A DNA stretch of 58,173 nucleotides from a virus. Position numbers and translations under genes: made by a program. The DNA lies in IMG/VR virus record IMGVR_UViG_3300025141_000105, positions 1 through 58,173 of that record. The stretch is one strand, 5' to 3'. Within the stretch, counting starts at the first letter, position 1, and the number at the start of each line of letters is the position of its first letter. Shown here one piece after another: positions 1-58,173 of the stretch. A model generated the notes under the pieces. It saw nothing but the letters and a program-made list of their open reading frames with translations, ran no database searches and had not been told where the DNA came from.

Positions 1-129
1 GGAATATGGGATCTAATAGCTGAAAAAGAATTAGAACAAATGGAAGTTTCTAACGATCAATGGGAAATAAGTGAAATACACCAAACGAGAACAGGGGCTC
101 TTTCCCCTGATGCAGGGCCACGAAATTAA
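1..129 (+). CDS. 3' end of an unidentified early protein (partial)
   Basis: Frame 1 is open from the first base to a TAA at 127-129, giving 42 codons of what must be the C-terminus of a gene that begins outside the window. The visible part is acidic (LIAEKELEQM) and ends in a Gly/Pro-rich tail. Codon use matches the following genes, and the next ATG comes 6 bases after the stop, as expected for an operon. Nothing allows a function to be named. Confidence 0.6.
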   Translation, partial: GIWDLIAEKELEQMEVSNDQWEISEIHQTRTGALSPDAGPRN

Positions 130-135
130 TTAATT

Positions 136-360
136 ATGAGTGAATTAGGAAAAAACCTTTCAAATCTTATCAGAGATGAACTTGCTGAAAGTCAAGTAAA
201 TAAAGAAAATCAATCAGCTGAGTACCGAATAGGTAAAATGGAGGCTTATATGAAAATATTATCAGTAATAACTGAAGATATTAAAAATAATGTAAAACCT
301 GAAAATACTATAGAACTAGATGAACAGCTAGAAAAAATTAATTCAATATTTAAAAAATAA
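136..360 (+). CDS. Small helical protein of unknown function (74 aa)
   Basis: A 74-residue, charged, probably all-helical protein (Lys/Glu/Asn-rich) with no signal peptide or membrane segment. It sits tightly between the partial upstream gene and the gene at 364, so it is part of the early operon. No recognised family. Early phage operons commonly hold such small host-takeover proteins, but nothing here shows a specific role. Confidence 0.7.
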   Translation: MSELGKNLSNLIRDELAESQVNKENQSAEYRIGKMEAYMKILSVITEDIKNNVKPENTIELDEQLEKINSIFKK

Positions 361-363
361 AAA

Positions 364-882
364 ATGGGACAATATTATAAACCAATATCAATAGACAAAA
401 TGACTTTTCTATATTCACACGACTATGGGAATGGATTGAAACTTATGGAGCATAGCTACATAGGAAATAATTTAGTAAACACAGTAGAATCTTTACTTGC
501 ACCTAACGGTGAATGGTACAAAAATCATCTTGTATGGGCAGGAGATTATGCTGATGAAGAAAGTGATGGTACAGACAATCTGTATACACAAGTTGGTGAT
601 GATTCAATAGAGCCAAAAGATATGGAAAGAGTAGAAAGCGGTAGATATATAGTAAATCATACTAAAAAAGAATTTGTAGACAAGAATATAGTCCCTAAAG
701 ATGGGGAAGGATGGAAAATTCATCCACTACCATTATTAACTTGTGAAGGAAATGGCAGAGGAGGTGGAGATTATCGCAGAGACAATTCTCATATAGGAGA
801 TTGGGCAAGAGATCAAATCTCAATAGAAAAGGAAAAGCCTGAAGATTTTGAAGAAATTATTCCTCACTTTATAATAGATTAA
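364..882 (+). CDS. Hypothetical early protein (172 aa)
   Basis: A 172-residue soluble protein beginning MGQYYKPISI, rich in Trp, Tyr and acidic residues, with a glycine-rich GNGRGGGDY stretch near residue 130. It starts 3 bases after the preceding stop and ends 2 bases before the DUF932 gene. I recall similar proteins encoded beside DUF932 genes in other phages, but I know of no function. The context suggests an early DNA-metabolism or takeover role. Confidence 0.75.
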   Translation: MGQYYKPISIDKMTFLYSHDYGNGLKLMEHSYIGNNLVNTVESLLAPNGEWYKNHLVWAGDYADEESDGTDNLYTQVGDDSIEPKDMERVESGRYIVNHTKKEFVDKNIVPKDGEGWKIHPLPLLTCEGNGRGGGDYRRDNSHIGDWARDQISIEKEKPEDFEEIIPHFIID

Positions 883-884
883 AT

Positions 885-1742
885 ATGAAAACAACAGAAC
901 AAATTTTAGAACAAAATGGACTTAACTGGAATGTAGTTAAAGAGCCATTAATGTATGCAGGTGAATGTACGCCTGAAGCTAATAATGGATTGCACCATAC
1001 TCCATTTTACGGTATAGTTAGAGAGGATACAGGTGAAGTATTTACCACAGTATCAGAAGGTTACGAGCCTACACAAAATCATACAATCATAGAAACTATG
1101 CAAGAAATTGCAGGTGAGAATAATTTAGAGATTGTAAAGGCTATACCATTAAATGGTGGTAGAAAAGTTGTAATTCAAATGAAGCACGAGTCTAATAGAA
1201 TTACAATAGGTGATGAACAAACAGAACAATATGTATATGCAATTAACGGACATGATGGAAGTTCATCATTAAAGTTTGGCTTTATGAATAAAGTTATATT
1301 CTGTCAAAATCAATTTGCATGGTTATCAGGTAATGCATTTTCTGGATATAGACATACAAAATCTATACAAGAAAAGGTAGAACAATTACCTAAAATAATT
1401 AACTTTACAGATCAATATGATAAAGTTTCTGATTTACAAATGTTTAGCAATGAATCTGCTACATCATCTTTAATAAATGATTTAGTAGATTATCTAGCTA
1501 ATACAGATAAACTACCAATATCTACTAGAAGAGCAAATATGGTGCGTGATCTTAATGCGTGTATATATATAGAAACTAATAGAATATCTCACACTAAATG
1601 GGGTGTATTTAATGGTGTAACTAAGTATACTACACATGAAAAGTCATCTCCTAATAGAGATTATGGACAGCAAGAATCTATATTAATAGGATCTTGTAGT
1701 AAGATGAACGAAAAGGCTTTTAACTTTTTAAAAGCATACTAA
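885..1742 (+). CDS. DUF932 / phage-plasmid-like protein (285 aa)
   Basis: Resembles the DUF932 family (phage/plasmid-like protein). Typical features are the N-terminal WNVVKEPLM segment, the YGIVREDTGEVF-type strand, the VSEGYEPTQN motif and a central block resembling the DUF932 core (FGFMNKVIFCQNQFAWL). Length is normal for the family. Members often lie next to single-strand-binding and recombination genes on phages and plasmids; their biochemical role is not established. A clear rho-independent terminator follows at once, so this gene closes the first transcription block. Confidence 0.8.
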   Translation: MKTTEQILEQNGLNWNVVKEPLMYAGECTPEANNGLHHTPFYGIVREDTGEVFTTVSEGYEPTQNHTIIETMQEIAGENNLEIVKAIPLNGGRKVVIQMKHESNRITIGDEQTEQYVYAINGHDGSSSLKFGFMNKVIFCQNQFAWLSGNAFSGYRHTKSIQEKVEQLPKIINFTDQYDKVSDLQMFSNESATSSLINDLVDYLANTDKLPISTRRANMVRDLNACIYIETNRISHTKWGVFNGVTKYTTHEKSSPNRDYGQQESILIGSCSKMNEKAFNFLKAY

Positions 1743-1750
1743 CAGAAACG

Positions 1751-1772
1751 AGGGGGCTAATGCCCCCTTTTT
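1751..1772 (+). terminator. Rho-independent terminator after the DUF932 gene
   Basis: A perfect 7-bp stem AGGGGGC / GCCCCCT with a TAAT loop is followed directly by a T run. It is one of very few GC-rich stretches in this AT-rich arm. It lies 9 bases after the DUF932 stop and separates the first gene block from the one starting at 1802. Confidence 0.9.
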
Positions 1773-1801
1773 CTACTTATTAATAAATAAAAAATAATAA
1801 T

Positions 1802-2065
1802 ATGAAAGAATATAAAATTGATGGCAAGTCAGTAGAACAATATTGGACAGACAAAATTGCTAAACATCTAGTCGGTAGAAAAATAACAAAAGTAGAATAC
1901 ATTCCTACAGAAGAAATGGAAGAGAATATGTGGTATAAAAGGCCAATAGCTATTCGTTTAGATAATGGACATTGGATAGTTCCAATGATGGATGATGAAG
2001 GAAATGATGGTGGAGCTATGTCTACTACATTTAAAGATTTATCAACAATACCAGTAATATCATGA
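1802..2065 (+). CDS. Hypothetical early protein (87 aa)
   Basis: An 87-residue soluble protein starting after an A-rich leader (AAATAAAAAATAATAAT) that lacks a Shine-Dalgarno sequence, as is usual in Bacteroidota. First gene after the terminator at 1751-1772. It has a central YKRPIAIRLDNGHWIVPMMD segment predicted to be beta-rich. Its stop overlaps the ATG of the next gene. Function unknown. Confidence 0.7.
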   Translation: MKEYKIDGKSVEQYWTDKIAKHLVGRKITKVEYIPTEEMEENMWYKRPIAIRLDNGHWIVPMMDDEGNDGGAMSTTFKDLSTIPVIS

Positions 2066-2283
2066 AAACTAAAGTATTAGTTTATAAAACAATTCAGACA
2101 ATAGAAGAAGAGTTATATTACAAAGTATCTGAAAAAACTTATAACAAATTAAAAAATGCTAAAACAGATGAAGAAAAATGGAAAATTTGGACTGAATTTG
2201 ATATTTGGGATAGCGAAATTGTTGGAGAGCATACTGAAAATTGGACTGAAGAAAAAGTGGATTATGGAACACATCACAAATAA
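2062..2283 (+). CDS. Hypothetical small protein (73 aa)
   Basis: A 73-residue Lys/Glu/Trp-rich protein. Its ATG overlaps the TGA of the preceding gene (ATGA), a sign of translational coupling. The core EELYYKVSEKTYNKLKNAK looks like a small alpha-beta domain. No family recognised. Confidence 0.7.
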   Translation: MKTKVLVYKTIQTIEEELYYKVSEKTYNKLKNAKTDEEKWKIWTEFDIWDSEIVGEHTENWTEEKVDYGTHHK

Positions 2284-2295
2284 AAAATTAAATTT

Positions 2296-2502
2296 ATGAA
2301 TAAAGAACAAATAAATAAAGAATTTTTTGAAGATCTATATGAAATTCAAAAGAATCAAATTAACACTAGTACTATAGACGATGCTAGAAAAGTTATTTTA
2401 AAGCTCATACTTTATATGGATACATCTGGTAAAGGTATGAATCTAGATAAAGATGAAGCTATCTTAGAGGCTCTTAAATGGCTTAAAAACCATAGATCAT
2501 GA
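2296..2502 (+). CDS. Hypothetical small helical protein (68 aa)
   Basis: A 68-residue, mostly helical, soluble protein. It overlaps the next gene by 4 bases (ATGA). No recognised domain. Placed in the run of small early genes leading to the helicase. Confidence 0.65.
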   Translation: MNKEQINKEFFEDLYEIQKNQINTSTIDDARKVILKLILYMDTSGKGMNLDKDEAILEALKWLKNHRS

Positions 2503-2750
2503 GTGAAGTAAGTACTTGCTGCGGATGCAGCTATGAAGACAGCACTATAGCAGATTGTTGTAGTGTTGAAATGATACAAAACAGTGATATATGTCCTGCT
2601 TGTAAAGAACATACAGAAGCTACAGGCTATATATGTAATGAATGTGGAAATTGGTTTGAACATACAGAAGATAAAAGAGATCATGATGCTAGAATGGAAG
2701 AAAATTATTATGAAGAAAAAGCAGACGCTAGACGAAAATATAGAGAATAA
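2499..2750 (+). CDS. Small zinc-ribbon protein (83 aa)
   Basis: Two cysteine clusters are visible: STCCGCSY with IADCC near residues 6-22, and CPAC (about residue 33) with CNEC (about 47), spaced like a zinc ribbon. The last 35 residues are a charged helix (HEDKRDHDARMEENYYEEK-like). Similar small phage zinc proteins bind nucleic acid or partner proteins; the target cannot be read here. It is coupled to the upstream gene and precedes the helicase promoter. Confidence 0.7.
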   Translation: MSEVSTCCGCSYEDSTIADCCSVEMIQNSDICPACKEHTEATGYICNECGNWFEHTEDKRDHDARMEENYYEEKADARRKYRE

Positions 2751-2753
2751 TTT

Positions 2754-2761
2754 TATATTTG
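2754..2761 (+). promoter_or_regulatory. Bacteroidota-type -7 element before the helicase gene
   Basis: TATATTTG matches the TAnnTTTG -7 consensus of Bacteroidota, 19 bases before the helicase ATG. I see no TTTG at the ideal -33 distance, so the match is partial. Confidence 0.55.
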
Positions 2762-2780
2762 TTAGCTAAAATAAAAAATT

Positions 2781-4070
2781 ATGGATAATCATGAAATAGA
2801 ACAAACATTACTGGGTAAACTTATTGTTAAGCCAGAATTAATAGATAAATATAGTATATTATTACATGAAGATTTGTTTGAATATGATTTCAATAAATCT
2901 ACATATCATGCTATTATAAACTTACATAGTAAAAATAAAACTATAGACATACTAACAGTATCTAAACTAATCAAAGGAGAAAATGTTGTATTAGGTTTAT
3001 CGCATATGACAGATAAAGCTTTTGATTTTATGGAAATAATGACATGTATAGGAGTGCTTACAGAAGAATTTCAGAAACGCACACTTACTGGTATAGTCCA
3101 TGATGTTCACAATCAATTAAGCAACAGAGATGAATTAGAGCTTATAGTTGGTAATTTAACTACAGAAATGTCAAAGCTACAAATAGGTAATCCTGAAGTC
3201 TTGGGAGATATATCATCTCAAATCAAAGATTTTCTAGACGATATAGAAGTAAGAATGAATAGTGATGGTTTATTAGGAATTGCCTCTGGATTTCAAGCTA
3301 TAGATAGGTTTACTGGTGGTTGGCAAGAAACAGATTTAATTATTGTAGGTGGAGCATCGTCAATGGGTAAGACTAGTTTTGCGCTTGCCTTAGCTTATAA
3401 CGCTGCTCTGTACACTAACACTCCTACTGTTGTGTTTTCTTACGAAATGAGTGCATTACAATTACTTAGAAGGCTTGCGTCTATGGATTCAGGTATTAGT
3501 AATAGATATATTACCAATGGAACGCTAAATAATGATGAGCTTAAGAAAATACATAAATCAATTTATGCTATACAAGAAACTCCATTACATATTGACGAAG
3601 GTAATATAACATCATTAAATTATTTGGTACATAGAATTAAAGAATATGTAAAAAATAAAGATGTTAAACTTGTCATGATAGATTACTTGCAATTAGTTAG
3701 CTATAAAAGTAAATCTGGAACTAGAGAACAAGAAGTAAGTCAAGTTGCTAGAACTCTTAAGAATCTAGCTAAAGAGTTAAATATCACCGTAATAGCGTTA
3801 AGTCAATTAAATAGAGGTGTTGGTATGAGAAACAACAGCAAACCAACATTATCTGATCTTAGAGAATCAGGTGAGATAGAGCAAGCTGCTGATGTAGTAA
3901 TGCTTATATATCGTCCTGAGTATTATGGTATAGAATTTAACGATAATGGAGAGAAGAGTCAAGGAACCGCTAATATTATATTTGCTAAAGGTAGAAATAT
4001 AGGTGTCGGAGAGGTGACTCTAACTTTTAAAAGTGAAATAACTAAATTTACAGATTATGAAAAAATATAA
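2781..4070 (+). CDS. dnaB: Replicative DNA helicase, DnaB family
   Basis: A 429-residue DnaB-type helicase, which unwinds the replication fork as a hexameric ring. The N-terminal helical domain starts MDNHEIEQTLLGKLI. The RecA-like core has Walker A GGASSMGKTS near residues 190-199, the DnaB signature around VFSYEMSALQLLRRL, Walker B VMIDYLQLV near 297-305, and the later SQLNR and DLRESGEIEQAADV motifs. The length fits phage DnaB proteins, and no primase domain is fused. A TAnnTTTG promoter lies just upstream. The last codons overlap the small membrane-protein gene at 4057. Confidence 0.95.
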   Translation: MDNHEIEQTLLGKLIVKPELIDKYSILLHEDLFEYDFNKSTYHAIINLHSKNKTIDILTVSKLIKGENVVLGLSHMTDKAFDFMEIMTCIGVLTEEFQKRTLTGIVHDVHNQLSNRDELELIVGNLTTEMSKLQIGNPEVLGDISSQIKDFLDDIEVRMNSDGLLGIASGFQAIDRFTGGWQETDLIIVGGASSMGKTSFALALAYNAALYTNTPTVVFSYEMSALQLLRRLASMDSGISNRYITNGTLNNDELKKIHKSIYAIQETPLHIDEGNITSLNYLVHRIKEYVKNKDVKLVMIDYLQLVSYKSKSGTREQEVSQVARTLKNLAKELNITVIALSQLNRGVGMRNNSKPTLSDLRESGEIEQAADVVMLIYRPEYYGIEFNDNGEKSQGTANIIFAKGRNIGVGEVTLTFKSEITKFTDYEKI

Positions 4071-4218
4071 CTTTATAGGTAAATACCCAATGATAGCTGT
4101 AACAATAATTGCGGCAGTATTATTTATTATTGGTCCTATGTTATTTTCATTAATTGTAGCAGGTATTATTGTACTTCCAATGTATTTAGCTGTTCAATTG
4201 TTTGGAGATAAAGATTAA
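4057..4218 (+). CDS. Small two-helix membrane protein (53 aa)
   Basis: Reading from the ATG at 4057, inside the 3' end of the helicase gene (14-base overlap), gives 53 codons ending in TAA at 4216-4218. It begins MKKYNFIGKYP and then has two hydrophobic segments (about 12-30 and 32-48) separated by a Pro, ending in GDKD. It has typical phage codon use and fills what would otherwise be an empty gap. Function unknown; early membrane proteins in phages may alter the host envelope or exclude superinfecting phage. Confidence 0.7.
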   Translation: MKKYNFIGKYPMIAVTIIAAVLFIIGPMLFSLIVAGIIVLPMYLAVQLFGDKD

Positions 4219-4231
4219 ATACTTATATTTG
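4201..4231 (+). promoter_or_regulatory. Full Bacteroidota promoter (TTTG-N19-TATATTTG)
   Basis: TTTG at 4201-4204 and TATATTTG at 4224-4231 are separated by 19 bases, which agrees with the -33/-7 architecture of the Bacteroidota primary sigma factor. It lies inside the end of the small membrane-protein gene and 7 bases before the ATG at 4239, so the transcript would carry almost no leader. Confidence 0.75.
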
Positions 4232-4238
4232 CCAACAC

Positions 4239-4478
4239 ATGATTGGTAAAAATAAAGATAAAACTACAATACGAGCAATAGTGTCAGAGATAGCCCACGA
4301 CCTAGGTATTGATAAAAAACTTGTCAGACAGGTCTTACTATTAACATTTAAAGAAATAGCAGTAACTTTAATATTAAGAGGTAAGCCTGTGATGATAAGA
4401 AGATTTGTAAAATTTGTAGTAGCTGCATCTGCAGCAAACAAAATAAGAAAAGATAAATTAGAAAAAGAAAGAAAATGA
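4239..4478 (+). CDS. Short HU/IHF-like DNA-binding protein (79 aa)
   Basis: Residues 10-60 follow the HU/IHF pattern: a first helix TIRAIVSEIAHDLGI, then KKLVRQVLLLTFKEIAVTLI, then a RGKPVMIRRFVKF strand that matches the V.L.GFGKF position of HU. The protein then stops in a Lys-rich helix, and the long DNA-embracing arm of HU is missing. Short HU-like proteins occur in Bacteroidota phages. It could organise DNA at the origin or in recombination. Its stop overlaps the next ATG (ATGA), and it is driven by the promoter at 4201-4231. Confidence 0.6.
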   Translation: MIGKNKDKTTIRAIVSEIAHDLGIDKKLVRQVLLLTFKEIAVTLILRGKPVMIRRFVKFVVAASAANKIRKDKLEKERK

Positions 4479-4969
4479 ATTTAAAAGATTTAAGTAAAGA
4501 ACTACCATATAAGTGGCGTGTACAGTCCACTAAGTTTGGAAAAACAACCTGTGTAGCATATATAGACGCTAGAGACTGTCAGGACTTATTAGATGAAGTA
4601 TGTGGCCCAGAAAACTGGCAAAGTATATTTTACGAAGAGAATGGATTATTGTTCTGTAAAGTAGGCATTTGCTGTAATGGAGTAAAAGCTGGTAAAGGTG
4701 GAGATTCATACTATCAATGGGTATGGAAATCAGACACAGGATCAGAGTCTAAAGTAGAGAAAGATAAAGGCCATGTATCAGATGCATTTAAACGTGCATG
4801 TGTATCATGGGGTATAGGTAGATTCTTATATAGATTAAAGATACAAACCTTAACTACAAAACAATGGAAGGGTAAAGACTATCCATATGCCCCAGAGAAA
4901 GATAAGATTATCTTTGATGGAGATACATTAACTAAGTATATTAACTGGAAAATTAAAAACAATAAATAA
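4475..4969 (+). CDS. Rad52/Rad22-type single-strand annealing protein
   Basis: 164 residues matching the compact phage Rad52/22 annealing fold. It shows the N-terminal helix with the WRVQSTKFGKTTCVAYIDARDCQDLLDEVCGPENWQ-type pattern (residues 13-47), a beta sheet, the VEKDKGHVSDAFKRACVSWGIGRFLY block (about 97-122) typical of these proteins, and a C-terminal Lys-rich tail. It would anneal complementary single strands, working with the SSB at 5251 and the RecE-like exonuclease at 7210. ATGA overlap with the upstream HU-like gene. Confidence 0.85.
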   Translation: MNLKDLSKELPYKWRVQSTKFGKTTCVAYIDARDCQDLLDEVCGPENWQSIFYEENGLLFCKVGICCNGVKAGKGGDSYYQWVWKSDTGSESKVEKDKGHVSDAFKRACVSWGIGRFLYRLKIQTLTTKQWKGKDYPYAPEKDKIIFDGDTLTKYINWKIKNNK

Positions 4970-4970
4970 T

Positions 4971-5033
4971 ATGGATGAATTATCAGCAAGATATTATAAG
5001 ATAATATTAAAATTAATCAAAAATAATAAATAA
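4971..5033 (+). CDS. Possible 20-residue peptide gene
   Basis: An ATG at 4971 opens a 20-codon frame beginning MDELSARYYK and ending in TAA that overlaps the next ATG as TAATG (5031-5035). The gap is otherwise empty, and the coupling geometry is the same as elsewhere in this arm. It is too short to judge coding potential reliably and could simply be spacer sequence. Confidence 0.35.
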   Translation: MDELSARYYKIILKLIKNNK

Positions 5034-5239
5034 TGAAATTAACTTTAGAACTAGGAGATCAAATAGTTACCGTAGAAAATGACGGATTAACAACATATAA
5101 TTATTATGATATGTGTAGAACATTAGCACATGCATTTCAATGGCCAAAAGATTCTATAGAACAACTATTTCCTTGGGAATATGATCCGAAAGACAGAATA
5201 GAAAAACCAGTTAATAATTTAACAAACAATATTAATTAA
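5033..5239 (+). CDS. Hypothetical small protein (68 aa)
   Basis: A 68-residue protein with an N-terminal beta hairpin (LTLELGDQIVTVEN) followed by a helix and a Pro/Asn-rich tail. It sits between the annealing protein and SSB genes. I do not recognise the family; the position suggests an accessory role in recombination or replication. Confidence 0.65.
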   Translation: MKLTLELGDQIVTVENDGLTTYNYYDMCRTLAHAFQWPKDSIEQLFPWEYDPKDRIEKPVNNLTNNIN

Positions 5240-5250
5240 TAAATAAAACA

Positions 5251-5832
5251 ATGAGTGCATTACCGTTTAATTTAAACGCAACAACAACAAAAAGAGCTGT
5301 AGGTGAAAAAGTAGAATACATTACACCTGGAGCGCACGAATGTAAAATCACAGGATTAACTACATCGGAACAATTAGAAGACTACAAAGGGTCTCCATTT
5401 ATACAATATGCCGTAACAAGTAACGGTAAAGTTGGTAGATGTAGATTTTGGGTGGTAAAAGAAACTGATAAACAATCAACACAAGAATGGAAGACTAAGC
5501 AAATTAAAGATTTTCTTATTAATGCTGGTGTAAAAGATTTTAGTGATGACAGCAGGGCTATGAATGCTGCTATAGGTAATAGTTTAATGATTACATTTAT
5601 ATCAGAAGAATATATTGGTAAAAATAGAGACAATGAAGAGCCTGTTATAAGAACTGCTACTAAGTATAGATGGTCAGCTAAATCAGGAGGTAAATGTACA
5701 TATAACAATGACATGAACCAGACTCTAACTGATGAACAAATGTCTGAGTTTAGTATGAAGCATTCTGAATGGTCAAAAGCAAATAACTCTATGAGTGCTA
5801 GTGCAGCTGATGATGAAGATATGCCGTTCTAA
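5251..5832 (+). CDS. ssb: Single-stranded DNA-binding protein
   Basis: 193 residues. The body (about 20-140) is beta-rich and compatible with an OB fold. The decisive feature is the C-terminus: a flexible Ser/Ala-rich linker and then the acidic tail ending DDEDMPF, a near-perfect SSB tip of the kind that recruits replication and repair partners. It would coat single strands at the fork and feed the Rad52-type protein. The large repeat-rich intergenic region begins right after its stop. Confidence 0.85.
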   Translation: MSALPFNLNATTTKRAVGEKVEYITPGAHECKITGLTTSEQLEDYKGSPFIQYAVTSNGKVGRCRFWVVKETDKQSTQEWKTKQIKDFLINAGVKDFSDDSRAMNAAIGNSLMITFISEEYIGKNRDNEEPVIRTATKYRWSAKSGGKCTYNNDMNQTLTDEQMSEFSMKHSEWSKANNSMSASAADDEDMPF

Positions 5833-5995
5833 AGATATATAAATGAGAGAGATAACAGATCCCTAGGATCAGGTAAGCGTTCCGAAACTCGGTAGTAGAC
5901 AAGATCTCAACCGAAAATCGGATGAAACTTTTAAGACTTAAATGCGCCAAATTCCAAAAAGGTGAAACTCTCAAATTTATTATTATCTTTGCAAT
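5833..5995 (+). other. Repeat-rich intergenic region: candidate origin or structured RNA
   Basis: The longest gene-free stretch in the left arm (163 bases). Visible inverted repeats are GATCCCTAGGATC (5858-5870), CCGAAACTCGG (5882-5892), CCGAAAATCGG (5911-5921) and TTTAAGACTTAAA (about 5930-5942). GAGAGAT near 5847-5853 can pair with ATCTC at 5904-5908 around the first two hairpins. GAAACT occurs at 5884, 5924 and 5964, exactly 40 bases apart. It lies among replication genes and ends in a promoter for the gene at 5996. Origin versus non-coding RNA cannot be decided by eye. Confidence 0.5.
5984..5991 (+). promoter_or_regulatory. -7 element TATCTTTG abutting the resolvase ATG
   Basis: TATCTTTG matches TAnnTTTG and is followed by CAAT and then the ATG at 5996. 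If transcription starts about 4-7 bases after the element, as is usual, the mRNA would begin at or within a base or two of the start codon. I see no matching TTTG at -33. Confidence 0.6.
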
Positions 5996-6361
5996 ATGGC
6001 AGAGATATTTATAGCAGGAAATGTCCCATCTAGTAAGAACGGAAAACGATGGACAGGAAAGTATTTAATCCACTCTAAAACAGTGATGAATTACATAAAA
6101 AACACAAAAGAGGATTGGGTTAATAATAAAAACAAATTTGAAGAACTAGTGAAAGGCAAGGAGATACCATACAAAATAGAATTTACATTTATAAGAAATA
6201 GTAGAAGAAAATTTGATTATATAAATCCTTGTCAAACAGTTCAAGATTTAATGGTAAAATATGATTATATTCAAGATGACAATTGTGATTGTATTATCCC
6301 TAGTTTTGGGGAGTACAAGTACGACAAAGAAAATTCAGGAGTAAAAATAAAAGTATTATGA
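5996..6361 (+). CDS. RusA-like Holliday-junction resolvase
   Basis: 121 residues. It has the RusA-type N-terminus (GNVPSSKNGKRW), a central strand IPYKIEFTFIRNSRRKFDYINP, then VQDLMVKYDYIQDDNCDCI, where the Asp residues of KFDYIN and the IQDDNCD cluster stand in the place of the catalytic/metal-binding RusA aspartates. The C-terminus carries the usual GVKIKV strand. It would resolve branched DNA made by recombination before packaging. It overlaps the next ATG by 4 bases. Confidence 0.75.
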   Translation: MAEIFIAGNVPSSKNGKRWTGKYLIHSKTVMNYIKNTKEDWVNNKNKFEELVKGKEIPYKIEFTFIRNSRRKFDYINPCQTVQDLMVKYDYIQDDNCDCIIPSFGEYKYDKENSGVKIKVL

Positions 6362-6801
6362 TAAACAACAAACCTTTAATAGATTTCTTTGAAGATTATT
6401 GTAAAAGAGTTGATATAACTAAAGAGCAATTATTTTCTAAATCTAGAAAAAGAGACTTAGTAGAAAAGAGAATGGTATTATCTTACACATTGAGAAAGTC
6501 ATTAGGAATGACTTATCAACAAATAGGAAAATCCTTAGATAAAAACCATGCCTCTATTATACACTCAATTAAAAACATAGAAAATTTTCTAGTGGTTTAT
6601 CCACATATTAGAGAACTATATAATATATCGGATGAAGTGTTGTTAGAACACAAAGAAAATTTAATAGAGTTTTATAACTCTCCTATTAAAACACAAATAG
6701 AAAGAGAAAAAAAATTAGTTGAAATATTATTAGATAACAATAGTATATTAAAATCAAAAATTAAACATTTAAAAAAAGAATTATATGGCAAAGAAAACTA
6801 A
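6358..6801 (+). CDS. DnaA domain-IV-like helix-turn-helix protein
   Basis: 147 residues. Positions about 22-77 resemble the DNA-binding domain IV of DnaA: a helix with RDLVEKRMVLSYTLRKSLG, then MTYQQIGKSLDKNHASIIHSIKNIEN, matching the DnaA pattern in which an HTH is followed by the (D)HTTVLHA-type signature (here KNHASIIHS). No AAA+ ATPase domain is present. The C-terminal half is a Lys/Glu coiled coil. Such orphan domains may bind DnaA boxes at a phage or host origin. A perfect TTATCCACA box lies inside the gene at about 6597-6605. Confidence 0.6.
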   Translation: MINNKPLIDFFEDYCKRVDITKEQLFSKSRKRDLVEKRMVLSYTLRKSLGMTYQQIGKSLDKNHASIIHSIKNIENFLVVYPHIRELYNISDEVLLEHKENLIEFYNSPIKTQIEREKKLVEILLDNNSILKSKIKHLKKELYGKEN

Positions 6802-7120
6802 AAAAATAGAAATCAATATCATGGGATCAAAATACAAGGTAGATGAAGATGTAAATAAAACATTACAGGCCTTATCAGAAGCATTACATTCTCATGAAGT
6901 TGCATTATTAACCTGGACACATAAAGACTATAATGGAGCAGAGGTCAATGATTTAAATGGATTTAGAGATGCATTAAATGAGTATTGTTTGAACATACCA
7001 GAAGCTAAAAATATTTTGAAAAGAATGGTAGAGCTAGATGATCAAGCAAATAAAGATGTAGAAGAAAATAAAAAGGGTGAGAAGAAAAGCAAGTCTAAGG
7101 AAGAACAGGGAGCAAATTAG
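6785..7120 (+). CDS. Hypothetical protein with Lys-rich tail (111 aa)
   Basis: The N-terminus starts MAKKTKKIEINIMGSKYKV and looks like a short beta strand. A helical centre follows, and the last 25 residues are almost all Lys, Glu and Ser. It overlaps the DnaA-like gene by 17 bases and is the last gene before the terminator at 7170. No family recognised. Confidence 0.65.
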   Translation: MAKKTKKIEINIMGSKYKVDEDVNKTLQALSEALHSHEVALLTWTHKDYNGAEVNDLNGFRDALNEYCLNIPEAKNILKRMVELDDQANKDVEENKKGEKKSKSKEEQGAN

Positions 7121-7160
7121 TAGTAACTACTTTGTAGAACTTTCTTAGTTTGTTTTTAAT

Positions 7161-7196
7161 TACATAGAGGCCCTCTTTCGGGAGGGCTTTTATGTA
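7161..7196 (+). terminator. Rho-independent terminator before the exonuclease gene
   Basis: GCCCTC (7170-7175) pairs with GAGGGC (7182-7187) around a TTTCGG loop and is followed by TTTTA. An outer TACATA / TATGTA pair (7161-7166 / 7191-7196) extends the structure. It ends the block of genes starting near 5996. The ATG at 7192 lies inside it, which argues against that codon as the exonuclease start. Confidence 0.88.
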
Positions 7197-7209
7197 TTAT
7201 AACAAAAGA

Positions 7210-8019
7210 ATGAAATTAATAAAAGATCACAACTTAACACATCACAACTACTACCAGGATAATGAATATGTATCTAACAGTATGTTGAGCAACCTTACTG
7301 GTAAATCACCAGAATATTTTAGATTTGCGGTAGACAATCCACAACCATCTACACCAGCAATGAAATTTGGATCTGCATTACATATGAATGTATTGCAACC
7401 AGAAGAGTTTAATAAGCACTACGCTGTATCCCCTAAGTTTGACAAAAGAACTAAGCAAGGTAAAGCAGATTACGCAGAATTTGTTAAAAAGAATACATTT
7501 AAAACTGTAATATCAGAACAAGACTATCACTTGATAGAACAAATGACAGAAAAGTTAATGAGAGATGATGACGCTAAGCTTATGCTAACTAATGGTCTTA
7601 AAGAGCAAATTATAGTATGGGAAAATGAAGAGCATGATGTAAAATGTAGAGGTATGCTTGATGTTTACAATAAGGACGCTAATATTATAGTAGATCTTAA
7701 AACTACACAAGATAGCTCTTATTACGGCTTTGCAAGCTCTGTAAGGAAGTTTAAGTACTATAAGCAGGCTGCATTCTATATGGACGCTGTAAGGGCTCAC
7801 GAGTTCTATATTGTAGCTATAGAGAAGAGTCCTCCATTTAGTATAAATATTATACAGATAGGCGATGACCTTTTAGATAAGGGAAGAGAGCTATATAATA
7901 GAGATTTAGAAATCTATAAATATTGTATGGATAATGATTATTGGCCTGGCCAAGGATTTGATTATCTTGACAAGAAATCAGAAAGAAGTATACATATAAT
8001 GAATGAAAACATATTATAA
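7210..8019 (+). CDS. RecE-like exonuclease, PD-(D/E)XK family
   Basis: About 269 residues. I choose the ATG at 7210 (MKLIKDHNL) because the upstream in-frame ATG at 7192 lies within the terminator stem and an A-rich leader precedes 7210. Family features (numbered from 7192) are the SNSMLSNL start, GSALH with His64, GMLDVY with Asp157, VDLKTT with Asp168 and Lys170 (the catalytic DxK), and YYKQAAFY with Gln192. It degrades double-stranded DNA ends to expose strands for the Rad52-type annealing protein at 4475. It overlaps the next gene by one base. Confidence 0.88.
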   Translation: MKLIKDHNLTHHNYYQDNEYVSNSMLSNLTGKSPEYFRFAVDNPQPSTPAMKFGSALHMNVLQPEEFNKHYAVSPKFDKRTKQGKADYAEFVKKNTFKTVISEQDYHLIEQMTEKLMRDDDAKLMLTNGLKEQIIVWENEEHDVKCRGMLDVYNKDANIIVDLKTTQDSSYYGFASSVRKFKYYKQAAFYMDAVRAHEFYIVAIEKSPPFSINIIQIGDDLLDKGRELYNRDLEIYKYCMDNDYWPGQGFDYLDKKSERSIHIMNENIL

Positions 8020-8699
8020 TGAATCCACAATTCAAACAAAAGTTTATAAAATATTTATTTAAACTTATTCCAGCTAACATAAGGAAAGAGTTTGGGGATT
8101 TTGAAATGACAGAATACAATACAGGATATATCAGGATGCATGGAGGTAACGTGCATTCTGTATATCTTATTTGTAGACCTTCTAAGTATTCTGAACTACA
8201 AGGAGAAATATTTGTTAAGTATAAGCACAAAGAAAAAGACTTTATCTATGATAAGATATACTACAGACCTGATGGCTGTAATGAATATAGGTATAACAAA
8301 AACTTTGATATAGATGCTATATATCTTACAGGATACTCTATATTACCTGCTTTAGATTCTATAACTAAAAAACATTTCTTTGATACTTTAAAAGAATGGG
8401 AGCAAGCAGACAATATTCTAAAAGAAACTAATGAATATGTATCTGCATATCAAGTTATTAAAAATAAAGAGAAAGTAAGAATAGCTTATATAATATGTTC
8501 TGATAAAATTACATCAGTAAATGATGAAACACAGAAAATAGTAGATAGTATCACAGAGAATTTTACTATTAAAAATTGTATATACGGCTGTAAAGGAACT
8601 TTAGAAAAAGATAAAGTTATTAAGTCAGACCCTATATACTTAATAGTATATGATAAAAATGCAGAGAACATTGCAAAACAATTAAAAGATAAAAAATGA
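8019..8699 (+). CDS. Hypothetical protein (226 aa)
   Basis: A 226-residue soluble alpha-beta protein, Lys- and Tyr-rich. The C-terminal part (VRIAYIICSDKI ... KSDPIYLIVYDK) looks like alternating strands and helices. It is coupled to the exonuclease gene upstream (TAATG) and the next gene downstream (ATGA), so it is probably expressed with the recombination genes. No family recognised. Confidence 0.7.
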   Translation: MNPQFKQKFIKYLFKLIPANIRKEFGDFEMTEYNTGYIRMHGGNVHSVYLICRPSKYSELQGEIFVKYKHKEKDFIYDKIYYRPDGCNEYRYNKNFDIDAIYLTGYSILPALDSITKKHFFDTLKEWEQADNILKETNEYVSAYQVIKNKEKVRIAYIICSDKITSVNDETQKIVDSITENFTIKNCIYGCKGTLEKDKVIKSDPIYLIVYDKNAENIAKQLKDKK

Positions 8700-9088
8700 A
8701 AAATTCAGTAGTATTTGAAGGGGGTATTGATAAAGTTAGTACCTTAGCAGATGGTAGTTTAAGAGTTTATTTAGGAACTCCTGAACTAACTAACGAAACA
8801 ATGGTAAACTTATTTGGTTTAATTAAGAAGCCTGGTTACGTATTAATATCAACAAACTCTATAAATCAGGATCAAATAGATGCAGTTGAGAAAGCAACTA
8901 CTAACACAGAGTTTAGCGAAAAAACTCCTAGCCAGAGAATGAGAGGGGTAATGTATAAACTATGGGAGAAAACACAACCTAAAACCATGAATGGTGATAC
9001 AGGGCAAATGGAATATATAGATTTTGATTTATTCTACAAAAGACAAATGAATAAAATAATTGATCACTTTAAAACTAAATTAGACTAA
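8696..9088 (+). CDS. Hypothetical protein (130 aa)
   Basis: 130 residues with an N-terminal strand-rich half (SVVFEGGIDKVSTLADGSLRVYLG-type pattern) and a helical C-terminal half. Similar proteins often accompany SSB/exonuclease genes in phages, but I cannot name the family. It is translationally coupled on both sides. Confidence 0.65.
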   Translation: MKNSVVFEGGIDKVSTLADGSLRVYLGTPELTNETMVNLFGLIKKPGYVLISTNSINQDQIDAVEKATTNTEFSEKTPSQRMRGVMYKLWEKTQPKTMNGDTGQMEYIDFDLFYKRQMNKIIDHFKTKLD

Positions 9089-9369
9089 TGACAAAACATA
9101 ATGAACATTATTGGGAGATAGGTAGAAATGGATATATTACAGATACCACTGGAGATAAAAGAATACCTTCATATTATATAGGTAGGTATCATAAATATGA
9201 GGCGCGTAAAGTTGTGGAAGATTTTGATCTTTCCTATAATATTGGTACCTGTGTCACATATTGCCTCCGCAGTAGGAGGAAGCATTCTGATGGGGGAATT
9301 GAAGATATTAAAAAAGCTATAGCTCATTTAGAATTTGAGCTTGAAAGATTAGAAAAATGCAATTCATAA
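9088..9369 (+). CDS. DUF3310-like protein (93 aa)
   Basis: Matches the DUF3310 pattern of phage nucleotide-metabolism-associated proteins. An N-terminal HYWEIG region is followed by YNIGTCVTYCLRSRRK (corresponding to the GNA.KYL.R..K motif) and then IEDIKKAIAHLEFEL (the DL.KA..YL helix). The biochemical role of the family is not established. The stop overlaps the ATG of the next small gene. Confidence 0.7.
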   Translation: MTKHNEHYWEIGRNGYITDTTGDKRIPSYYIGRYHKYEARKVVEDFDLSYNIGTCVTYCLRSRRKHSDGGIEDIKKAIAHLEFELERLEKCNS

Positions 9370-9578
9370 TATTTTCAATTATTATATATATAACTTTTAT
9401 TTTGTTTATACAAACATATAAAGAGATTAAAAAAAATCAAAATAAAGAATTAATTAAAAACATGGAAAAATATGCCAAAAAAGAGAAAATTAAACAGCAA
9501 AAATCCAAAGTATATAGACAAAAGCAAATTAAAAGAGAAAGTGGAAAAAAGAAAAGAACTTGCATGTACCACATCTAA
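9357..9578 (+). CDS. Small membrane-anchored basic protein (73 aa)
   Basis: It starts within the end of the DUF3310-like gene. Residues 1-20 (MQFIIFSIIIYITFILFIQT) form a clear membrane segment, followed by a long Lys/Gln-rich tail. From 9472 on it shares its DNA with another open frame (9472-9612) that looks more gene-like. The N-terminal half is therefore credible, while the last third could be an overlap or the result of a frameshift. Confidence 0.5.
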   Translation: MQFIIFSIIIYITFILFIQTYKEIKKNQNKELIKNMEKYAKKEKIKQQKSKVYRQKQIKRESGKKKRTCMYHI

Positions 9579-9612
9579 TGGGGTAAAAGTATATAAAGTT
9601 TGGTATGAATAG
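9472..9612 (+). CDS. Small basic protein in an overlapping frame (46 aa)
   Basis: An ATG at 9472 opens 46 codons beginning MPKKRKLNSK and ending GVKVYKVWYE before TAG at 9610-9612. The end of the product looks like a folded beta strand rather than a random frame, and the stop overlaps the ATG of the next small gene at 9605 by 8 bases. It overlaps the gene at 9357-9578 in another frame. Function unknown. Confidence 0.5.
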   Translation: MPKKRKLNSKNPKYIDKSKLKEKVEKRKELACTTSNGVKVYKVWYE

Positions 9613-9709
9613 AGATAGACAAAATAAAGATTCAATGCTATTTTTAATAGTAGGTTATATAGGATTAGTTGCTTTAATAATAGGTTTAGTAATAGGAAGA
9701 TTAATATAA
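9605..9709 (+). CDS. Single-pass membrane peptide (34 aa)
   Basis: ATG at 9605, 34 codons, TAA at 9707-9709. A charged start (MNRDRQNKDS) is followed by one strongly hydrophobic segment with GY and GL turns and an Arg at the end. It is one of three small membrane proteins in a row (with 9357 and 9722). Function unknown. Confidence 0.55.
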   Translation: MNRDRQNKDSMLFLIVGYIGLVALIIGLVIGRLI

Positions 9710-9721
9710 ATAATATTTAAT

Positions 9722-9922
9722 ATGGATGAAATTATAAGTTTAAGTATTATTGCATTTGTTTTAGTGGTTGGTTTTATAATAGGAGCTATATTTGCTGTAA
9801 TTGTAAATGCAAAAGAAAATAAATCCTTGACAAAAGAGATTGATAAGTTTAGAGATTTATATTTTGAAGAAATGGATAAATGGAAAAATAAATATGATGA
9901 TGATGATTATGAAGCATATTAA
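9722..9922 (+). CDS. Small membrane protein with charged tail (66 aa)
   Basis: One N-terminal membrane segment (about residues 4-29, ISLSIIAFVLVVGFIIG-type) is followed by a charged coiled-coil-like tail ending in Asp repeats. An A-rich leader precedes the ATG. Its end overlaps the next gene in another frame. No family recognised. Confidence 0.65.
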   Translation: MDEIISLSIIAFVLVVGFIIGAIFAVIVNAKENKSLTKEIDKFRDLYFEEMDKWKNKYDDDDYEAY

Positions 9923-10052
9923 AGAAAAATTAATATATTTACTACATAGAATAGGATTTCATAATTCTAATTGTAGAAGAAGAATATATACTACAGAACA
10001 AGATTGTTTATGTTTAATAACGGGGAATACCCATAAAAAATTTCAATTATGA
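9909..10052 (+). CDS. Small Cys/His-containing protein (47 aa)
   Basis: I take the ATG at 9909 (MKHIKEKLIYLL), the last of several in-frame ATGs at 9894-9909. The protein has His and Cys residues (LHRIGFHNSNCRRR, then DCLCL) that could bind a metal. The stop overlaps the GroES-like gene (ATGA). Earlier in-frame starts would add a run of Met from the preceding gene. Function unknown. Confidence 0.5.
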   Translation: MKHIKEKLIYLLHRIGFHNSNCRRRIYTTEQDCLCLITGNTHKKFQL

Positions 10053-10309
10053 TAAAAGCAGTAGGGCTAAGAGTAATAATACGTCCAGATAAACCAGAAG
10101 AAGTAACAGATTCAGGAATTATATTAACCGAAGTATTGCCAGACATACCTGATAGAGGAATTGTAGTTTCCACAGGGAATAAAGTTAAGGAGCTTAAAGA
10201 AGGTGACTACGTTATATTTGATCCGATGGGGATAAATCCTATCACACATGATAACGAAGAATATTTTTTATTCTATGAGGCCCAAATATTAGCTAAAATA
10301 AAAGAATAA
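10049..10309 (+). CDS. GroES-like co-chaperonin
   Basis: 86 residues matching Cpn10/GroES: the start IKAVGLRVIIRPDKPEE, the mobile-loop region DSGIILTE (about 28-35), the RGIVVSTGNKV strand, and the VKELKEGDYVIFDP block followed by ILAKI at the C-terminus. No GroEL partner gene is visible, so it would cap the host GroEL, as phage co-chaperonins such as T4 gp31 do for capsid folding. It lies at the end of the early arm, near the late genes. Confidence 0.85.
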   Translation: MIKAVGLRVIIRPDKPEEVTDSGIILTEVLPDIPDRGIVVSTGNKVKELKEGDYVIFDPMGINPITHDNEEYFLFYEAQILAKIKE

Positions 10310-10310
10310 T

Positions 10311-10526
10311 ATGGCATTTCTAAAACACTTAAAATCATATGATCATGAAGAAAACACAAGGTGGATTGTAAAATATGATAAAAAAGGATTAGTAAGAGAG
10401 GTTAAGCAAATATATAAACCATCAGAATATTATTCCTTCAATAAACATAAAGGTAAAAATGCAAGACCTTTACATAATAAAAATGTTCTTATTAAGATTC
10501 TAGAAGACGATAAAACTAAACGTTAA
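10311..10526 (+). CDS. Hypothetical basic protein (71 aa)
   Basis: A 71-residue, very basic protein (many Lys, His, Tyr) starting one base after the co-chaperonin stop. It is the last + strand gene, and its final codons overlap the last codons of the - strand metallophosphoesterase gene by 11 bases. No family recognised; possibly nucleic-acid binding from its charge. Confidence 0.65.
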   Translation: MAFLKHLKSYDHEENTRWIVKYDKKGLVREVKQIYKPSEYYSFNKHKGKNARPLHNKNVLIKILEDDKTKR

Positions 10527-10540
10527 CATTATAGTTTAGT
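10515..10540. terminator. Inverted repeat at the convergent gene ends
   Basis: ACTAAAC (10515-10521) and GTTTAGT (10534-10540) are perfect complements around a 12-base loop containing GTTAAC. The structure sits where the early and late transcription units meet and overlaps both stop codons. The stem is AT-rich and lacks a good T run, so termination on both strands is possible but weakly supported. Confidence 0.35.
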
Positions 10541-11799
10541 ATACCTTGTAAGCCGTTTTGCCTACTATATATAAAAGCTTGAGCTTTCTTTATATTACCG
10601 ATAAAACCTTTACTATCATGCCAATAATCTGTTGCAGACATAGATGAAAGATTTCTAACAGTTATACCGTTAAGCTCTTCTATAGCCTGCAGCTTCATGG
10701 CTTTATTAGTATGGTAATGACCTCTATGAACTTCCACATATACAGTATCACTCCATAAGTTTTTAAATCTTTGAGCTATAATTCCAGGAAGACTTGCTAT
10801 CTTAGGCCCATCACCATGATCAGATATAATAAGGTTGTTACCATAAGGCAATGCCTTCATTAAACAATCATTATTATCTACCTTAACATTTTTATTGTTA
10901 TCATAATAAAGCTCTAGTGTATCGCCTAAATGCATAACTGATTCTCTATCATGATTACCTGGTATTACCATAACATGAACATCAGCTACTTCAGATAGTA
11001 TATCAATAGCTTTAATCATAAGCTTTCTAGCTTGTCTATACATATCTATATGGTAATCTGAATTAAATTGAGGGGTTCCTCTTGTTGTCGCAGGTACAGG
11101 CCAATCTCTGTCTGAATTTAATAAATCGTGCCCTACGATAAAAAGTATCTTATCTATGTAATACCCTTGTGCTCTATATAATAAGTGCTCTATCGCGCTT
11201 AAAAGACGTTCTTCAGCTATATCCATACTATACTTATCTCCTTTTATACCAATCTTACCTAAATGTAAATCAAAAGCTGATATCTCTAATAAATGTAAAT
11301 CATTTCTGTCATCAGGTCTTTTTCTTTTAATTTTTGAAACCTTAGGAGATAAATTACGTAAGTCTTCAATAAGTTGCTGTTTAACTAATTTTATATTAAG
11401 CTCAGGTTCTATTCTTTTTAAGAAGGCTTTAGTCCTAAACATAGTTACTGTTACTGGATTTCTGTCATTATCAAATCCTGTTACTTCATATGTTCCTATA
11501 TCATATTTAGCTACTTCCCAATTATCTAAATCAACTTGACAAGCCGCTAATAAATCCTCTAAAGATTTTACTCTAGTGCAATTCTCAGCAGTTAAAATAG
11601 CATCTGTTTTAGTTTCTTGAAAACTAATAACTTCCTTTTCTTTAGGCTCTGTGTCTGGGTTTTTCTTTCTAAGGTTTCGGGCAACAGTTCTTATTTGCTC
11701 GTAATTAGTGCCAAATTTTTTAGCTGTGTCTGCGTATTTACTACGCATTAAGTGAGGGTTACTTAATAAATATTCCCTAATTTCATCATTTAAAGACAT
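10516..11799 (-). CDS. Calcineurin-like metallophosphoesterase with N-terminal HTH
   Basis: 427 residues. Residues 1-50 look like a winged-helix/HTH (YADTAKKFGTNYEQIRTVARNLRKK). The C-terminal half has the full metallophosphoesterase set: DLHLG (Asp177, His179), GHD (223-225, standing for GD), GNHD (281-284), SDHGD (His328) and GHYHT (360-363). The pattern resembles SbcD/Mre11-like enzymes, so DNA end processing is plausible, but the substrate is not shown. It is the last gene of the leftward late unit. Confidence 0.85.
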   Translation of the reverse strand: MSLNDEIREYLLSNPHLMRSKYADTAKKFGTNYEQIRTVARNLRKKNPDTEPKEKEVISFQETKTDAILTAENCTRVKSLEDLLAACQVDLDNWEVAKYDIGTYEVTGFDNDRNPVTVTMFRTKAFLKRIEPELNIKLVKQQLIEDLRNLSPKVSKIKRKRPDDRNDLHLLEISAFDLHLGKIGIKGDKYSMDIAEERLLSAIEHLLYRAQGYYIDKILFIVGHDLLNSDRDWPVPATTRGTPQFNSDYHIDMYRQARKLMIKAIDILSEVADVHVMVIPGNHDRESVMHLGDTLELYYDNNKNVKVDNNDCLMKALPYGNNLIISDHGDGPKIASLPGIIAQRFKNLWSDTVYVEVHRGHYHTNKAMKLQAIEELNGITVRNLSSMSATDYWHDSKGFIGNIKKAQAFIYSRQNGLQGILNYNVNV

Positions 11800-11810
11800 T
11801 TTATATTTTG

Positions 11811-12062
11811 TTAATTATCATTAATACCAAATCCATGTTGGCTTATCAGTGATAAATTTACAGGAACTATCTTACCCTTCTTACGACCTCCTTTTAACTT
11901 ATTAACTGCTTTATTAACAATTTTTTTGTTAGTAAAAATCTCTCCTTTATTATGTCCCTTAACAATAAAGTTATTTAATATATATTTCTTTTTATTACCA
12001 TCAATAAAAATCCATTTTGATAGCCAGATAGGGATATTATATCTTTTAGTAGGATTATCCAA
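11811..12062 (-). CDS. Hypothetical basic protein (83 aa)
   Basis: An 83-residue, strongly basic protein with an N-terminal aromatic segment (IPIWLSKWIFIDG) and a Lys/Gly-rich centre (KLKGGRKKGKIVPVN). Its start overlaps the end of the upstream gene by 8 bases, so it is translated with the structural genes. No family recognised. Confidence 0.6.
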   Translation of the reverse strand: MDNPTKRYNIPIWLSKWIFIDGNKKKYILNNFIVKGHNKGEIFTNKKIVNKAVNKLKGGRKKGKIVPVNLSLISQHGFGINDN

Positions 12063-12645
12063 CTAAGAAAGTAAATGTTACTCCTAAATCATCTGCCACA
12101 CTCGCTACTCCATAAAAGTATATTTTTTTATCTATATTTTCAAAACCTTGACATAATTCGTATAGATTAAGACCTGTATTGCTGTTAATAGTTGACGACA
12201 CTATTCTATATAATCTATCATCATATGTATCGTCTTCTTTTATTCTTAAATTTTCTATTTCTTCTACAGGATATAAACTCCAAAATAAATTTATGTTGCT
12301 TGACGTTCCTGATATGTGTTGGTAATTAATTATTATATTATTTAATTTTTCACCAGAATTTAAAGTAAATAAATTTTGTATTGTACCTGGAGCTGTTAAA
12401 TTGTAGCCTGCAATTTTCCCGCTTAAAATATTAGCAGACATACTGTTAGTAGCAGGAATCTTCGTCCCTATAACATTTGTATTATTACGAGCTTCTTGTG
12501 TAGCTATAGCTTGAAGTTGAGATGTATTTAGATTGATAGAGCTTCCATCCGAGCTTCTCTCAATAAGATCAGCTTTAGGATTTCTTTGAATAATAGGTGT
12601 TGTTCTAGTACTCTTGGCTTTGTATTTATCTTTAATTATTGGCAT
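12055..12645 (-). CDS. Probable structural protein (196 aa)
   Basis: 196 residues. The first 60 are low-complexity, Asn/Thr/Ser-rich. The rest (about 85-196) is beta-rich with SSNINLFWSLYPVEEIE and ends in a hydrophobic VTFTFLVG strand. It lies beside the fibre-like gene at 12676 and has its own promoter whose -7 element abuts the ATG. A virion surface role is inferred from composition and position only. Confidence 0.6.
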   Translation of the reverse strand: MPIIKDKYKAKSTRTTPIIQRNPKADLIERSSDGSSINLNTSQLQAIATQEARNNTNVIGTKIPATNSMSANILSGKIAGYNLTAPGTIQNLFTLNSGEKLNNIIINYQHISGTSSNINLFWSLYPVEEIENLRIKEDDTYDDRLYRIVSSTINSNTGLNLYELCQGFENIDKKIYFYGVASVADDLGVTFTFLVG

Positions 12646-12649
12646 ATTG

Positions 12650-12657
12650 CAAATTTA
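12650..12657 (-). promoter_or_regulatory. -7 element TAAATTTG abutting the ATG at 12645
   Basis: On the - strand TAAATTTG is followed by CAAT and the ATG at 12645, the same layout as at 5984-5996. It lies in the 30-base gap after the fibre-like gene. A leader of zero to a few bases is expected. No -33 TTTG seen. Confidence 0.6.
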
Positions 12658-12675
12658 ATAAAATTATTTTATTTA

Positions 12676-13827
12676 TTATCCAGCTGAAATTTTAAGAGTA
12701 TTACTATCATTCCATAATTGCCCAGCATTAGATGGATCTGATGTTGGTAGATTAGCCATCATAATAACATCTCCGATTACGGTTAAATCCCCAGCGACAG
12801 TTGTTGTTGAAGCCGCTCCAGCAGCTATGGTAACATTCACTTCTCCATCTGTAGTATTATCAGATCCTTCTATAAGTAAACCAGTAGTTAATCCAGTAGC
12901 AGTTCCATTACTTTCGGCAATTTTAAAACTCATTTTACCAGCTTCATCTGTATCATCAACCTCTAAGGCTTGAACAATAATATTACCATAATTAATAACT
13001 TCTTCCGCATCGTTTTCTCCATAAAAGTCAATAGAACCTACCTTATCACCATTTACAGCACTAGCACCTCTATTTTTGTAAAATTGCAGGGAACCAGCAT
13101 TTGTGTCATTAGCATTATTTCTTATCTGAACAAGTGGCCTACTAGCAGTACTGGAACTAAAAGAATGAGTAGTACCATTTACTAATAAATTACCAGCAAC
13201 AGTTGTTGTTGAAGCAGCTCCGTTAGCAATAGTAACATCTACTTGACCATCTGTAGCATGTTCGCCTTCTAGTATTAATCCAGGAGCTAAACCTGTGTTT
13301 AATCCGTCGCTTTCAGCCACAGATAAAGTTAACTTACCAGCTTCATCAGTATCATCAGCTTCAGATACATGAGCTCTAATTTCTGCGAAATCAATTTGCT
13401 CTTGTGCTGTATTATCACCCGCAAATGTAATTATCCCTATAGTATCACCATCCGCCCCAGCTGCACCCTTATCTTTAGTAAGTTGAAGTTGACTTGCTTT
13501 GTTGTCGGAGTTAGTGTTTTTTATTTCTACAACTGGTTTTTGAGAGGTCGCAGATTCAATAGTAAAATTATCACCATCAAATGTAAGATTAGCTTCAGAT
13601 GTTATTGTGCCATCACCATCATCTGTTAATAGTTGATTATTAGCTCCATCTACACCAACACTATGAAGGTCTGTAACACCAAGCCCACTATCTTTTACTA
13701 TTTTATTATTAGAATCTAGACCAAGATTACCACCACTAGCTATTGTACCAGTAGATACATCTTCTAAATAGACGTCACTACGAAATCTAGATATAAAATC
13801 CCATATATGTTGTCCTATCCATTTCAT
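12676..13827 (-). CDS. Fibre-like structural protein with internal duplication (383 aa)
   Basis: 383 residues, starting MKWIGQHIWDFISRF and then a GGNLGLDSNNKIVKDSG segment that I associate with phage fibre-like and trimeric stalk proteins. Two copies of a ~133-residue unit follow (about 90-220 and 223-355), sharing PV/LVQIKN, the DTDEAGKM/L block, GL.TGL.L/IEG and the AASTTTVAG ending. The repeat is also visible in the DNA at an offset of 399-402 bases. Low Cys and high Thr/Ala/Gly fit a beta-solenoid or fibre. Likely a tail or head fibre subunit. Confidence 0.65.
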   Translation of the reverse strand: MKWIGQHIWDFISRFRSDVYLEDVSTGTIASGGNLGLDSNNKIVKDSGLGVTDLHSVGVDGANNQLLTDDGDGTITSEANLTFDGDNFTIESATSQKPVVEIKNTNSDNKASQLQLTKDKGAAGADGDTIGIITFAGDNTAQEQIDFAEIRAHVSEADDTDEAGKLTLSVAESDGLNTGLAPGLILEGEHATDGQVDVTIANGAASTTTVAGNLLVNGTTHSFSSSTASRPLVQIRNNANDTNAGSLQFYKNRGASAVNGDKVGSIDFYGENDAEEVINYGNIIVQALEVDDTDEAGKMSFKIAESNGTATGLTTGLLIEGSDNTTDGEVNVTIAAGAASTTTVAGDLTVIGDVIMMANLPTSDPSNAGQLWNDSNTLKISAG

Positions 13828-13832
13828 AGTAA

Positions 13833-14312
13833 TTAATTAGTTAACCCATCAAAATCTACATACTCAATAGTTACTTCTTGATTTAATTCTAAAGCTTTAG
13901 CAATATCTGGATATATTCTCTTGTACGCATTAACGGACTTTCCAATGAAGCCATCTTTGATGATGATATTGTTTTCCTGCGAATCACCCACAAGTAAACA
14001 TCCAGCAGAATGCTCATCAGTATTACCAGTATGTATAAGGATATATTCAAAATTCGGGACATTAGTAACGTGTAGCATTCCTTTATGAAATCTGCCATAT
14101 TTATTTTTGTATTTATTATGAAAACCACCTTCAGTTCTTAATTCAATTTTATAAGTTCCAGCGGGTACTCTAGTTTCACCTCTAACCTTTAAAGCTCTTT
14201 TTTCATCTTCTAGTGTATAACATAAGAATTTTAAACCAAGGTCTCCATCTAAAAAAAGTAAGCCAGAAGTACTATCCTCCTGGCTACTAAATCTTAATAC
14301 TTTAAGTTTCAT
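13833..14312 (-). CDS. DUF5675 protein, probable lysis enzyme
   Basis: 159 residues matching DUF5675: the start LKVLRFSSQEDSTSGLLFLDG, the CYTLEDEKR block, VPAGTYKIELR (about 49-59), then ILIHTGNTDEHSAGCLLVG with His94, His101 and Cys105. The His/Cys arrangement resembles L,D-transpeptidase (YkuD-type) sites (HG...S.GC). DUF5675 genes often sit beside phage holins, as here (holin at 15446). A role in peptidoglycan cleavage is plausible but not proven; no classical endolysin is visible in this region. Confidence 0.7.
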   Translation of the reverse strand: MKLKVLRFSSQEDSTSGLLFLDGDLGLKFLCYTLEDEKRALKVRGETRVPAGTYKIELRTEGGFHNKYKNKYGRFHKGMLHVTNVPNFEYILIHTGNTDEHSAGCLLVGDSQENNIIIKDGFIGKSVNAYKRIYPDIAKALELNQEVTIEYVDFDGLTN

Positions 14313-14324
14313 GTTTTATTTATA

Positions 14325-14738
14325 TTAGTTGTCTAAAGCGTCACAAATAAGGTATTGTAATTTTTGATCAGCTGTAGCTGCAGTAACTCTTAAAGAAGTT
14401 CCTGAAGAATCAGCATTTAAATCTACAGGAGCAAAAAAGAACTCTCCTGGCTTTAAGTGGCTTATTTCAACATTTTGTCCTGAATCAGGCAATACTGTAA
14501 TAGCATAGTCTGTATCTACATGCTTTAAGAAAGTATAAACTCTATCTACATTAATATCAGAACCACACTCTAATTGCGAGTTACCAGTCTGAACTAAATG
14601 CTCTCCTCCATATAATGCATGAGCTGTAGTATTAGTTTCAGCTGTAAAAGAAGGATTGTATGAAAATACAACAACTCCTTTTTCATCTGTTAATGTAAAA
14701 GATCCTGAAGCTGTATATGTTGTGTGCATTGTTGCCAT
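14325..14738 (-). CDS. Beta-rich decoration-type protein (137 aa)
   Basis: 137 residues, Thr/Ser/Ala-rich and beta-rich, with VDRVYTFLKHVDTDYAI and the LKPGEFFFAPV strand. It is a distant paralogue of the neighbour at 14763, which has IYVRNLDDTNFVTV and LEPGEFCFTVI at the same places. These look like small virion-surface (capsid or tail decoration) proteins. The gene lies between the DUF5675 gene and its paralogue. Confidence 0.65.
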   Translation of the reverse strand: MATMHTTYTASGSFTLTDEKGVVVFSYNPSFTAETNTTAHALYGGEHLVQTGNSQLECGSDINVDRVYTFLKHVDTDYAITVLPDSGQNVEISHLKPGEFFFAPVDLNADSSGTSLRVTAATADQKLQYLICDALDN

Positions 14739-14762
14739 ATCTATTTTTTTTAATGTTATTAA

Positions 14763-15152
14763 TTAAGCGTTTGTATCTATTTCTAAAGCAAAGTATTCTA
14801 CGGTTACTGTAGCTGTATCAGCTTTTGCTACTGTTGTAGTAGTAGAGCGTATAACTGTAAAACAAAATTCACCTGGCTCTAATACAGCAATTGGATCAGC
14901 ACCACTAGAAGCCCCATTATAAACAGTTACAAAATTTGTATCATCTAAATTACGAACATAGATTGCTCTACCGTAACCTGCTGCAGCCATAATGGTATTG
15001 TCCCCATCATGAGCGCAATCTAATCTTCCTGTAGCTACTTGATCTACACCTGTTATATTTAAACTAAAACTACCAGAAGCGCTCTGTGAGTATCCAGTAG
15101 TTGATGTTGCTGTAACGTTTGTTGATGCTGAGAATGTATAATTTTGTGGCAT
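14763..15152 (-). CDS. Beta-rich decoration-type protein, paralogue (129 aa)
   Basis: 129 residues with the same fold signature as the 14325 gene: an N-terminal Thr/Ser-rich strand region, RAIYVRNLDDTNFVTVYNG, then IAVLEPGEFCFTV and a C-terminal strand. A third relative is encoded at 45673 (YIRITNLDDSAVLKVGL). Its own promoter lies just upstream. Likely a virion-surface protein. Confidence 0.65.
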   Translation of the reverse strand: MPQNYTFSASTNVTATSTTGYSQSASGSFSLNITGVDQVATGRLDCAHDGDNTIMAAAGYGRAIYVRNLDDTNFVTVYNGASSGADPIAVLEPGEFCFTVIRSTTTTVAKADTATVTVEYFALEIDTNA

Positions 15153-15167
15153 GATTTTATATTTTTA

Positions 15168-15175
15168 CAAATTTA
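15168..15175 (-). promoter_or_regulatory. -7 element TAAATTTG before the gene at 15152
   Basis: TAAATTTG on the - strand, 15 bases before the ATG at 15152, in an AT-rich gap. It matches TAnnTTTG; no -33 match seen. It would let the decoration genes be transcribed separately from the lysis genes upstream. Confidence 0.5.
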
Positions 15176-15186
15176 ATAAATTATTT

Positions 15187-15444
15187 TTATATTATTGTTA
15201 TTTTTTTTTTAGATTCTTTAATCTTTTTTAGCTCTGCGCATTTTTCATATTCTTCCAATGTGCAAAAATACTCAATTAAATTGTCAAATACCTTATTAGA
15301 CACCTTTTTTTTAGGAGGAAAAGGTAATGAACATCTATTATATTCAAATAAATCATTAAAACTTAACTTATTTGTTATTAGTATATAAGCGTTCTGCATA
15401 GATTCATGATAAAGCTTTTCATCATTATCATTTTCTTTACTCAT
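15187..15444 (-). CDS. Small protein with UVR-like motif (85 aa)
   Basis: 85 residues. The C-terminal part LIEYFCTLEEYEKCAELKKIKE resembles the UVR motif of UvrB/UvrC and ClpC (E.YE.CAELKKI), a helical-hairpin protein-interaction module. The N-terminus contains ESMQNAYILI and a PFPPKKKV linker. The partner is unknown. It lies next to the holin gene. Motif match judged by eye only. Confidence 0.5.
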   Translation of the reverse strand: MSKENDNDEKLYHESMQNAYILITNKLSFNDLFEYNRCSLPFPPKKKVSNKVFDNLIEYFCTLEEYEKCAELKKIKESKKKITII

Positions 15445-15445
15445 A

Positions 15446-15838
15446 CTATTTTTTTATTTTCTCATAAGATCTGCCTCCAAAATAAGCTCCTATTACTGTT
15501 ACTAATACTAACTGTAATAAGCTTTTCCATTCATCATCTACCACAAATTGAATTGTTCCTGAATCAATAAATATCATTAATACGGCACTTACTACTAGAA
15601 ATATAAGTGTCATTGGTCTTACGTTTTTACTTAACCAAGAATCTGATTTCATGTCTGACTCCCATCTAGCAGTTACTTGGCGTTCCATTTCTATCTCATA
15701 ATTAGATAAAAGTTCTTTTACTTTTAATTCTGCCGCTAACTTCTCTTCTTTTGATGTATGTAAGTTATCTATAACACCACCAACCCCTTTAACAAGCTCC
15801 GTAGCACCGCTTGAAAATATCTTCCCTAGTATATTCAT
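15446..15838 (-). CDS. Holin, GTA-type 3TM family
   Basis: 130 residues. An amphipathic start (LGKIFSSGATELVKGVGGVIDNL) and a charged helix with KEEKLAAELKVKELL are followed by the family signature SWLSKNVRPMTLIFLVVSAVLMIF and a second hydrophobic segment LLQLVLVTVIGAYFGGRSYEK. This order fits the GTA_holin_3TM family. It would permeabilise the inner membrane at lysis. It is flanked by other small membrane proteins that probably form the rest of the lysis set. Confidence 0.85.
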   Translation of the reverse strand: MNILGKIFSSGATELVKGVGGVIDNLHTSKEEKLAAELKVKELLSNYEIEMERQVTARWESDMKSDSWLSKNVRPMTLIFLVVSAVLMIFIDSGTIQFVVDDEWKSLLQLVLVTVIGAYFGGRSYEKIKK

Positions 15839-15842
15839 GGTT

Positions 15843-16067
15843 TTATTTTTTATTATGGTTACAGCCCTCTAGTTTCGCTATTTCTTTTTCAAGCTCCACT
15901 ATACGGTCTTCGTTCTCGTTTATTATTTTAATCTTTTTCTCTAATCTTCTATCTAAGATTTCTATATCTTCTCCTAATTGAGCAATTTGGCTATAAGCCA
16001 TACCCATAGTGAAGATTATACCTATAATCCAAATTATATTTCCTATATTTAAAGTAAGATCTTTCAT
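15843..16067 (-). CDS. Membrane plus coiled-coil protein, possible spanin subunit
   Basis: 74 residues. One N-terminal membrane segment (about 10-28, NIIWIIGIIFTMGMAYS) is followed by a heptad-patterned coiled coil (LGEDIEILDRRLEKKIKII ... VELEKEIAKLEG). This layout is that of inner-membrane spanins, though no outer-membrane lipoprotein partner is seen. It directly follows the membrane gene at 16069 and precedes the holin gene in the direction of transcription. Confidence 0.6.
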   Translation of the reverse strand: MKDLTLNIGNIIWIIGIIFTMGMAYSQIAQLGEDIEILDRRLEKKIKIINENEDRIVELEKEIAKLEGCNHNKK

Positions 16068-16068
16068 A

Positions 16069-16275
16069 CTATTGTTTTCTTATATATTCTAAAATTATAT
16101 CTATTTTCTTTTTCATTTCCTCAATATTCGTAGCGGCTTTTTCGTGATGACGAGAGAATTGATTTTTTACTTCATATAAGCTAAATACTAAAAATCTATA
16201 TAGTGCATATAAAGCTCCTAGTAATAATATTAATGGCAGCCCATATCCTTCTATTAGTTTTAATATCTCTTCCAT
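16069..16275 (-). CDS. Small single-pass membrane protein (68 aa)
   Basis: 68 residues with a short N-terminal helix, one membrane segment (LPLILLLGALYALYRFLVFSL, about 13-33) and a charged C-terminal helix (EKAATNIEEMKKKIDIILEYI). It lies one base from the next lysis-region gene. It could be an antiholin or second holin; no family match. Confidence 0.6.
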   Translation of the reverse strand: MEEILKLIEGYGLPLILLLGALYALYRFLVFSLYEVKNQFSRHHEKAATNIEEMKKKIDIILEYIRKQ

Positions 16276-16307
16276 AGTTTAATCTTTATTTTTACTACTA
16301 AGTTTTC

Positions 16308-16400
16308 TTATTTTCTCTTTTTCCAAAAATTATCACAATGAAAATAATCACAAATAAGCCTACTTAATATTAAAGATATTATTATTGTTATTATTATCAT
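16308..16400 (-). CDS. 30-residue membrane peptide
   Basis: The ATG at 16400 overlaps the stop of the upstream gene as TAATG. It opens 30 codons starting MIIITIIISLILSRLI and ending DNFWKKRK before TAA at 16308-16310. The hydrophobic segment followed by a basic tail is a plausible membrane peptide. It fills the gap between two lysis-region genes. Its coupling and position support it; the short length limits confidence. Confidence 0.5.
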   Translation of the reverse strand: MIIITIIISLILSRLICDYFHCDNFWKKRK

Positions 16401-16711
16401 TATTCCCAAAATATTGTTTTAATTATAAAAGCTATAATAGATGCATATATAACCCACAAAGCTTTATTAACTCCAGCCTTCCATTTTTTCATATGATGAA
16501 ATGATTCTAAATCTTTCATCCATCCTTTCATTTTACCATCTCTTTCATCCAAACGATCAGTATTTTTATTAACCCTAACTACTAAACCCTCATCTGGGTC
16601 TAGTAACTTAATCATTAATCTATCCATCTTCTCATTCAACTCTTTAATATCTTCACTCAAAGTTTCTATATCTTTCTTCATTAACGCTATTTCTTGGGCT
16701 GCTGTTGCCAT
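16400..16711 (-). CDS. Coiled-coil protein with C-terminal membrane anchor (103 aa)
   Basis: 103 residues. A long N-terminal coiled coil (LMKKDIETLSEDIKELNEKMDRLM) and a DERDGKMKGWMKDLESFHHMKKW linker lead to a C-terminal membrane segment LWVIYASIIAFIIKTIFW. The layout resembles haemolysin XhlA-like phage proteins that work with holins. Its start is shared with the stop of the LamG-type gene. Confidence 0.65.
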   Translation of the reverse strand: MATAAQEIALMKKDIETLSEDIKELNEKMDRLMIKLLDPDEGLVVRVNKNTDRLDERDGKMKGWMKDLESFHHMKKWKAGVNKALWVIYASIIAFIIKTIFWE

Positions 16712-17676
16712 TATTGATAATTAGGATATCCACTCACATCTGTTGTAGGTACATCAGTAGCAAAAGTTGCGCCACTAATAGTTCCATTTGTACCAACGTT
16801 TCCAGTTGATTCTACTAATGTTGTACCACTACCTTCTTCCATCTTCCAATATCCCTGTAAATTGTCTGGTTGAGTTGTTGACATATCGGTAGGTGTATGT
16901 AGATTGTATAATGCTGTAATTTCAGCGTCTGTTAAAGCTTTATCCCAAATAGCTATATCTCCTATATAACCCTCCCAAAAGTTACTATTTGCAGTTGTCA
17001 CTCCTGTTCCGCTGTCATATAATCCTTGCGCTCCTATTATTATATCTATTTTATTTCTATCACTTTCAGTATCCCATTTTAGAGTATAAGCGCCACCAGA
17101 AGGAGCGGATTCTGTTTTTTTACTATCAGAATCTTCTAGCATTGAACCATAATCTGGTGTTCCACTACCACCAGTACTACCAGCTACATCTCTACCTCCA
17201 TCTAGATAAAGATTTTTAACTCTATCACCATCCCAAGTTCCAACTACAAAGTGCCATCCGTCTTCTCTATGTAAAAACCGCTTATCATTACCATCATTTC
17301 TCATCATAGCGAAATCACTTATAGGTTGGTTTGCTGCAAAGCTCCCATCACCGTCAACTAATTTTACATGAAACAGAAAACTCTTATTACTATATCTTAA
17401 TAGCCATCCACCATTACTTGTGGCGCATACTATTACATAATTTCCATTATCATTGTATGAGTCAGACGATCCGTCTATATCAAGTTTACACCAAGCAGCA
17501 ACAGTAAATCCACTAGGGCTTATAGGTTTAATAGTTCCATTTTCAGGATCTTGCCCACTAATACCACCTAAAGCATAATCATCTGTACCGTCAAAAAGAA
17601 GGCCATACTTATTCTCATACCCACCTAATAATGGTGTATATTTGGTTGCGCTATTTCCTATTCCAAGTGAACTCAT
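16711..17676 (-). CDS. LamG/concanavalin-like adhesin (321 aa)
   Basis: 321 residues with a clear LamG-like (concanavalin A-like) jelly roll. GLLFDGTDDYALGG begins the domain, and FTVAAWCKLD, GWHFVVGTWDGDRVKNLYLDG and FWEGYIGDIAIWDKALTDAEITALYN form its core (about 25-255). A second fragment, GYWKMEEGSGTTLVESTG, repeats the start of such a module near the end. LamG modules bind glycans; a receptor-binding or host-adhesion role on the virion is likely. Confidence 0.8.
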   Translation of the reverse strand: MSSLGIGNSATKYTPLLGGYENKYGLLFDGTDDYALGGISGQDPENGTIKPISPSGFTVAAWCKLDIDGSSDSYNDNGNYVIVCATSNGGWLLRYSNKSFLFHVKLVDGDGSFAANQPISDFAMMRNDGNDKRFLHREDGWHFVVGTWDGDRVKNLYLDGGRDVAGSTGGSGTPDYGSMLEDSDSKKTESAPSGGAYTLKWDTESDRNKIDIIIGAQGLYDSGTGVTTANSNFWEGYIGDIAIWDKALTDAEITALYNLHTPTDMSTTQPDNLQGYWKMEEGSGTTLVESTGNVGTNGTISGATFATDVPTTDVSGYPNYQ

Positions 17677-17680
17677 ATTG

Positions 17681-18001
17681 TTAATTAAAAGGGTTTTTGT
17701 TTTTCCAAGTAATATTATCCACTACTTTATTAAATATATCAATGAAAGAAAGACTATTATCTTCATCTATAAACCAAATACCATTTTTATTATTCAATAT
17801 ACTAGTCATTTCATAATGAGTGTATTCATCTTTTCCATTATAAAAAGACGGTGTCTTTCCTTCAAATTTAATAAAAGTATATTTTGCGTCTTTACTAAAC
17901 CTTAAATTTTTTATAGAATTTTCTATTATTTTATCAAAATCTATATCCTCTACCTCTTTAGTTTCAAGTATAACGTATTTTCTATTTGGGTAAGAAGGCA
18001 T
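17681..18001 (-). CDS. Hypothetical protein (106 aa)
   Basis: 106 residues beginning MPSYPNRKYVILETKEVEDIDF, an alpha-beta protein with no membrane segment. The phrase DAKYTFIKFEGKTPSFYNGKD suggests a small structured domain. It lies between the adhesin and decoration genes, so a virion-assembly role is possible. I do not recognise the family. Confidence 0.6.
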   Translation of the reverse strand: MPSYPNRKYVILETKEVEDIDFDKIIENSIKNLRFSKDAKYTFIKFEGKTPSFYNGKDEYTHYEMTSILNNKNGIWFIDEDNSLSFIDIFNKVVDNITWKNKNPFN

Positions 18002-18002
18002 T

Positions 18003-18158
18003 TTATCTCCAGTTTTTTAAATTTAAAACATATCGCCAAGTAAGCTTAGGAATTTTTACTTTAAAGTAATGTTTACATTCACAGTTTTTTAATCTTTCAT
18101 GCTTAGATAAAGATTTAATTCTATTACTTCTTTTTGCTAATTTTTGTACGAATCCCAC
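18003..18158 (-). CDS. Small basic protein with GTG start (51 aa)
   Basis: The ~155-base gap between two genes holds an open frame of 51 codons from GTG at 18158 to TAA at 18003-18005. It reads VGFVQKLAKRSNRIKS at the start and KIPKLTWRYVLNLKNW near the end, with a CEC motif in the middle. It starts one base beyond the stop of the decoration gene (18160) and ends one base before the next ATG, exactly the packing of real genes here. No ATG is available in the frame. Function unknown. Confidence 0.6.
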   Translation of the reverse strand: MGFVQKLAKRSNRIKSLSKHERLKNCECKHYFKVKIPKLTWRYVLNLKNWR

Positions 18159-18159
18159 A

Positions 18160-18525
18160 CTAGTATCCTTTAGGAGCGAAATAACAAATGCAAGAACCGC
18201 TGTTAAGCTCTACATGGTCCCATTTCCCATAAATAGTGACACCTGCAGCAATTGAGTGACTACTTGTAACGTCAGTACCATTTGCAGATGCTCCAATACC
18301 ATTTGCTCCATCTAAATCATTTTCAGCTGTAACAGTACTTATTGATCCTATTTCTCCATTTAAATTTTCTAATTTTTCAAATGTAGTAGCAGCCCCCATT
18401 GTTATAGCGCAAACATAAGCTGTTGATGTTGCTCCAGTTAAATCTATAAGATCGCCATCTCCAGTTAAATAGGTAGAGCCAAGTGCTCCTAAACGAAATT
18501 CATTATGATTATTAAATTGTGCCAT
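18160..18525 (-). CDS. Small decoration protein, copy 2 (121 aa)
   Basis: 121 residues, Gly/Thr/Ser-rich, all beta. It is a tandem paralogue of the next gene upstream (18548): both contain AITM...TFEK...L.G.IGSIST in the middle and end in an almost identical YGKWDHVELNSGSC block followed by CY.AP.GY. This pattern is common in small marine-phage virion decoration proteins. Probably attached to capsid or tail. Confidence 0.7.
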   Translation of the reverse strand: MAQFNNHNEFRLGALGSTYLTGDGDLIDLTGATSTAYVCAITMGAATTFEKLENLNGEIGSISTVTAENDLDGANGIGASANGTDVTSSHSIAAGVTIYGKWDHVELNSGSCICYFAPKGY

Positions 18526-18547
18526 TTTATTTTTATTTTAATTAATA

Positions 18548-18922
18548 TTAATATCCTACTGGTGCTAAATAACATAAACAAGAACCACTATTAAGCTCTA
18601 CATGATCCCATTTACCATATATTGTAATTCCTTTTGGGAAAGTATGACTTGAAGTTATTGCTAAAGCATCATCATCCCCTAAATTTGTTACTGCTCCAAA
18701 AGCATCATCTATTTGTGTTTCATTAGTATCATCAGTACTTATAGATCCTATAACACCATCTAGTGTTTGAATTTTTTCAAAAGTAACATCTTCCATCATT
18801 GTAATTGCCAATATAAATCTATTAGCAGTAGATCCATCTAAATCTAGTATAGCTCCATCACCATTCAAATATACAGAGCCATAACTACCAAAAGATGCTT
18901 TAAATAAGTCGTTTACATTCAT
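18548..18922 (-). CDS. Small decoration protein, copy 1 (124 aa)
   Basis: 124 residues, beta-rich and acidic. It shares with the 18160 gene the ITIYGKWDHVELNSGSC C-terminal block and the DGVIGSISTDD centre. The N-termini differ (MNVNDLFKASFG here). It is the first gene after the giant polymerase gene and has its own promoter, which suggests it needs a separate, higher expression level than the giant gene. Confidence 0.7.
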   Translation of the reverse strand: MNVNDLFKASFGSYGSVYLNGDGAILDLDGSTANRFILAITMMEDVTFEKIQTLDGVIGSISTDDTNETQIDDAFGAVTNLGDDDALAITSSHTFPKGITIYGKWDHVELNSGSCLCYLAPVGY

Positions 18923-18936
18923 TTTTTTAATTTTTA

Positions 18937-18944
18937 CAAATATA
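18937..18944 (-). promoter_or_regulatory. -7 element TATATTTG before the decoration genes
   Basis: TATATTTG on the - strand, 14 bases before the ATG at 18922 and just beyond the stop of the giant gene. It matches TAnnTTTG; no -33 TTTG at the right distance. Confidence 0.55.
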
Positions 18945-18950
18945 CAAATT

Positions 18951-21900
18951 TTATCTTATTAATGAACTTGTTTCCTTTTCACCTTTTTCTCCTTTGTAAA
19001 AAATATTAGATATATCTTTTCTAACTTCAGCTAATGGGGCTACATCATGAAAAAGTGTTTTGATAGCCTGAGACTCGCCTTTCTCTCCATAAGCACTAGA
19101 TCTTTTGATTTTATCTCCTCTTATAGCTTCACCTATAGCTTTAGTAGAGTTTCTTAACGTACTATAAGAAGAGGGTTTTAATGTGTAATTTACAAATCTA
19201 TTCATATCTGTAGTAACAAATACATCATGAGAGAATTTCTTCATTGTTCTTAATGTGTTAGAATCAGTTTCATCATCATCTTCCATAAGGGCAATTAAAC
19301 TTAGTAAAGTAATACCTATACCTATTCCATTTAAATGATTAATAATTTCTTGTTTTCTTTGTGGGCTGGACTCATTAAATATATCCATAATATTTTTCTT
19401 TGTCATTTCGCCTGCAAAATACTTTCTAAATAAATTTACTACAAACTCACTAGAGGCTCTATAACTACCTATATTAACATTACCAAATCTATCTATATCT
19501 TCAGCTTTAAACCTATCTCTTAATGTGGTAATAAACCATTTTTTAAATTGCAGTAATGCTCTACCATAAGAATACATAGAAAGCATACTTGCATCTAAAG
19601 CTGTATATCCTTCTCCATGTAATGTAGATATCTTATGATTAATTTGCATTACCCTTTGATCGTCAATAGGATCAAGACCGTTATACTCTCTTTCTGTAAG
19701 TTCTCCTAAGAAAGCAGCTCCTTGTATATAACTCTCTGATCTATCCATAAAGTAATAAGACCATCTTTCTATTTTTCCATATAATCCTTTTCTTTCAGAT
19801 AAATGTATAAACTCATCAAAACTATACTCTACTATTCTGTGTTTTTTCAAAAGATCCCAAGACTTGTCTTTACCATCAATCCAATATCTTTTTTCTCCTA
19901 ATATAAATTGTTTACCACCACGCTTACGTAACTCTTGATATTTACCTGCTAGTATATTACCTACACCAATACCCATATTAAAACCAAGTAATCTTAATGA
20001 TGTTAGCCTAACAAAACTATCTATAATCTTGTCTCCTGTTTTACCAAAGACCCCTTCTTGCTGCTTCTTTTCTAAGAATCCTTCTTTCCACCATTTAGTT
20101 AAATAATCAACAGCTTTTTTATTATCTAAATTTTTATTAAACGATATAATAGAATCTGTAAGAACTGACATTTTATTCATACCACTAAAACCATCTGGAT
20201 TTTTCTGTAAATTCTCTCCATGCATAAATAGCGAGCTTCTTACAAACTCTAACATACCAGAATGTATATCATAACTAATAGTAGCAGCCTTAACACCTCT
20301 TCTTCTTTCATACTCTTGTATTAACTCTGCATCTATATTATTAATAGTATCACCATCGCCCATCATTCTTTTAAGTCTTGAGCCATTATTTATTAATGCA
20401 TCATATTCAGAGTCTGATAATAGTATATTAGAACCATCCATGTGTTTGCCTCTAGACTTCCAGTCTTTAGCTAACTTTCTTAATTTTTCTAATTCGTTTA
20501 TTTTCTTACCAGACTTTAAAGTAATATCTCCAGTTCTTCCTTTATATACATCATATTTCCACTCGTAAAAAGTTTTGTAAACTTTATCACCGTTTTGATC
20601 TGTACCCTTAACTTTAACTCTATTGTAATCACTAGAGTCTATTGTGGCGTTATATAAACCAAATAGTCCACTTCTAGACATTGATTCTATATTACCCATC
20701 TGCATACCTGGGACTATAACATCTTGTACGTTTAAAAGATCATTACCTATTTTTTTATATGCATTATAATAATTACGCTCTTCTTCAGTTAGTTCTTTTT
20801 GATTTATTTCTTCTTCACTTAATAATCTAATATTGCCATTTTCTAATGTAGCTATATTACCATAAATAAATTTATATCTTGCATCAACATCAAATCCTTT
20901 CCTCACTCTTTCTAAAATACTTAAACTTCTCATTTTTGATCTAATAAGTGATTTATTAGAACTCTCTATCATATTCTTGTATTTTGAAAAGGATCTTAAG
21001 TATTTTCTATATTCCTCTTGTACTTCGTTAATTAGATATTGTATCTCAGGTCTTTTAGATGTCATATCATTAGACCCTAACCATTTTTGGAAATTACTAA
21101 TATCTTCTTGTGCTACGCCATCAACTCCAGGAGTATTATATTCGTATCCTTGTCTAGCTCCTTTCTTTCTAAGTTTTTCAGATTGTATTCTAAACGCTCT
21201 TTGTCCTATTTCTTTCTCAATAGTATGAGCAATACCTTTAGTAGCTGAGTTGTCCATCTTTCTAAACTTAACTCCTAGCTCATACAAGTCATTTATTTCA
21301 TACTTAGACAAAGGCTTTCTTTCTAACTTAGCTTCAAACTCTTTAACTAATCTATACTGCTCTCTATATGTGTCGTATCTATTTCTTAGTATAGTAAATG
21401 TATCTGATTCTGGAGATATTTTAGACAAATCAATTCCTTTATCTCTAGCCCAAGTATCCATTTCTAACATTCTAACACCGCTACCTAAATAATCATTATT
21501 ATAAGATGTTTCAGAAGATATTATCTTTTTAGCTTTTCTTGTTGGGTCTACAAAAGAATTATCTAACTTAGAGGCTATGTCTACCTTATCTTCAGTAGAG
21601 TATTTCTGGTTTCCAGATATTATACCACCTAATCCAAGCATGCTTCTTGCGTCTGTATACTCTGTTGCAAGTGAACCTACTAAGTTTGCTTCTCTAGTTT
21701 GATTCTCTTCTATAATAGCAGACATAGACTTATTTATCTTTTCTATATATACATCGTCAAAGAAAGGTATAAAAGATCCAGCAGCACCAGCTCCTCCTGT
21801 AAGTCCAAATCCATTAAACTGCGCCTCTAATGCAAACACAAAATCTTTTTCAGTTTCAGTAAGTTGATTAAAGGATTCTTTTATTTGCTCTATAGCTTTA

Positions 21901-24900
21901 TAAGATGTAAACTCTGTAATCTCAGCTCTATTAATAACTACTTTGTTTCCTTTTTCATTAACCTCTATAATTCTATTTAAAAATTTATTCTCCTTATTAC
22001 GCCCTTGTAATAATTTAAACTCTTCTATTAGTGTAGGGTTGTCTTTTAGTGCATTAGGTTTTAAAAACTCAATTTTATTTTTTAAGTTGTTTATTATAAT
22101 TTGATTTATAATTTTTGGCTTAGTTAATTTATTTTTATTTAACTCTTCAAAAGTAGCATCATTAATAATATCTCTCATATACTGAGTATATCTTATATCA
22201 GTCCTTTGAGCTCTTTCTAATACACTATCAAATAATCCCATAGCGTGTTGCACAATACTATTACGTGAGCTAGCTCCTAATGTGTAAGATATGTTTAATC
22301 CACCAGCTTTAGCTTTTTCATTTATAATGACAGGACCAGCTTGTATTCTTGCTATATCATCTCTTATCTTTCTAAGTTCTAAAGGATTTTTTTCTATAGT
22401 TTGATGTACAGTAAACGCTTTAGAAAAAGGTCTTACTATATCTTGATTGTATTTGTTTAGGCCATATAACATTAGTATAGTGTCTATCTCTGCTTTAGCA
22501 TCTCCTTTAGATAATGCATTTAAATCTATTTCAATACCTTTTGTTATTCTGTCTGCTAACTTTTGCCAATTTTTTTCATTATAAAATCGCTTGTAAGCTT
22601 GTCCAGGCTTATTGCTTTTAGTTGTCAGTCCTTTTATACCTCTTTTTTCTAAGAACATAACTAACTCGTTAAAGTTTATAGTTTGATCTTCTAAAAACAT
22701 TTCTTTAATATCACTATCTTTTGATATATAGTTTTTACTTCTACTTCTTTTAAACTCCATATACTCTTTCACTATAGGAGAATTAAATAATACTGATAAA
22801 TCATTTAAGGAATACCCTAATCTTCTTAAAGTAACATAAGGAAATACACTTTGCATATCTATACCAAGCTTCCCAGCAAATTGATGTTTAGCGTTGTCTA
22901 ATGCTATATTAAGAAGCTGTGCTACACCAAACCAATTACCTACACCACCCTCTAATGTAGAATCATCAAAAAATTTGTCTTCTGTTTTATTATTAATCTT
23001 TATACTAAAAGGTAGTTTTTCTTCTGTGTTAGAAAATATATTAAACGTTCTTTGTAATGCTGCGATTATACCAACTAAGTTCTTTGCTGGTACATTGTCT
23101 TCAAACATTTGTGCATCACCCATAGGTGTAAGCTGTGATTCTTCTTGTTTAGCTTTAGAGCCATAAACACTTTCCGCTTTAGCAATAGCTGCCTTAGCAT
23201 CGTTTTCAAAGTTAATATCAGCTTTAATTTCAGCCTGTCTTTTAGGTTGGCTGATTAACTGTACATATTTATCAAAGAACTCATTAGAAAACTCTCTCCA
23301 TTCTTTACCTTTCTTTTTAACTTCTGCATTTGTCCATTTAAAATTCATGTGAACCGCATCTCCATCTAAATCGGCTCCCCAGTTTTTACTTACATGTGCG
23401 GGTATAGTTATATTAGATGTTGGTGAGTTTCCTATTTGCTCATGAAAATCTTTTACTACAAAAATAGAACTAGTTACCTTACCATGAGAAGGTACTCTTG
23501 TTCCAATAAACAAGTCTCCTTTTTTAACTCCTTGTTTTTGTAGGTATCCAGGAACAATAGCTTCTGAAGCAATTACATTTTCATCACCTTTAAATAAACC
23601 TTTTTTATAAGACTGTAATCCCATACCTAAACTTGCAGATTGATAAGCAATAGATCCTTTAGTGTACATCTTAGTGCCTTTGTGTGTTATACGTCCTGTT
23701 GCTATAGAGTTGTAAACTGCATTAACAAAAGGATATCTAGGGTCAACTTTAGGGAAAACAGAGTCTATTAATACACCAAAAATATCTGCGCTTACAGAAG
23801 ATTTAAATCCATCTCTCTCTTGTAACACCTGCTTTTCTGTAGCTGTATTATCTACAATAAGACCATTTTCTTCACCAGCTTTATTTCTAGAGTAATTATT
23901 TGCCTCCATTACTCTTTGTCTTAATATAAACATTTCCTCTATAATTTTCTGCTCTTCTTTAGTGTCTATATTTGTTGCTAGATTATAGAATAATTGAGAA
24001 GGGAAAAATCTTTCGCTTACTTGTTTATCTAATTCTAATTGTATGCCTAACCCTTCTCCTGATAATGCTTGATAGCCATTATCTCCTTTATATATCTCGT
24101 CTTGACTAGCCATTATTTGATCTATATTTTCAGATGTAGATATATCGTATACATATTTACTTCCTGTTTTACCAGAAGGTCCGTCAAAGAATAATTTAGC
24201 AGCAGATTCAGATGCAGCTATAACAAGATTACCTGGAGTCTTAGACATTTCTTGAACTTGTTCTTGTCTTTTTCTAAGCATATCCCCTATGTTTTTAAGA
24301 TAAGGACTTGTTGATTCTAGCTTAGGTGTTAATGTGTGTACAGCAAACTTTAAGTATGTTGTATTTCCTTTTAGCTTACCTTCTGTTTCTGTATAGTGAT
24401 ATACAAACTTAAATACATTACCTACCTTTTGTACCTCTCCATACTTAGCTCTAATGTATTTAGCTTGCTCAGGAAGAACATATCCCATTGCATCATTCTC
24501 AATAGCAGTACCTTCTTTTTCTTCAGTTCCTATATTATTATTTTCATCAACAAAATAATCTTTAATAATAATAGGTTCTATTTGTGTGTTTCTATCAAAT
24601 ACAATATGACTAGCTATTGACCCAGCAGCTCTTTTAATATAGTCTATTTGGTCTTTAGATTGTCTATGATCATGTACAAACAATTGTTGAGCCATAAACT
24701 TATTGGCAATATAAGATGTTAAAAAAGCATCTAAAGCAGCGTCTAAATTTTTAACCTCTTTTAAATCAGTATTACCTTTAAATAGCTCTGCATTTTTATT
24801 TGCATATTCTTTCCACCTTTCTATAATAGCAGGCATTTCTTTAATCTTGCCATTACTTATAGTGTATGGAAATATAGTGTATTTTAATTCAAGATTTTTT

Positions 24901-27900
24901 CTAAGATTTTTAGCTTTAGCTGGTGATATTTTTTCTTTTTTTATTTGTTCATTTAAAGACTTTAAAGCTTTTTCATAATTAAGATATTTAACCTTTTTCT
25001 TATATACAGGATTTTTTTCTATTTTAGAAAGCAATAACTTTTTCATTTTATCGTTATGAGCTATAATACTCTCTACATAGTACCTTCTACTTTTGTCAGA
25101 AAATACCGCAATAGCTTGATCATATATACCCATAGCTTCGTTACCAGCCATTAACTCATTGTATTTAGATAAGAAACTAAAGAAATCACCTGCTATTAAC
25201 TCACTAGGAGTTACGCTATTTAATTTTGATGCTCTACCCTCATATTTAACACCATCAGCTCTTGTAACTAATGTTCTCATCATTCCTGAGTGTATAGTAA
25301 AGTTAAAAGGATTATTTGTTACCTTACCTTCGCTATTAGCTAATACTCCAGCTTGCTTTTTTCTAAAAGCCATATCAGCATAAATATTATTATCAGGATG
25401 CATAACACTATCTGACTCTATAATAGTTTCATTGTTTATAATAGTTGCTACATTTTTAGCTCTATTATGTAAACCACTCTCTTTATTAAATATACTTATA
25501 CCATCTCCTTCTACATTATCTACCATAGATAAGTAGTTAATAGCCCTAGACGCTACAAGACCTTCTGTAAGTATTACTTTTAACTCACCTTGCTTGCCGT
25601 ATATTAGTCCTTTAGCCTGATACTTTCCTATTTCTACAGCAAACTTACCTTCTTTAGTAATACCCATTAAGGATTGATTGTTTAAATTAGGTTTGCCATT
25701 TTTAAATCTAGTATGACCAAAAAGTATCTGGCTTAATGTTTGCCTTTTATCTTTAAATAATATTCTTGCATTTAATAAAGCATCTTTGTCTATTAAAACT
25801 CCCTTGTTAGTATCGTCTAAAATTTCAGACAAAACTCTTTTGGCGGCAGTGTTTATATCATTCTCATCAAGAACTTCTTTGAATTTATTCTCTTTAGAAT
25901 CGTAAAATAAGTTGTCATATATTTTTGCTATTCTTTTCCCTTTAGCTGTATTTTCTTTGAGATTATTCATAACATCATTTATAACACCAGCCTCTAGAGT
26001 TTTACTCATGGTTTTATAAGTTCTCCATTTTCTAGCACCCATATATCCTATCTCTAACGCTTGTTGAGTTAAAACCTCTATATTAATACCTTCTATTGGA
26101 CCTTTAAGCTCCATTAACTTAGCATTAGTAAGAACTTTGTCTTTACCATAAACACCATCTAATACTCTTAGCATAGCCATAATCTCAGCACTATCAGACT
26201 TTCTTAATGTAGGGATAAAATCAAATGGATCATTCTGTGTACTTTTAGCTATAACATATAAATCATATAACAGCTTTTTTCTATTAATTATATTATCAGG
26301 ATTTTTAAAGTTATAAACTTCTGTAATCTTTTTTATAAAGTTAGATGTAGTTGTTGGTAGTGCAATTATCTTATTAGATTCTTTGTATTGATCTGACTCA
26401 GAAGCCTGATCCATATTTTCTTTTTCATTTAAATCTAATCCTATTTCAGAAAGTTGTTTGTCTAATACTTTATCAGCTAACTTTAAATCTGCAGGTCTAG
26501 TAATCTGAACTATAATAGCCTTTACGTATTCTCTTAACTGTTTAACATCTGTAACTTTTAAATTAGAGTCTTCTGCTATTCTTTTCATAACTCTATTAGT
26601 CATAACAGTAGGAGTTAAATTTCTACCTATAAAATCTCCTATATACATAGATACCGCTGAGTATGTAGCTCTAGATGCAAATGCTTTCTTATTAGCTCTT
26701 TTAATATCACCATAAGCAGAGTTTTGCACTACAGGTATAGTACGTTCTCCAGAATTAAAGTCTAGTAAGATGTGCTTAATAGAAGCCTCTAAGTCTAATG
26801 ACTGTATATTATCTACAGATAAATCTAAAAGTCTTTTAGCTTCTTCATCAGTGGCTAATTTCTTAGTCTTTTTATAAAACTCAATTAAATCTTTCTTTAA
26901 TAATTCTTGAGCTTCTGATCCTTTTACAATTGAATCAACCGTTCCTTTAGAATAAAGCTCTAACGTTCTAGTAAACGTCTCTTCAAGTAGATGTTTTTGT
27001 TGATCTACCCTAACATCTTTTATTCCTTGTAGTTTTAATTGTATTCTTAATTCATTAAAAAACTCTGTACTTTTTGCGCTATCACCTTGCCTTTCTGCTA
27101 ACGCTATATTTTCTGATATATTTGTAAGTATACCTTCTTCTCCTACAGGCTTATTAATTAATATATTTTTATAGATACTACCAAGAGTCATTTTATTACC
27201 GTTGTAATTCATAAGAATTAATTCAGGGTAATTTCTTTTTGTTCTTTGATATTCAGCAGACTTTGGTAAAAGCTTTTTAATTCTTTTCATTAATGGAGTG
27301 TCTTCCATTAAGCCGTAATACACATGTCCTAATTCGTGTATTAAATCAGTTTGTTCTACTTGATTCTCATTAATTAAAACAACAGAACCTATTGCTAAAG
27401 ATGTAGCTTCTTGCCCATAGTCGTCTGCTAGCTTAGATGATATTACATACCCACGTGCACCTGGGAATTGTTTTTGCACAATGCTTCTAGTTAATGCTGC
27501 TGCCCCTAATCCTGAGTGAGTATATACTTCAAGATTACGATTAATTAATATATCCTCTTGTGCAGGGATATTTTTAAAAGACTTATCAAGTAATTTTTTA
27601 AAACTTTCTTTTGTTTGCTTAACAGAACCTATTACCTTATCTATAGTGCGAGTATCTTTCTTTTTAGCTTTTTTAGTAGGGCCTTTTTGCCCTTCAAGAG
27701 TTTTTGATGTTTCTAATGGCGTTCCACTTTTTACATATTTTGCATATGAAGCGAACATTGATTTATAAGCAGTAGCATCCCCGCCAAACAATTTAGCTAT
27801 GTATTCATATAACTTATCTAAAATAGTAGAATCTTCTACTTTTATTTTATTTAAATAACCCATAAAAACAGGGTTCGTTAATGAATATGTAAGAAATTCA

Positions 27901-30900
27901 TGTATATTATCAACCGCTTTAAACCTAGATCTTGAGGATTTTGATTGAGATAAATATATACTATACAGCCCTTCTACTTCATTTATAAATTGAGTTTCTT
28001 CTTTTGATAAATACTTTAATGCTTGCGGAGCCTTTTTCTTTATTTCTAGCAAATTCATTGTTGTTGCATGTATAGTTTCATGCATTATAACTTCAGCAAA
28101 AACAGAATCATAAGACCTTTCTGTCTTTTCTGCAAACTTCTTTATGTTTTCTTTGCTAAATGATATAGTATATATAACACCTCCTTTATTGTCTTGTTTT
28201 TTATTAGTATTTCCTAACACTGTTTGGTCAGCTCCTTTTACATGCCCATCTTTAATAACAAGATCTAAAAATGCCTTTTTATTAAGGCCTAATAAAACCC
28301 TTGCTATATTTCTAAAATATGATTTATCTGACTCTTCAGCAATTCTTTTTAATAAATTACCTATAGTGTCAGACTCTACATCAATAAATTTACTATCTAC
28401 AATACCTTTATCTTTTTTATATTCTTGATATTCTAACTGACCAATAACCTTGTCTCCTACAATAACTTGAATTTTACTTTCGTATAATGGAGCGCCTTTT
28501 TGATGTTGAAAGTATAGCTTACCATTTACTTCAACTACATCAGCCTTACCAGCTACTGGCTCTACTAAATTTAACTTTATGTTTTGTGGTGTTTTTGTTA
28601 GAGCCTCTGCTCCAAAAGGTTTAGATGTAAAAAACTTAATAACTTTTCCTGTAGCTGTTTTTAACATATAGCTAGTAGTACTTGCTTTACCTTCTTTATC
28701 TACTACCTTAGATATACTTGCAGCTTCTAACTGTATCCCTTTCTTTTTAAGAGTTTCTTCTGTTTTACTGTACTCTTCTGTTTTAGGAACTACTTGAGGT
28801 TGGTCTTTTTTTTTTACGTCTTCGTCAGACTCTTGTTTCTTTTCTTCAGCAGCTTCTACTGTTTCTTTCTTAGCCTTTTTAAATTTCTCTATGGCTTCTT
28901 TTACGTCTTTATTGTTAATGATTTTATCTACACCACTACCAATAATTTTTAAAGCAGCCTTCACTCCTATTTTACCAGCCTCTAAAGCTTTAACTAATTT
29001 TTCTTTAGCAGAAGGAGTTATTTCTTCTTTAGTATATTTTTTAACGTCTTCTATAGCTTTTTTAGTTTCTTCTGATGTAACTTTATCTTTAGCTTTACCA
29101 AATAAACTTTTAGCTCCTTCTACAGCTTTACCTCCTAATTCTTTAGCTCCTTCTACAACTTTAGAAATAAGAGAGGGTTCTGCATCTGCTTTCTTTTTAG
29201 CTTCCGCTTCCGCTTTTTTAGACTCTTCTTGAGAGTATATTTTCATTTCATCTTTAGTAAGACCTTGAACTTTATATCTAGCATCTCTTTTACCTGTAGA
29301 TTCCGCTATAGGAGCCTTGTCTACTCTTAAAGTGTATATGTCTTCTATCTCCCTATTTAAAACAGCCATATCTTGGTCTAATGTTTCCATTATAGATAAA
29401 TGATTTTGCTCTAAAATTTCTAGCGCTTTCTTTTGTTTTTTATCATTTTTTATATTTTCAACAATATGTGCTTTATCTGTTTCGTATGCAGCTTTTTGTA
29501 TTGCTTGTTGAGATAAATTTCTAGACTTTCTTGTTTCTCTAAAGAAGGCTTGTTTTGCACCAGCTTCTGTTAACATACTATTAGCAGAATGTTTTAGATA
29601 ATTTTTTTCTGATGCCTCTATAGCTACTATAAATTCGTCAGCTACCTCTCTAGACATTTTTTTATCCTTAACCATATTTTCAGCATACTCATACAAAAAA
29701 GATCCATCACCCTTGTAGTTCCATATGTTTATAGCCATAGTATTATCAGTAACCATAGCTTCGGCTGCATAATACTGTTCAGGTGTTTTAGCCGCATCTA
29801 ATATTTTAGCATTAGTATTAATAGCTTCTTGATGCTCATCAAGAGCAGCGTGTCTTGCAGCAGCTGAATCAAAATAACCTCTAGCGCCACCCATAGCCCC
29901 TCCTAAACCTACAGAAGACCAAAATAAATCTCTAATTTCTGGTCTATAGTTTCCGTAATCATCTTTTACCCAATCAGTCATAGATAAATGATCTTCACCC
30001 TTAGCCTCTTGTATGTTTTTATATTTTATCCATTCTTGATATGTTTCTTGAATCCCTTCTGTTATCCCCTCAACACTTGCATAAGCTCCTGCTGCAGGTA
30101 AATTAGGCAATACTTTTCTTACAGCATAAGAGGTAAGTCCTTTTATGCTAGCTTTAAATGGATTTGATTTTAGAGGGTTTAGTAATAATCTTTTAGCCAT
30201 ATTTTTACCTATACCACCAAATAGTAATCCATATTGAACCATATCAACTGCCATCCATTTAGCATTATCATACATTACACCAGCTGCATGATTAGCCGCC
30301 TCTTCTGGAGTAAATAATTTATTTCCATTAGCATCTACCTCGTGTAACATTTCTGAATATGCTTCTCCAGAAAGATAAGCTCCTTCTGCCATATTCGCAG
30401 CAGCACCCCCTCCAATAAAACCACCAACATTACGCATAAGTTTAGTTTGTCCATATCCTAATCTCCCAGCGTCAGTGGCTAATTTCCCTAACAAACCAGT
30501 TCCTTTTACTGCATTAGCCCCCATTCCTATACCTCCACCCATAGCTCCAACATTAACACCTATCTTACCTGCTTTATTAGCTTTAGAAATACCTTTAGCA
30601 GACCACACTCCAAATCTACCTAATAATGAAGCCCCTGCTTTAGCACCTCCTCCGTAAGGTATAACAAATGACATAGCGTAAGGAACTAATCTAGATATTT
30701 TAGAAGACCAAAATTCTCCTTTAAACATATCTTGAAAAGTAATATCTTTTAAATCTTCAGAAAGAATTAATGCATTTTCATTTTGATATTCTGTACCTAT
30801 CTTTTGAAACCATTCGCCAACAGAAGTAGATGGCTCTACATCTCCTGGTCTAGCCCAAGCATTAATAAAATCTACTGTCTCACCAGTACCGTATAATAAA

Positions 30901-31253
30901 TCACCCCAACCTGCTTTTAATCCTCTTTCTACTCTCTCTCCAGTAGAGCCTATCATTGATGTAGGGTCTACTATTTGTTGATCAGGAGCAGAACCATACT
31001 TTAATTCATCTAACTTACCATACTCATCAGCAGCTAACTGTGAAGCAGCTTGACCTTGAGCCATTCTATCAAAAGTTATATTTTGTTGCCCTGAGCTATC
31101 TAGCCCTTGTATCATTGAGCTTAATGTAGATGGTCCCTCCATAGGAGCATCATATTGTTGATTGATTGCTTCTTCTGGACTAGGTACTCTTACATCGTTT
31201 TTTGCTAAATCACCTAACAACATATTTAATCCTGATCTATAGTCTTCTGCCAT
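18951..31253 (-). CDS. Giant virion protein: two-barrel RNA polymerase with two zincin motifs (4100 aa)
   Basis: One uninterrupted frame of 4100 residues. The catalytic signature is DLDGD at 2628-2632 inside VSKNWGADLDGDAVHMNF, matching the NADFDGD metal-binding loop of multisubunit RNA polymerase beta-prime. About 45 residues upstream, GTRVPSHGKVTSSIFVV matches the preceding barrel strand. Such polymerases are known in crAss-like phages, where they are virion-packaged and ejected. Other parts: hydrophobic Gly/Ala-rich region (about 190-400), Lys/Glu linker (about 670-830), HETIH (1058-1062) with EFLTYSLTNP downstream, HELGH (1306-1310) with LLEETF downstream, and ~1470 residues after the active site. 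Promoter choice and substrates are not shown. Confidence 0.88.
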   Translation of the reverse strand: MAEDYRSGLNMLLGDLAKNDVRVPSPEEAINQQYDAPMEGPSTLSSMIQGLDSSGQQNITFDRMAQGQAASQLAADEYGKLDELKYGSAPDQQIVDPTSMIGSTGERVERGLKAGWGDLLYGTGETVDFINAWARPGDVEPSTSVGEWFQKIGTEYQNENALILSEDLKDITFQDMFKGEFWSSKISRLVPYAMSFVIPYGGGAKAGASLLGRFGVWSAKGISKANKAGKIGVNVGAMGGGIGMGANAVKGTGLLGKLATDAGRLGYGQTKLMRNVGGFIGGGAAANMAEGAYLSGEAYSEMLHEVDANGNKLFTPEEAANHAAGVMYDNAKWMAVDMVQYGLLFGGIGKNMAKRLLLNPLKSNPFKASIKGLTSYAVRKVLPNLPAAGAYASVEGITEGIQETYQEWIKYKNIQEAKGEDHLSMTDWVKDDYGNYRPEIRDLFWSSVGLGGAMGGARGYFDSAAARHAALDEHQEAINTNAKILDAAKTPEQYYAAEAMVTDNTMAINIWNYKGDGSFLYEYAENMVKDKKMSREVADEFIVAIEASEKNYLKHSANSMLTEAGAKQAFFRETRKSRNLSQQAIQKAAYETDKAHIVENIKNDKKQKKALEILEQNHLSIMETLDQDMAVLNREIEDIYTLRVDKAPIAESTGKRDARYKVQGLTKDEMKIYSQEESKKAEAEAKKKADAEPSLISKVVEGAKELGGKAVEGAKSLFGKAKDKVTSEETKKAIEDVKKYTKEEITPSAKEKLVKALEAGKIGVKAALKIIGSGVDKIINNKDVKEAIEKFKKAKKETVEAAEEKKQESDEDVKKKDQPQVVPKTEEYSKTEETLKKKGIQLEAASISKVVDKEGKASTTSYMLKTATGKVIKFFTSKPFGAEALTKTPQNIKLNLVEPVAGKADVVEVNGKLYFQHQKGAPLYESKIQVIVGDKVIGQLEYQEYKKDKGIVDSKFIDVESDTIGNLLKRIAEESDKSYFRNIARVLLGLNKKAFLDLVIKDGHVKGADQTVLGNTNKKQDNKGGVIYTISFSKENIKKFAEKTERSYDSVFAEVIMHETIHATTMNLLEIKKKAPQALKYLSKEETQFINEVEGLYSIYLSQSKSSRSRFKAVDNIHEFLTYSLTNPVFMGYLNKIKVEDSTILDKLYEYIAKLFGGDATAYKSMFASYAKYVKSGTPLETSKTLEGQKGPTKKAKKKDTRTIDKVIGSVKQTKESFKKLLDKSFKNIPAQEDILINRNLEVYTHSGLGAAALTRSIVQKQFPGARGYVISSKLADDYGQEATSLAIGSVVLINENQVEQTDLIHELGHVYYGLMEDTPLMKRIKKLLPKSAEYQRTKRNYPELILMNYNGNKMTLGSIYKNILINKPVGEEGILTNISENIALAERQGDSAKSTEFFNELRIQLKLQGIKDVRVDQQKHLLEETFTRTLELYSKGTVDSIVKGSEAQELLKKDLIEFYKKTKKLATDEEAKRLLDLSVDNIQSLDLEASIKHILLDFNSGERTIPVVQNSAYGDIKRANKKAFASRATYSAVSMYIGDFIGRNLTPTVMTNRVMKRIAEDSNLKVTDVKQLREYVKAIIVQITRPADLKLADKVLDKQLSEIGLDLNEKENMDQASESDQYKESNKIIALPTTTSNFIKKITEVYNFKNPDNIINRKKLLYDLYVIAKSTQNDPFDFIPTLRKSDSAEIMAMLRVLDGVYGKDKVLTNAKLMELKGPIEGINIEVLTQQALEIGYMGARKWRTYKTMSKTLEAGVINDVMNNLKENTAKGKRIAKIYDNLFYDSKENKFKEVLDENDINTAAKRVLSEILDDTNKGVLIDKDALLNARILFKDKRQTLSQILFGHTRFKNGKPNLNNQSLMGITKEGKFAVEIGKYQAKGLIYGKQGELKVILTEGLVASRAINYLSMVDNVEGDGISIFNKESGLHNRAKNVATIINNETIIESDSVMHPDNNIYADMAFRKKQAGVLANSEGKVTNNPFNFTIHSGMMRTLVTRADGVKYEGRASKLNSVTPSELIAGDFFSFLSKYNELMAGNEAMGIYDQAIAVFSDKSRRYYVESIIAHNDKMKKLLLSKIEKNPVYKKKVKYLNYEKALKSLNEQIKKEKISPAKAKNLRKNLELKYTIFPYTISNGKIKEMPAIIERWKEYANKNAELFKGNTDLKEVKNLDAALDAFLTSYIANKFMAQQLFVHDHRQSKDQIDYIKRAAGSIASHIVFDRNTQIEPIIIKDYFVDENNNIGTEEKEGTAIENDAMGYVLPEQAKYIRAKYGEVQKVGNVFKFVYHYTETEGKLKGNTTYLKFAVHTLTPKLESTSPYLKNIGDMLRKRQEQVQEMSKTPGNLVIAASESAAKLFFDGPSGKTGSKYVYDISTSENIDQIMASQDEIYKGDNGYQALSGEGLGIQLELDKQVSERFFPSQLFYNLATNIDTKEEQKIIEEMFILRQRVMEANNYSRNKAGEENGLIVDNTATEKQVLQERDGFKSSVSADIFGVLIDSVFPKVDPRYPFVNAVYNSIATGRITHKGTKMYTKGSIAYQSASLGMGLQSYKKGLFKGDENVIASEAIVPGYLQKQGVKKGDLFIGTRVPSHGKVTSSIFVVKDFHEQIGNSPTSNITIPAHVSKNWGADLDGDAVHMNFKWTNAEVKKKGKEWREFSNEFFDKYVQLISQPKRQAEIKADINFENDAKAAIAKAESVYGSKAKQEESQLTPMGDAQMFEDNVPAKNLVGIIAALQRTFNIFSNTEEKLPFSIKINNKTEDKFFDDSTLEGGVGNWFGVAQLLNIALDNAKHQFAGKLGIDMQSVFPYVTLRRLGYSLNDLSVLFNSPIVKEYMEFKRSRSKNYISKDSDIKEMFLEDQTINFNELVMFLEKRGIKGLTTKSNKPGQAYKRFYNEKNWQKLADRITKGIEIDLNALSKGDAKAEIDTILMLYGLNKYNQDIVRPFSKAFTVHQTIEKNPLELRKIRDDIARIQAGPVIINEKAKAGGLNISYTLGASSRNSIVQHAMGLFDSVLERAQRTDIRYTQYMRDIINDATFEELNKNKLTKPKIINQIIINNLKNKIEFLKPNALKDNPTLIEEFKLLQGRNKENKFLNRIIEVNEKGNKVVINRAEITEFTSYKAIEQIKESFNQLTETEKDFVFALEAQFNGFGLTGGAGAAGSFIPFFDDVYIEKINKSMSAIIEENQTREANLVGSLATEYTDARSMLGLGGIISGNQKYSTEDKVDIASKLDNSFVDPTRKAKKIISSETSYNNDYLGSGVRMLEMDTWARDKGIDLSKISPESDTFTILRNRYDTYREQYRLVKEFEAKLERKPLSKYEINDLYELGVKFRKMDNSATKGIAHTIEKEIGQRAFRIQSEKLRKKGARQGYEYNTPGVDGVAQEDISNFQKWLGSNDMTSKRPEIQYLINEVQEEYRKYLRSFSKYKNMIESSNKSLIRSKMRSLSILERVRKGFDVDARYKFIYGNIATLENGNIRLLSEEEINQKELTEEERNYYNAYKKIGNDLLNVQDVIVPGMQMGNIESMSRSGLFGLYNATIDSSDYNRVKVKGTDQNGDKVYKTFYEWKYDVYKGRTGDITLKSGKKINELEKLRKLAKDWKSRGKHMDGSNILLSDSEYDALINNGSRLKRMMGDGDTINNIDAELIQEYERRRGVKAATISYDIHSGMLEFVRSSLFMHGENLQKNPDGFSGMNKMSVLTDSIISFNKNLDNKKAVDYLTKWWKEGFLEKKQQEGVFGKTGDKIIDSFVRLTSLRLLGFNMGIGVGNILAGKYQELRKRGGKQFILGEKRYWIDGKDKSWDLLKKHRIVEYSFDEFIHLSERKGLYGKIERWSYYFMDRSESYIQGAAFLGELTEREYNGLDPIDDQRVMQINHKISTLHGEGYTALDASMLSMYSYGRALLQFKKWFITTLRDRFKAEDIDRFGNVNIGSYRASSEFVVNLFRKYFAGEMTKKNIMDIFNESSPQRKQEIINHLNGIGIGITLLSLIALMEDDDETDSNTLRTMKKFSHDVFVTTDMNRFVNYTLKPSSYSTLRNSTKAIGEAIRGDKIKRSSAYGEKGESQAIKTLFHDVAPLAEVRKDISNIFYKGEKGEKETSSLIR

Positions 31254-31254
31254 A

Positions 31255-33273
31255 CTAATTTTGGTATTGTGATATTTGTTTGCTTAATTTTCTGCTTTGC
31301 TTGTATCTATTTTCAGGCATTATACCTTGACTATATACATCATAGTTACCCTCTTGTATTGCTTTTAACATATCTAGTACTCCTGGGCTTCCATTAATTA
31401 ATCCTTTCTTAAGAACTTGTGTAGATAAAGCCATATATTCAGAAGAGTTTCTTGCTACTTTATCTCCAATTTGTACTGGATACTCTCTTTCTTGACGCGA
31501 ATCTACGTATAAATCTGACATTAACAAAGGAATAGCTTTCTGAATTTTTGCTGAAGGAACATTAGCCATACCTAATCCTATTGATAAAGATTGGTCATAA
31601 GCGCCTATAAATTCATCTACAGCAGGAGCGGAAGGTAAATTCATTTGTTTTTGTAATATAGCATTGCTAGACGCTCTTCTTTTATTGTTATATGTTTTTT
31701 GAGCTAAACTTTGCTCGTATGTTGCCATTTGAGTTTTAACCCTATTTAAATCTGTAGAATCTATCTTTTCATTTAAAGCTGCTTGAATTGTAGGGTCTCC
31801 CATGTCTACTTTCTTATAATAAGCATCATCATGACTTACCATGTCATCGTCTATAAGCTCTGCAACAACAACATAATCAAAAACAGTATCTTTGTATTGT
31901 TCTCTTAATTTATTCATATCTGCCTCATTAGAAACGTCTGTAAGTAAGAATGCATCACCATCTTTATTCTTACCTTCTAAAGCAATATGATATCCAGTTA
32001 ATCTTAAGTCATCTGTTTCTGATTCTTGCCATGAGCCCGCACCTGTTAACCAAGTAGATGCTATATCGCTGTCTGTAATCTTATGTCCTCTTGAATCATA
32101 CAAACCTTGCATGGCTATATCGTTTACTTGACGTGATTTAGAGTTATACCTAGATGATTTAGCTTCATCTCCATAATCGCCAGCCCAAGATTGTGTTATA
32201 GCATTTTCAAGCATTTGATTATTAGCAAATACTCTACCACTACCAACCATTTGTCTTCCTTTAGCAAAAGGTGCTCTTATGCCTTTGTAGTTTTTCATTT
32301 CGTTATTCTTGTCATAGCCTCCTAATCTATCCCAATCCATAGCAGCTGTTCCGTCAAATAATTCTTTAAATGATATGCCTTGATCTCTGTTTCTAAAATA
32401 ATCACTACCCTTAGCGATACCAGTGCTTCCTACAGCATCTAATGACCTAACCATTTCTGTAGCAAACTCTGTATCAATTTCTTTAACACCATATATACCT
32501 TTATCATTAAAGAATCCAGAACCCTCATCATAGCGTAATTCTTTACCTACCCACGTTCTAATGTCCTCTTGACTTAATGATTGCATAAATGCTTGTGGAT
32601 CATCAGGATTTTGATCATTAATCATGTCCTTTATAATGGCCTGATAATTACTTCCTATAACCTCATCTAAGTCTAATTGGTCTGACATGCTTAATGCTTG
32701 ACTAGCTTGATCTAAATAATCTGATCTTAATCCGTGGAATACAAAGTTATCAGTTTCATTTTTTATAAACTGCTCGTATCTTTCACTTTGGCCTGACGTA
32801 ATAAATTGTTGATTTTTTGGATCTAAAGCTGCTATATGATATTTTTCTAAAGAAGCTTTATTTTGTTTAATTCTATTAGATATTGGATTGTCTTTTAAAT
32901 TAGCTTTATACTCTTCCATTAAATAATCTAAATTACCATTTAGCCTAGCGTTGTCTATAGAGCCATGTTCTCTTAATACATCTTGTATGTTTTTCCATCC
33001 AGATAAGTCTGTGTGCCAATTCGTAAAATCATCTACATCTTTTTGTCTTGCAAATCCATTATCAGTGTATATATCTTTTAATGCTTGGTTTGTAGCTGCT
33101 GATAATTGTTGTTGATATGCTTGGTCTCTATTTAGCTCTTGTAATTGTTGATTTTTAATTTGTTGCTGTTGTTGCATTTGCTGCATTGCCCTAGCATCAC
33201 GATTTGCTTGGATATCTCCAGCTGCCTTCATTGGGCCTGTTAAAGCATCAAAAAATCCATAATCTATTCCCAT
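31255..33273 (-). CDS. Probable ejected internal virion protein (672 aa)
   Basis: 672 residues, soluble, Gln/Asp-rich and largely helical. The first 70 residues contain a Gln-rich stretch (MQQMQQQQQIKNQQLQELN) predicted as coiled coil. It lies one base from the giant polymerase gene and two bases from the lysozyme-domain gene, the place where crAss-like and other podoviruses encode capsid cargo proteins that leave with the DNA. No enzymatic motif recognised; the role is inferred from position, size and composition. Confidence 0.6.
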   Translation of the reverse strand: MGIDYGFFDALTGPMKAAGDIQANRDARAMQQMQQQQQIKNQQLQELNRDQAYQQQLSAATNQALKDIYTDNGFARQKDVDDFTNWHTDLSGWKNIQDVLREHGSIDNARLNGNLDYLMEEYKANLKDNPISNRIKQNKASLEKYHIAALDPKNQQFITSGQSERYEQFIKNETDNFVFHGLRSDYLDQASQALSMSDQLDLDEVIGSNYQAIIKDMINDQNPDDPQAFMQSLSQEDIRTWVGKELRYDEGSGFFNDKGIYGVKEIDTEFATEMVRSLDAVGSTGIAKGSDYFRNRDQGISFKELFDGTAAMDWDRLGGYDKNNEMKNYKGIRAPFAKGRQMVGSGRVFANNQMLENAITQSWAGDYGDEAKSSRYNSKSRQVNDIAMQGLYDSRGHKITDSDIASTWLTGAGSWQESETDDLRLTGYHIALEGKNKDGDAFLLTDVSNEADMNKLREQYKDTVFDYVVVAELIDDDMVSHDDAYYKKVDMGDPTIQAALNEKIDSTDLNRVKTQMATYEQSLAQKTYNNKRRASSNAILQKQMNLPSAPAVDEFIGAYDQSLSIGLGMANVPSAKIQKAIPLLMSDLYVDSRQEREYPVQIGDKVARNSSEYMALSTQVLKKGLINGSPGVLDMLKAIQEGNYDVYSQGIMPENRYKQSRKLSKQISQYQN

Positions 33274-33275
33274 AA

Positions 33276-35237
33276 TTATTTGTTATCTGTTCCTGTGTTC
33301 CCCTGGTTACTCATTAATCCTTCTATTGTATTGTAAAGATTGCTTGTATTGTTTCTGTTTAAAAGAGAGCTGCCGCTTCCTCCAAATCCAGACATAAGGT
33401 TTGTAAATGCAGCTGATGTAAATGTAGCTGCTGCTTTCTTATTAGCTACCTGTCTTTCCATGTCTTCAGCTCTTTCTTTTTCTGTTTGTTGTATATCAAA
33501 ATTCTCTTTAAACATCATAAGCTTTTCATACTTCTCTTGATTCTTTGATTGTAGTTCAGAATCTTTAGCAGCATAATCTAATAATGCAGACGATCTTTGA
33601 GCGTCTAATATACCAGAAGACGCTAAGAACCTTGCTCTTTGACCTCCAGAACCTCTAACTGCATTCTCTAATCCTTTTTGATAAGCACCATCCATTTCTT
33701 TTTGAATCACCCTAGCTTGATCAGGATGAAATCCTTTCTTAGCAATCTCTCTACTTTGTCTAAGATGCTGCATAAACATAGGTGATAGTTGTGCGCTTGC
33801 ATGAGGCTTTACTTCTTTCATAGCCTCTTTCAATCCTTTCTTACCCATCACGTAAGATATAATACCTCCTGGACCTCCAACGTAATCTAACACTTTACCA
33901 GCACCTTCAAATAATGCTTTACCAGCATTACCTAGTTGATTCATTCTATAGTTAGAATCAATTGTAGAGTCTTCTGTTTCTGTTATAGCATCTTCTTCTT
34001 CTGCTGATGGTTCTACAACATCTTCTGTAGTAGTTTCAACTACTGGAGTTTCTATTATCTGTGTTTGATCAGTATTTTCATCAACAACATTATAAACAAT
34101 ATCCTCTTCCTTATCATCACTTAAAGAGCTTGGTAGTATAGGTGTTGTTTTACTTTCTTCTATATCTATAGTGCCATCAGGTAGCAAAATGTTTTGATTA
34201 TACCCTTGTTGTACTGGGCTAATATCATAATCCCTCCAGTCTTGTTTAGTTAATAATTTTACTCTATTACCACTTTCCTCTTTTTCTTTTCTTGCTTTTG
34301 CTATTTGATTTATTAAATCTTGTGGTGGTTCTTCTTTAGCGTCAATATATCCTTTTAGTTCTTTTTCTAATCTGGATTGTTCTTCTCTTGCATTGTTTTC
34401 TGAATTAACATAATTGTTTAATTCTTTTTTATACAAATCTTCTTTAAGTATGTTTTCTTTCTTTGTAAGATCTTTTATTAATTCATTTTTTCTTTTTGCA
34501 AGGTCATTATATTCTTTTGTTCCCTTACTAAAAGACTTTAAGTTTTTTTCTATAATACTTAATTCTTTAAAAGCATCTTGATTATCTTCTAAGTATTTTA
34601 AGTATTCGTCTCTACCAGATATTCTATCTAAAACATCTTTTCTGTATTTCTTTTTACTTGTCTCTTTAGATTCTCCCTCTACCTTAATCTCTGGCAATAG
34701 ACCAGGCATCTCTTCTTCTTCTTTTTCTCTATAAGGACTTTTACCTTCTTCTGCTAATTCTTGCTCTTCTTTGGTTGGAGCTTTTTCAGTAACAATTATT
34801 TCGTCATTATCCTCGTTAAAGCTAATTATATTTAAATTATCAATTCTTTTTTGTATTGCCTTTGAAGATTGATCCTTAGGATTTTCAAAGTTTTTCATAA
34901 AATCCTCTGTAGCTGCCGCTTTATCTTTATAGCTTTTATTAAGGTAAGCCTGTCCTTCTGGTTCTGATAAAGCAAAATCTATTTGTCCCTTCCAATTTGT
35001 TTTCCAATCAGGCACCGCTTCTAAAAACGCTTTTTTTCTTGTTTTGTATGTATGTTGAAAAAGACCTATGCCTTTATTTTTTACATCTCCCATTTCAACT
35101 GCATCAGAATAAAAAAGTGATTCAGTTTGTATATTGGCAATAATTCCCAAGGCTTTGTTCTTGGTCATATTAGGTTTAGTCATTAAATAATTATAAACCT
35201 CTTTTATTGATACTTTATTTTTTCCTGGTAATGCCAT
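33276..35237 (-). CDS. Ejected virion protein with N-terminal lysozyme-like domain (653 aa)
   Basis: I choose the ATG at 35237 (MALPGKNKVS), which overlaps the upstream stop as TAATG; an in-frame ATG at 35261 would add 8 residues inside the preceding gene. Residues about 5-140 match the phage tail-lysozyme pattern: NKALGIIANIQTESLF, then GIGLFQHTYKTRKKAF and WKGQIDFALSE, with Glu in IQTES as the likely catalytic acid. A long Lys/Glu coiled-coil region (about 190-340), an acidic linker and a Gly-rich membrane-prone segment follow. It probably opens peptidoglycan during DNA entry. Confidence 0.75.
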   Translation of the reverse strand: MALPGKNKVSIKEVYNYLMTKPNMTKNKALGIIANIQTESLFYSDAVEMGDVKNKGIGLFQHTYKTRKKAFLEAVPDWKTNWKGQIDFALSEPEGQAYLNKSYKDKAAATEDFMKNFENPKDQSSKAIQKRIDNLNIISFNEDNDEIIVTEKAPTKEEQELAEEGKSPYREKEEEEMPGLLPEIKVEGESKETSKKKYRKDVLDRISGRDEYLKYLEDNQDAFKELSIIEKNLKSFSKGTKEYNDLAKRKNELIKDLTKKENILKEDLYKKELNNYVNSENNAREEQSRLEKELKGYIDAKEEPPQDLINQIAKARKEKEESGNRVKLLTKQDWRDYDISPVQQGYNQNILLPDGTIDIEESKTTPILPSSLSDDKEEDIVYNVVDENTDQTQIIETPVVETTTEDVVEPSAEEEDAITETEDSTIDSNYRMNQLGNAGKALFEGAGKVLDYVGGPGGIISYVMGKKGLKEAMKEVKPHASAQLSPMFMQHLRQSREIAKKGFHPDQARVIQKEMDGAYQKGLENAVRGSGGQRARFLASSGILDAQRSSALLDYAAKDSELQSKNQEKYEKLMMFKENFDIQQTEKERAEDMERQVANKKAAATFTSAAFTNLMSGFGGSGSSLLNRNNTSNLYNTIEGLMSNQGNTGTDNK

Positions 35238-37288
35238 TATGCCATTCCGTTTGATTCCCACTTCTTCATATTATTGTAGGCTGTCATAGCTATCTCTCTA
35301 TCAGTCATAGTTGGTTTAAATTGATCTGTTGCATGATCATATACACCAGCACCTTTCTTAACTTTAAATTTAAGCTTACCACCTTTAGCGTAGATGTTAC
35401 CTTCTTTATCTACAGGCATTGGATTCCCACCATGTGTTTCAGGTCCAGGCGTTATTAATCTTTGGCTCATTGCTCTTCTAATTGGAGCAGCAGCAGCTCT
35501 ATAGTTTCCAGCTTCTAAAGCTTTTTCTACTTTAGCTTGGTCATTAACAATTAATTCATTGCCTGTAAATTCAGCAACAATATCTTCTGTTTTTCCTCCT
35601 GCATAATATTTATACTTCATTCCTTGTGCAGCGTAATCTGTTTCTTCTAAAACATTTTCAGCTAAAAAATCGCTTTCTTTAAATCCTGTCCAGTCACCTG
35701 AAACAAGATTCTTTTTAGTTTTATTTCCAGGGTTTATGGTTGGGCCTTTAATATTTGACATTACTTGCTCGCCACCTCTTACTGGTAATTGTGAAACAGC
35801 TTGTCTTTTTTGATCATAACCTTTAAAATTTTCAGGCATTGCAAAAGTTGGACCTTCATTACCACCTCCTCCAAATAAACCTTCTATAAAATTTATACCT
35901 TCTTGTGCTAGATACCCTAATGGACTTAAAATTCCTTCTCCTAACGGCATAAGGTAATCAAACCCTAAAGTTTTTACACCATCTAACGTGCCTTCAATTA
36001 CATTTCCAAACATGTCAGTAGCACCTTCCATTATAGGCTCTGCAACATCATGGATTCCTTCCATTACTGGATCAATAACATTACCAGCTGCATCAAAAAC
36101 TGGATCTAAAACAGGAACAACAATATCGCTCACCCCACTTCCTATATCACTTGCAACATCTCCAGCTCCTTGAAGTGCGTCTATACCAGTGCTTACAGCT
36201 GTATCAATACCTCCAGTTACAACATCACCAACACCTCCAACAACATCAGACACAACACCACCAACACCTCCAACAATATCAGATAGAACGTTTAATGGAT
36301 TACCATATCCGTATTCATGTAGTCCTGTATTGGGATTTATAGTTCCGCTACCACCTAAAGATTTTAGCAAAGCAGCTTCTTGTGGGTTTATATGAGCTAG
36401 CATAGTATCACCATTTCTACCAGCTTTAGCTATTTTATTTAATTCTTGTGGAGAAAACTTCATTCCTTCAGCAGCCATATATCTATTGCTGTAGTTTCCT
36501 CCGTATTGATTTGAGTATTGTGATTGTGTGTCCATATGCATTTGTTGATTATATTTTGCTAATTGTTCGTCTCTATAATCTTCTACTATATCTGCTCTTT
36601 CTTCGTATTGTTTAGTTTGCTCATCTCCTATTTCTCTCGCTACTTTTTCATTTGCTCTTCTAGCTTTCTTCTTTCTTCTTTTATTATTCCACCAAGAAAA
36701 TGCCAATGCTGCTAACATAACATAAGGGTTTACACCTCCTGCTCCTAATTTCATAGCAGACCCTCCAGCAAATTTACCTGTAAGAAATTTAGATGCCTGA
36801 TGTGCAGCCATCATATTAGATGCTGTACCTCCCCATTTTTCTTGATCTGTAAAGGTATAAGGATTGTTGTCTGTACCAAATGCACTATATACTGCAGCTG
36901 CAGGGGCTAAGTTAAAGCTTTGCATAGAAGCGTTCATACTTGCTGGATTAGTAGCATTTACTATTCCTGTTCCTACGTCTGCGAGATATGGACTAACCTT
37001 ATCAGCTATTGTATATGCTTGCAACCCCTTAGCTCCTTTCATTAATAATTGATCTTGACCAGATAAACCGCTTGTTAAATCAGAATACATTTGCCTTTCA
37101 TCTTGTATAGGGGCTGCTTGATTAGCTAAGTCTCTATAACTAAAATCTGTATATGCTCTTGATGAATAAGGATTAACTCCTCCAGTTTTAATATTAGTAA
37201 GATTATTTCCTTTATTGGCAAAGTTAGGAGTTATACCAGTTCCTTGTAACTGCTCCATTGCTTTCATTATATTTTGATATCCTGACAT
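35237..37288 (-). CDS. Ejected membrane-active virion protein (683 aa)
   Basis: 683 residues. One hydrophobic segment (VNPYVMLAALAFSWW, about 190-205) is followed by a very basic KKKARRANEK stretch. Residues about 330-480 form a striking Gly/Val/Asp-rich amphipathic series (IVGGVGGVVSDVVGGVGDVV and onward), as in membrane-disrupting or channel-forming peptides. DTMLAHINPQEAALLKSLGG (about 298-317) looks like a conserved folded motif. Together with the next two genes it likely forms the ejection channel or cargo. No enzyme motif. Confidence 0.65.
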   Translation of the reverse strand: MSGYQNIMKAMEQLQGTGITPNFANKGNNLTNIKTGGVNPYSSRAYTDFSYRDLANQAAPIQDERQMYSDLTSGLSGQDQLLMKGAKGLQAYTIADKVSPYLADVGTGIVNATNPASMNASMQSFNLAPAAAVYSAFGTDNNPYTFTDQEKWGGTASNMMAAHQASKFLTGKFAGGSAMKLGAGGVNPYVMLAALAFSWWNNKRRKKKARRANEKVAREIGDEQTKQYEERADIVEDYRDEQLAKYNQQMHMDTQSQYSNQYGGNYSNRYMAAEGMKFSPQELNKIAKAGRNGDTMLAHINPQEAALLKSLGGSGTINPNTGLHEYGYGNPLNVLSDIVGGVGGVVSDVVGGVGDVVTGGIDTAVSTGIDALQGAGDVASDIGSGVSDIVVPVLDPVFDAAGNVIDPVMEGIHDVAEPIMEGATDMFGNVIEGTLDGVKTLGFDYLMPLGEGILSPLGYLAQEGINFIEGLFGGGGNEGPTFAMPENFKGYDQKRQAVSQLPVRGGEQVMSNIKGPTINPGNKTKKNLVSGDWTGFKESDFLAENVLEETDYAAQGMKYKYYAGGKTEDIVAEFTGNELIVNDQAKVEKALEAGNYRAAAAPIRRAMSQRLITPGPETHGGNPMPVDKEGNIYAKGGKLKFKVKKGAGVYDHATDQFKPTMTDREIAMTAYNNMKKWESNGMA

Positions 37289-37296
37289 AGCTTTAT

Positions 37297-40200
37297 TTAT
37301 AGTTGTTTACGGTACTTTGCAAGTATTGCAAAGATATTAAATTTTTCTGTAGTATTTGCAGAGTATTTGATTTTTGACCAAGTGCCTCTAGTTCTACCTT
37401 TACTTTTATCAGTTCTTAATGGTGTTTTTAATACTCCGTCAATATATTTACTAGCTTTTAATCCTATAATCTCTATCCAATCAACTTCGTATGTTCCCGT
37501 ACTAGAATCTAAATCTATCCTTATTTGTTCAATTCTAGCATCATCCCATTCTGCTGAATCACTCATATCCCATTCTAAAATTACAAAATCAAGATCTATT
37601 CCCCCTACAATATCTACCCCATTAGCATCTTGTCCAAAATCACCTGTTCCTGGAGGCTCAGGTATGTGTGCTTTTCTTGCAGAACTTTCAACGTAAGTTA
37701 ATGGTGTTCCTACAAGAGATCTTTTAATATCAGTACCTGTCCAAAAAATATCTCCTTGCCAACTTCCAATCTCAGTTCTTTTAACACGCATTCTAACTTT
37801 GTTATTATACTTTCCAACGAAACCTCTATCATCTGGCCTTAATTGATCTCCTCCACCTTGATTAAATCCATATTTATTATTAGGACTTCTAAACGATGAC
37901 CAAGATCCACTAGATCCGTCTCCTTGATAATCTAATGTTAATGTAGAACCAAAAGAAGATGTCATAATTATATCTCCTATTTGCCATTGACCTGCCGCAG
38001 ATCCACTTACTCTTCTACCATGCATACTACCAGTACCAGATAATGGAGTGGAATTACCAGCAGTTGAATCCCAAACTATTATGCTCCCTGTCCATATTTC
38101 TACTCCTGCTCGTACTTGAATTACATCTATATTTGTATTATGCCAATTTGGATATCCAGCCATAGCAGTAAACAATGCTTCATCACAGAAAAAATACTTC
38201 CCATTATTTGTAGCGGTATGATGAACACTTGTAACCCCAACTGTTAATCCTGTATTTATTATAGATCCTTCAGTAGCCCAAGCGGTTCCATCATAAAAAT
38301 ACCAACCTTCAGAACTGTCATTAAAATCCCATCTTCTATTAATTACAATTTGTTCTTTTTCATCAATAGTAATGGTTTTATCGTGTATAGTTGAATATGC
38401 AGATACATTGTCTATAGAAGTATCTGTAATATATTTTATGTCAGTGAAGGGAATGTTAGCAGGTCTTATAATAATTTCAGCATTATCAAATATCTTTGCA
38501 TCAGAAGCTTCAGAATTAACTACTTTTACTATATATGATTCATGAGCGTAATCTTTAGAGTCATAAGTTTTAACCTTAGCGGTTACATCATCATTTACGT
38601 CGTTGATATTTGCCTGTGTTTCGGTGGTTATATAACCTATTTTTTCTCCAAAGAAATGTGTTTTTTTACCTTTGTCATGCTTATCCCAAATCCATAATCT
38701 TAAAGGATTAACTCTAAAATCTATATAACTACTACTATCATTTGAACCAGCTTGATTATAAGAGCCGTGAGTATTTCTATAACTCCAGTTTTGTATTTCG
38801 TAAGCACTTAATTGATTTTCAGGACATAAAATAAATGCTCCTTGCGCGCCTGTAAGCCATTGTGGAGGAGCTACAGTGTATTTAGAAGTAAATGCATTTA
38901 TACCTTCGTTATATACTAATGTTTCAGAGTGAGATATAGGCTGTCCATCTGTAGTGCTACCCATTGAATGTAAATTTTCTGGATTTGCAAAAACCCTTCT
39001 GGTAGTTCCAGATGCACTATTGTGAAAAGTTACCATTAACTCTTTATTAGTATAATCAAATATTGAATTAATACCTATAAATTTTAATGGATTATCCCCC
39101 TTATAATTTCTTCCAATTTTTTCCTTACTATTTATATCAGTTGTATAAATACCATGCCATACATCTGTATTAGAGGGATGGATTGTGCTTGCGGTTCCAA
39201 AAAGAGCCCCACTTCCACTATCAAGAGTACAAATCTTTTTAGATATCATTTCCCAATGCTTAGTAATATATCTTAAATAGTTTCTTTGACCTAAAGCATC
39301 TCCTAAAGATACTAACTTTTCTGTATCGTATCTAAATAGTCTACCAAAATTAACATCAACAAAATACAATGCTTTTTCACTAGCAGCTACACTAAACCTA
39401 TGCCTAGTTCCATACTTAGTAGATATATAAATATGATTCTCTACAGTCTCTCCTGTCCCAGTAAATAAAGAGGTTCCAGAATCATCACTTAACATAGATA
39501 GTGGATTAACTAATAATTTAGAAAAAGCACTATCTTGTAAAACATATATTTCATTTTTAAAATTAACTATTCTGTTAATCTCACCATACTGACCTTCCAT
39601 ATCATGAAATTGATTTATAGGGAAGATTCTAAATGCATCTGAGTTTTGACCTAATATCTTTGTATTTGAATATGCTATTTCATAAGGTAAATCTAAGTTA
39701 TCACAACTTTCATCTTCATCTACCATTAAAGCAGATTTAATTGTATTCTCTTGTGAGTAAACAGAATTGTACAACCAATCATTACTAAAAGGAGCTGTAT
39801 TCATATCTTTACCAACTACTGTATCTCCATTGTTAAGATTTAATCCACTTCTCATGTCAGTGTTAACATAAGACTCTACAGGAAATACTTTAAACCTAAC
39901 CATAGATTTTTTCATATATGGTGCAGATGTTTTTTGATGAGAATATAAATTTACAAAAGTATCACCACCAAATACTTGTGATAAATGGCCTTGAAATGCT
40001 CCTGGAGTATCGTTAGGAGCAATTGGTACTTCATGAAAATTACCACACGGTATGTATCTAGTTTTTTCAATCGCTCCTTTAGTGTAACCACCATAAGGAG
40101 TTACTTTTCTAACAATAGAACATAAGAATTGATGAGCATGATAACCTTTCCATTTGTCATTACAATTTGTTCCGCTAGAGCCTAAACATGATGAATTTAA

Positions 40201-43200
40201 GTATTTTGTAAGAATAGTCATCCAATGTGTTTTTTCCCACTTTTCTCCAGTCGGCCCAGCAGTGTCTGATCCGCCATTCCAAGAACCATAATCATATATA
40301 AGAGATAAGTCGTAAGGAGCAAACCATCCACTGTGATCCATTTTTTCTTCACCATTACTAGTATGGTTAATATCAAAGTATGTGTCAAGGTCACCAGGAC
40401 CTGTTTTTCTAACTTCGGTAACCTTAGTGTTTAATTCAATTAATATACTTCTTAAACCCATCTGCATTGTTGATACAGTGTCGTATGTATAATCTTTCTT
40501 TTGTTTTGCTTCTGTCCATCCAGAAACTGGAGCGGCATTATTAACTCCTACTGTTTTTGCAAGATGAGCATGTACTCCAGCCCAAACTTTATAATTCCAT
40601 TTACCATCTGAGGTAGTTTTAGTTTTTACATATCCTAATGTATTATTAGAAAAACCATGAACCCTGCCCTTATCAACCCTTCTACTTTTCTTAAAAAATC
40701 CAGAAGGTACGATTTCACCATCACTTAATTCTTTAGCTGCTGATATTGGTAAGTACCAACCTTGTGAAGATGGTCTTGCCCCTTCATTATTACCAATGTA
40801 TTTACCACCTGCATATGCGCCTCCAGTAATTTCCATACCTATACCATAATAAGGATCAAAACAATAGTATTTAGCTATTAAAATTCCGTAATCTTCATTT
40901 ATTTCTCTTCTTGATGCAAAGGCTAATCCATCTTGAGCTGTTTTATCTACATATTTTGGAGTCCACAGAGGAGTGTCTCCATAATTCGCGCTTGAGTATC
41001 CAGAAACATTTGTCCAATACATCCCAGCGGCAACGTGATTTGAACCTGAATGTCCATATCTTAGGTTGTCAGTTAGCTTTAAAACACTATCTATTCTTAG
41101 AACATCTCCTTCTCTATAATTATAAGGTCTAATACCAAAAGCACTATCTGGAGAATCAAGTGTAAAAATACTTCCACTCACCTCAGTTCTAGCATAATTA
41201 TTATAAGCATCACCATAATCGTCTCCTGAAGCGCTCTCCTTTCTAGTCATTTTATCAAAACCTCCAAAATAGGCACTCATTCTATAGTGCGTACCTTTAT
41301 GTCCTCCTGCATCATGAGAAGCGGGATCTGTGTGATTAGGTACTGGATAAGATTTTAATTGCCATTGATTAGTATATTGGGCTTTACGAGATTCCATTTC
41401 TGGCCAATAAAATACCTTGCCTTCTGTATTCCCTCCTGTAGTTGCCTTTCCAGCACTAACACCAGTACCATAATAAGCATAATAACTATTTTCAGCTAAT
41501 CCTAAATAACCATTTAAATATGTATTGTATTCAGGTTGTTCTGTTTGTGTTGGATCAGTTGGTGTCTCTGTATCTTGTCGGTTATAAGCATTTACAAATA
41601 CAGGGTCATCATCAAAAGCACTATTGTCTTCATTTGAAAATTCTGTTGCATCATAACCGTCTTCTAGGTCTAATGTAGCATCTCCATATTGTATTGTTTG
41701 ATTTAATAATCCTTGCTGAACTATACCTCTATCATCTTCTGTTCTTATTGCTCTTACAACTCTAAAGCCAGATATTTTTGCACAAGTTTCACTAGGTATT
41801 CTAAATTCAAAATTAACAAACATATCTAAAAGATAATGATTATCATCTTTATTTTGCATATACATATGCCAGGGATAATTCCAAGTTGTTGTATACATAG
41901 GAGCATTTGTTAATGCTTTTCTTAAATTTGAAGAAGCCGTATTTGCACCTGGAGAAGATGGGGTAAACCCACCATTTAAACCATCATTAGGAAGCATTCC
42001 TTGTTGCTCGCCATTAAACTTTACGTAGGCTGCTAAGTTTTTAGTAGAGTTGGGATGTCTCGCTGAAAACCATTCTACATCAACAGGAGGAACAACATGC
42101 CCATAGACATAAGATAAGCGATGGTCTTGCGCGTATTTACTAGAACCTAACAATTTATATGATAATAATTGACTTGTTGTTTTATAAGGAGAGTAATCAT
42201 TATCGGTTACACGTAATTGTCTTAAGATATCATGCTGTTGAGGTGTTTCTATATCTCCTATCCACAACACATTCCCTGGAGCTCCTGTCAAATCATATAC
42301 TTGCACACCAAACCTATAAGTCTCTCCTCTTTGGTATCCTCTTTTGTTACCAGCAACATGCGGATCTTTTGATCCTCCTAAAGACATAGATGTTTTAAAT
42401 ACAGTGTCTCTTTGTGTAGTAGCACTCACAGTATTACCATCTCCTGGAAAATCTTGAAAATCAGTTCTTAAATCTTCTTGAGCTGCAGTTGCTGATATAT
42501 AAGGTGATGAACTTGTGTTTTTAGTTTGATCTGCAATTCTTTCTTTCAATCCAAAAGTAACTCTACACCCTCCAAGCGCACTAGTGTTGTAATTAAAGCT
42601 CTCACCACCTAAAGTCATTCTATCAGACAAGTATCTATATTCTTGCCTATTTTTTACTATTCCTGAAAGACCTGCACCTCTTGCAGATTGTCTTGCAATC
42701 CACATAGGCCTGCCATACTCTCCATCATACTGTAAATGAGGGTACGATGCTATAGGGTAATAATCTATTCCTATTAATTTCCCATAACCACATGTAAAGC
42801 CATTAGCGTCTGTATCTCCGTCTGATATTTCTGTAGGATTTGCCAAGGTACCTGTGTAGTGTTTAACTTCTGTATCATTAGTAGTAAGCATTGCATCATT
42901 ATAAGTACCATCAAGAATACGCCACCTCATCACTTTAACATTCCATTCTTTTTCAGATATCCAATTTTTCTTTTCTTTTAGATTAGCAGCAAATAAAATA
43001 TTATCTTTAATGGCTATATCTTTACATACATCCCAAGTGTTTGATTCAATTAAAATTTCTTCTAATCCTTGTGTGATTTCTGAGTTCCAATTAGTATGCA
43101 TAAAGCTTGCAGTACTTCCGTTTATTGAGACACTGTCTACTAAAGCAACTCTTGGAGCTTGATTTAATGAGTCGTAAAATAAAGCATACATTTCTATTTG

Positions 43201-44166
43201 GTCAAAGTCTTGATCACAATCATATACCTTTAAAGCAAATCCTTGCGTTCCTAAGTTTCCTCTTGGCCCCCCTCCATAAGTTACAGAACTACTAAAAGAT
43301 TGATCTGAAACATGGTATAAATTACTTAATGGTGAGAATGTTGTCTCTCCTCCATTTTCAGAAATGTATTTAAATGTATATTGATAAACCCCTACTGGTA
43401 ATGAGCCGTGTAGGGTTCTGTCTAGAACTGGTTGTGAAGGAGTCATGATAGGCGTTATATCAAGAGACTCAATAGTTAATTGATGTAATTCAGGTTGTTT
43501 TATATTTAGCGTCTTTAGAGAATTAACATTATCTGTCCAGTATATTCTAGAAATACAATGATTCTCTATCATTGCCTCAACACGAACAGGAATATCTTGC
43601 TTCATTCCTAAGTCTGGATAATTTTCATCGCTTTTTTTATAACAAACCCTTAAATCTGTTACTTTAGTAACTTCAAAATCCTTATTAAAGTCAACTAACA
43701 AAAATATAGTTCTATCTGTATTTTCTAGGAGCATGTTTGCTGGGTCTCCATTACTATATACATTATTTCTATTGTATTCAAATTTACCAACAATGATTAG
43801 TAATATTTGATCTGCATAAGAAACATGGCCCACTATAGAGCATCTATTATCTATTTTTATATTGGTGGCTACGTCTATATTTGGCCCTCTATCATAAAAT
43901 GTTGGATAATTATTATTAATCCCTTGATCTACAGGTATAGATATAGGATAATCTGCCAAATCAACAAATAAACTATTACCTTCTATATTTTCTACTGTAA
44001 ATGTATCTCCCTCTGCATTGGTTAATCTAATGTTTTGTGCATCTGCATAACTTCCTTTTAATTGAAAGTGAGGATCTAAATCACTAACCATTCCATGTGT
44101 AAATCCTTGTGGTTTTGAAAATCCTGCGTTTTCAGAAGTATTTTTAGGTTGTTCTTTTTTTGCCAT
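37297..44166 (-). CDS. Tail hub/muzzle-like protein (2289 aa)
   Basis: 2289 residues. The N-terminus GFTHGMVSDLDPHFQLKGSYADAQNIRLTNAEG matches the opening of the large tail-stabilisation/muzzle proteins of crAss-like and P22-type podoviruses (G...D.dp..l..gsY.da.N.r). The long beta-rich body holds many Trp/Tyr/Gly strands. A C-terminal jelly-roll-like region (about 1940-2200, RWDFNDSSEGWYFYDG) may bind carbohydrate, and the final RTRGTWSKIKYSANTTEKFNI is again typical of the family. It probably closes the tail tip and contacts the cell surface. Confidence 0.65.
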   Translation of the reverse strand: MAKKEQPKNTSENAGFSKPQGFTHGMVSDLDPHFQLKGSYADAQNIRLTNAEGDTFTVENIEGNSLFVDLADYPISIPVDQGINNNYPTFYDRGPNIDVATNIKIDNRCSIVGHVSYADQILLIIVGKFEYNRNNVYSNGDPANMLLENTDRTIFLLVDFNKDFEVTKVTDLRVCYKKSDENYPDLGMKQDIPVRVEAMIENHCISRIYWTDNVNSLKTLNIKQPELHQLTIESLDITPIMTPSQPVLDRTLHGSLPVGVYQYTFKYISENGGETTFSPLSNLYHVSDQSFSSSVTYGGGPRGNLGTQGFALKVYDCDQDFDQIEMYALFYDSLNQAPRVALVDSVSINGSTASFMHTNWNSEITQGLEEILIESNTWDVCKDIAIKDNILFAANLKEKKNWISEKEWNVKVMRWRILDGTYNDAMLTTNDTEVKHYTGTLANPTEISDGDTDANGFTCGYGKLIGIDYYPIASYPHLQYDGEYGRPMWIARQSARGAGLSGIVKNRQEYRYLSDRMTLGGESFNYNTSALGGCRVTFGLKERIADQTKNTSSSPYISATAAQEDLRTDFQDFPGDGNTVSATTQRDTVFKTSMSLGGSKDPHVAGNKRGYQRGETYRFGVQVYDLTGAPGNVLWIGDIETPQQHDILRQLRVTDNDYSPYKTTSQLLSYKLLGSSKYAQDHRLSYVYGHVVPPVDVEWFSARHPNSTKNLAAYVKFNGEQQGMLPNDGLNGGFTPSSPGANTASSNLRKALTNAPMYTTTWNYPWHMYMQNKDDNHYLLDMFVNFEFRIPSETCAKISGFRVVRAIRTEDDRGIVQQGLLNQTIQYGDATLDLEDGYDATEFSNEDNSAFDDDPVFVNAYNRQDTETPTDPTQTEQPEYNTYLNGYLGLAENSYYAYYGTGVSAGKATTGGNTEGKVFYWPEMESRKAQYTNQWQLKSYPVPNHTDPASHDAGGHKGTHYRMSAYFGGFDKMTRKESASGDDYGDAYNNYARTEVSGSIFTLDSPDSAFGIRPYNYREGDVLRIDSVLKLTDNLRYGHSGSNHVAAGMYWTNVSGYSSANYGDTPLWTPKYVDKTAQDGLAFASRREINEDYGILIAKYYCFDPYYGIGMEITGGAYAGGKYIGNNEGARPSSQGWYLPISAAKELSDGEIVPSGFFKKSRRVDKGRVHGFSNNTLGYVKTKTTSDGKWNYKVWAGVHAHLAKTVGVNNAAPVSGWTEAKQKKDYTYDTVSTMQMGLRSILIELNTKVTEVRKTGPGDLDTYFDINHTSNGEEKMDHSGWFAPYDLSLIYDYGSWNGGSDTAGPTGEKWEKTHWMTILTKYLNSSCLGSSGTNCNDKWKGYHAHQFLCSIVRKVTPYGGYTKGAIEKTRYIPCGNFHEVPIAPNDTPGAFQGHLSQVFGGDTFVNLYSHQKTSAPYMKKSMVRFKVFPVESYVNTDMRSGLNLNNGDTVVGKDMNTAPFSNDWLYNSVYSQENTIKSALMVDEDESCDNLDLPYEIAYSNTKILGQNSDAFRIFPINQFHDMEGQYGEINRIVNFKNEIYVLQDSAFSKLLVNPLSMLSDDSGTSLFTGTGETVENHIYISTKYGTRHRFSVAASEKALYFVDVNFGRLFRYDTEKLVSLGDALGQRNYLRYITKHWEMISKKICTLDSGSGALFGTASTIHPSNTDVWHGIYTTDINSKEKIGRNYKGDNPLKFIGINSIFDYTNKELMVTFHNSASGTTRRVFANPENLHSMGSTTDGQPISHSETLVYNEGINAFTSKYTVAPPQWLTGAQGAFILCPENQLSAYEIQNWSYRNTHGSYNQAGSNDSSSYIDFRVNPLRLWIWDKHDKGKKTHFFGEKIGYITTETQANINDVNDDVTAKVKTYDSKDYAHESYIVKVVNSEASDAKIFDNAEIIIRPANIPFTDIKYITDTSIDNVSAYSTIHDKTITIDEKEQIVINRRWDFNDSSEGWYFYDGTAWATEGSIINTGLTVGVTSVHHTATNNGKYFFCDEALFTAMAGYPNWHNTNIDVIQVRAGVEIWTGSIIVWDSTAGNSTPLSGTGSMHGRRVSGSAAGQWQIGDIIMTSSFGSTLTLDYQGDGSSGSWSSFRSPNNKYGFNQGGGDQLRPDDRGFVGKYNNKVRMRVKRTEIGSWQGDIFWTGTDIKRSLVGTPLTYVESSARKAHIPEPPGTGDFGQDANGVDIVGGIDLDFVILEWDMSDSAEWDDARIEQIRIDLDSSTGTYEVDWIEIIGLKASKYIDGVLKTPLRTDKSKGRTRGTWSKIKYSANTTEKFNIFAILAKYRKQL

Positions 44167-44167
44167 T

Positions 44168-45661
44168 CTATAGGTTTATCAATCCATTACTACTTTTTAT
44201 AGGAAGTAATGTATTCCACATATTTCCTATTTGTTTTAATTCGTCAGAAGTAGGCATGCCATCATCACCTCTTGCTTTACCACACAAGTAGTACCATCTT
44301 TTTTCTAATTCTTTTGTTATGTATTGCGGTAGTTTACCATTATAGAAATCTATTAATTTCATTTGCCACATTATGTATTGAGCAACTGCTGTTTCATGAC
44401 CTTCTTTTATCTTAGGCCAACCTCTTAAATCTACGGGATATGCTAAATAAGAAATTGTAATTTCATCTACAGAGTCATGCTGTATGTTTAGCCTATTACC
44501 ATTTACGTAATATCTAAAAGCCCTTTGTGTAGTTTCATTACTATTTTTACCAATCCTTTCTCTATGAGGCCCACTAGCTCTTCTTAGTTCGTAATGTTTA
44601 TTTTGTGTAGATGACGCGCCTACCCTTACCCCTAAAAGCTTTACATTGTTTTCTGGTAAAGTTAATTGTTGGTTTCTAAAGATATCCTTTCCTTCAGTTA
44701 AACTTAACGCACTAACTTTAGCATTTGCATTATCTGAAGCTAATGTATATTCATTTCCTTTATCACCTATTTCTTTAGCCGTAACAGTCAATGTAGCTGT
44801 TGTCATTTTTTGTACTGAAATATCGCTTAAAGTAGCTGATGTTACATTATCTTGAATAAATAAATCTGGCTGCCCAGTACTTAATGCTGTAAAAGCACTA
44901 TATATTGTTCCGTTATCAAATCTTCTAGCTTCTCCATAGCCCGTACCAATACCTCCAGAAGTAGAAAATCCTACTGCTGAATTGCTATTTCCATTACCAG
45001 TATAATTTGATACTGTTGCTGAAATAACATAAATATCTCCTACAACTAAATCTGCATTTGTAATATTACTTATATGCTGTGTAGATCCAGAAGTGTTTGA
45101 TGCAAAATTTAGTGAAGTGGCAGAGACTATTGTCGCCCCGTTACCATTTGTTAAAGGGTCATTTAAATCTACTAATTCAACTCCATCTGTATTATAGGTT
45201 ATAGAGTAATCTGCAACAGCTAAAGCTTCAGGATAGTTAAATATCGCTGAATTAGTATATGTTCCTGTTTGAAAAGCAACTTTATGAAATCCCGTTAAAG
45301 ATTGCATAAGACCAAATGGACTAGTTGGATTGTCTATTGTGTCTGGCAAGGTAGCCCCTATTTGAATTTCATTAGGAGATTTAGCCTCCCCTAAGTCTGT
45401 AGAGTTTCTAAAATATAATTTTACACCATTTAGTGTAATAGAATCGCCAGATGTTGGATTGGCTGCAAATATTATTGTTCCTGTAGCTTGAGCTCCAGAA
45501 GCATCATATGTAGCTTCTTTTTGAACAAATGTATCTCTACTTCCTATAAGCTTCTCAGCCTCATAAGACCACTCTATCCAATTATTTGTATATCTAGAAA
45601 AATCTTTTAATCCTAAATTTCTAGCTACAGTTGTAAAAACCCTATCTATATGTACATGCAT
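44168..45661 (-). CDS. Tail/connector protein with inserted domains (497 aa)
   Basis: 497 residues. The ends (MHVHIDRVFTTVARNLGL..., and about 340-497 with RAFRYYVNGNRLNIQ and QYIMWQMKLIDFYNGKLP) look like a podovirus tail-connector protein. Between them is GTIIFAANPTSGDSITLNG, paired after a gap with TLTVTAKEIGDKGNEYTLAS, the two halves of a beta domain also found in tail-sheath-like proteins. These halves are separated by a ~120-residue Asn/Ser/Thr-rich beta segment resembling a carbohydrate-binding module. So a domain seems nested inside a domain inside the connector. Confidence 0.6.
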   Translation of the reverse strand: MHVHIDRVFTTVARNLGLKDFSRYTNNWIEWSYEAEKLIGSRDTFVQKEATYDASGAQATGTIIFAANPTSGDSITLNGVKLYFRNSTDLGEAKSPNEIQIGATLPDTIDNPTSPFGLMQSLTGFHKVAFQTGTYTNSAIFNYPEALAVADYSITYNTDGVELVDLNDPLTNGNGATIVSATSLNFASNTSGSTQHISNITNADLVVGDIYVISATVSNYTGNGNSNSAVGFSTSGGIGTGYGEARRFDNGTIYSAFTALSTGQPDLFIQDNVTSATLSDISVQKMTTATLTVTAKEIGDKGNEYTLASDNANAKVSALSLTEGKDIFRNQQLTLPENNVKLLGVRVGASSTQNKHYELRRASGPHRERIGKNSNETTQRAFRYYVNGNRLNIQHDSVDEITISYLAYPVDLRGWPKIKEGHETAVAQYIMWQMKLIDFYNGKLPQYITKELEKRWYYLCGKARGDDGMPTSDELKQIGNMWNTLLPIKSSNGLINL

Positions 45662-45672
45662 ATTGTATTATT

Positions 45673-46140
45673 TTAAGTAGTAGCTACCATTATTTCTAAT
45701 TGTTGTTGTGCCACCCCAACAACTTTAATAGTGTCTGCATTTGCAAAAGAACTAAATGTAGCTCCGATCTCTAATTGAGTTCCTGTAAACATCATAGATG
45801 TGTTTGCAGCTAAAGATTGGAAGGCGCCGCTACTATCTCCTATTAAACCTACTTTAAGTACCGCTGAGTCGTCTAAATTTGTTATTCTAATATATTTAAC
45901 ATCACCTCTTTTAAACTGACCTCCCGCGTTTAAGCTATCATCAAAAGTCAAGACCGTAGTTAATGCTGTGCTTTCTAGCTCTACAATTCTTTTAGACGCA
46001 TTTAATATTGATGTATTTATTATATGATTATTAGTTTGTGAAAAAGTAACATCATCAGTTGTACCAGTAGCGTCAGTACTAAGAGCTAATGTTTCTGTTA
46101 TTGTAACAGTTAATGTGGATACATTTATAGTTGTTGCCAT
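45673..46140 (-). CDS. Beta-rich virion protein (155 aa)
   Basis: 155 residues, Thr/Ser/Val-rich, all beta. The centre VKYIRITNLDDSAVLKVGLIG parallels IYVRNLDDTNFVTVYNG of the decoration-type gene at 14763, followed by a comparable LAANTSMMFTGTQ strand. Position among connector genes suggests a tail or capsid surface component. Family assignment is by eye. Confidence 0.6.
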   Translation of the reverse strand: MATTINVSTLTVTITETLALSTDATGTTDDVTFSQTNNHIINTSILNASKRIVELESTALTTVLTFDDSLNAGGQFKRGDVKYIRITNLDDSAVLKVGLIGDSSGAFQSLAANTSMMFTGTQLEIGATFSSFANADTIKVVGVAQQQLEIMVATT

Positions 46141-46145
46141 TATTA

Positions 46146-46541
46146 TTAATCTTTATAATTTATTATTTTTTTTGACCACCCTAAAGGTAGTATTTTACAG
46201 TTTCTATATTTTGTAGGTCTCACCCAGACTAATTTTTTATAAAAATCATCTAGGATAGGTATTCTATTATAAACTGTTTCTCCTGCTTCTTTTGTGGCCT
46301 CATTATCCACCCTTATATGAAATGCTCTTTTATGAGGTTTTTCATCTAAATAAACATAACCCATTTTATTAGGCAAAGAAACCATTCTATCTCTTGCTAC
46401 AACATCTCTAATTAATATCTCAAAAAATCTTTTTATTATATTGTAATATAAACTATAATCAATAGATTTATAAAGCATGATCTTTACGTTCTTATAAAGC
46501 CCTTTAGAGAACGTGTATTTATCTTTGTACTTGTGGCCCAC
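46146..46541 (-). CDS. Hypothetical protein with GTG start (131 aa)
   Basis: 131 residues, basic, alpha-beta. The frame has no upstream ATG: its first usable codon is a GTG inside the end of the 46519 gene, and an in-frame stop lies a few codons further up. The next internal Met is about 22 residues in. LPNKMGYVYLDEKPHKRAFHIRVDNE looks like a folded core. It lies among connector genes; function unknown. Confidence 0.6.
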   Translation of the reverse strand: MGHKYKDKYTFSKGLYKNVKIMLYKSIDYSLYYNIIKRFFEILIRDVVARDRMVSLPNKMGYVYLDEKPHKRAFHIRVDNEATKEAGETVYNRIPILDDFYKKLVWVRPTKYRNCKILPLGWSKKIINYKD

Positions 46542-47592
46542 GAACTTTCTGTTTTATGTTGTCATCTAAACCGTCTGTTACTACATCTGGTATTGTTTTT
46601 AATTCTGTTTGCATTTCTACTTGTATAACTCTTTGTATTAAATCACTTACATATTCCATAGGAATAGGGTAGGGAATTGTGGCGTCATCCCATTTCGTTT
46701 CAGTTTCGTACCAGAAACCATACATCATATCAATCTCTGTAGGGTTTTCTAGTATCATAGTTGCACCCCCTCTATACTTCCAAAATACTTTTTTAGCAAC
46801 TGGTGTGCTTAATCCTCCATGATAATTAGGAGATACCTGTAGCTGCCTAAGAGATATATAATTCCCATTAGCATTATTATCTCTATCTATTTTTGCTGTT
46901 TCTTGTATGTAGTAAGGCTTATTATTGTCTGTAAATTTATTAAATTCATCAAAATCACCGTATTCTTTCCTGTGTAATTTTATTCCTTTTTTTGCATAAG
47001 ATCCTAATTGCTCATTAGCATCAGGTGTTCCAGGATCATCAGGAAAATGAACATATCTACTAACAGATACATCTACAATACCTGCGTCATTTTTTAATTG
47101 AAGTGGTCTTGGTGTCCAAAAGGTATGTGTTCCAAAGTTTCTAAAATCACCTCTAACTTGAGAAGAAGATATTTCTTCTCCATAAGCACTTCTTTGTTGA
47201 CTATCAACCCAGCCATTTTCTCCTTGTGTTAAAGATGAATTTAATAACCACTCTCCATTTAATCTATCTCCAGTACTATTTTTAGGCATATTTGATAAAA
47301 ACGCTCCAGTTACTGTTGGAGCTGATAAAGAATCGTCTATATCTTTAGCATCCCATGCGTCATAAAAATCTTTAAGAGTACTAGATGTTGAATTTCTAGC
47401 CGTTATAGCCATCTTCTGATATAATGCTTGATTATTTGTAATACCTTTATCAATATTATCAGCAATAAGTTTAGCCCTATGATAGTGTATCCAATGTTTT
47501 ATTTGCCGTAAGCTAATACTATTTTCTGTGGAAGTACTACCTCCATACGCAAGGTTTTTAATATTATAAGCTATTTCGTTTAATGTAATCAT
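46519..47592 (-). CDS. Ring/connector-type structural protein (357 aa)
   Basis: 357 residues. The N-terminus MITLNEIAYNIKNLAYGGSTSTENSISLRQIKHWIHYHRAKL is typical of a ring/connector protein conserved in crAss-like phages (ITLNEIAYNI...IS.RQI...I...RA.LI). The C-terminal part has PYPIPMEYVSDLIQRVIQVEM. It would sit between portal and tail. A strong promoter and a terminator precede it, so it starts a new transcript. Confidence 0.65.
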   Translation of the reverse strand: MITLNEIAYNIKNLAYGGSTSTENSISLRQIKHWIHYHRAKLIADNIDKGITNNQALYQKMAITARNSTSSTLKDFYDAWDAKDIDDSLSAPTVTGAFLSNMPKNSTGDRLNGEWLLNSSLTQGENGWVDSQQRSAYGEEISSSQVRGDFRNFGTHTFWTPRPLQLKNDAGIVDVSVSRYVHFPDDPGTPDANEQLGSYAKKGIKLHRKEYGDFDEFNKFTDNNKPYYIQETAKIDRDNNANGNYISLRQLQVSPNYHGGLSTPVAKKVFWKYRGGATMILENPTEIDMMYGFWYETETKWDDATIPYPIPMEYVSDLIQRVIQVEMQTELKTIPDVVTDGLDDNIKQKVRGPQVQR

Positions 47593-47613
47593 TAGGCGTA
47601 GTTTAGGTGTTTA

Positions 47614-47645
47614 CAAAATTAGTTAAATTTTCTTTATAAAACAAA
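47614..47645 (-). promoter_or_regulatory. Full Bacteroidota promoter (TTTG-N20-TAATTTTG)
   Basis: On the - strand TTTG at 47645-47642 and TAATTTTG at 47621-47614 are separated by 20 bases, a complete -33/-7 pair. It lies in the 125-base gap before the ring protein gene, about 21 bases before its ATG, and its -33 element overlaps the T-rich end of the hairpin at 47646-47679. Confidence 0.7.
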
Positions 47646-47679
47646 AATAGGCCTTAACTATTTCTAGTCGCAACCTATT
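47646..47679 (-). terminator. Hairpin with GAAA loop and T-rich tail
   Basis: On the - strand AATAGG (47679-47674) pairs with CCTATT (47651-47646), enclosing an inner ACTA-GAAA-TAGT hairpin. TTTGT follows the outer stem. It lies after the stop of the 47718 gene and just before the promoter, so it probably ends the upstream transcript. The AT-rich stem makes it a moderate candidate. Confidence 0.5.
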
Positions 47680-47717
47680 CTTGCAGCAGGGAGCAAAAGA
47701 ACTCTCTTTAAATACTT

Positions 47718-48551
47718 TTAATTTGATGGAGGAGTCATTAACCCTACATCAGTTTGTGTCATTCTTTTTACAGCTATTTGTACTATTTGTTTTTGATAAT
47801 GTTCTGCAAAGGTTCTACTCTCTGGAGCTGTTGATTCTTGATATGTGCCTTCAGAAAATGCCTGTTCCACCGTAGGTAATGTTATCACTTGCATGTTTAT
47901 ATATCTAATACTTTTATGCTCGCCCTTAAAATTTATTCTATTTTCTATATACTGCCAATATGGAGCATCTTCTCCAGGTTTATTAAAAGGATCATTAGAG
48001 TAGTCGTCTTCATAAAAACCTCTAGTTGATTTGTTTTTAGAAGAAACAGTAGGACTAAAAATTATATCATCTTCTGTAACGCCTGAATAGGCTAATCCTG
48101 TATTAGGATCTATAACCTCATCTTTGTTATAATAACTTATTCCCACAGCTAAGACATATAAATGTTGTTTTGGTAATACATATTGATTTCCATATAGGAA
48201 ATATCCTCTCTCATCGTTTGTACTAGCAGCATATGTTGTATTAGCTAGATCGTTGGGATCAGCAGGTATTCCTTCATCTGTGTATTTTGAACTTAATGCT
48301 GGATAACTATTACCATAAATATAATTACCAGAAATTATTTCTGCTGCAGTAAGCCAAAAACTTTGCCAATCAATACACCCAGCCAGCGCTCTTCTAGAAT
48401 CTTCATCAGCTGTCATCTTTTGATAATGCATATTAATGAAGTCAGATATAGCTAGATTTAGAAACTTATTCTTTTCCTCTTCTATAAAATAAGGTTGATC
48501 TGCTTTATCTAAAAGTATATCTATGTATTCGTGAGCTTCAACTAAATTCAT
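47718..48551 (-). CDS. Head-tail connector/ring protein (277 aa)
   Basis: 277 residues. The helical N-terminus MNLVEAHEYIDILLDKADQPYFIEEEKNKFLNLAISDFINMHYQKM resembles head-completion/adaptor proteins of podoviruses; a beta-rich centre and a helical C-terminus (FAEHYQKQIVQIAVKRMTQ) follow. It lies between capsid and ring genes. The function follows from position and fold pattern, not from a sure family match. Confidence 0.6.
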   Translation of the reverse strand: MNLVEAHEYIDILLDKADQPYFIEEEKNKFLNLAISDFINMHYQKMTADEDSRRALAGCIDWQSFWLTAAEIISGNYIYGNSYPALSSKYTDEGIPADPNDLANTTYAASTNDERGYFLYGNQYVLPKQHLYVLAVGISYYNKDEVIDPNTGLAYSGVTEDDIIFSPTVSSKNKSTRGFYEDDYSNDPFNKPGEDAPYWQYIENRINFKGEHKSIRYINMQVITLPTVEQAFSEGTYQESTAPESRTFAEHYQKQIVQIAVKRMTQTDVGLMTPPSN

Positions 48552-48557
48552 TTAGTA

Positions 48558-49319
48558 TTATTGTTTTTGACCTTTTTTAAACCAACCCTTTTTAGCATCA
48601 ACTGCTTTCTCTAATTTAGAAACTCCTGGGCTAGATACCATATCTTCAGTGGATACTTTTATTTCAGCCTTCTTGTTTACAAAATTACCTCTTACTTGAT
48701 TCTTCATTACAGCATAAACTTCTGGATTATCTTTTAACCATGCTATTGCGTGCTCATCAGAAATACCTAATGTATAGTTACCGTGCTTCCATACGTCATT
48801 TACTTTTTGAATTACTTTCTTTTCTAAAGCTTTCTTTAAAAATATACGATAAGACTTGTCTGCATCTTTATATATTTCTAAGAATTTATCAGGAGCTTGC
48901 CCTGCTATTTGAATAAGTTTTGCTCTTATAATTGCATTATCAAAACCATTTCCAATACCAAATAACTTAGTAAGATCAGATAATTCATTATCTTTAATTG
49001 CTGTTGCCACTTGTACGGCTTCAGCTGATTTTAAAATAGTACTAGCCTGCTTTTCAATTCTTGACTTAGTGTCTATTAAATTATAATGCTTGTCTGCGGT
49101 AATAAAAGGATGATCTAATAAAAAATCATAAATTCTTCTATCATACTCATTATCTATATCTAATGTAGTATGAGCGTCATGCATTTCCCATCCGTCTACT
49201 GGTAGATCGTCTGGATTTAATAATACTGATTTTTTACCATTTCTTTGCGTGTAAGGTCCGAATTTTACATAAGCGAACCTTTTTGGATCTTTTGCTTGTA
49301 CATAAACTAAATGTGCCAT
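48558..49319 (-). CDS. Capsid-region structural protein (253 aa)
   Basis: 253 residues. The beta-rich N-terminal 60 residues (LVYVQAKDPKRFAYVKFGPYTQ) are followed by a helical body and a basic C-terminal tail (KLEKAVDAKKGWFKKGQKQ). Similar genes lie downstream of the major capsid gene in related phages and may be minor head or cargo proteins. Unassigned family. Confidence 0.55.
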   Translation of the reverse strand: MAHLVYVQAKDPKRFAYVKFGPYTQRNGKKSVLLNPDDLPVDGWEMHDAHTTLDIDNEYDRRIYDFLLDHPFITADKHYNLIDTKSRIEKQASTILKSAEAVQVATAIKDNELSDLTKLFGIGNGFDNAIIRAKLIQIAGQAPDKFLEIYKDADKSYRIFLKKALEKKVIQKVNDVWKHGNYTLGISDEHAIAWLKDNPEVYAVMKNQVRGNFVNKKAEIKVSTEDMVSSPGVSKLEKAVDAKKGWFKKGQKQ

Positions 49320-49349
49320 TTTTTATTTGTTTTTAATTAATATTCCCTG

Positions 49350-49541
49350 TTATTTCTCTACATATAAACGTCTTCTGCCTTGTTCATCTGTAGCGATTCT
49401 TTTTTCTTTTATATTTTTACTTTTACCCCACTTTAACCCACTAGCTTTATTTATATAAAAAGCTTTGTTTGTCGTAGGCTTTAAATCTTTTTCTTTTAAC
49501 TCTACAACCTTTCCATCTCTTACTACCAGTCTTGTCTTCAT
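49350..49541 (-). CDS. Small basic protein (63 aa)
   Basis: 63 residues, strongly basic, beta-rich (MKTRLVVRDGKVVELKEKDLK), with a KWGKSKNIKEKRIATDEQGRRRLYV C-terminus. The -7 promoter element abuts the ATG, so the mRNA is probably leaderless. Located directly after the decoration gene and its hairpin. Function unknown; a DNA- or capsid-associated role fits the charge. Confidence 0.65.
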   Translation of the reverse strand: MKTRLVVRDGKVVELKEKDLKPTTNKAFYINKASGLKWGKSKNIKEKRIATDEQGRRRLYVEK

Positions 49542-49545
49542 CTTG

Positions 49546-49553
49546 CAAATATA
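49546..49553 (-). promoter_or_regulatory. -7 element TATATTTG abutting the ATG at 49541
   Basis: TATATTTG followed by CAAG and ATG on the - strand, the same spacing as at 5984 and 12650. It comes right after the GC hairpin at 49562-49581. No -33 TTTG seen. Confidence 0.6.
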
Positions 49554-49561
49554 AGGAATTT

Positions 49562-49581
49562 GGAGGGGATTAAGCCCCTCC
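49562..49581 (-). terminator. GC-rich hairpin after the decoration gene
   Basis: GGAGGGG / CCCCTCC form a perfect 7-bp stem with a 6-base loop, 20 bases beyond the stop at 49601. The stem stands out in this AT-rich genome. It lacks a T run (AAATTCC follows on the - strand), so it may be a weak terminator or an mRNA-end stabiliser. Confidence 0.55.
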
Positions 49582-49600
49582 GTCTTCCAATAATTAATTT

Positions 49601-50059
49601 CTATCCAAATACTACGTCAGCAGCAGAACCACATGCTCCTTCAACATACCAATTTGTTCCATCACAAGATAGGCTTACCCAATCTCCAGCAGAATATCCA
49701 CCACTTGTGTCAAAAATAATTTTCGTATCAGAACCTGTAGCTATATCTGCTCCATCATCAACTCCACCTGGTAGTATAAAACCTTTAAAATCTTCATCAG
49801 ATGCAGCTTGAACAATATCTACAGTAGCGGTTGCATCTGCTGCTATAAATTTAAAATTCAATCCTGCTTTTGCAGAAGGTAATGTTACATCAAACGTACC
49901 TCCTGAGCTATCTAAAAAATAAGTAGTACCACTATTATAATCATAAAGTGTCGTGCCTTCTGTTAATGTACTTGTAGGATTAATTTGACCTCTTAGCTTA
50001 GGCAATCTTCCTTGCCCAGCTTCTGAGGATTTTCCTGAAATATCTAAATAATTTGCCAT
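49601..50059 (-). CDS. Capsid decoration/head protein (152 aa)
   Basis: 152 residues, Gly/Ser/Thr/Asp-rich, all beta, beginning MANYLDISGKSSEAGQGRLPKLRGQINPTSTL and with GTTYFLDSSGGTFDVTLPSAKAGLNFKFI in the middle, a pattern seen in capsid-associated phage proteins. The position directly after the major capsid gene, between two strong hairpins, supports a decoration or head-fibre role with high expression. Confidence 0.65.
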   Translation of the reverse strand: MANYLDISGKSSEAGQGRLPKLRGQINPTSTLTEGTTLYDYNSGTTYFLDSSGGTFDVTLPSAKAGLNFKFIAADATATVDIVQAASDEDFKGFILPGGVDDGADIATGSDTKIIFDTSGGYSAGDWVSLSCDGTNWYVEGACGSAADVVFG

Positions 50060-50085
50060 TTTTTTTATTTTTTTTAGGCGATATT

Positions 50086-50103
50086 GGGAGGCCGAAGCCC
50101 CCC
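50086..50103 (-). terminator. UUCG-tetraloop hairpin after the major capsid gene
   Basis: On the - strand GGGGGGC-TTCG-GCCTCCC forms a 7-bp stem (one G-U pair) closed by a UUCG tetraloop, an exceptionally stable element. It lies 22 bases after the capsid stop. No clear T run follows, so it may be a partial terminator or a 3'-end stabiliser of the capsid mRNA. Confidence 0.6.
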
Positions 50104-50124
50104 TCTATCAAATTATTAACTTAA

Positions 50125-51612
50125 TTATGATGCAGATAAGATACCGCAAGAAAATGGATTTCTTACAACAATACCTGACTCAGATAATACGTGACATTGG
50201 AATCTATCATCACCATTAGCAGCTAACATACTTTTAGTATCGTAAGGGTTTACCATACCTCCAATATATTTCTTAACTAATGAACGATTAATTCCAGCAG
50301 CACCTTTAGTGATTAATTCTACATTAGAAACACCATTAGTTGTTCCGAAGTCCATGAATACCATCTTCATAGATTCTTTCAATCTATTGTCTCCAAATGA
50401 ATTAGTCCCACCAGCAGCAGAATGTAAATTTGGATCATCAAATACTGGACAGTAAGCAATAGTAATTTTATTACCTAATGCATGGTAAGATGTGAAGTTT
50501 CCACCTAAAGATACATCAGAACCAGCTTTGATGTCTTTCATAGAGCCTCCAGTCATAGCACCAGAAGGAGCAACGATAAGGTCTTTCATAGCTTTATGAA
50601 AAGCAATACGTCCTTCAGTTCCAGTAAATACAACCCACTCATTACCTTCAGCACCTTGAGCATTTAAAGAGATCTTACCAATAAACTCAGTAATGATATC
50701 TTCAGTTAATGTTCCAGCAGAGTAAGAAGCTTGATTAGATGAACTAATTTGAGCTAATACACCATCACCTACAGTATGCTCACCAGATCCACCAGCAATA
50801 GCTGCTCTTGCAGTATTATCAGCATATGCATAAGCAGCAGCATCAATATCTCCAAGAATATCAGTGTTTGTAGCAGCATATGAAGTTGCAGCTGAATTTA
50901 CAGAATTAGTTCCATACCATCTTTGTAATTCTTGTTCATACATGAATAGATCCATCATTTGTTGCTCTTTAGTAAAGTACCAAAGTGATTGACCATTATT
51001 TTCAATCCAAGAAACATCAGTGGCGTCTTTACCAGTGATTGTACATTTTTTTCTATGTATAGTCATCCAGTTTTTATAAGTGTCTGGGTAAGCCCAGTTT
51101 TCACCTACTTCACCTCCTGTTGATCCAGAAGGGAATGCTGTACCAATTCTTCCTATTACATCTCCAGAAGCAACTCCACTAGCAATAGCATCAATCATTT
51201 CAACTGTGTATACACCACTTCCATCATCAGTCAAAATAATACCAGTAGCACCATTTTGAAATAAAAGGATATCATGTACATTAAAATGAGAAGTTGTTAG
51301 CGCAGAACCTCCAGATGTAGCAGAGAATTTTACAGCAGTTTTTGTATCTCCAGCAGAAGCAGTATAACTATTCATATTCTGTAGATACAATTTTTTACTT
51401 AAACGGTTCATTACTTTCCATTCGTAAGAACTGTCTCCTAGAACTTTTTCAGCAGCATGTCTTCTAGTTTTTTCTAAAAGATATGTCATAGAATATCGTG
51501 GGTAAAGCGATATCATAGTTCTAGATATTTCTGGGTGTTGTAACAACGCTGTATTTAATGCATTTGCAGCTGTTGTGTCTTTCCCATACGTACCCGTATA
51601 AATACTTGGCAT
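50125..51612 (-). CDS. Major capsid protein
   Basis: 495 residues, placed directly after the acidic scaffold gene and before two decoration-type genes. It has the moderate length, balanced composition and Gly/Ala/Thr-rich strands of an HK97-fold shell protein. Landmarks: an N-terminal helix SRTMISLYPRYSMTYLLEKTR, a long central insertion with YTVEMIDAIASG, and a C-terminal segment RSLVKKYIGGMVNPYDTKSML. The assignment rests mainly on order and size, but the flanking stable hairpins also fit a highly expressed gene. Confidence 0.75.
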   Translation of the reverse strand: MPSIYTGTYGKDTTAANALNTALLQHPEISRTMISLYPRYSMTYLLEKTRRHAAEKVLGDSSYEWKVMNRLSKKLYLQNMNSYTASAGDTKTAVKFSATSGGSALTTSHFNVHDILLFQNGATGIILTDDGSGVYTVEMIDAIASGVASGDVIGRIGTAFPSGSTGGEVGENWAYPDTYKNWMTIHRKKCTITGKDATDVSWIENNGQSLWYFTKEQQMMDLFMYEQELQRWYGTNSVNSAATSYAATNTDILGDIDAAAYAYADNTARAAIAGGSGEHTVGDGVLAQISSSNQASYSAGTLTEDIITEFIGKISLNAQGAEGNEWVVFTGTEGRIAFHKAMKDLIVAPSGAMTGGSMKDIKAGSDVSLGGNFTSYHALGNKITIAYCPVFDDPNLHSAAGGTNSFGDNRLKESMKMVFMDFGTTNGVSNVELITKGAAGINRSLVKKYIGGMVNPYDTKSMLAANGDDRFQCHVLSESGIVVRNPFSCGILSAS

Positions 51613-51700
51613 TTTTTAATTTTTTTTTATTAATTAAACATTTTACATATTTGTCCAATTAACTTTCAACTATGAGCAGACTTTGTCTTGCTTTTTAAGT

Positions 51701-52711
51701 TTACTCGCTCATGAACGCTTTTGGATCAAACTTACCTGACTTTATTTTGTAATCAGATTTGCTTTTTCCAGTGTTAAGGTTTGGAGAAACTATACTATCC
51801 ATGATAGTGGCTTTGCCGTCTTCCAATCCTTGAGAACGAAGAATTTTTTCTATTTGCTTACGATATAACATAAACATAGCAACATCAGCAACATTGGCGT
51901 GATCTTCATATATGTCTTTCATCATATCAGTAGTAGCATAACGATATACTTCTTCTTTCTGTTTCTTTGTTACTTTTCCTCCCATAAATTCTCCCATGCC
52001 TTTGATTTGCTTTTTCAAGCCACTCTTAGCATTCTTTATGTCTTCCTGTTGTTTCTTTGCTGCTTGTGTTTGAGATTGTTGAGCTTGTGCAGTTTGTTGA
52101 TCAATAGCATTGCCTATTACTCTTCTAACACTTTTAGCTTTCATCTTCATCATTCCAGAATCCTCTAACTTATCTAAAGAGTCTTCTATATCAGCAGCCT
52201 CTATTCCATCAGCTTTTAATTCCTCAGCAACTAAATCTCTATCACTTAAAGCTAAATAATTTCTTAACTCAGTTATCTGACTATTAGGAGCTGGTTGTTG
52301 TTTTTGTAGTTGTTCGGCATAAGAATTTAATGTTTGTAAAAACTCTTCTTTAGAATTTACATTTAATCCTATCTCTTTACCAACTTGCGACCAACTTAAA
52401 CCCGTCTCATTAGTATCTTCAGTTTCTTCTGTCTTTTCTGAATCCCAATCATCATCTTCATCTTCTTCGGCAGTCTCTTCCTCTTCTTCTGCTTTATCCC
52501 ATCCCCATCCATCTGCTTGTTCTTGTTCTTCTTCTTTTTCAGACTTAACCTCTTCTTCTGTATCTTCAGTTTTGTCTTCAGCTCCTAGCTCTCCATAATT
52601 ATCATTTGTAAAAGCTAGAGGATTAAATTCATCCTTAATCCCTGTTTCTTCTGTAGTGGTTTCTGTTGTTTCAGCTACTTCATCTACTAATTTTGACTCT
52701 TCTTTTGCCAT
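51701..52711 (-). CDS. Scaffold protein, acidic N-terminus (336 aa)
   Basis: 336 residues. The first 110 are extremely acidic (runs of Glu, Asp, Thr) and probably disordered. A coiled-coil, Gln-rich centre (EQLQKQQPAP, QQTAQAQQSQTQAAKKQQ) and a basic C-terminal part follow (GKSKSDYKIKSGKFDPKAFMSE), the usual layout of capsid scaffolds that bind the shell with a basic tail. It lies between portal and major capsid genes. No protease motif recognised in it. Confidence 0.75.
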   Translation of the reverse strand: MAKEESKLVDEVAETTETTTEETGIKDEFNPLAFTNDNYGELGAEDKTEDTEEEVKSEKEEEQEQADGWGWDKAEEEEETAEEDEDDDWDSEKTEETEDTNETGLSWSQVGKEIGLNVNSKEEFLQTLNSYAEQLQKQQPAPNSQITELRNYLALSDRDLVAEELKADGIEAADIEDSLDKLEDSGMMKMKAKSVRRVIGNAIDQQTAQAQQSQTQAAKKQQEDIKNAKSGLKKQIKGMGEFMGGKVTKKQKEEVYRYATTDMMKDIYEDHANVADVAMFMLYRKQIEKILRSQGLEDGKATIMDSIVSPNLNTGKSKSDYKIKSGKFDPKAFMSE

Positions 52712-52745
52712 TTTATTTAATTTAAATTAATACTCCCTAAGTTTG

Positions 52746-52753
52746 CAAATATA
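52746..52753 (-). promoter_or_regulatory. -7 element TATATTTG before the scaffold gene
   Basis: TATATTTG on the - strand, followed by CAAACTTAG, about 34 bases before the scaffold ATG at 52711. It gives the scaffold/capsid genes a promoter separate from the portal gene. No -33 TTTG at 19-21 bases. Confidence 0.55.
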
Positions 52754-52764
52754 CAAATAATTTA

Positions 52765-55068
52765 TTATAACTTCTCAGTCGCTCTTTTTAAATCACTTGA
52801 TGTTGTGGATGTTCCAGTGTTTTTTACCTTTTCTTCTTTCTGTAAATTAGCTTCGCTTTCTCTATTTTTTCTGTCTATATAGTAGTCAGCCGCTTTCTTA
52901 TCCATATCATTTCTTTCTTTAGTGTCATGTAAATCTCTGTCAACTTCAGCTTGTATTTTAGCAACTTGTAGTCTAGAGTCTGATCCAATTTTAGCAACTT
53001 GTACTTTAGCCTCATTATCCATTTGTTTAAGTTGGGCCTCAGCTTGGAATTTAGCTTGTTCAGCTTCAGCGGCAGCTTGTTGTGCTTGTTGTTGCTGTTG
53101 TATAGCCACTTCTTGTTGTTTCTGCATTTCATTCATAGCTTGCTCTAACACTTTCTCGGCTTCAGTCATTGTATCAGCTCTAAGAACTTTAATAACACCT
53201 AATAAATCAACAGAGCCTGCCTGTAAAGCAGCTTGAGCTAATTGTTGTACAACTTGCTTCATAGCATCGTCTTTACCACTATCGCCTACATATACACCAA
53301 AGTCTTGTAGCGCTACATCTGGCATAACATTTAAAAATTTATAAGCACCATCACCTAATATCATTCCAGCTTTTTTTCCGCCAGCCCAAGCAACTTTCAT
53401 TAGATTGCATAGTCTTTCTAATACTCTTTGCTTTACTTCTGCATGCGAATAGAACCAACTTTCTGTTATAGTTGAAGATTGAACTACACTTCTTTGTACA
53501 TTACCCACGTATTCATACTTCTCCACAGCTCCTTCTCTTTGTCTAGTAACTCCTGATATTTGACCTGCCATATCCTCTAACATTACTTTAAGATTAATTA
53601 ACTGCTGTACAGATTGAGATAAAGTAAAGTCAATTTGCTGAAATTGATTAAAACTACTCATTTGATTACCCTCATCTTTTGAGTTAATAGGTATAATACC
53701 ATCTGTCTTTAAGTGATACAATACTTGCTGTATATCCATACCAACATTAGTAGGTAATTGCGATACATCATATACTACAGCTTTACCACCAGAACGAGCC
53801 ATAGCTAACTCTATTTGATAAACAACAATATTATAAAGCATCTGAACGTTATCTAATAAATCAATAATAGAAGCAGGAGAGCCAGAAGTATTACCTTTTA
53901 CACAACCAACATAAGATAATGGAGTTTTGCCTGGATTATCTATGCTTCTTACCTGATTATCTCTTCTTCTTGCGTTAACTAAAATTTTACCACCTATTTT
54001 TGTCGCCTCCCAAATATCATCCACCCATTTAATTTCTATTCTATCTCCTTTTCTTTTTCTATAAGTGTCTTTTACCATTTTTCTAAATGGTCTACTAGGA
54101 TCATACTTATTATGAGATAGTTTAAATTTAATTGCTCTAAGAGACTTCCATTCTGCAGTTACCACTCTAATTCTAGTTTCTCTTCCGTGTCCAGCATCAA
54201 TCCATTCTAGGCTAGAGTTATAATGATTCATGTCTCCACCAGCATAAAGATTTCTCATCTTGTCTAGCTCTTCTAAGTCTTTAGTAGTTAAACTATCTTT
54301 AAACTCATCATTTATTTCATTAACAGATATCCATCTTTCTTCACCCACCCAACTACAGTCATCTAAGTAGTCTGAATGTGCAGAGCTATCAAAGATTACA
54401 TTTCTAGGATCTACTCTCCTTACGTATGGGTCTCCATTTTGAATACTTACCTTGTGAAACTCTTTTGATGTAACTAATAAATCTCTAAAACCTTCTTTAA
54501 ATACATCTTTTAAATTATACCTATTAGATATGTACTCTAATCCATCTTGAGCTGTTTCTTCTATCATCTCGCGATAGTTATACTTCATATAAGTTTCTAT
54601 ATCTTCTGGTACAGGTATACCCTGACCTTCTTGCTTAACATCAACTTTCATAGTTTCTCTCATTTCTTGGTGAAAGTCATCTAAAAGCTCTCTCATCATT
54701 AGGCTTACTTTATAGTCTTGCTTTCTAATTACAGCAGCTTTGTTAACTGTAGTAACCTTCATGTCAATAGGTCTTCTTAACTCCTCGCCAATTAAAAGAT
54801 CAATCTTAGGTGTTATAATAGGGTAATTAACCAATCTAGCTGGATACGTTAATCCATATTGCTCAGTTATGTATTTATAATCACCTTGATTTAATTCTCC
54901 ATTATAAATCTGATAATTTCTAATATCTCTAGTTCTTGAAGTAGAGTACTCTCCACCATCTGAACCCATATAACTTGTAATTGCATTTAGAACTTGTTCG
55001 CACCATTCGTCATTTTTTTCTTTGTCTGCAATAACCATTGATGGCATTGATGTGTATTTCTGATCCAT
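52765..55068 (-). CDS. Portal protein (767 aa)
   Basis: 767 residues, the usual size of a podovirus portal. It follows the terminase gene by 4 bases. Typical parts are YRDIRNYQIYNGELNQGDYKYI-like N-terminal pattern, YPARLVNYPIITPKIDLLIGEELRRP (about 75-100), and a helical crown with VRRVDPRNVIFD and MEDMAGQISGVTRQREGAVE. The last ~130 residues are a Gln/Ala/Glu coiled coil (QKQQEVAIQQQQQAQQAAAE) ending in a basic region, probably the barrel inside the capsid. It forms the DNA entry ring. Confidence 0.85.
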   Translation of the reverse strand: MDQKYTSMPSMVIADKEKNDEWCEQVLNAITSYMGSDGGEYSTSRTRDIRNYQIYNGELNQGDYKYITEQYGLTYPARLVNYPIITPKIDLLIGEELRRPIDMKVTTVNKAAVIRKQDYKVSLMMRELLDDFHQEMRETMKVDVKQEGQGIPVPEDIETYMKYNYREMIEETAQDGLEYISNRYNLKDVFKEGFRDLLVTSKEFHKVSIQNGDPYVRRVDPRNVIFDSSAHSDYLDDCSWVGEERWISVNEINDEFKDSLTTKDLEELDKMRNLYAGGDMNHYNSSLEWIDAGHGRETRIRVVTAEWKSLRAIKFKLSHNKYDPSRPFRKMVKDTYRKRKGDRIEIKWVDDIWEATKIGGKILVNARRRDNQVRSIDNPGKTPLSYVGCVKGNTSGSPASIIDLLDNVQMLYNIVVYQIELAMARSGGKAVVYDVSQLPTNVGMDIQQVLYHLKTDGIIPINSKDEGNQMSSFNQFQQIDFTLSQSVQQLINLKVMLEDMAGQISGVTRQREGAVEKYEYVGNVQRSVVQSSTITESWFYSHAEVKQRVLERLCNLMKVAWAGGKKAGMILGDGAYKFLNVMPDVALQDFGVYVGDSGKDDAMKQVVQQLAQAALQAGSVDLLGVIKVLRADTMTEAEKVLEQAMNEMQKQQEVAIQQQQQAQQAAAEAEQAKFQAEAQLKQMDNEAKVQVAKIGSDSRLQVAKIQAEVDRDLHDTKERNDMDKKAADYYIDRKNRESEANLQKEEKVKNTGTSTTSSDLKRATEKL

Positions 55069-55072
55069 AATT

Positions 55073-56887
55073 TTATTTTATTTCTGTAGGGATTCCATTA
55101 TATCCCATTTTATAATATTTAAATCCTATATCCTTCACCTTTTCTTGTATAGATGCCTTCATTCTATAGTTATCTATATTATGAATTAAACACAAACCAA
55201 AAGCCATAGCTCTATCCGTATTTTGTAATCCATAATTAGCAAGTTCATCTATCAGATCTATGAACCATATATCTTGAGCGCTCTCTCTTAAATAATCATC
55301 TATCAAATCTTCCATAAGAGCTTTAACCTGCTTATTCATATGCACACCATACCTATTTCTAGTTTTTGTACCAGGGTTGTGTGCGGACTCTGGTTTTTCT
55401 TTTAAATACTTTAGCGCATTCATACGCTTAAAGTAATCTAATATACCTATCTTTGTATACTCTACCAACATTTTAGAGTTATAATACACGGCAAGTTTTA
55501 AACAGCCGTCCCAAAAATCCTCCTTCTTAGGGGGTCTATCAGTATACTCAGCAACAACGTAATCGCTTGGCATATCAGTATTTGCAAATCTACGATAAAT
55601 TATCGCACTACCCAAAGAATCTGACGCTCCAGCTTGATCTTGGTCATAACTATCAATACCACCTATGTCTAAATTCTTATATTCTTTCTCTGGATGTGCT
55701 AATATTTTGTATGGGCCAGTAGGATGTGGCCTCCAAGTAACTGTAGGCTCTTCCTCTCCTAATTGCCAATCTAAAAAGCCTTGTTGTATTTGACTTCTAT
55801 TGTCTTTACTTGATAGTATTCTAGATCTTTGTGCGTTTAGTAGTGTAATATCAAATCTTGATGAGTGAGTATTTAAAAATGCTTCTTCTATAGTTAAAGG
55901 GTAATTTTGTATGTGTAAGTTATATGCTTCATTATCTCCAGACTTCTGTATATCTTCTCTATCTGCTATAAGCTTTTCTCTTGCACCCTTCTCATCTTCT
56001 ACACCTGAATCTATATCAAAGAATCCATAGTATGCTTTTGATGCAGGTATAAACATAGGAATTAGATTATAAGCATCATGACTATAATACATATCCATAA
56101 AATCTTTAGACGCTTTAGATATATCTCCCCCAGTTCCTCCGACAATAGGCACTCCAAACTGAATATCTCCATCCATAAAACATGCTTTAGATGACATATA
56201 AGCATTCTTAAGTTTTTTAAATTCCCCTGCTTCTTCAAATATCATAAGTGACACCCTTTCTCCTTTGAATACCTCTGGATTATCCATTGTTCTGCATATG
56301 ATGTTAGATTGATAACCACCTATTTCCCATTTACCATCTTTATTCTTTTGTTTGTATCCAGATCTCATTATACCGTCAGTATCTTTAAGTACAGAGTGTT
56401 TAAAGTTAGGATGTATACCATTAAGACCTTTTCTAGTTTTATCAAAGAACGCATCAGCCGTAACTTGTAGTCCAGCAGCTACACCTACATCATTAAAAGG
56501 ATAGAATGTATATTCATGAGCAACAGCACCTGAATTCATATAAGAAAATCCTTTATCTCTGGCTTTAATAACAATCATCCCCTTACCTTCTTCTTTACAA
56601 AGCTCTATAGTATCAAAGTACTCATGATCCATAGATCTGTACCAAGGATGTATTAAAGTCTTACGATTACCTGATGTTCCATCATTACCTAATATCATAT
56701 AGTAGTTTAAATAGAAATAGTATTTACCAGATATTTTTTTCATACCTTTAGGTTTATAACCATGTAAGCATCTATCAGTTTCCTGAGCCCAATACTCCTG
56801 ATAAGCCACTGAGTCAGGATTTAAATCAGGATGACCACTATTTGGTATAGGACGATATCTTTGTGGATCAAATTTTATCTTACCCAT
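55073..56887 (-). CDS. terL: Large terminase subunit
   Basis: 604 residues. The ATPase domain has the variant Walker A ARDKGFSY (about 109-116), common in Bacteroidota podoviruses in place of the classic GKS/T loop, and Walker B VSLMIFEEAGEF (212-223). The RNase-H-like nuclease has Asp412 in GGIDSYDQD, Glu476 in LVEYT and Asp558 in NTDRAMA. It pumps DNA into the capsid and cuts it. The start overlaps the upstream small gene by 8 bases. Confidence 0.92.
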   Translation of the reverse strand: MGKIKFDPQRYRPIPNSGHPDLNPDSVAYQEYWAQETDRCLHGYKPKGMKKISGKYYFYLNYYMILGNDGTSGNRKTLIHPWYRSMDHEYFDTIELCKEEGKGMIVIKARDKGFSYMNSGAVAHEYTFYPFNDVGVAAGLQVTADAFFDKTRKGLNGIHPNFKHSVLKDTDGIMRSGYKQKNKDGKWEIGGYQSNIICRTMDNPEVFKGERVSLMIFEEAGEFKKLKNAYMSSKACFMDGDIQFGVPIVGGTGGDISKASKDFMDMYYSHDAYNLIPMFIPASKAYYGFFDIDSGVEDEKGAREKLIADREDIQKSGDNEAYNLHIQNYPLTIEEAFLNTHSSRFDITLLNAQRSRILSSKDNRSQIQQGFLDWQLGEEEPTVTWRPHPTGPYKILAHPEKEYKNLDIGGIDSYDQDQAGASDSLGSAIIYRRFANTDMPSDYVVAEYTDRPPKKEDFWDGCLKLAVYYNSKMLVEYTKIGILDYFKRMNALKYLKEKPESAHNPGTKTRNRYGVHMNKQVKALMEDLIDDYLRESAQDIWFIDLIDELANYGLQNTDRAMAFGLCLIHNIDNYRMKASIQEKVKDIGFKYYKMGYNGIPTEIK

Positions 56888-57107
56888 ATCTTAATCGCTT
56901 AGTTTTTCCTAATCCAAAAGTTCCTTTAGACTGCTCTCTCTTTTCTATCTTCATATGATATCTTTGTGCTAAATCTACACCGTGTAGTTTCATGGCTAAG
57001 TCGTGATACTCAGCAGCCTTATCCATATCCGCTTTATTATAGAACTTAACATATCTTGCATAAAGATACTTAACATCATGTTTTGTTTCTCTCTTGCTTC
57101 TAGCCAT
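56880..57107 (-). CDS. Small basic protein before the terminase (75 aa)
   Basis: 75 residues, basic and helical (DVKYLYARYVKFYNKADMDKAAEYHDLAMKLHG). It overlaps the terminase gene start by 8 bases and shares one base with the upstream stop. Position and charge would allow a packaging accessory or part of a small terminase, but no family is recognised. Confidence 0.6.
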   Translation of the reverse strand: MARSKRETKHDVKYLYARYVKFYNKADMDKAAEYHDLAMKLHGVDLAQRYHMKIEKREQSKGTFGLGKTKRLRYG

Positions 57108-57637
57108 TACAATTCTTTTATTTCTTTTCTTCTCTCTAAAAATGACAACCCTTTATCTCCAGCTATCTTTTGTCTTTCTCCTCTTCTGTCTATAGCATCT
57201 AATAAAGATTGTCTAGTCTTAAGTATCTTCTCAACCCCTATCATTAGCTTCTGTAACAATTCAGCATTCTCCTCATCTAAATGCATTCCATCAATAAGAG
57301 CTGTAAACTGATTAATTTTATTGTTAAACGCTATAAGTTGCTCATCTAAAGGATCAAATTGTAGTTCTGTATATTTCTTACAAGCTACCTTTATAGATGG
57401 ATCTTTAGAGCCCTTCCATGTGTAAGTACCATATAAGTCTTTAGAAACTGCCTTAACCCTCTCATTTTCACTGTAATGCCTGTATGGGCTTTCATAGTCG
57501 CAGACTAGGGCAACCCACTTGAGGGCCGTAGGCCCGAATTTTTCCTTCTTAATGAGTGTAAGAAATTCTGGTACGCCAGCAACCCCATCATCATCCTTAA
57601 AAATGTCGCCTTTCCTATTGAGTTTTAATAAATACAT
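57107..57637 (-). CDS. Packaging-region protein (176 aa)
   Basis: 176 residues. An alpha-beta first half (MYLLKLNRKGDIFKDDDGVAGVPEFLTLIKKEKFG) is followed by a long helical, probably coiled-coil C-terminal half (about 95-165, EQLIAFNNKINQFTALIDGM ... LLQKLMIGVEKILKTRQ). The size, helical nature and position two genes before the large terminase make it the best small-terminase candidate in the window; unproven. Confidence 0.6.
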   Translation of the reverse strand: MYLLKLNRKGDIFKDDDGVAGVPEFLTLIKKEKFGPTALKWVALVCDYESPYRHYSENERVKAVSKDLYGTYTWKGSKDPSIKVACKKYTELQFDPLDEQLIAFNNKINQFTALIDGMHLDEENAELLQKLMIGVEKILKTRQSLLDAIDRRGERQKIAGDKGLSFLERRKEIKEL

Positions 57638-57909
57638 TATTTAGTATATTCTAATTGTAATTTAAACATATATCGTATAGGACTAATATACTTAGGAGTT
57701 TTACCATAAATAACACTCTCAATTGTAAAGTTTGGATTATCTTGCATATACCAGTTAGATTTTACAACTCTAAATCCATTATCCTTAGATCTTCCAACAA
57801 TCCACTTCTCATCTTCCATTAAATCGTCTAAATCCATATAATGCTTTTCTAGAAAATAGAAATCATCTATTGTATACACCTTACCATCCTCTCTATTTAG
57901 TTCTCTCAT
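57637..57909 (-). CDS. Hypothetical protein (90 aa)
   Basis: 90 residues, acidic start with VYTIDDFYFLEKHYMDLDDLMEDEKWIVGRSKD, ending in a basic/aromatic strand (YISPIRYMFKLQLEYTK). It overlaps the upstream gene (4 bases) and shares one base with the next. Function unknown; part of the packaging cluster. Confidence 0.6.
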   Translation of the reverse strand: MRELNREDGKVYTIDDFYFLEKHYMDLDDLMEDEKWIVGRSKDNGFRVVKSNWYMQDNPNFTIESVIYGKTPKYISPIRYMFKLQLEYTK

Positions 57910-58172
57910 TGATTTATTAATGATGAAGTTTGTTGTCCAAATATGCTTTTTAATATATCAGATTCTTCAGGCAATCTATTAGGATCATTTTGAGCTGACT
58001 GAAAAGGGACTTTATCGTCTTTACCAAACAACTCGGCCTTTCTAACTTTTAATGCATCAATAGAATCCTTTGCAGTTATATTCTTATTAAACAAATCTAT
58101 TTTATCTGTAATGTTTTCTTTATCTCCAGACCAGTGATTCTCAGCCCAAAAGTCTTGTATAGTTTGCTCATT
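57906..58172 (-). CDS. C-terminal part of a packaging-region protein (5' end cut by window)
   Basis: The frame stays open from the window edge at 58172 down to the stop at 57906. The visible part (88 codons) begins NEQTIQDFWAENHWSGDKEN and continues into FNKNITAKDSIDALKVRKAELFGKDD. No start codon is inside the window in a likely position; a TTG at 58094 is in frame but is not the true start because coding continues above it. Charged, helical, unknown family. Confidence 0.6.
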   Translation of the reverse strand, partial: NEQTIQDFWAENHWSGDKENITDKIDLFNKNITAKDSIDALKVRKAELFGKDDKVPFQSAQNDPNRLPEESDILKSIFGQQTSSLINQ

Positions 58173-58173
58173 A

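Follow-up and report, generated by a model that had tools for sequence, protein, structure and literature searches.

A 4100-residue phage protein as a probable virion-delivered two-barrel RNA polymerase in an unclassified lineage related to crAss-like phages

Introduction

What kind of enzyme would a phage build as a single chain of 4100 residues, and when in infection would that enzyme act? The question is raised by an open reading frame in IMG/VR record IMGVR_UViG_3300025141_000105 (58,173 bases, positions 1 to 58,173, analyzed as a whole and here called the window). A first-pass annotation, made from the sequence letters, had read the product as a virion-type two-barrel RNA polymerase (RNAP) of the crAss-like single-chain class, with protease-like and membrane-prone parts, and had named the virion RNAP (vRNAP) of phage N4 as the only functional parallel of similar size. 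Here we describe the domains of this protein, its relatives and its gene neighborhood, and weigh the functions that they suggest.

Results

The minus-strand frame was indeed open for 4100 codons from an ATG, and DLDGD was found at residues 2628-2632, preceded by GTRVPSHGK at residues 2584-2592, as annotated earlier (Table 1). D-x-DGD occurred once in the chain, compared with 0.06 occurrences expected from composition. Scans of viral contigs yielded about 25 contigs related by the giant protein, which was complete in 16 relatives (3698-4094 aa), and DxDGD was kept in 22/22 aligned relatives, down to 22% identity, amid the best-conserved stretch. L034 (2771-13648), a distant and truncated relative at 22% identity, carried DHDGD and could represent a second related clade. 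A single scan of bacterial and archaeal genomes yielded no relative. The length of the chain, described at first as unusual, is close to that of its complete relatives and, by annotated coordinates, to that of Carjivirus gp44 (4070 aa), the crAss002 RNAP (4245 aa), cr1_1 (4551 aa) and Fpv3 gp32 (4287 aa); RNAPs of crAss-like phages reach ~6000 aa according to a review (PMC10136315). The supposed membrane-prone character was weak, as a Kyte-Doolittle scan exceeded 1.6 at residues 3970-3988 only and the N terminus was merely Gly/Ala-rich.

Table 1. Features of the giant protein, its gene neighborhood and the control regions of relatives
Feature	Position	Strand	Basis or remark
Giant protein, predicted RNAP, 4100 aa	18951..31253	(-)	Open frame from ATG; ~25 related contigs
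N-terminal region, residues 1-945	28419..31253	(-)	Without known homologue; conserved in family
Insert zincin, residues 946-1189, HETIH 1058-1062	27687..28418	(-)	Sequence comparison
Conserved zincin-like region, residues 1194-1520, HELGH 1306-1310, E1425	26694..27674	(-)	Motif, conservation, local model
Two-barrel RNAP core, residues 2180-2840	22734..24716	(-)	Profile alignment and AlphaFold2 model
Predicted catalytic DLDGD, residues 2628-2632	23358..23372	(-)	Motif, profile alignment, conservation
C-terminal domain, residues 3708-4080	19014..20132	(-)	Profile homology to RNAP-associated subunit
672-aa protein, next upstream of RNAP	31255..33273	(-)	Position only; probable internal virion protein
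661-aa protein, phage tail lysozyme domain	33276..35261	(-)	Domain search, PF18013, E = 9.4e-17
2289-aa virion protein, phi14:2 gp82 homologue	37297..44166	(-)	phrog_28748
Major capsid protein (MCP), crAss-like	50125..51612	(-)	Sequence comparison
Portal protein, crAss-like, ~30% identity	52765..55068	(-)	Sequence comparison
Terminase large subunit (TerL), crAss-like	55073..56887	(-)	Sequence comparison and tree
Early-type gene block: DnaB-like helicase, Rad52, exonuclease, Cpn10	364..10309	(+)	Presumed RNAP target; role inferred
Divergent control regions of relatives	L061:3640-4327; L063:4408-5130; L066:4109-4699; L067 around 2564-2676 (minus)		Outside window

Direct searches with the giant protein in Pfam, PHROGs, NCBIfam and PDB sequences gave nothing significant, nor did tblastn of residues 1201-4100 against phage records; a family profile (A4) had no match among PDB sequences, and a four-sequence profile (A1) had none to the phi14:2 RNAP alone. 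Since direct searches were blank, profiles were needed for identification of the RNAP, and a query profile of 22 family members (residues 1900-3080) was compared with a target profile of six Crassvirales RNAPs. The core (~2180-2840) was collinear with the crAss RNAP profile (probability 98.7, E = 1.6e-16, 602 columns), while probabilities for reversed and 8 column-shuffled templates were <=0.2%. Query pieces 2140-2570, 2570-2680 and 2660-3080 also matched separately and in the correct order (E = 2.8e-5, 1.1e-7 and 1.3e-8, respectively), and in the profile alignment DLDGD paired with DFDID of the phi14:2 RNAP.

An AlphaFold2 model of residues 1900-3080 (mean pLDDT 71.6, pTM 0.70) retrieved 6VR4, the phi14:2 virion RNAP, as the top Foldseek match (E = 1.4e-18, probability 1.00; next match, 0.17). 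With VIA-align, the model was superimposed on residues 540-1813 of 6VR4 over 830 aligned residues (Z = 15.4, rmsd 4.2), followed by QDE-1 (Z = 11.7), plant RDR2 (11.4) and P23-45 gp96 (9.8). The phi14:2 virion RNAP goes by the names gp66 (structural paper), gp077/AGO48955 (KC821624) and PDB 6VR4. Because of the matches of the predicted structure to 6VR4 and QDE-1, a double-psi-barrel fold is predicted around residues 2500-2700, where the first reading had expected one, and the order of the pieces together with the 6VR4 alignment places both barrels in one polypeptide, collinear with the phi14:2 RNAP. Sequence searches of the giant protein detected no T7-like single-subunit polymerase domain (N4 type); the two-barrel fold was found instead. 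The assignment to the crAss-like class of single-chain two-barrel RNAPs was thus borne out by profile-profile alignment with controls and by predicted structure.

The C-terminal domain (residues 3708-4080) matched the C termini of phi14:2 gp76 and crAss001 gp49 (probability 99, E = 4.8e-18; reversed and shuffled controls, 0.1) and was also homologous to the ends of Carjivirus gp44 and the crAss002 RNAP. An RNAP-associated subunit of the gp76/gp49 type therefore accompanies the RNAP here as a C-terminal fusion; in phi14:2 and crAss001 it is encoded by the next gene, and in Carjivirus it is fused, as in the window. Residues 1-945, 1194-2140 and 2860-3690 had no detectable match to crAss proteins, and a homologue of phi14:2 gp78 sought for the N terminus was not found (probability 5). 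The order of domains is N-terminal region, zincin(s), helical linker, DLDGD core and RNAP-associated subunit.

Protease-like parts had also been announced, and the chain holds two HExxH motifs, HETIH at 1058 and HELGH at 1306. The first lies in an insert (residues 946-1189) that is unique to the window's copy and absent from every relative, even from one that is 91% identical overall. This insert zincin matched the zincin of phi14:2 gp76 (E = 4e-8), N4-like virion RNAPs (4e-7), a structural protein of bajarodcaudo virus 1 (3e-5) and a DarB-like protein (4e-5), with HExxH present in all aligned homologues, and a profile from this alignment found Fpv3 gp32 (E = 4e-8) and Carjivirus gp45 (1.4e-6). 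In Fpv3 gp32 the match falls within the RNAP-bearing chain, C-terminal to the polymerase. Matches in phi14:2, N4-like phages, Fpv3 and Carjivirus therefore point to one zincin type whose position in or beside virion RNAPs varies; a scan of viral contigs for relatives of the insert found none. Polyvalent proteins with a zincin-like MPTase are described as multidomain proteins of mobile elements with an HExxH zincin and a downstream glutamate (PMC5512222), and the insert aligns with the zincins of N4-like vRNAP and the DarB-like protein.

The second motif is a conserved feature of the family: HExGH (1306) was kept in all close relatives, upstream of the RNAP core (EELGH in L034), and E1425 was invariant in the family alignment. 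In the predicted model, two strands precede the helix that carries HELGH, and E1425 sits on a helix further along the chain, an arrangement of residues 1194-1520 that fits a zincin core. A fold search with a model of residues 1194-2010 gave no reliable match, so that the assignment of a zincin at 1306 is based on motif and local secondary structure.

The giant gene lies inside a late structural block on the minus strand, and the presumed early genes are on the plus strand. Three proteins of intermediate size are encoded upstream of the RNAP gene, and one of them has a phage lysozyme domain; the 672-aa protein had no match in family libraries. Just downstream of the RNAP gene, two adjacent small proteins (18160-18525 and 18548-18922, minus strand) share a common pattern and the ending ...YGKWDHVELNSGSC and look like a tandem gene duplication. 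The early block also encodes a GroES-like co-chaperonin, Cpn10 (10049-10309, plus strand; PF00166, E = 2.9e-16), and a protein with a DnaA C-terminal helix-turn-helix domain (6358-6801, plus strand; PF08299, E = 5.4e-14). Tape-measure PHROG matches of a 683-aa protein, which could have been read as a sign of a long tail, were attributed to composition. TerL, portal and MCP were homologous to their Crassvirales counterparts at about 24-32% identity. In a TerL tree with long branches, a midpoint root, two truncated rows and several Crassvirales families left out, the window's clade stood apart from the sampled Crassvirales and Fipvunavirus (99/98). The phage is related to gut crAss-like phages and belongs to an unclassified lineage with genomes of about 65-67 kb.

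TerL was 82-93% identical to that of the window in eight relatives, whereas the giant protein was mostly 40-65% identical, a contrast that agrees with published observations of rapid divergence among crAss RNAPs (PMC7886860). Relatives of 65-68 kb had the gene order of the window, but their contigs ended at different places and included an additional stretch of about 7 kb. One of them, contig G007 (68.4 kb), carried a DnaB-helicase region at both ends (L069:1-3075 and L070:10304-13400; 76% identity), which may be explained by duplication or by chimeric assembly.

The extra ~7 kb of the relatives, missing from the window, takes in the divergent region between early and late genes. In four relatives TATATTTAGCTG occurred twice in this region, in the same direction, 110-113 bp apart and facing the early genes, together with conserved blocks TTGATAATCAATCAGTTATTGTTT and one TTGACATTGTCAAGT-like block, and the TATATTTAGCTG pair with its surroundings is a candidate early promoter or operator. 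The TAnnTTTA core of TATATTTAGCTG resembles the Bacteroidetes -7 element, so that TATATTTAGCTG may also be a host promoter. TATTTAGCTG was rejected as a promoter, as inside genes (e.g., window position 4183) it appears to be coding (Tyr-Leu-Ala-Val, common to relatives); its count in the window was not above chance (15 compared with 11 expected), and neither was that of TATTTACTATT.

Discussion

The combined evidence from sequence, models and analogy indicates, with a probability of about 85%, that the giant protein is a virion-delivered, multidomain ("polyvalent") single-chain two-barrel DNA-dependent RNAP of the crAss-like type. The virion label derives from gene order and from the phi14:2 homologues annotated from tandem mass spectrometry (MS/MS): the RNAP (gp77) and gp76 of phi14:2 are annotated as detected in particles by MS/MS, and their neighbors likewise. 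The position in the late block beside a lysozyme-domain protein, and an insert zincin common to virion-delivered proteins including N4-like vRNAP, also speak for this reading. By analogy, the protein would be synthesized late in infection and packed alongside neighboring internal proteins, the lysozyme among them; it would leave the particle partly unfolded, through the tail and with the DNA, and would refold in the host and transcribe the divergent early block ahead of any phage protein synthesis. The steps from packaging to early transcription have been published for phi14:2 (PMC7886860) and reviewed for Crassvirales (PMC10136315). The zincins, in turn, may process the giant chain, and such cuts would free or activate the polymerase.

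For this last step, an alternative with somewhat less than even odds is that the zincins do not process the chain, acting instead on host proteins after injection or serving a structural role. Each of these roles has been suggested for domains of this kind in polyvalent proteins. Self-processing of the giant chain is not assured, since N4 vRNAP also has a related zincin and yet enters the particle unprocessed (PMC5512222). The insert zincin is, moreover, absent from all relatives and therefore dispensable for the RNAP in general. Against this, the occurrence of such zincins in or beside virion RNAPs of several lineages suits a task tied to the RNAP. More speculatively, and in our estimate doubtful, one zincin module could have been placed repeatedly, at differing positions, in or beside virion-delivered RNAPs of two unrelated classes (two-barrel crAss-like and T7-like N4) because giant virion polymerases are delivered as self-cleaving polyproteins; since the 91%-identical relative lacks it, the window's copy would be a recent gain (or the relatives would have lost theirs).

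It is improbable that the two-barrel RNAP is not packaged but is made during infection and serves later gene classes. P23-45 gp64 provides a precedent for two-barrel RNAPs outside the virion (PMC10770324), but the gene of the window lies within a late structural block, the phi14:2 RNAP and gp76 are annotated as virion proteins (MS/MS), as is Fpv3 gp32 (virion structural protein), and the chain bears the zincin type of virion-delivered proteins. Hardly credible is an RNAP fold kept in an inactive state within an internal virion or ejection-channel protein, as might be proposed because the RNAP core is the smaller part of a chain that is conserved elsewhere as well, given that DxDGD persists in every aligned relative within the best-conserved stretch and that the crAss RNAP subunit is retained alongside the DxDGD core.

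If the protein is indeed a virion-delivered RNAP, virion-type two-barrel RNAPs are also present in a separate lineage whose genomes are ~66 kb long. The RNAP core and the gp76-like subunit suggest themselves as a stable unit around which zincins shift, and proteolysis within the chain is a testable idea for the passage through a narrow tail and the activation of a 4000-residue enzyme. The compact divergent control region of the relatives, with a repeated motif facing early genes, could aid in finding the poorly known promoters of such polymerases.

Relation to known polymerases

Giant single-chain RNAPs of the crAss type are already known (Carjivirus gp44, crAss002, cr1_1 and Fpv3 gp32), and with the tape-measure RNAP of P23-45 (5002 aa) they show that N4 vRNAP is not the sole parallel in size. 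New are the lineage, the combination of domains, the conserved HExGH domain upstream of the RNAP and the zincin confined to the window's copy.

The phi14:2 system shares the two-barrel single-chain core (collinear over ~600 columns), the domain at the C terminus of gp76, a gp76 zincin that matches the insert zincin, and the place of the RNAP gene in the late structural block; it differs in that separate genes encode RNAP (2180 aa) and gp76 (1421 aa), in DFDID instead of DLDGD, and in the lack of a match found to the conserved 1306 region or to residues 1-945 and 2860-3690. In Carjivirus communis (p-crAssphage), gp44 has RNAP core and then gp76-like subunit in one chain, as here, and the crAss002 RNAP is a comparable case, but the zincin is in a separate neighboring gene (gp45), the motif is DFDVD, the sequence is very divergent, and the genome measures 97 kb compared with ~66 kb in the window's lineage. 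Flavobacterium phage Fpv3 (Fipvunavirus) also has a long chain, gp32, with an RNAP region (tblastn with the phi14:2 RNAP) and the same zincin type, although the zincin follows the RNAP (HEVIH 4065, DYDID 3116) and the gp76-like subunit is separate (gp33). P23-45 gp96, a virion RNAP fused to a tape measure protein and containing a metallopeptidase domain (PMC10770324), likewise places a two-barrel RNAP in a giant virion protein; its RNAP is, however, N-terminal, clamp-less and joined to a long-tail tape measure. Finally, N4-like (Schitoviridae) vRNAPs resemble the protein of the window as giant ejected RNAPs with a zincin homologous to its insert (C1 domain, PMC12633501), whereas the polymerase itself is of the T7-like single-subunit class, which is unrelated (PMC5512222).
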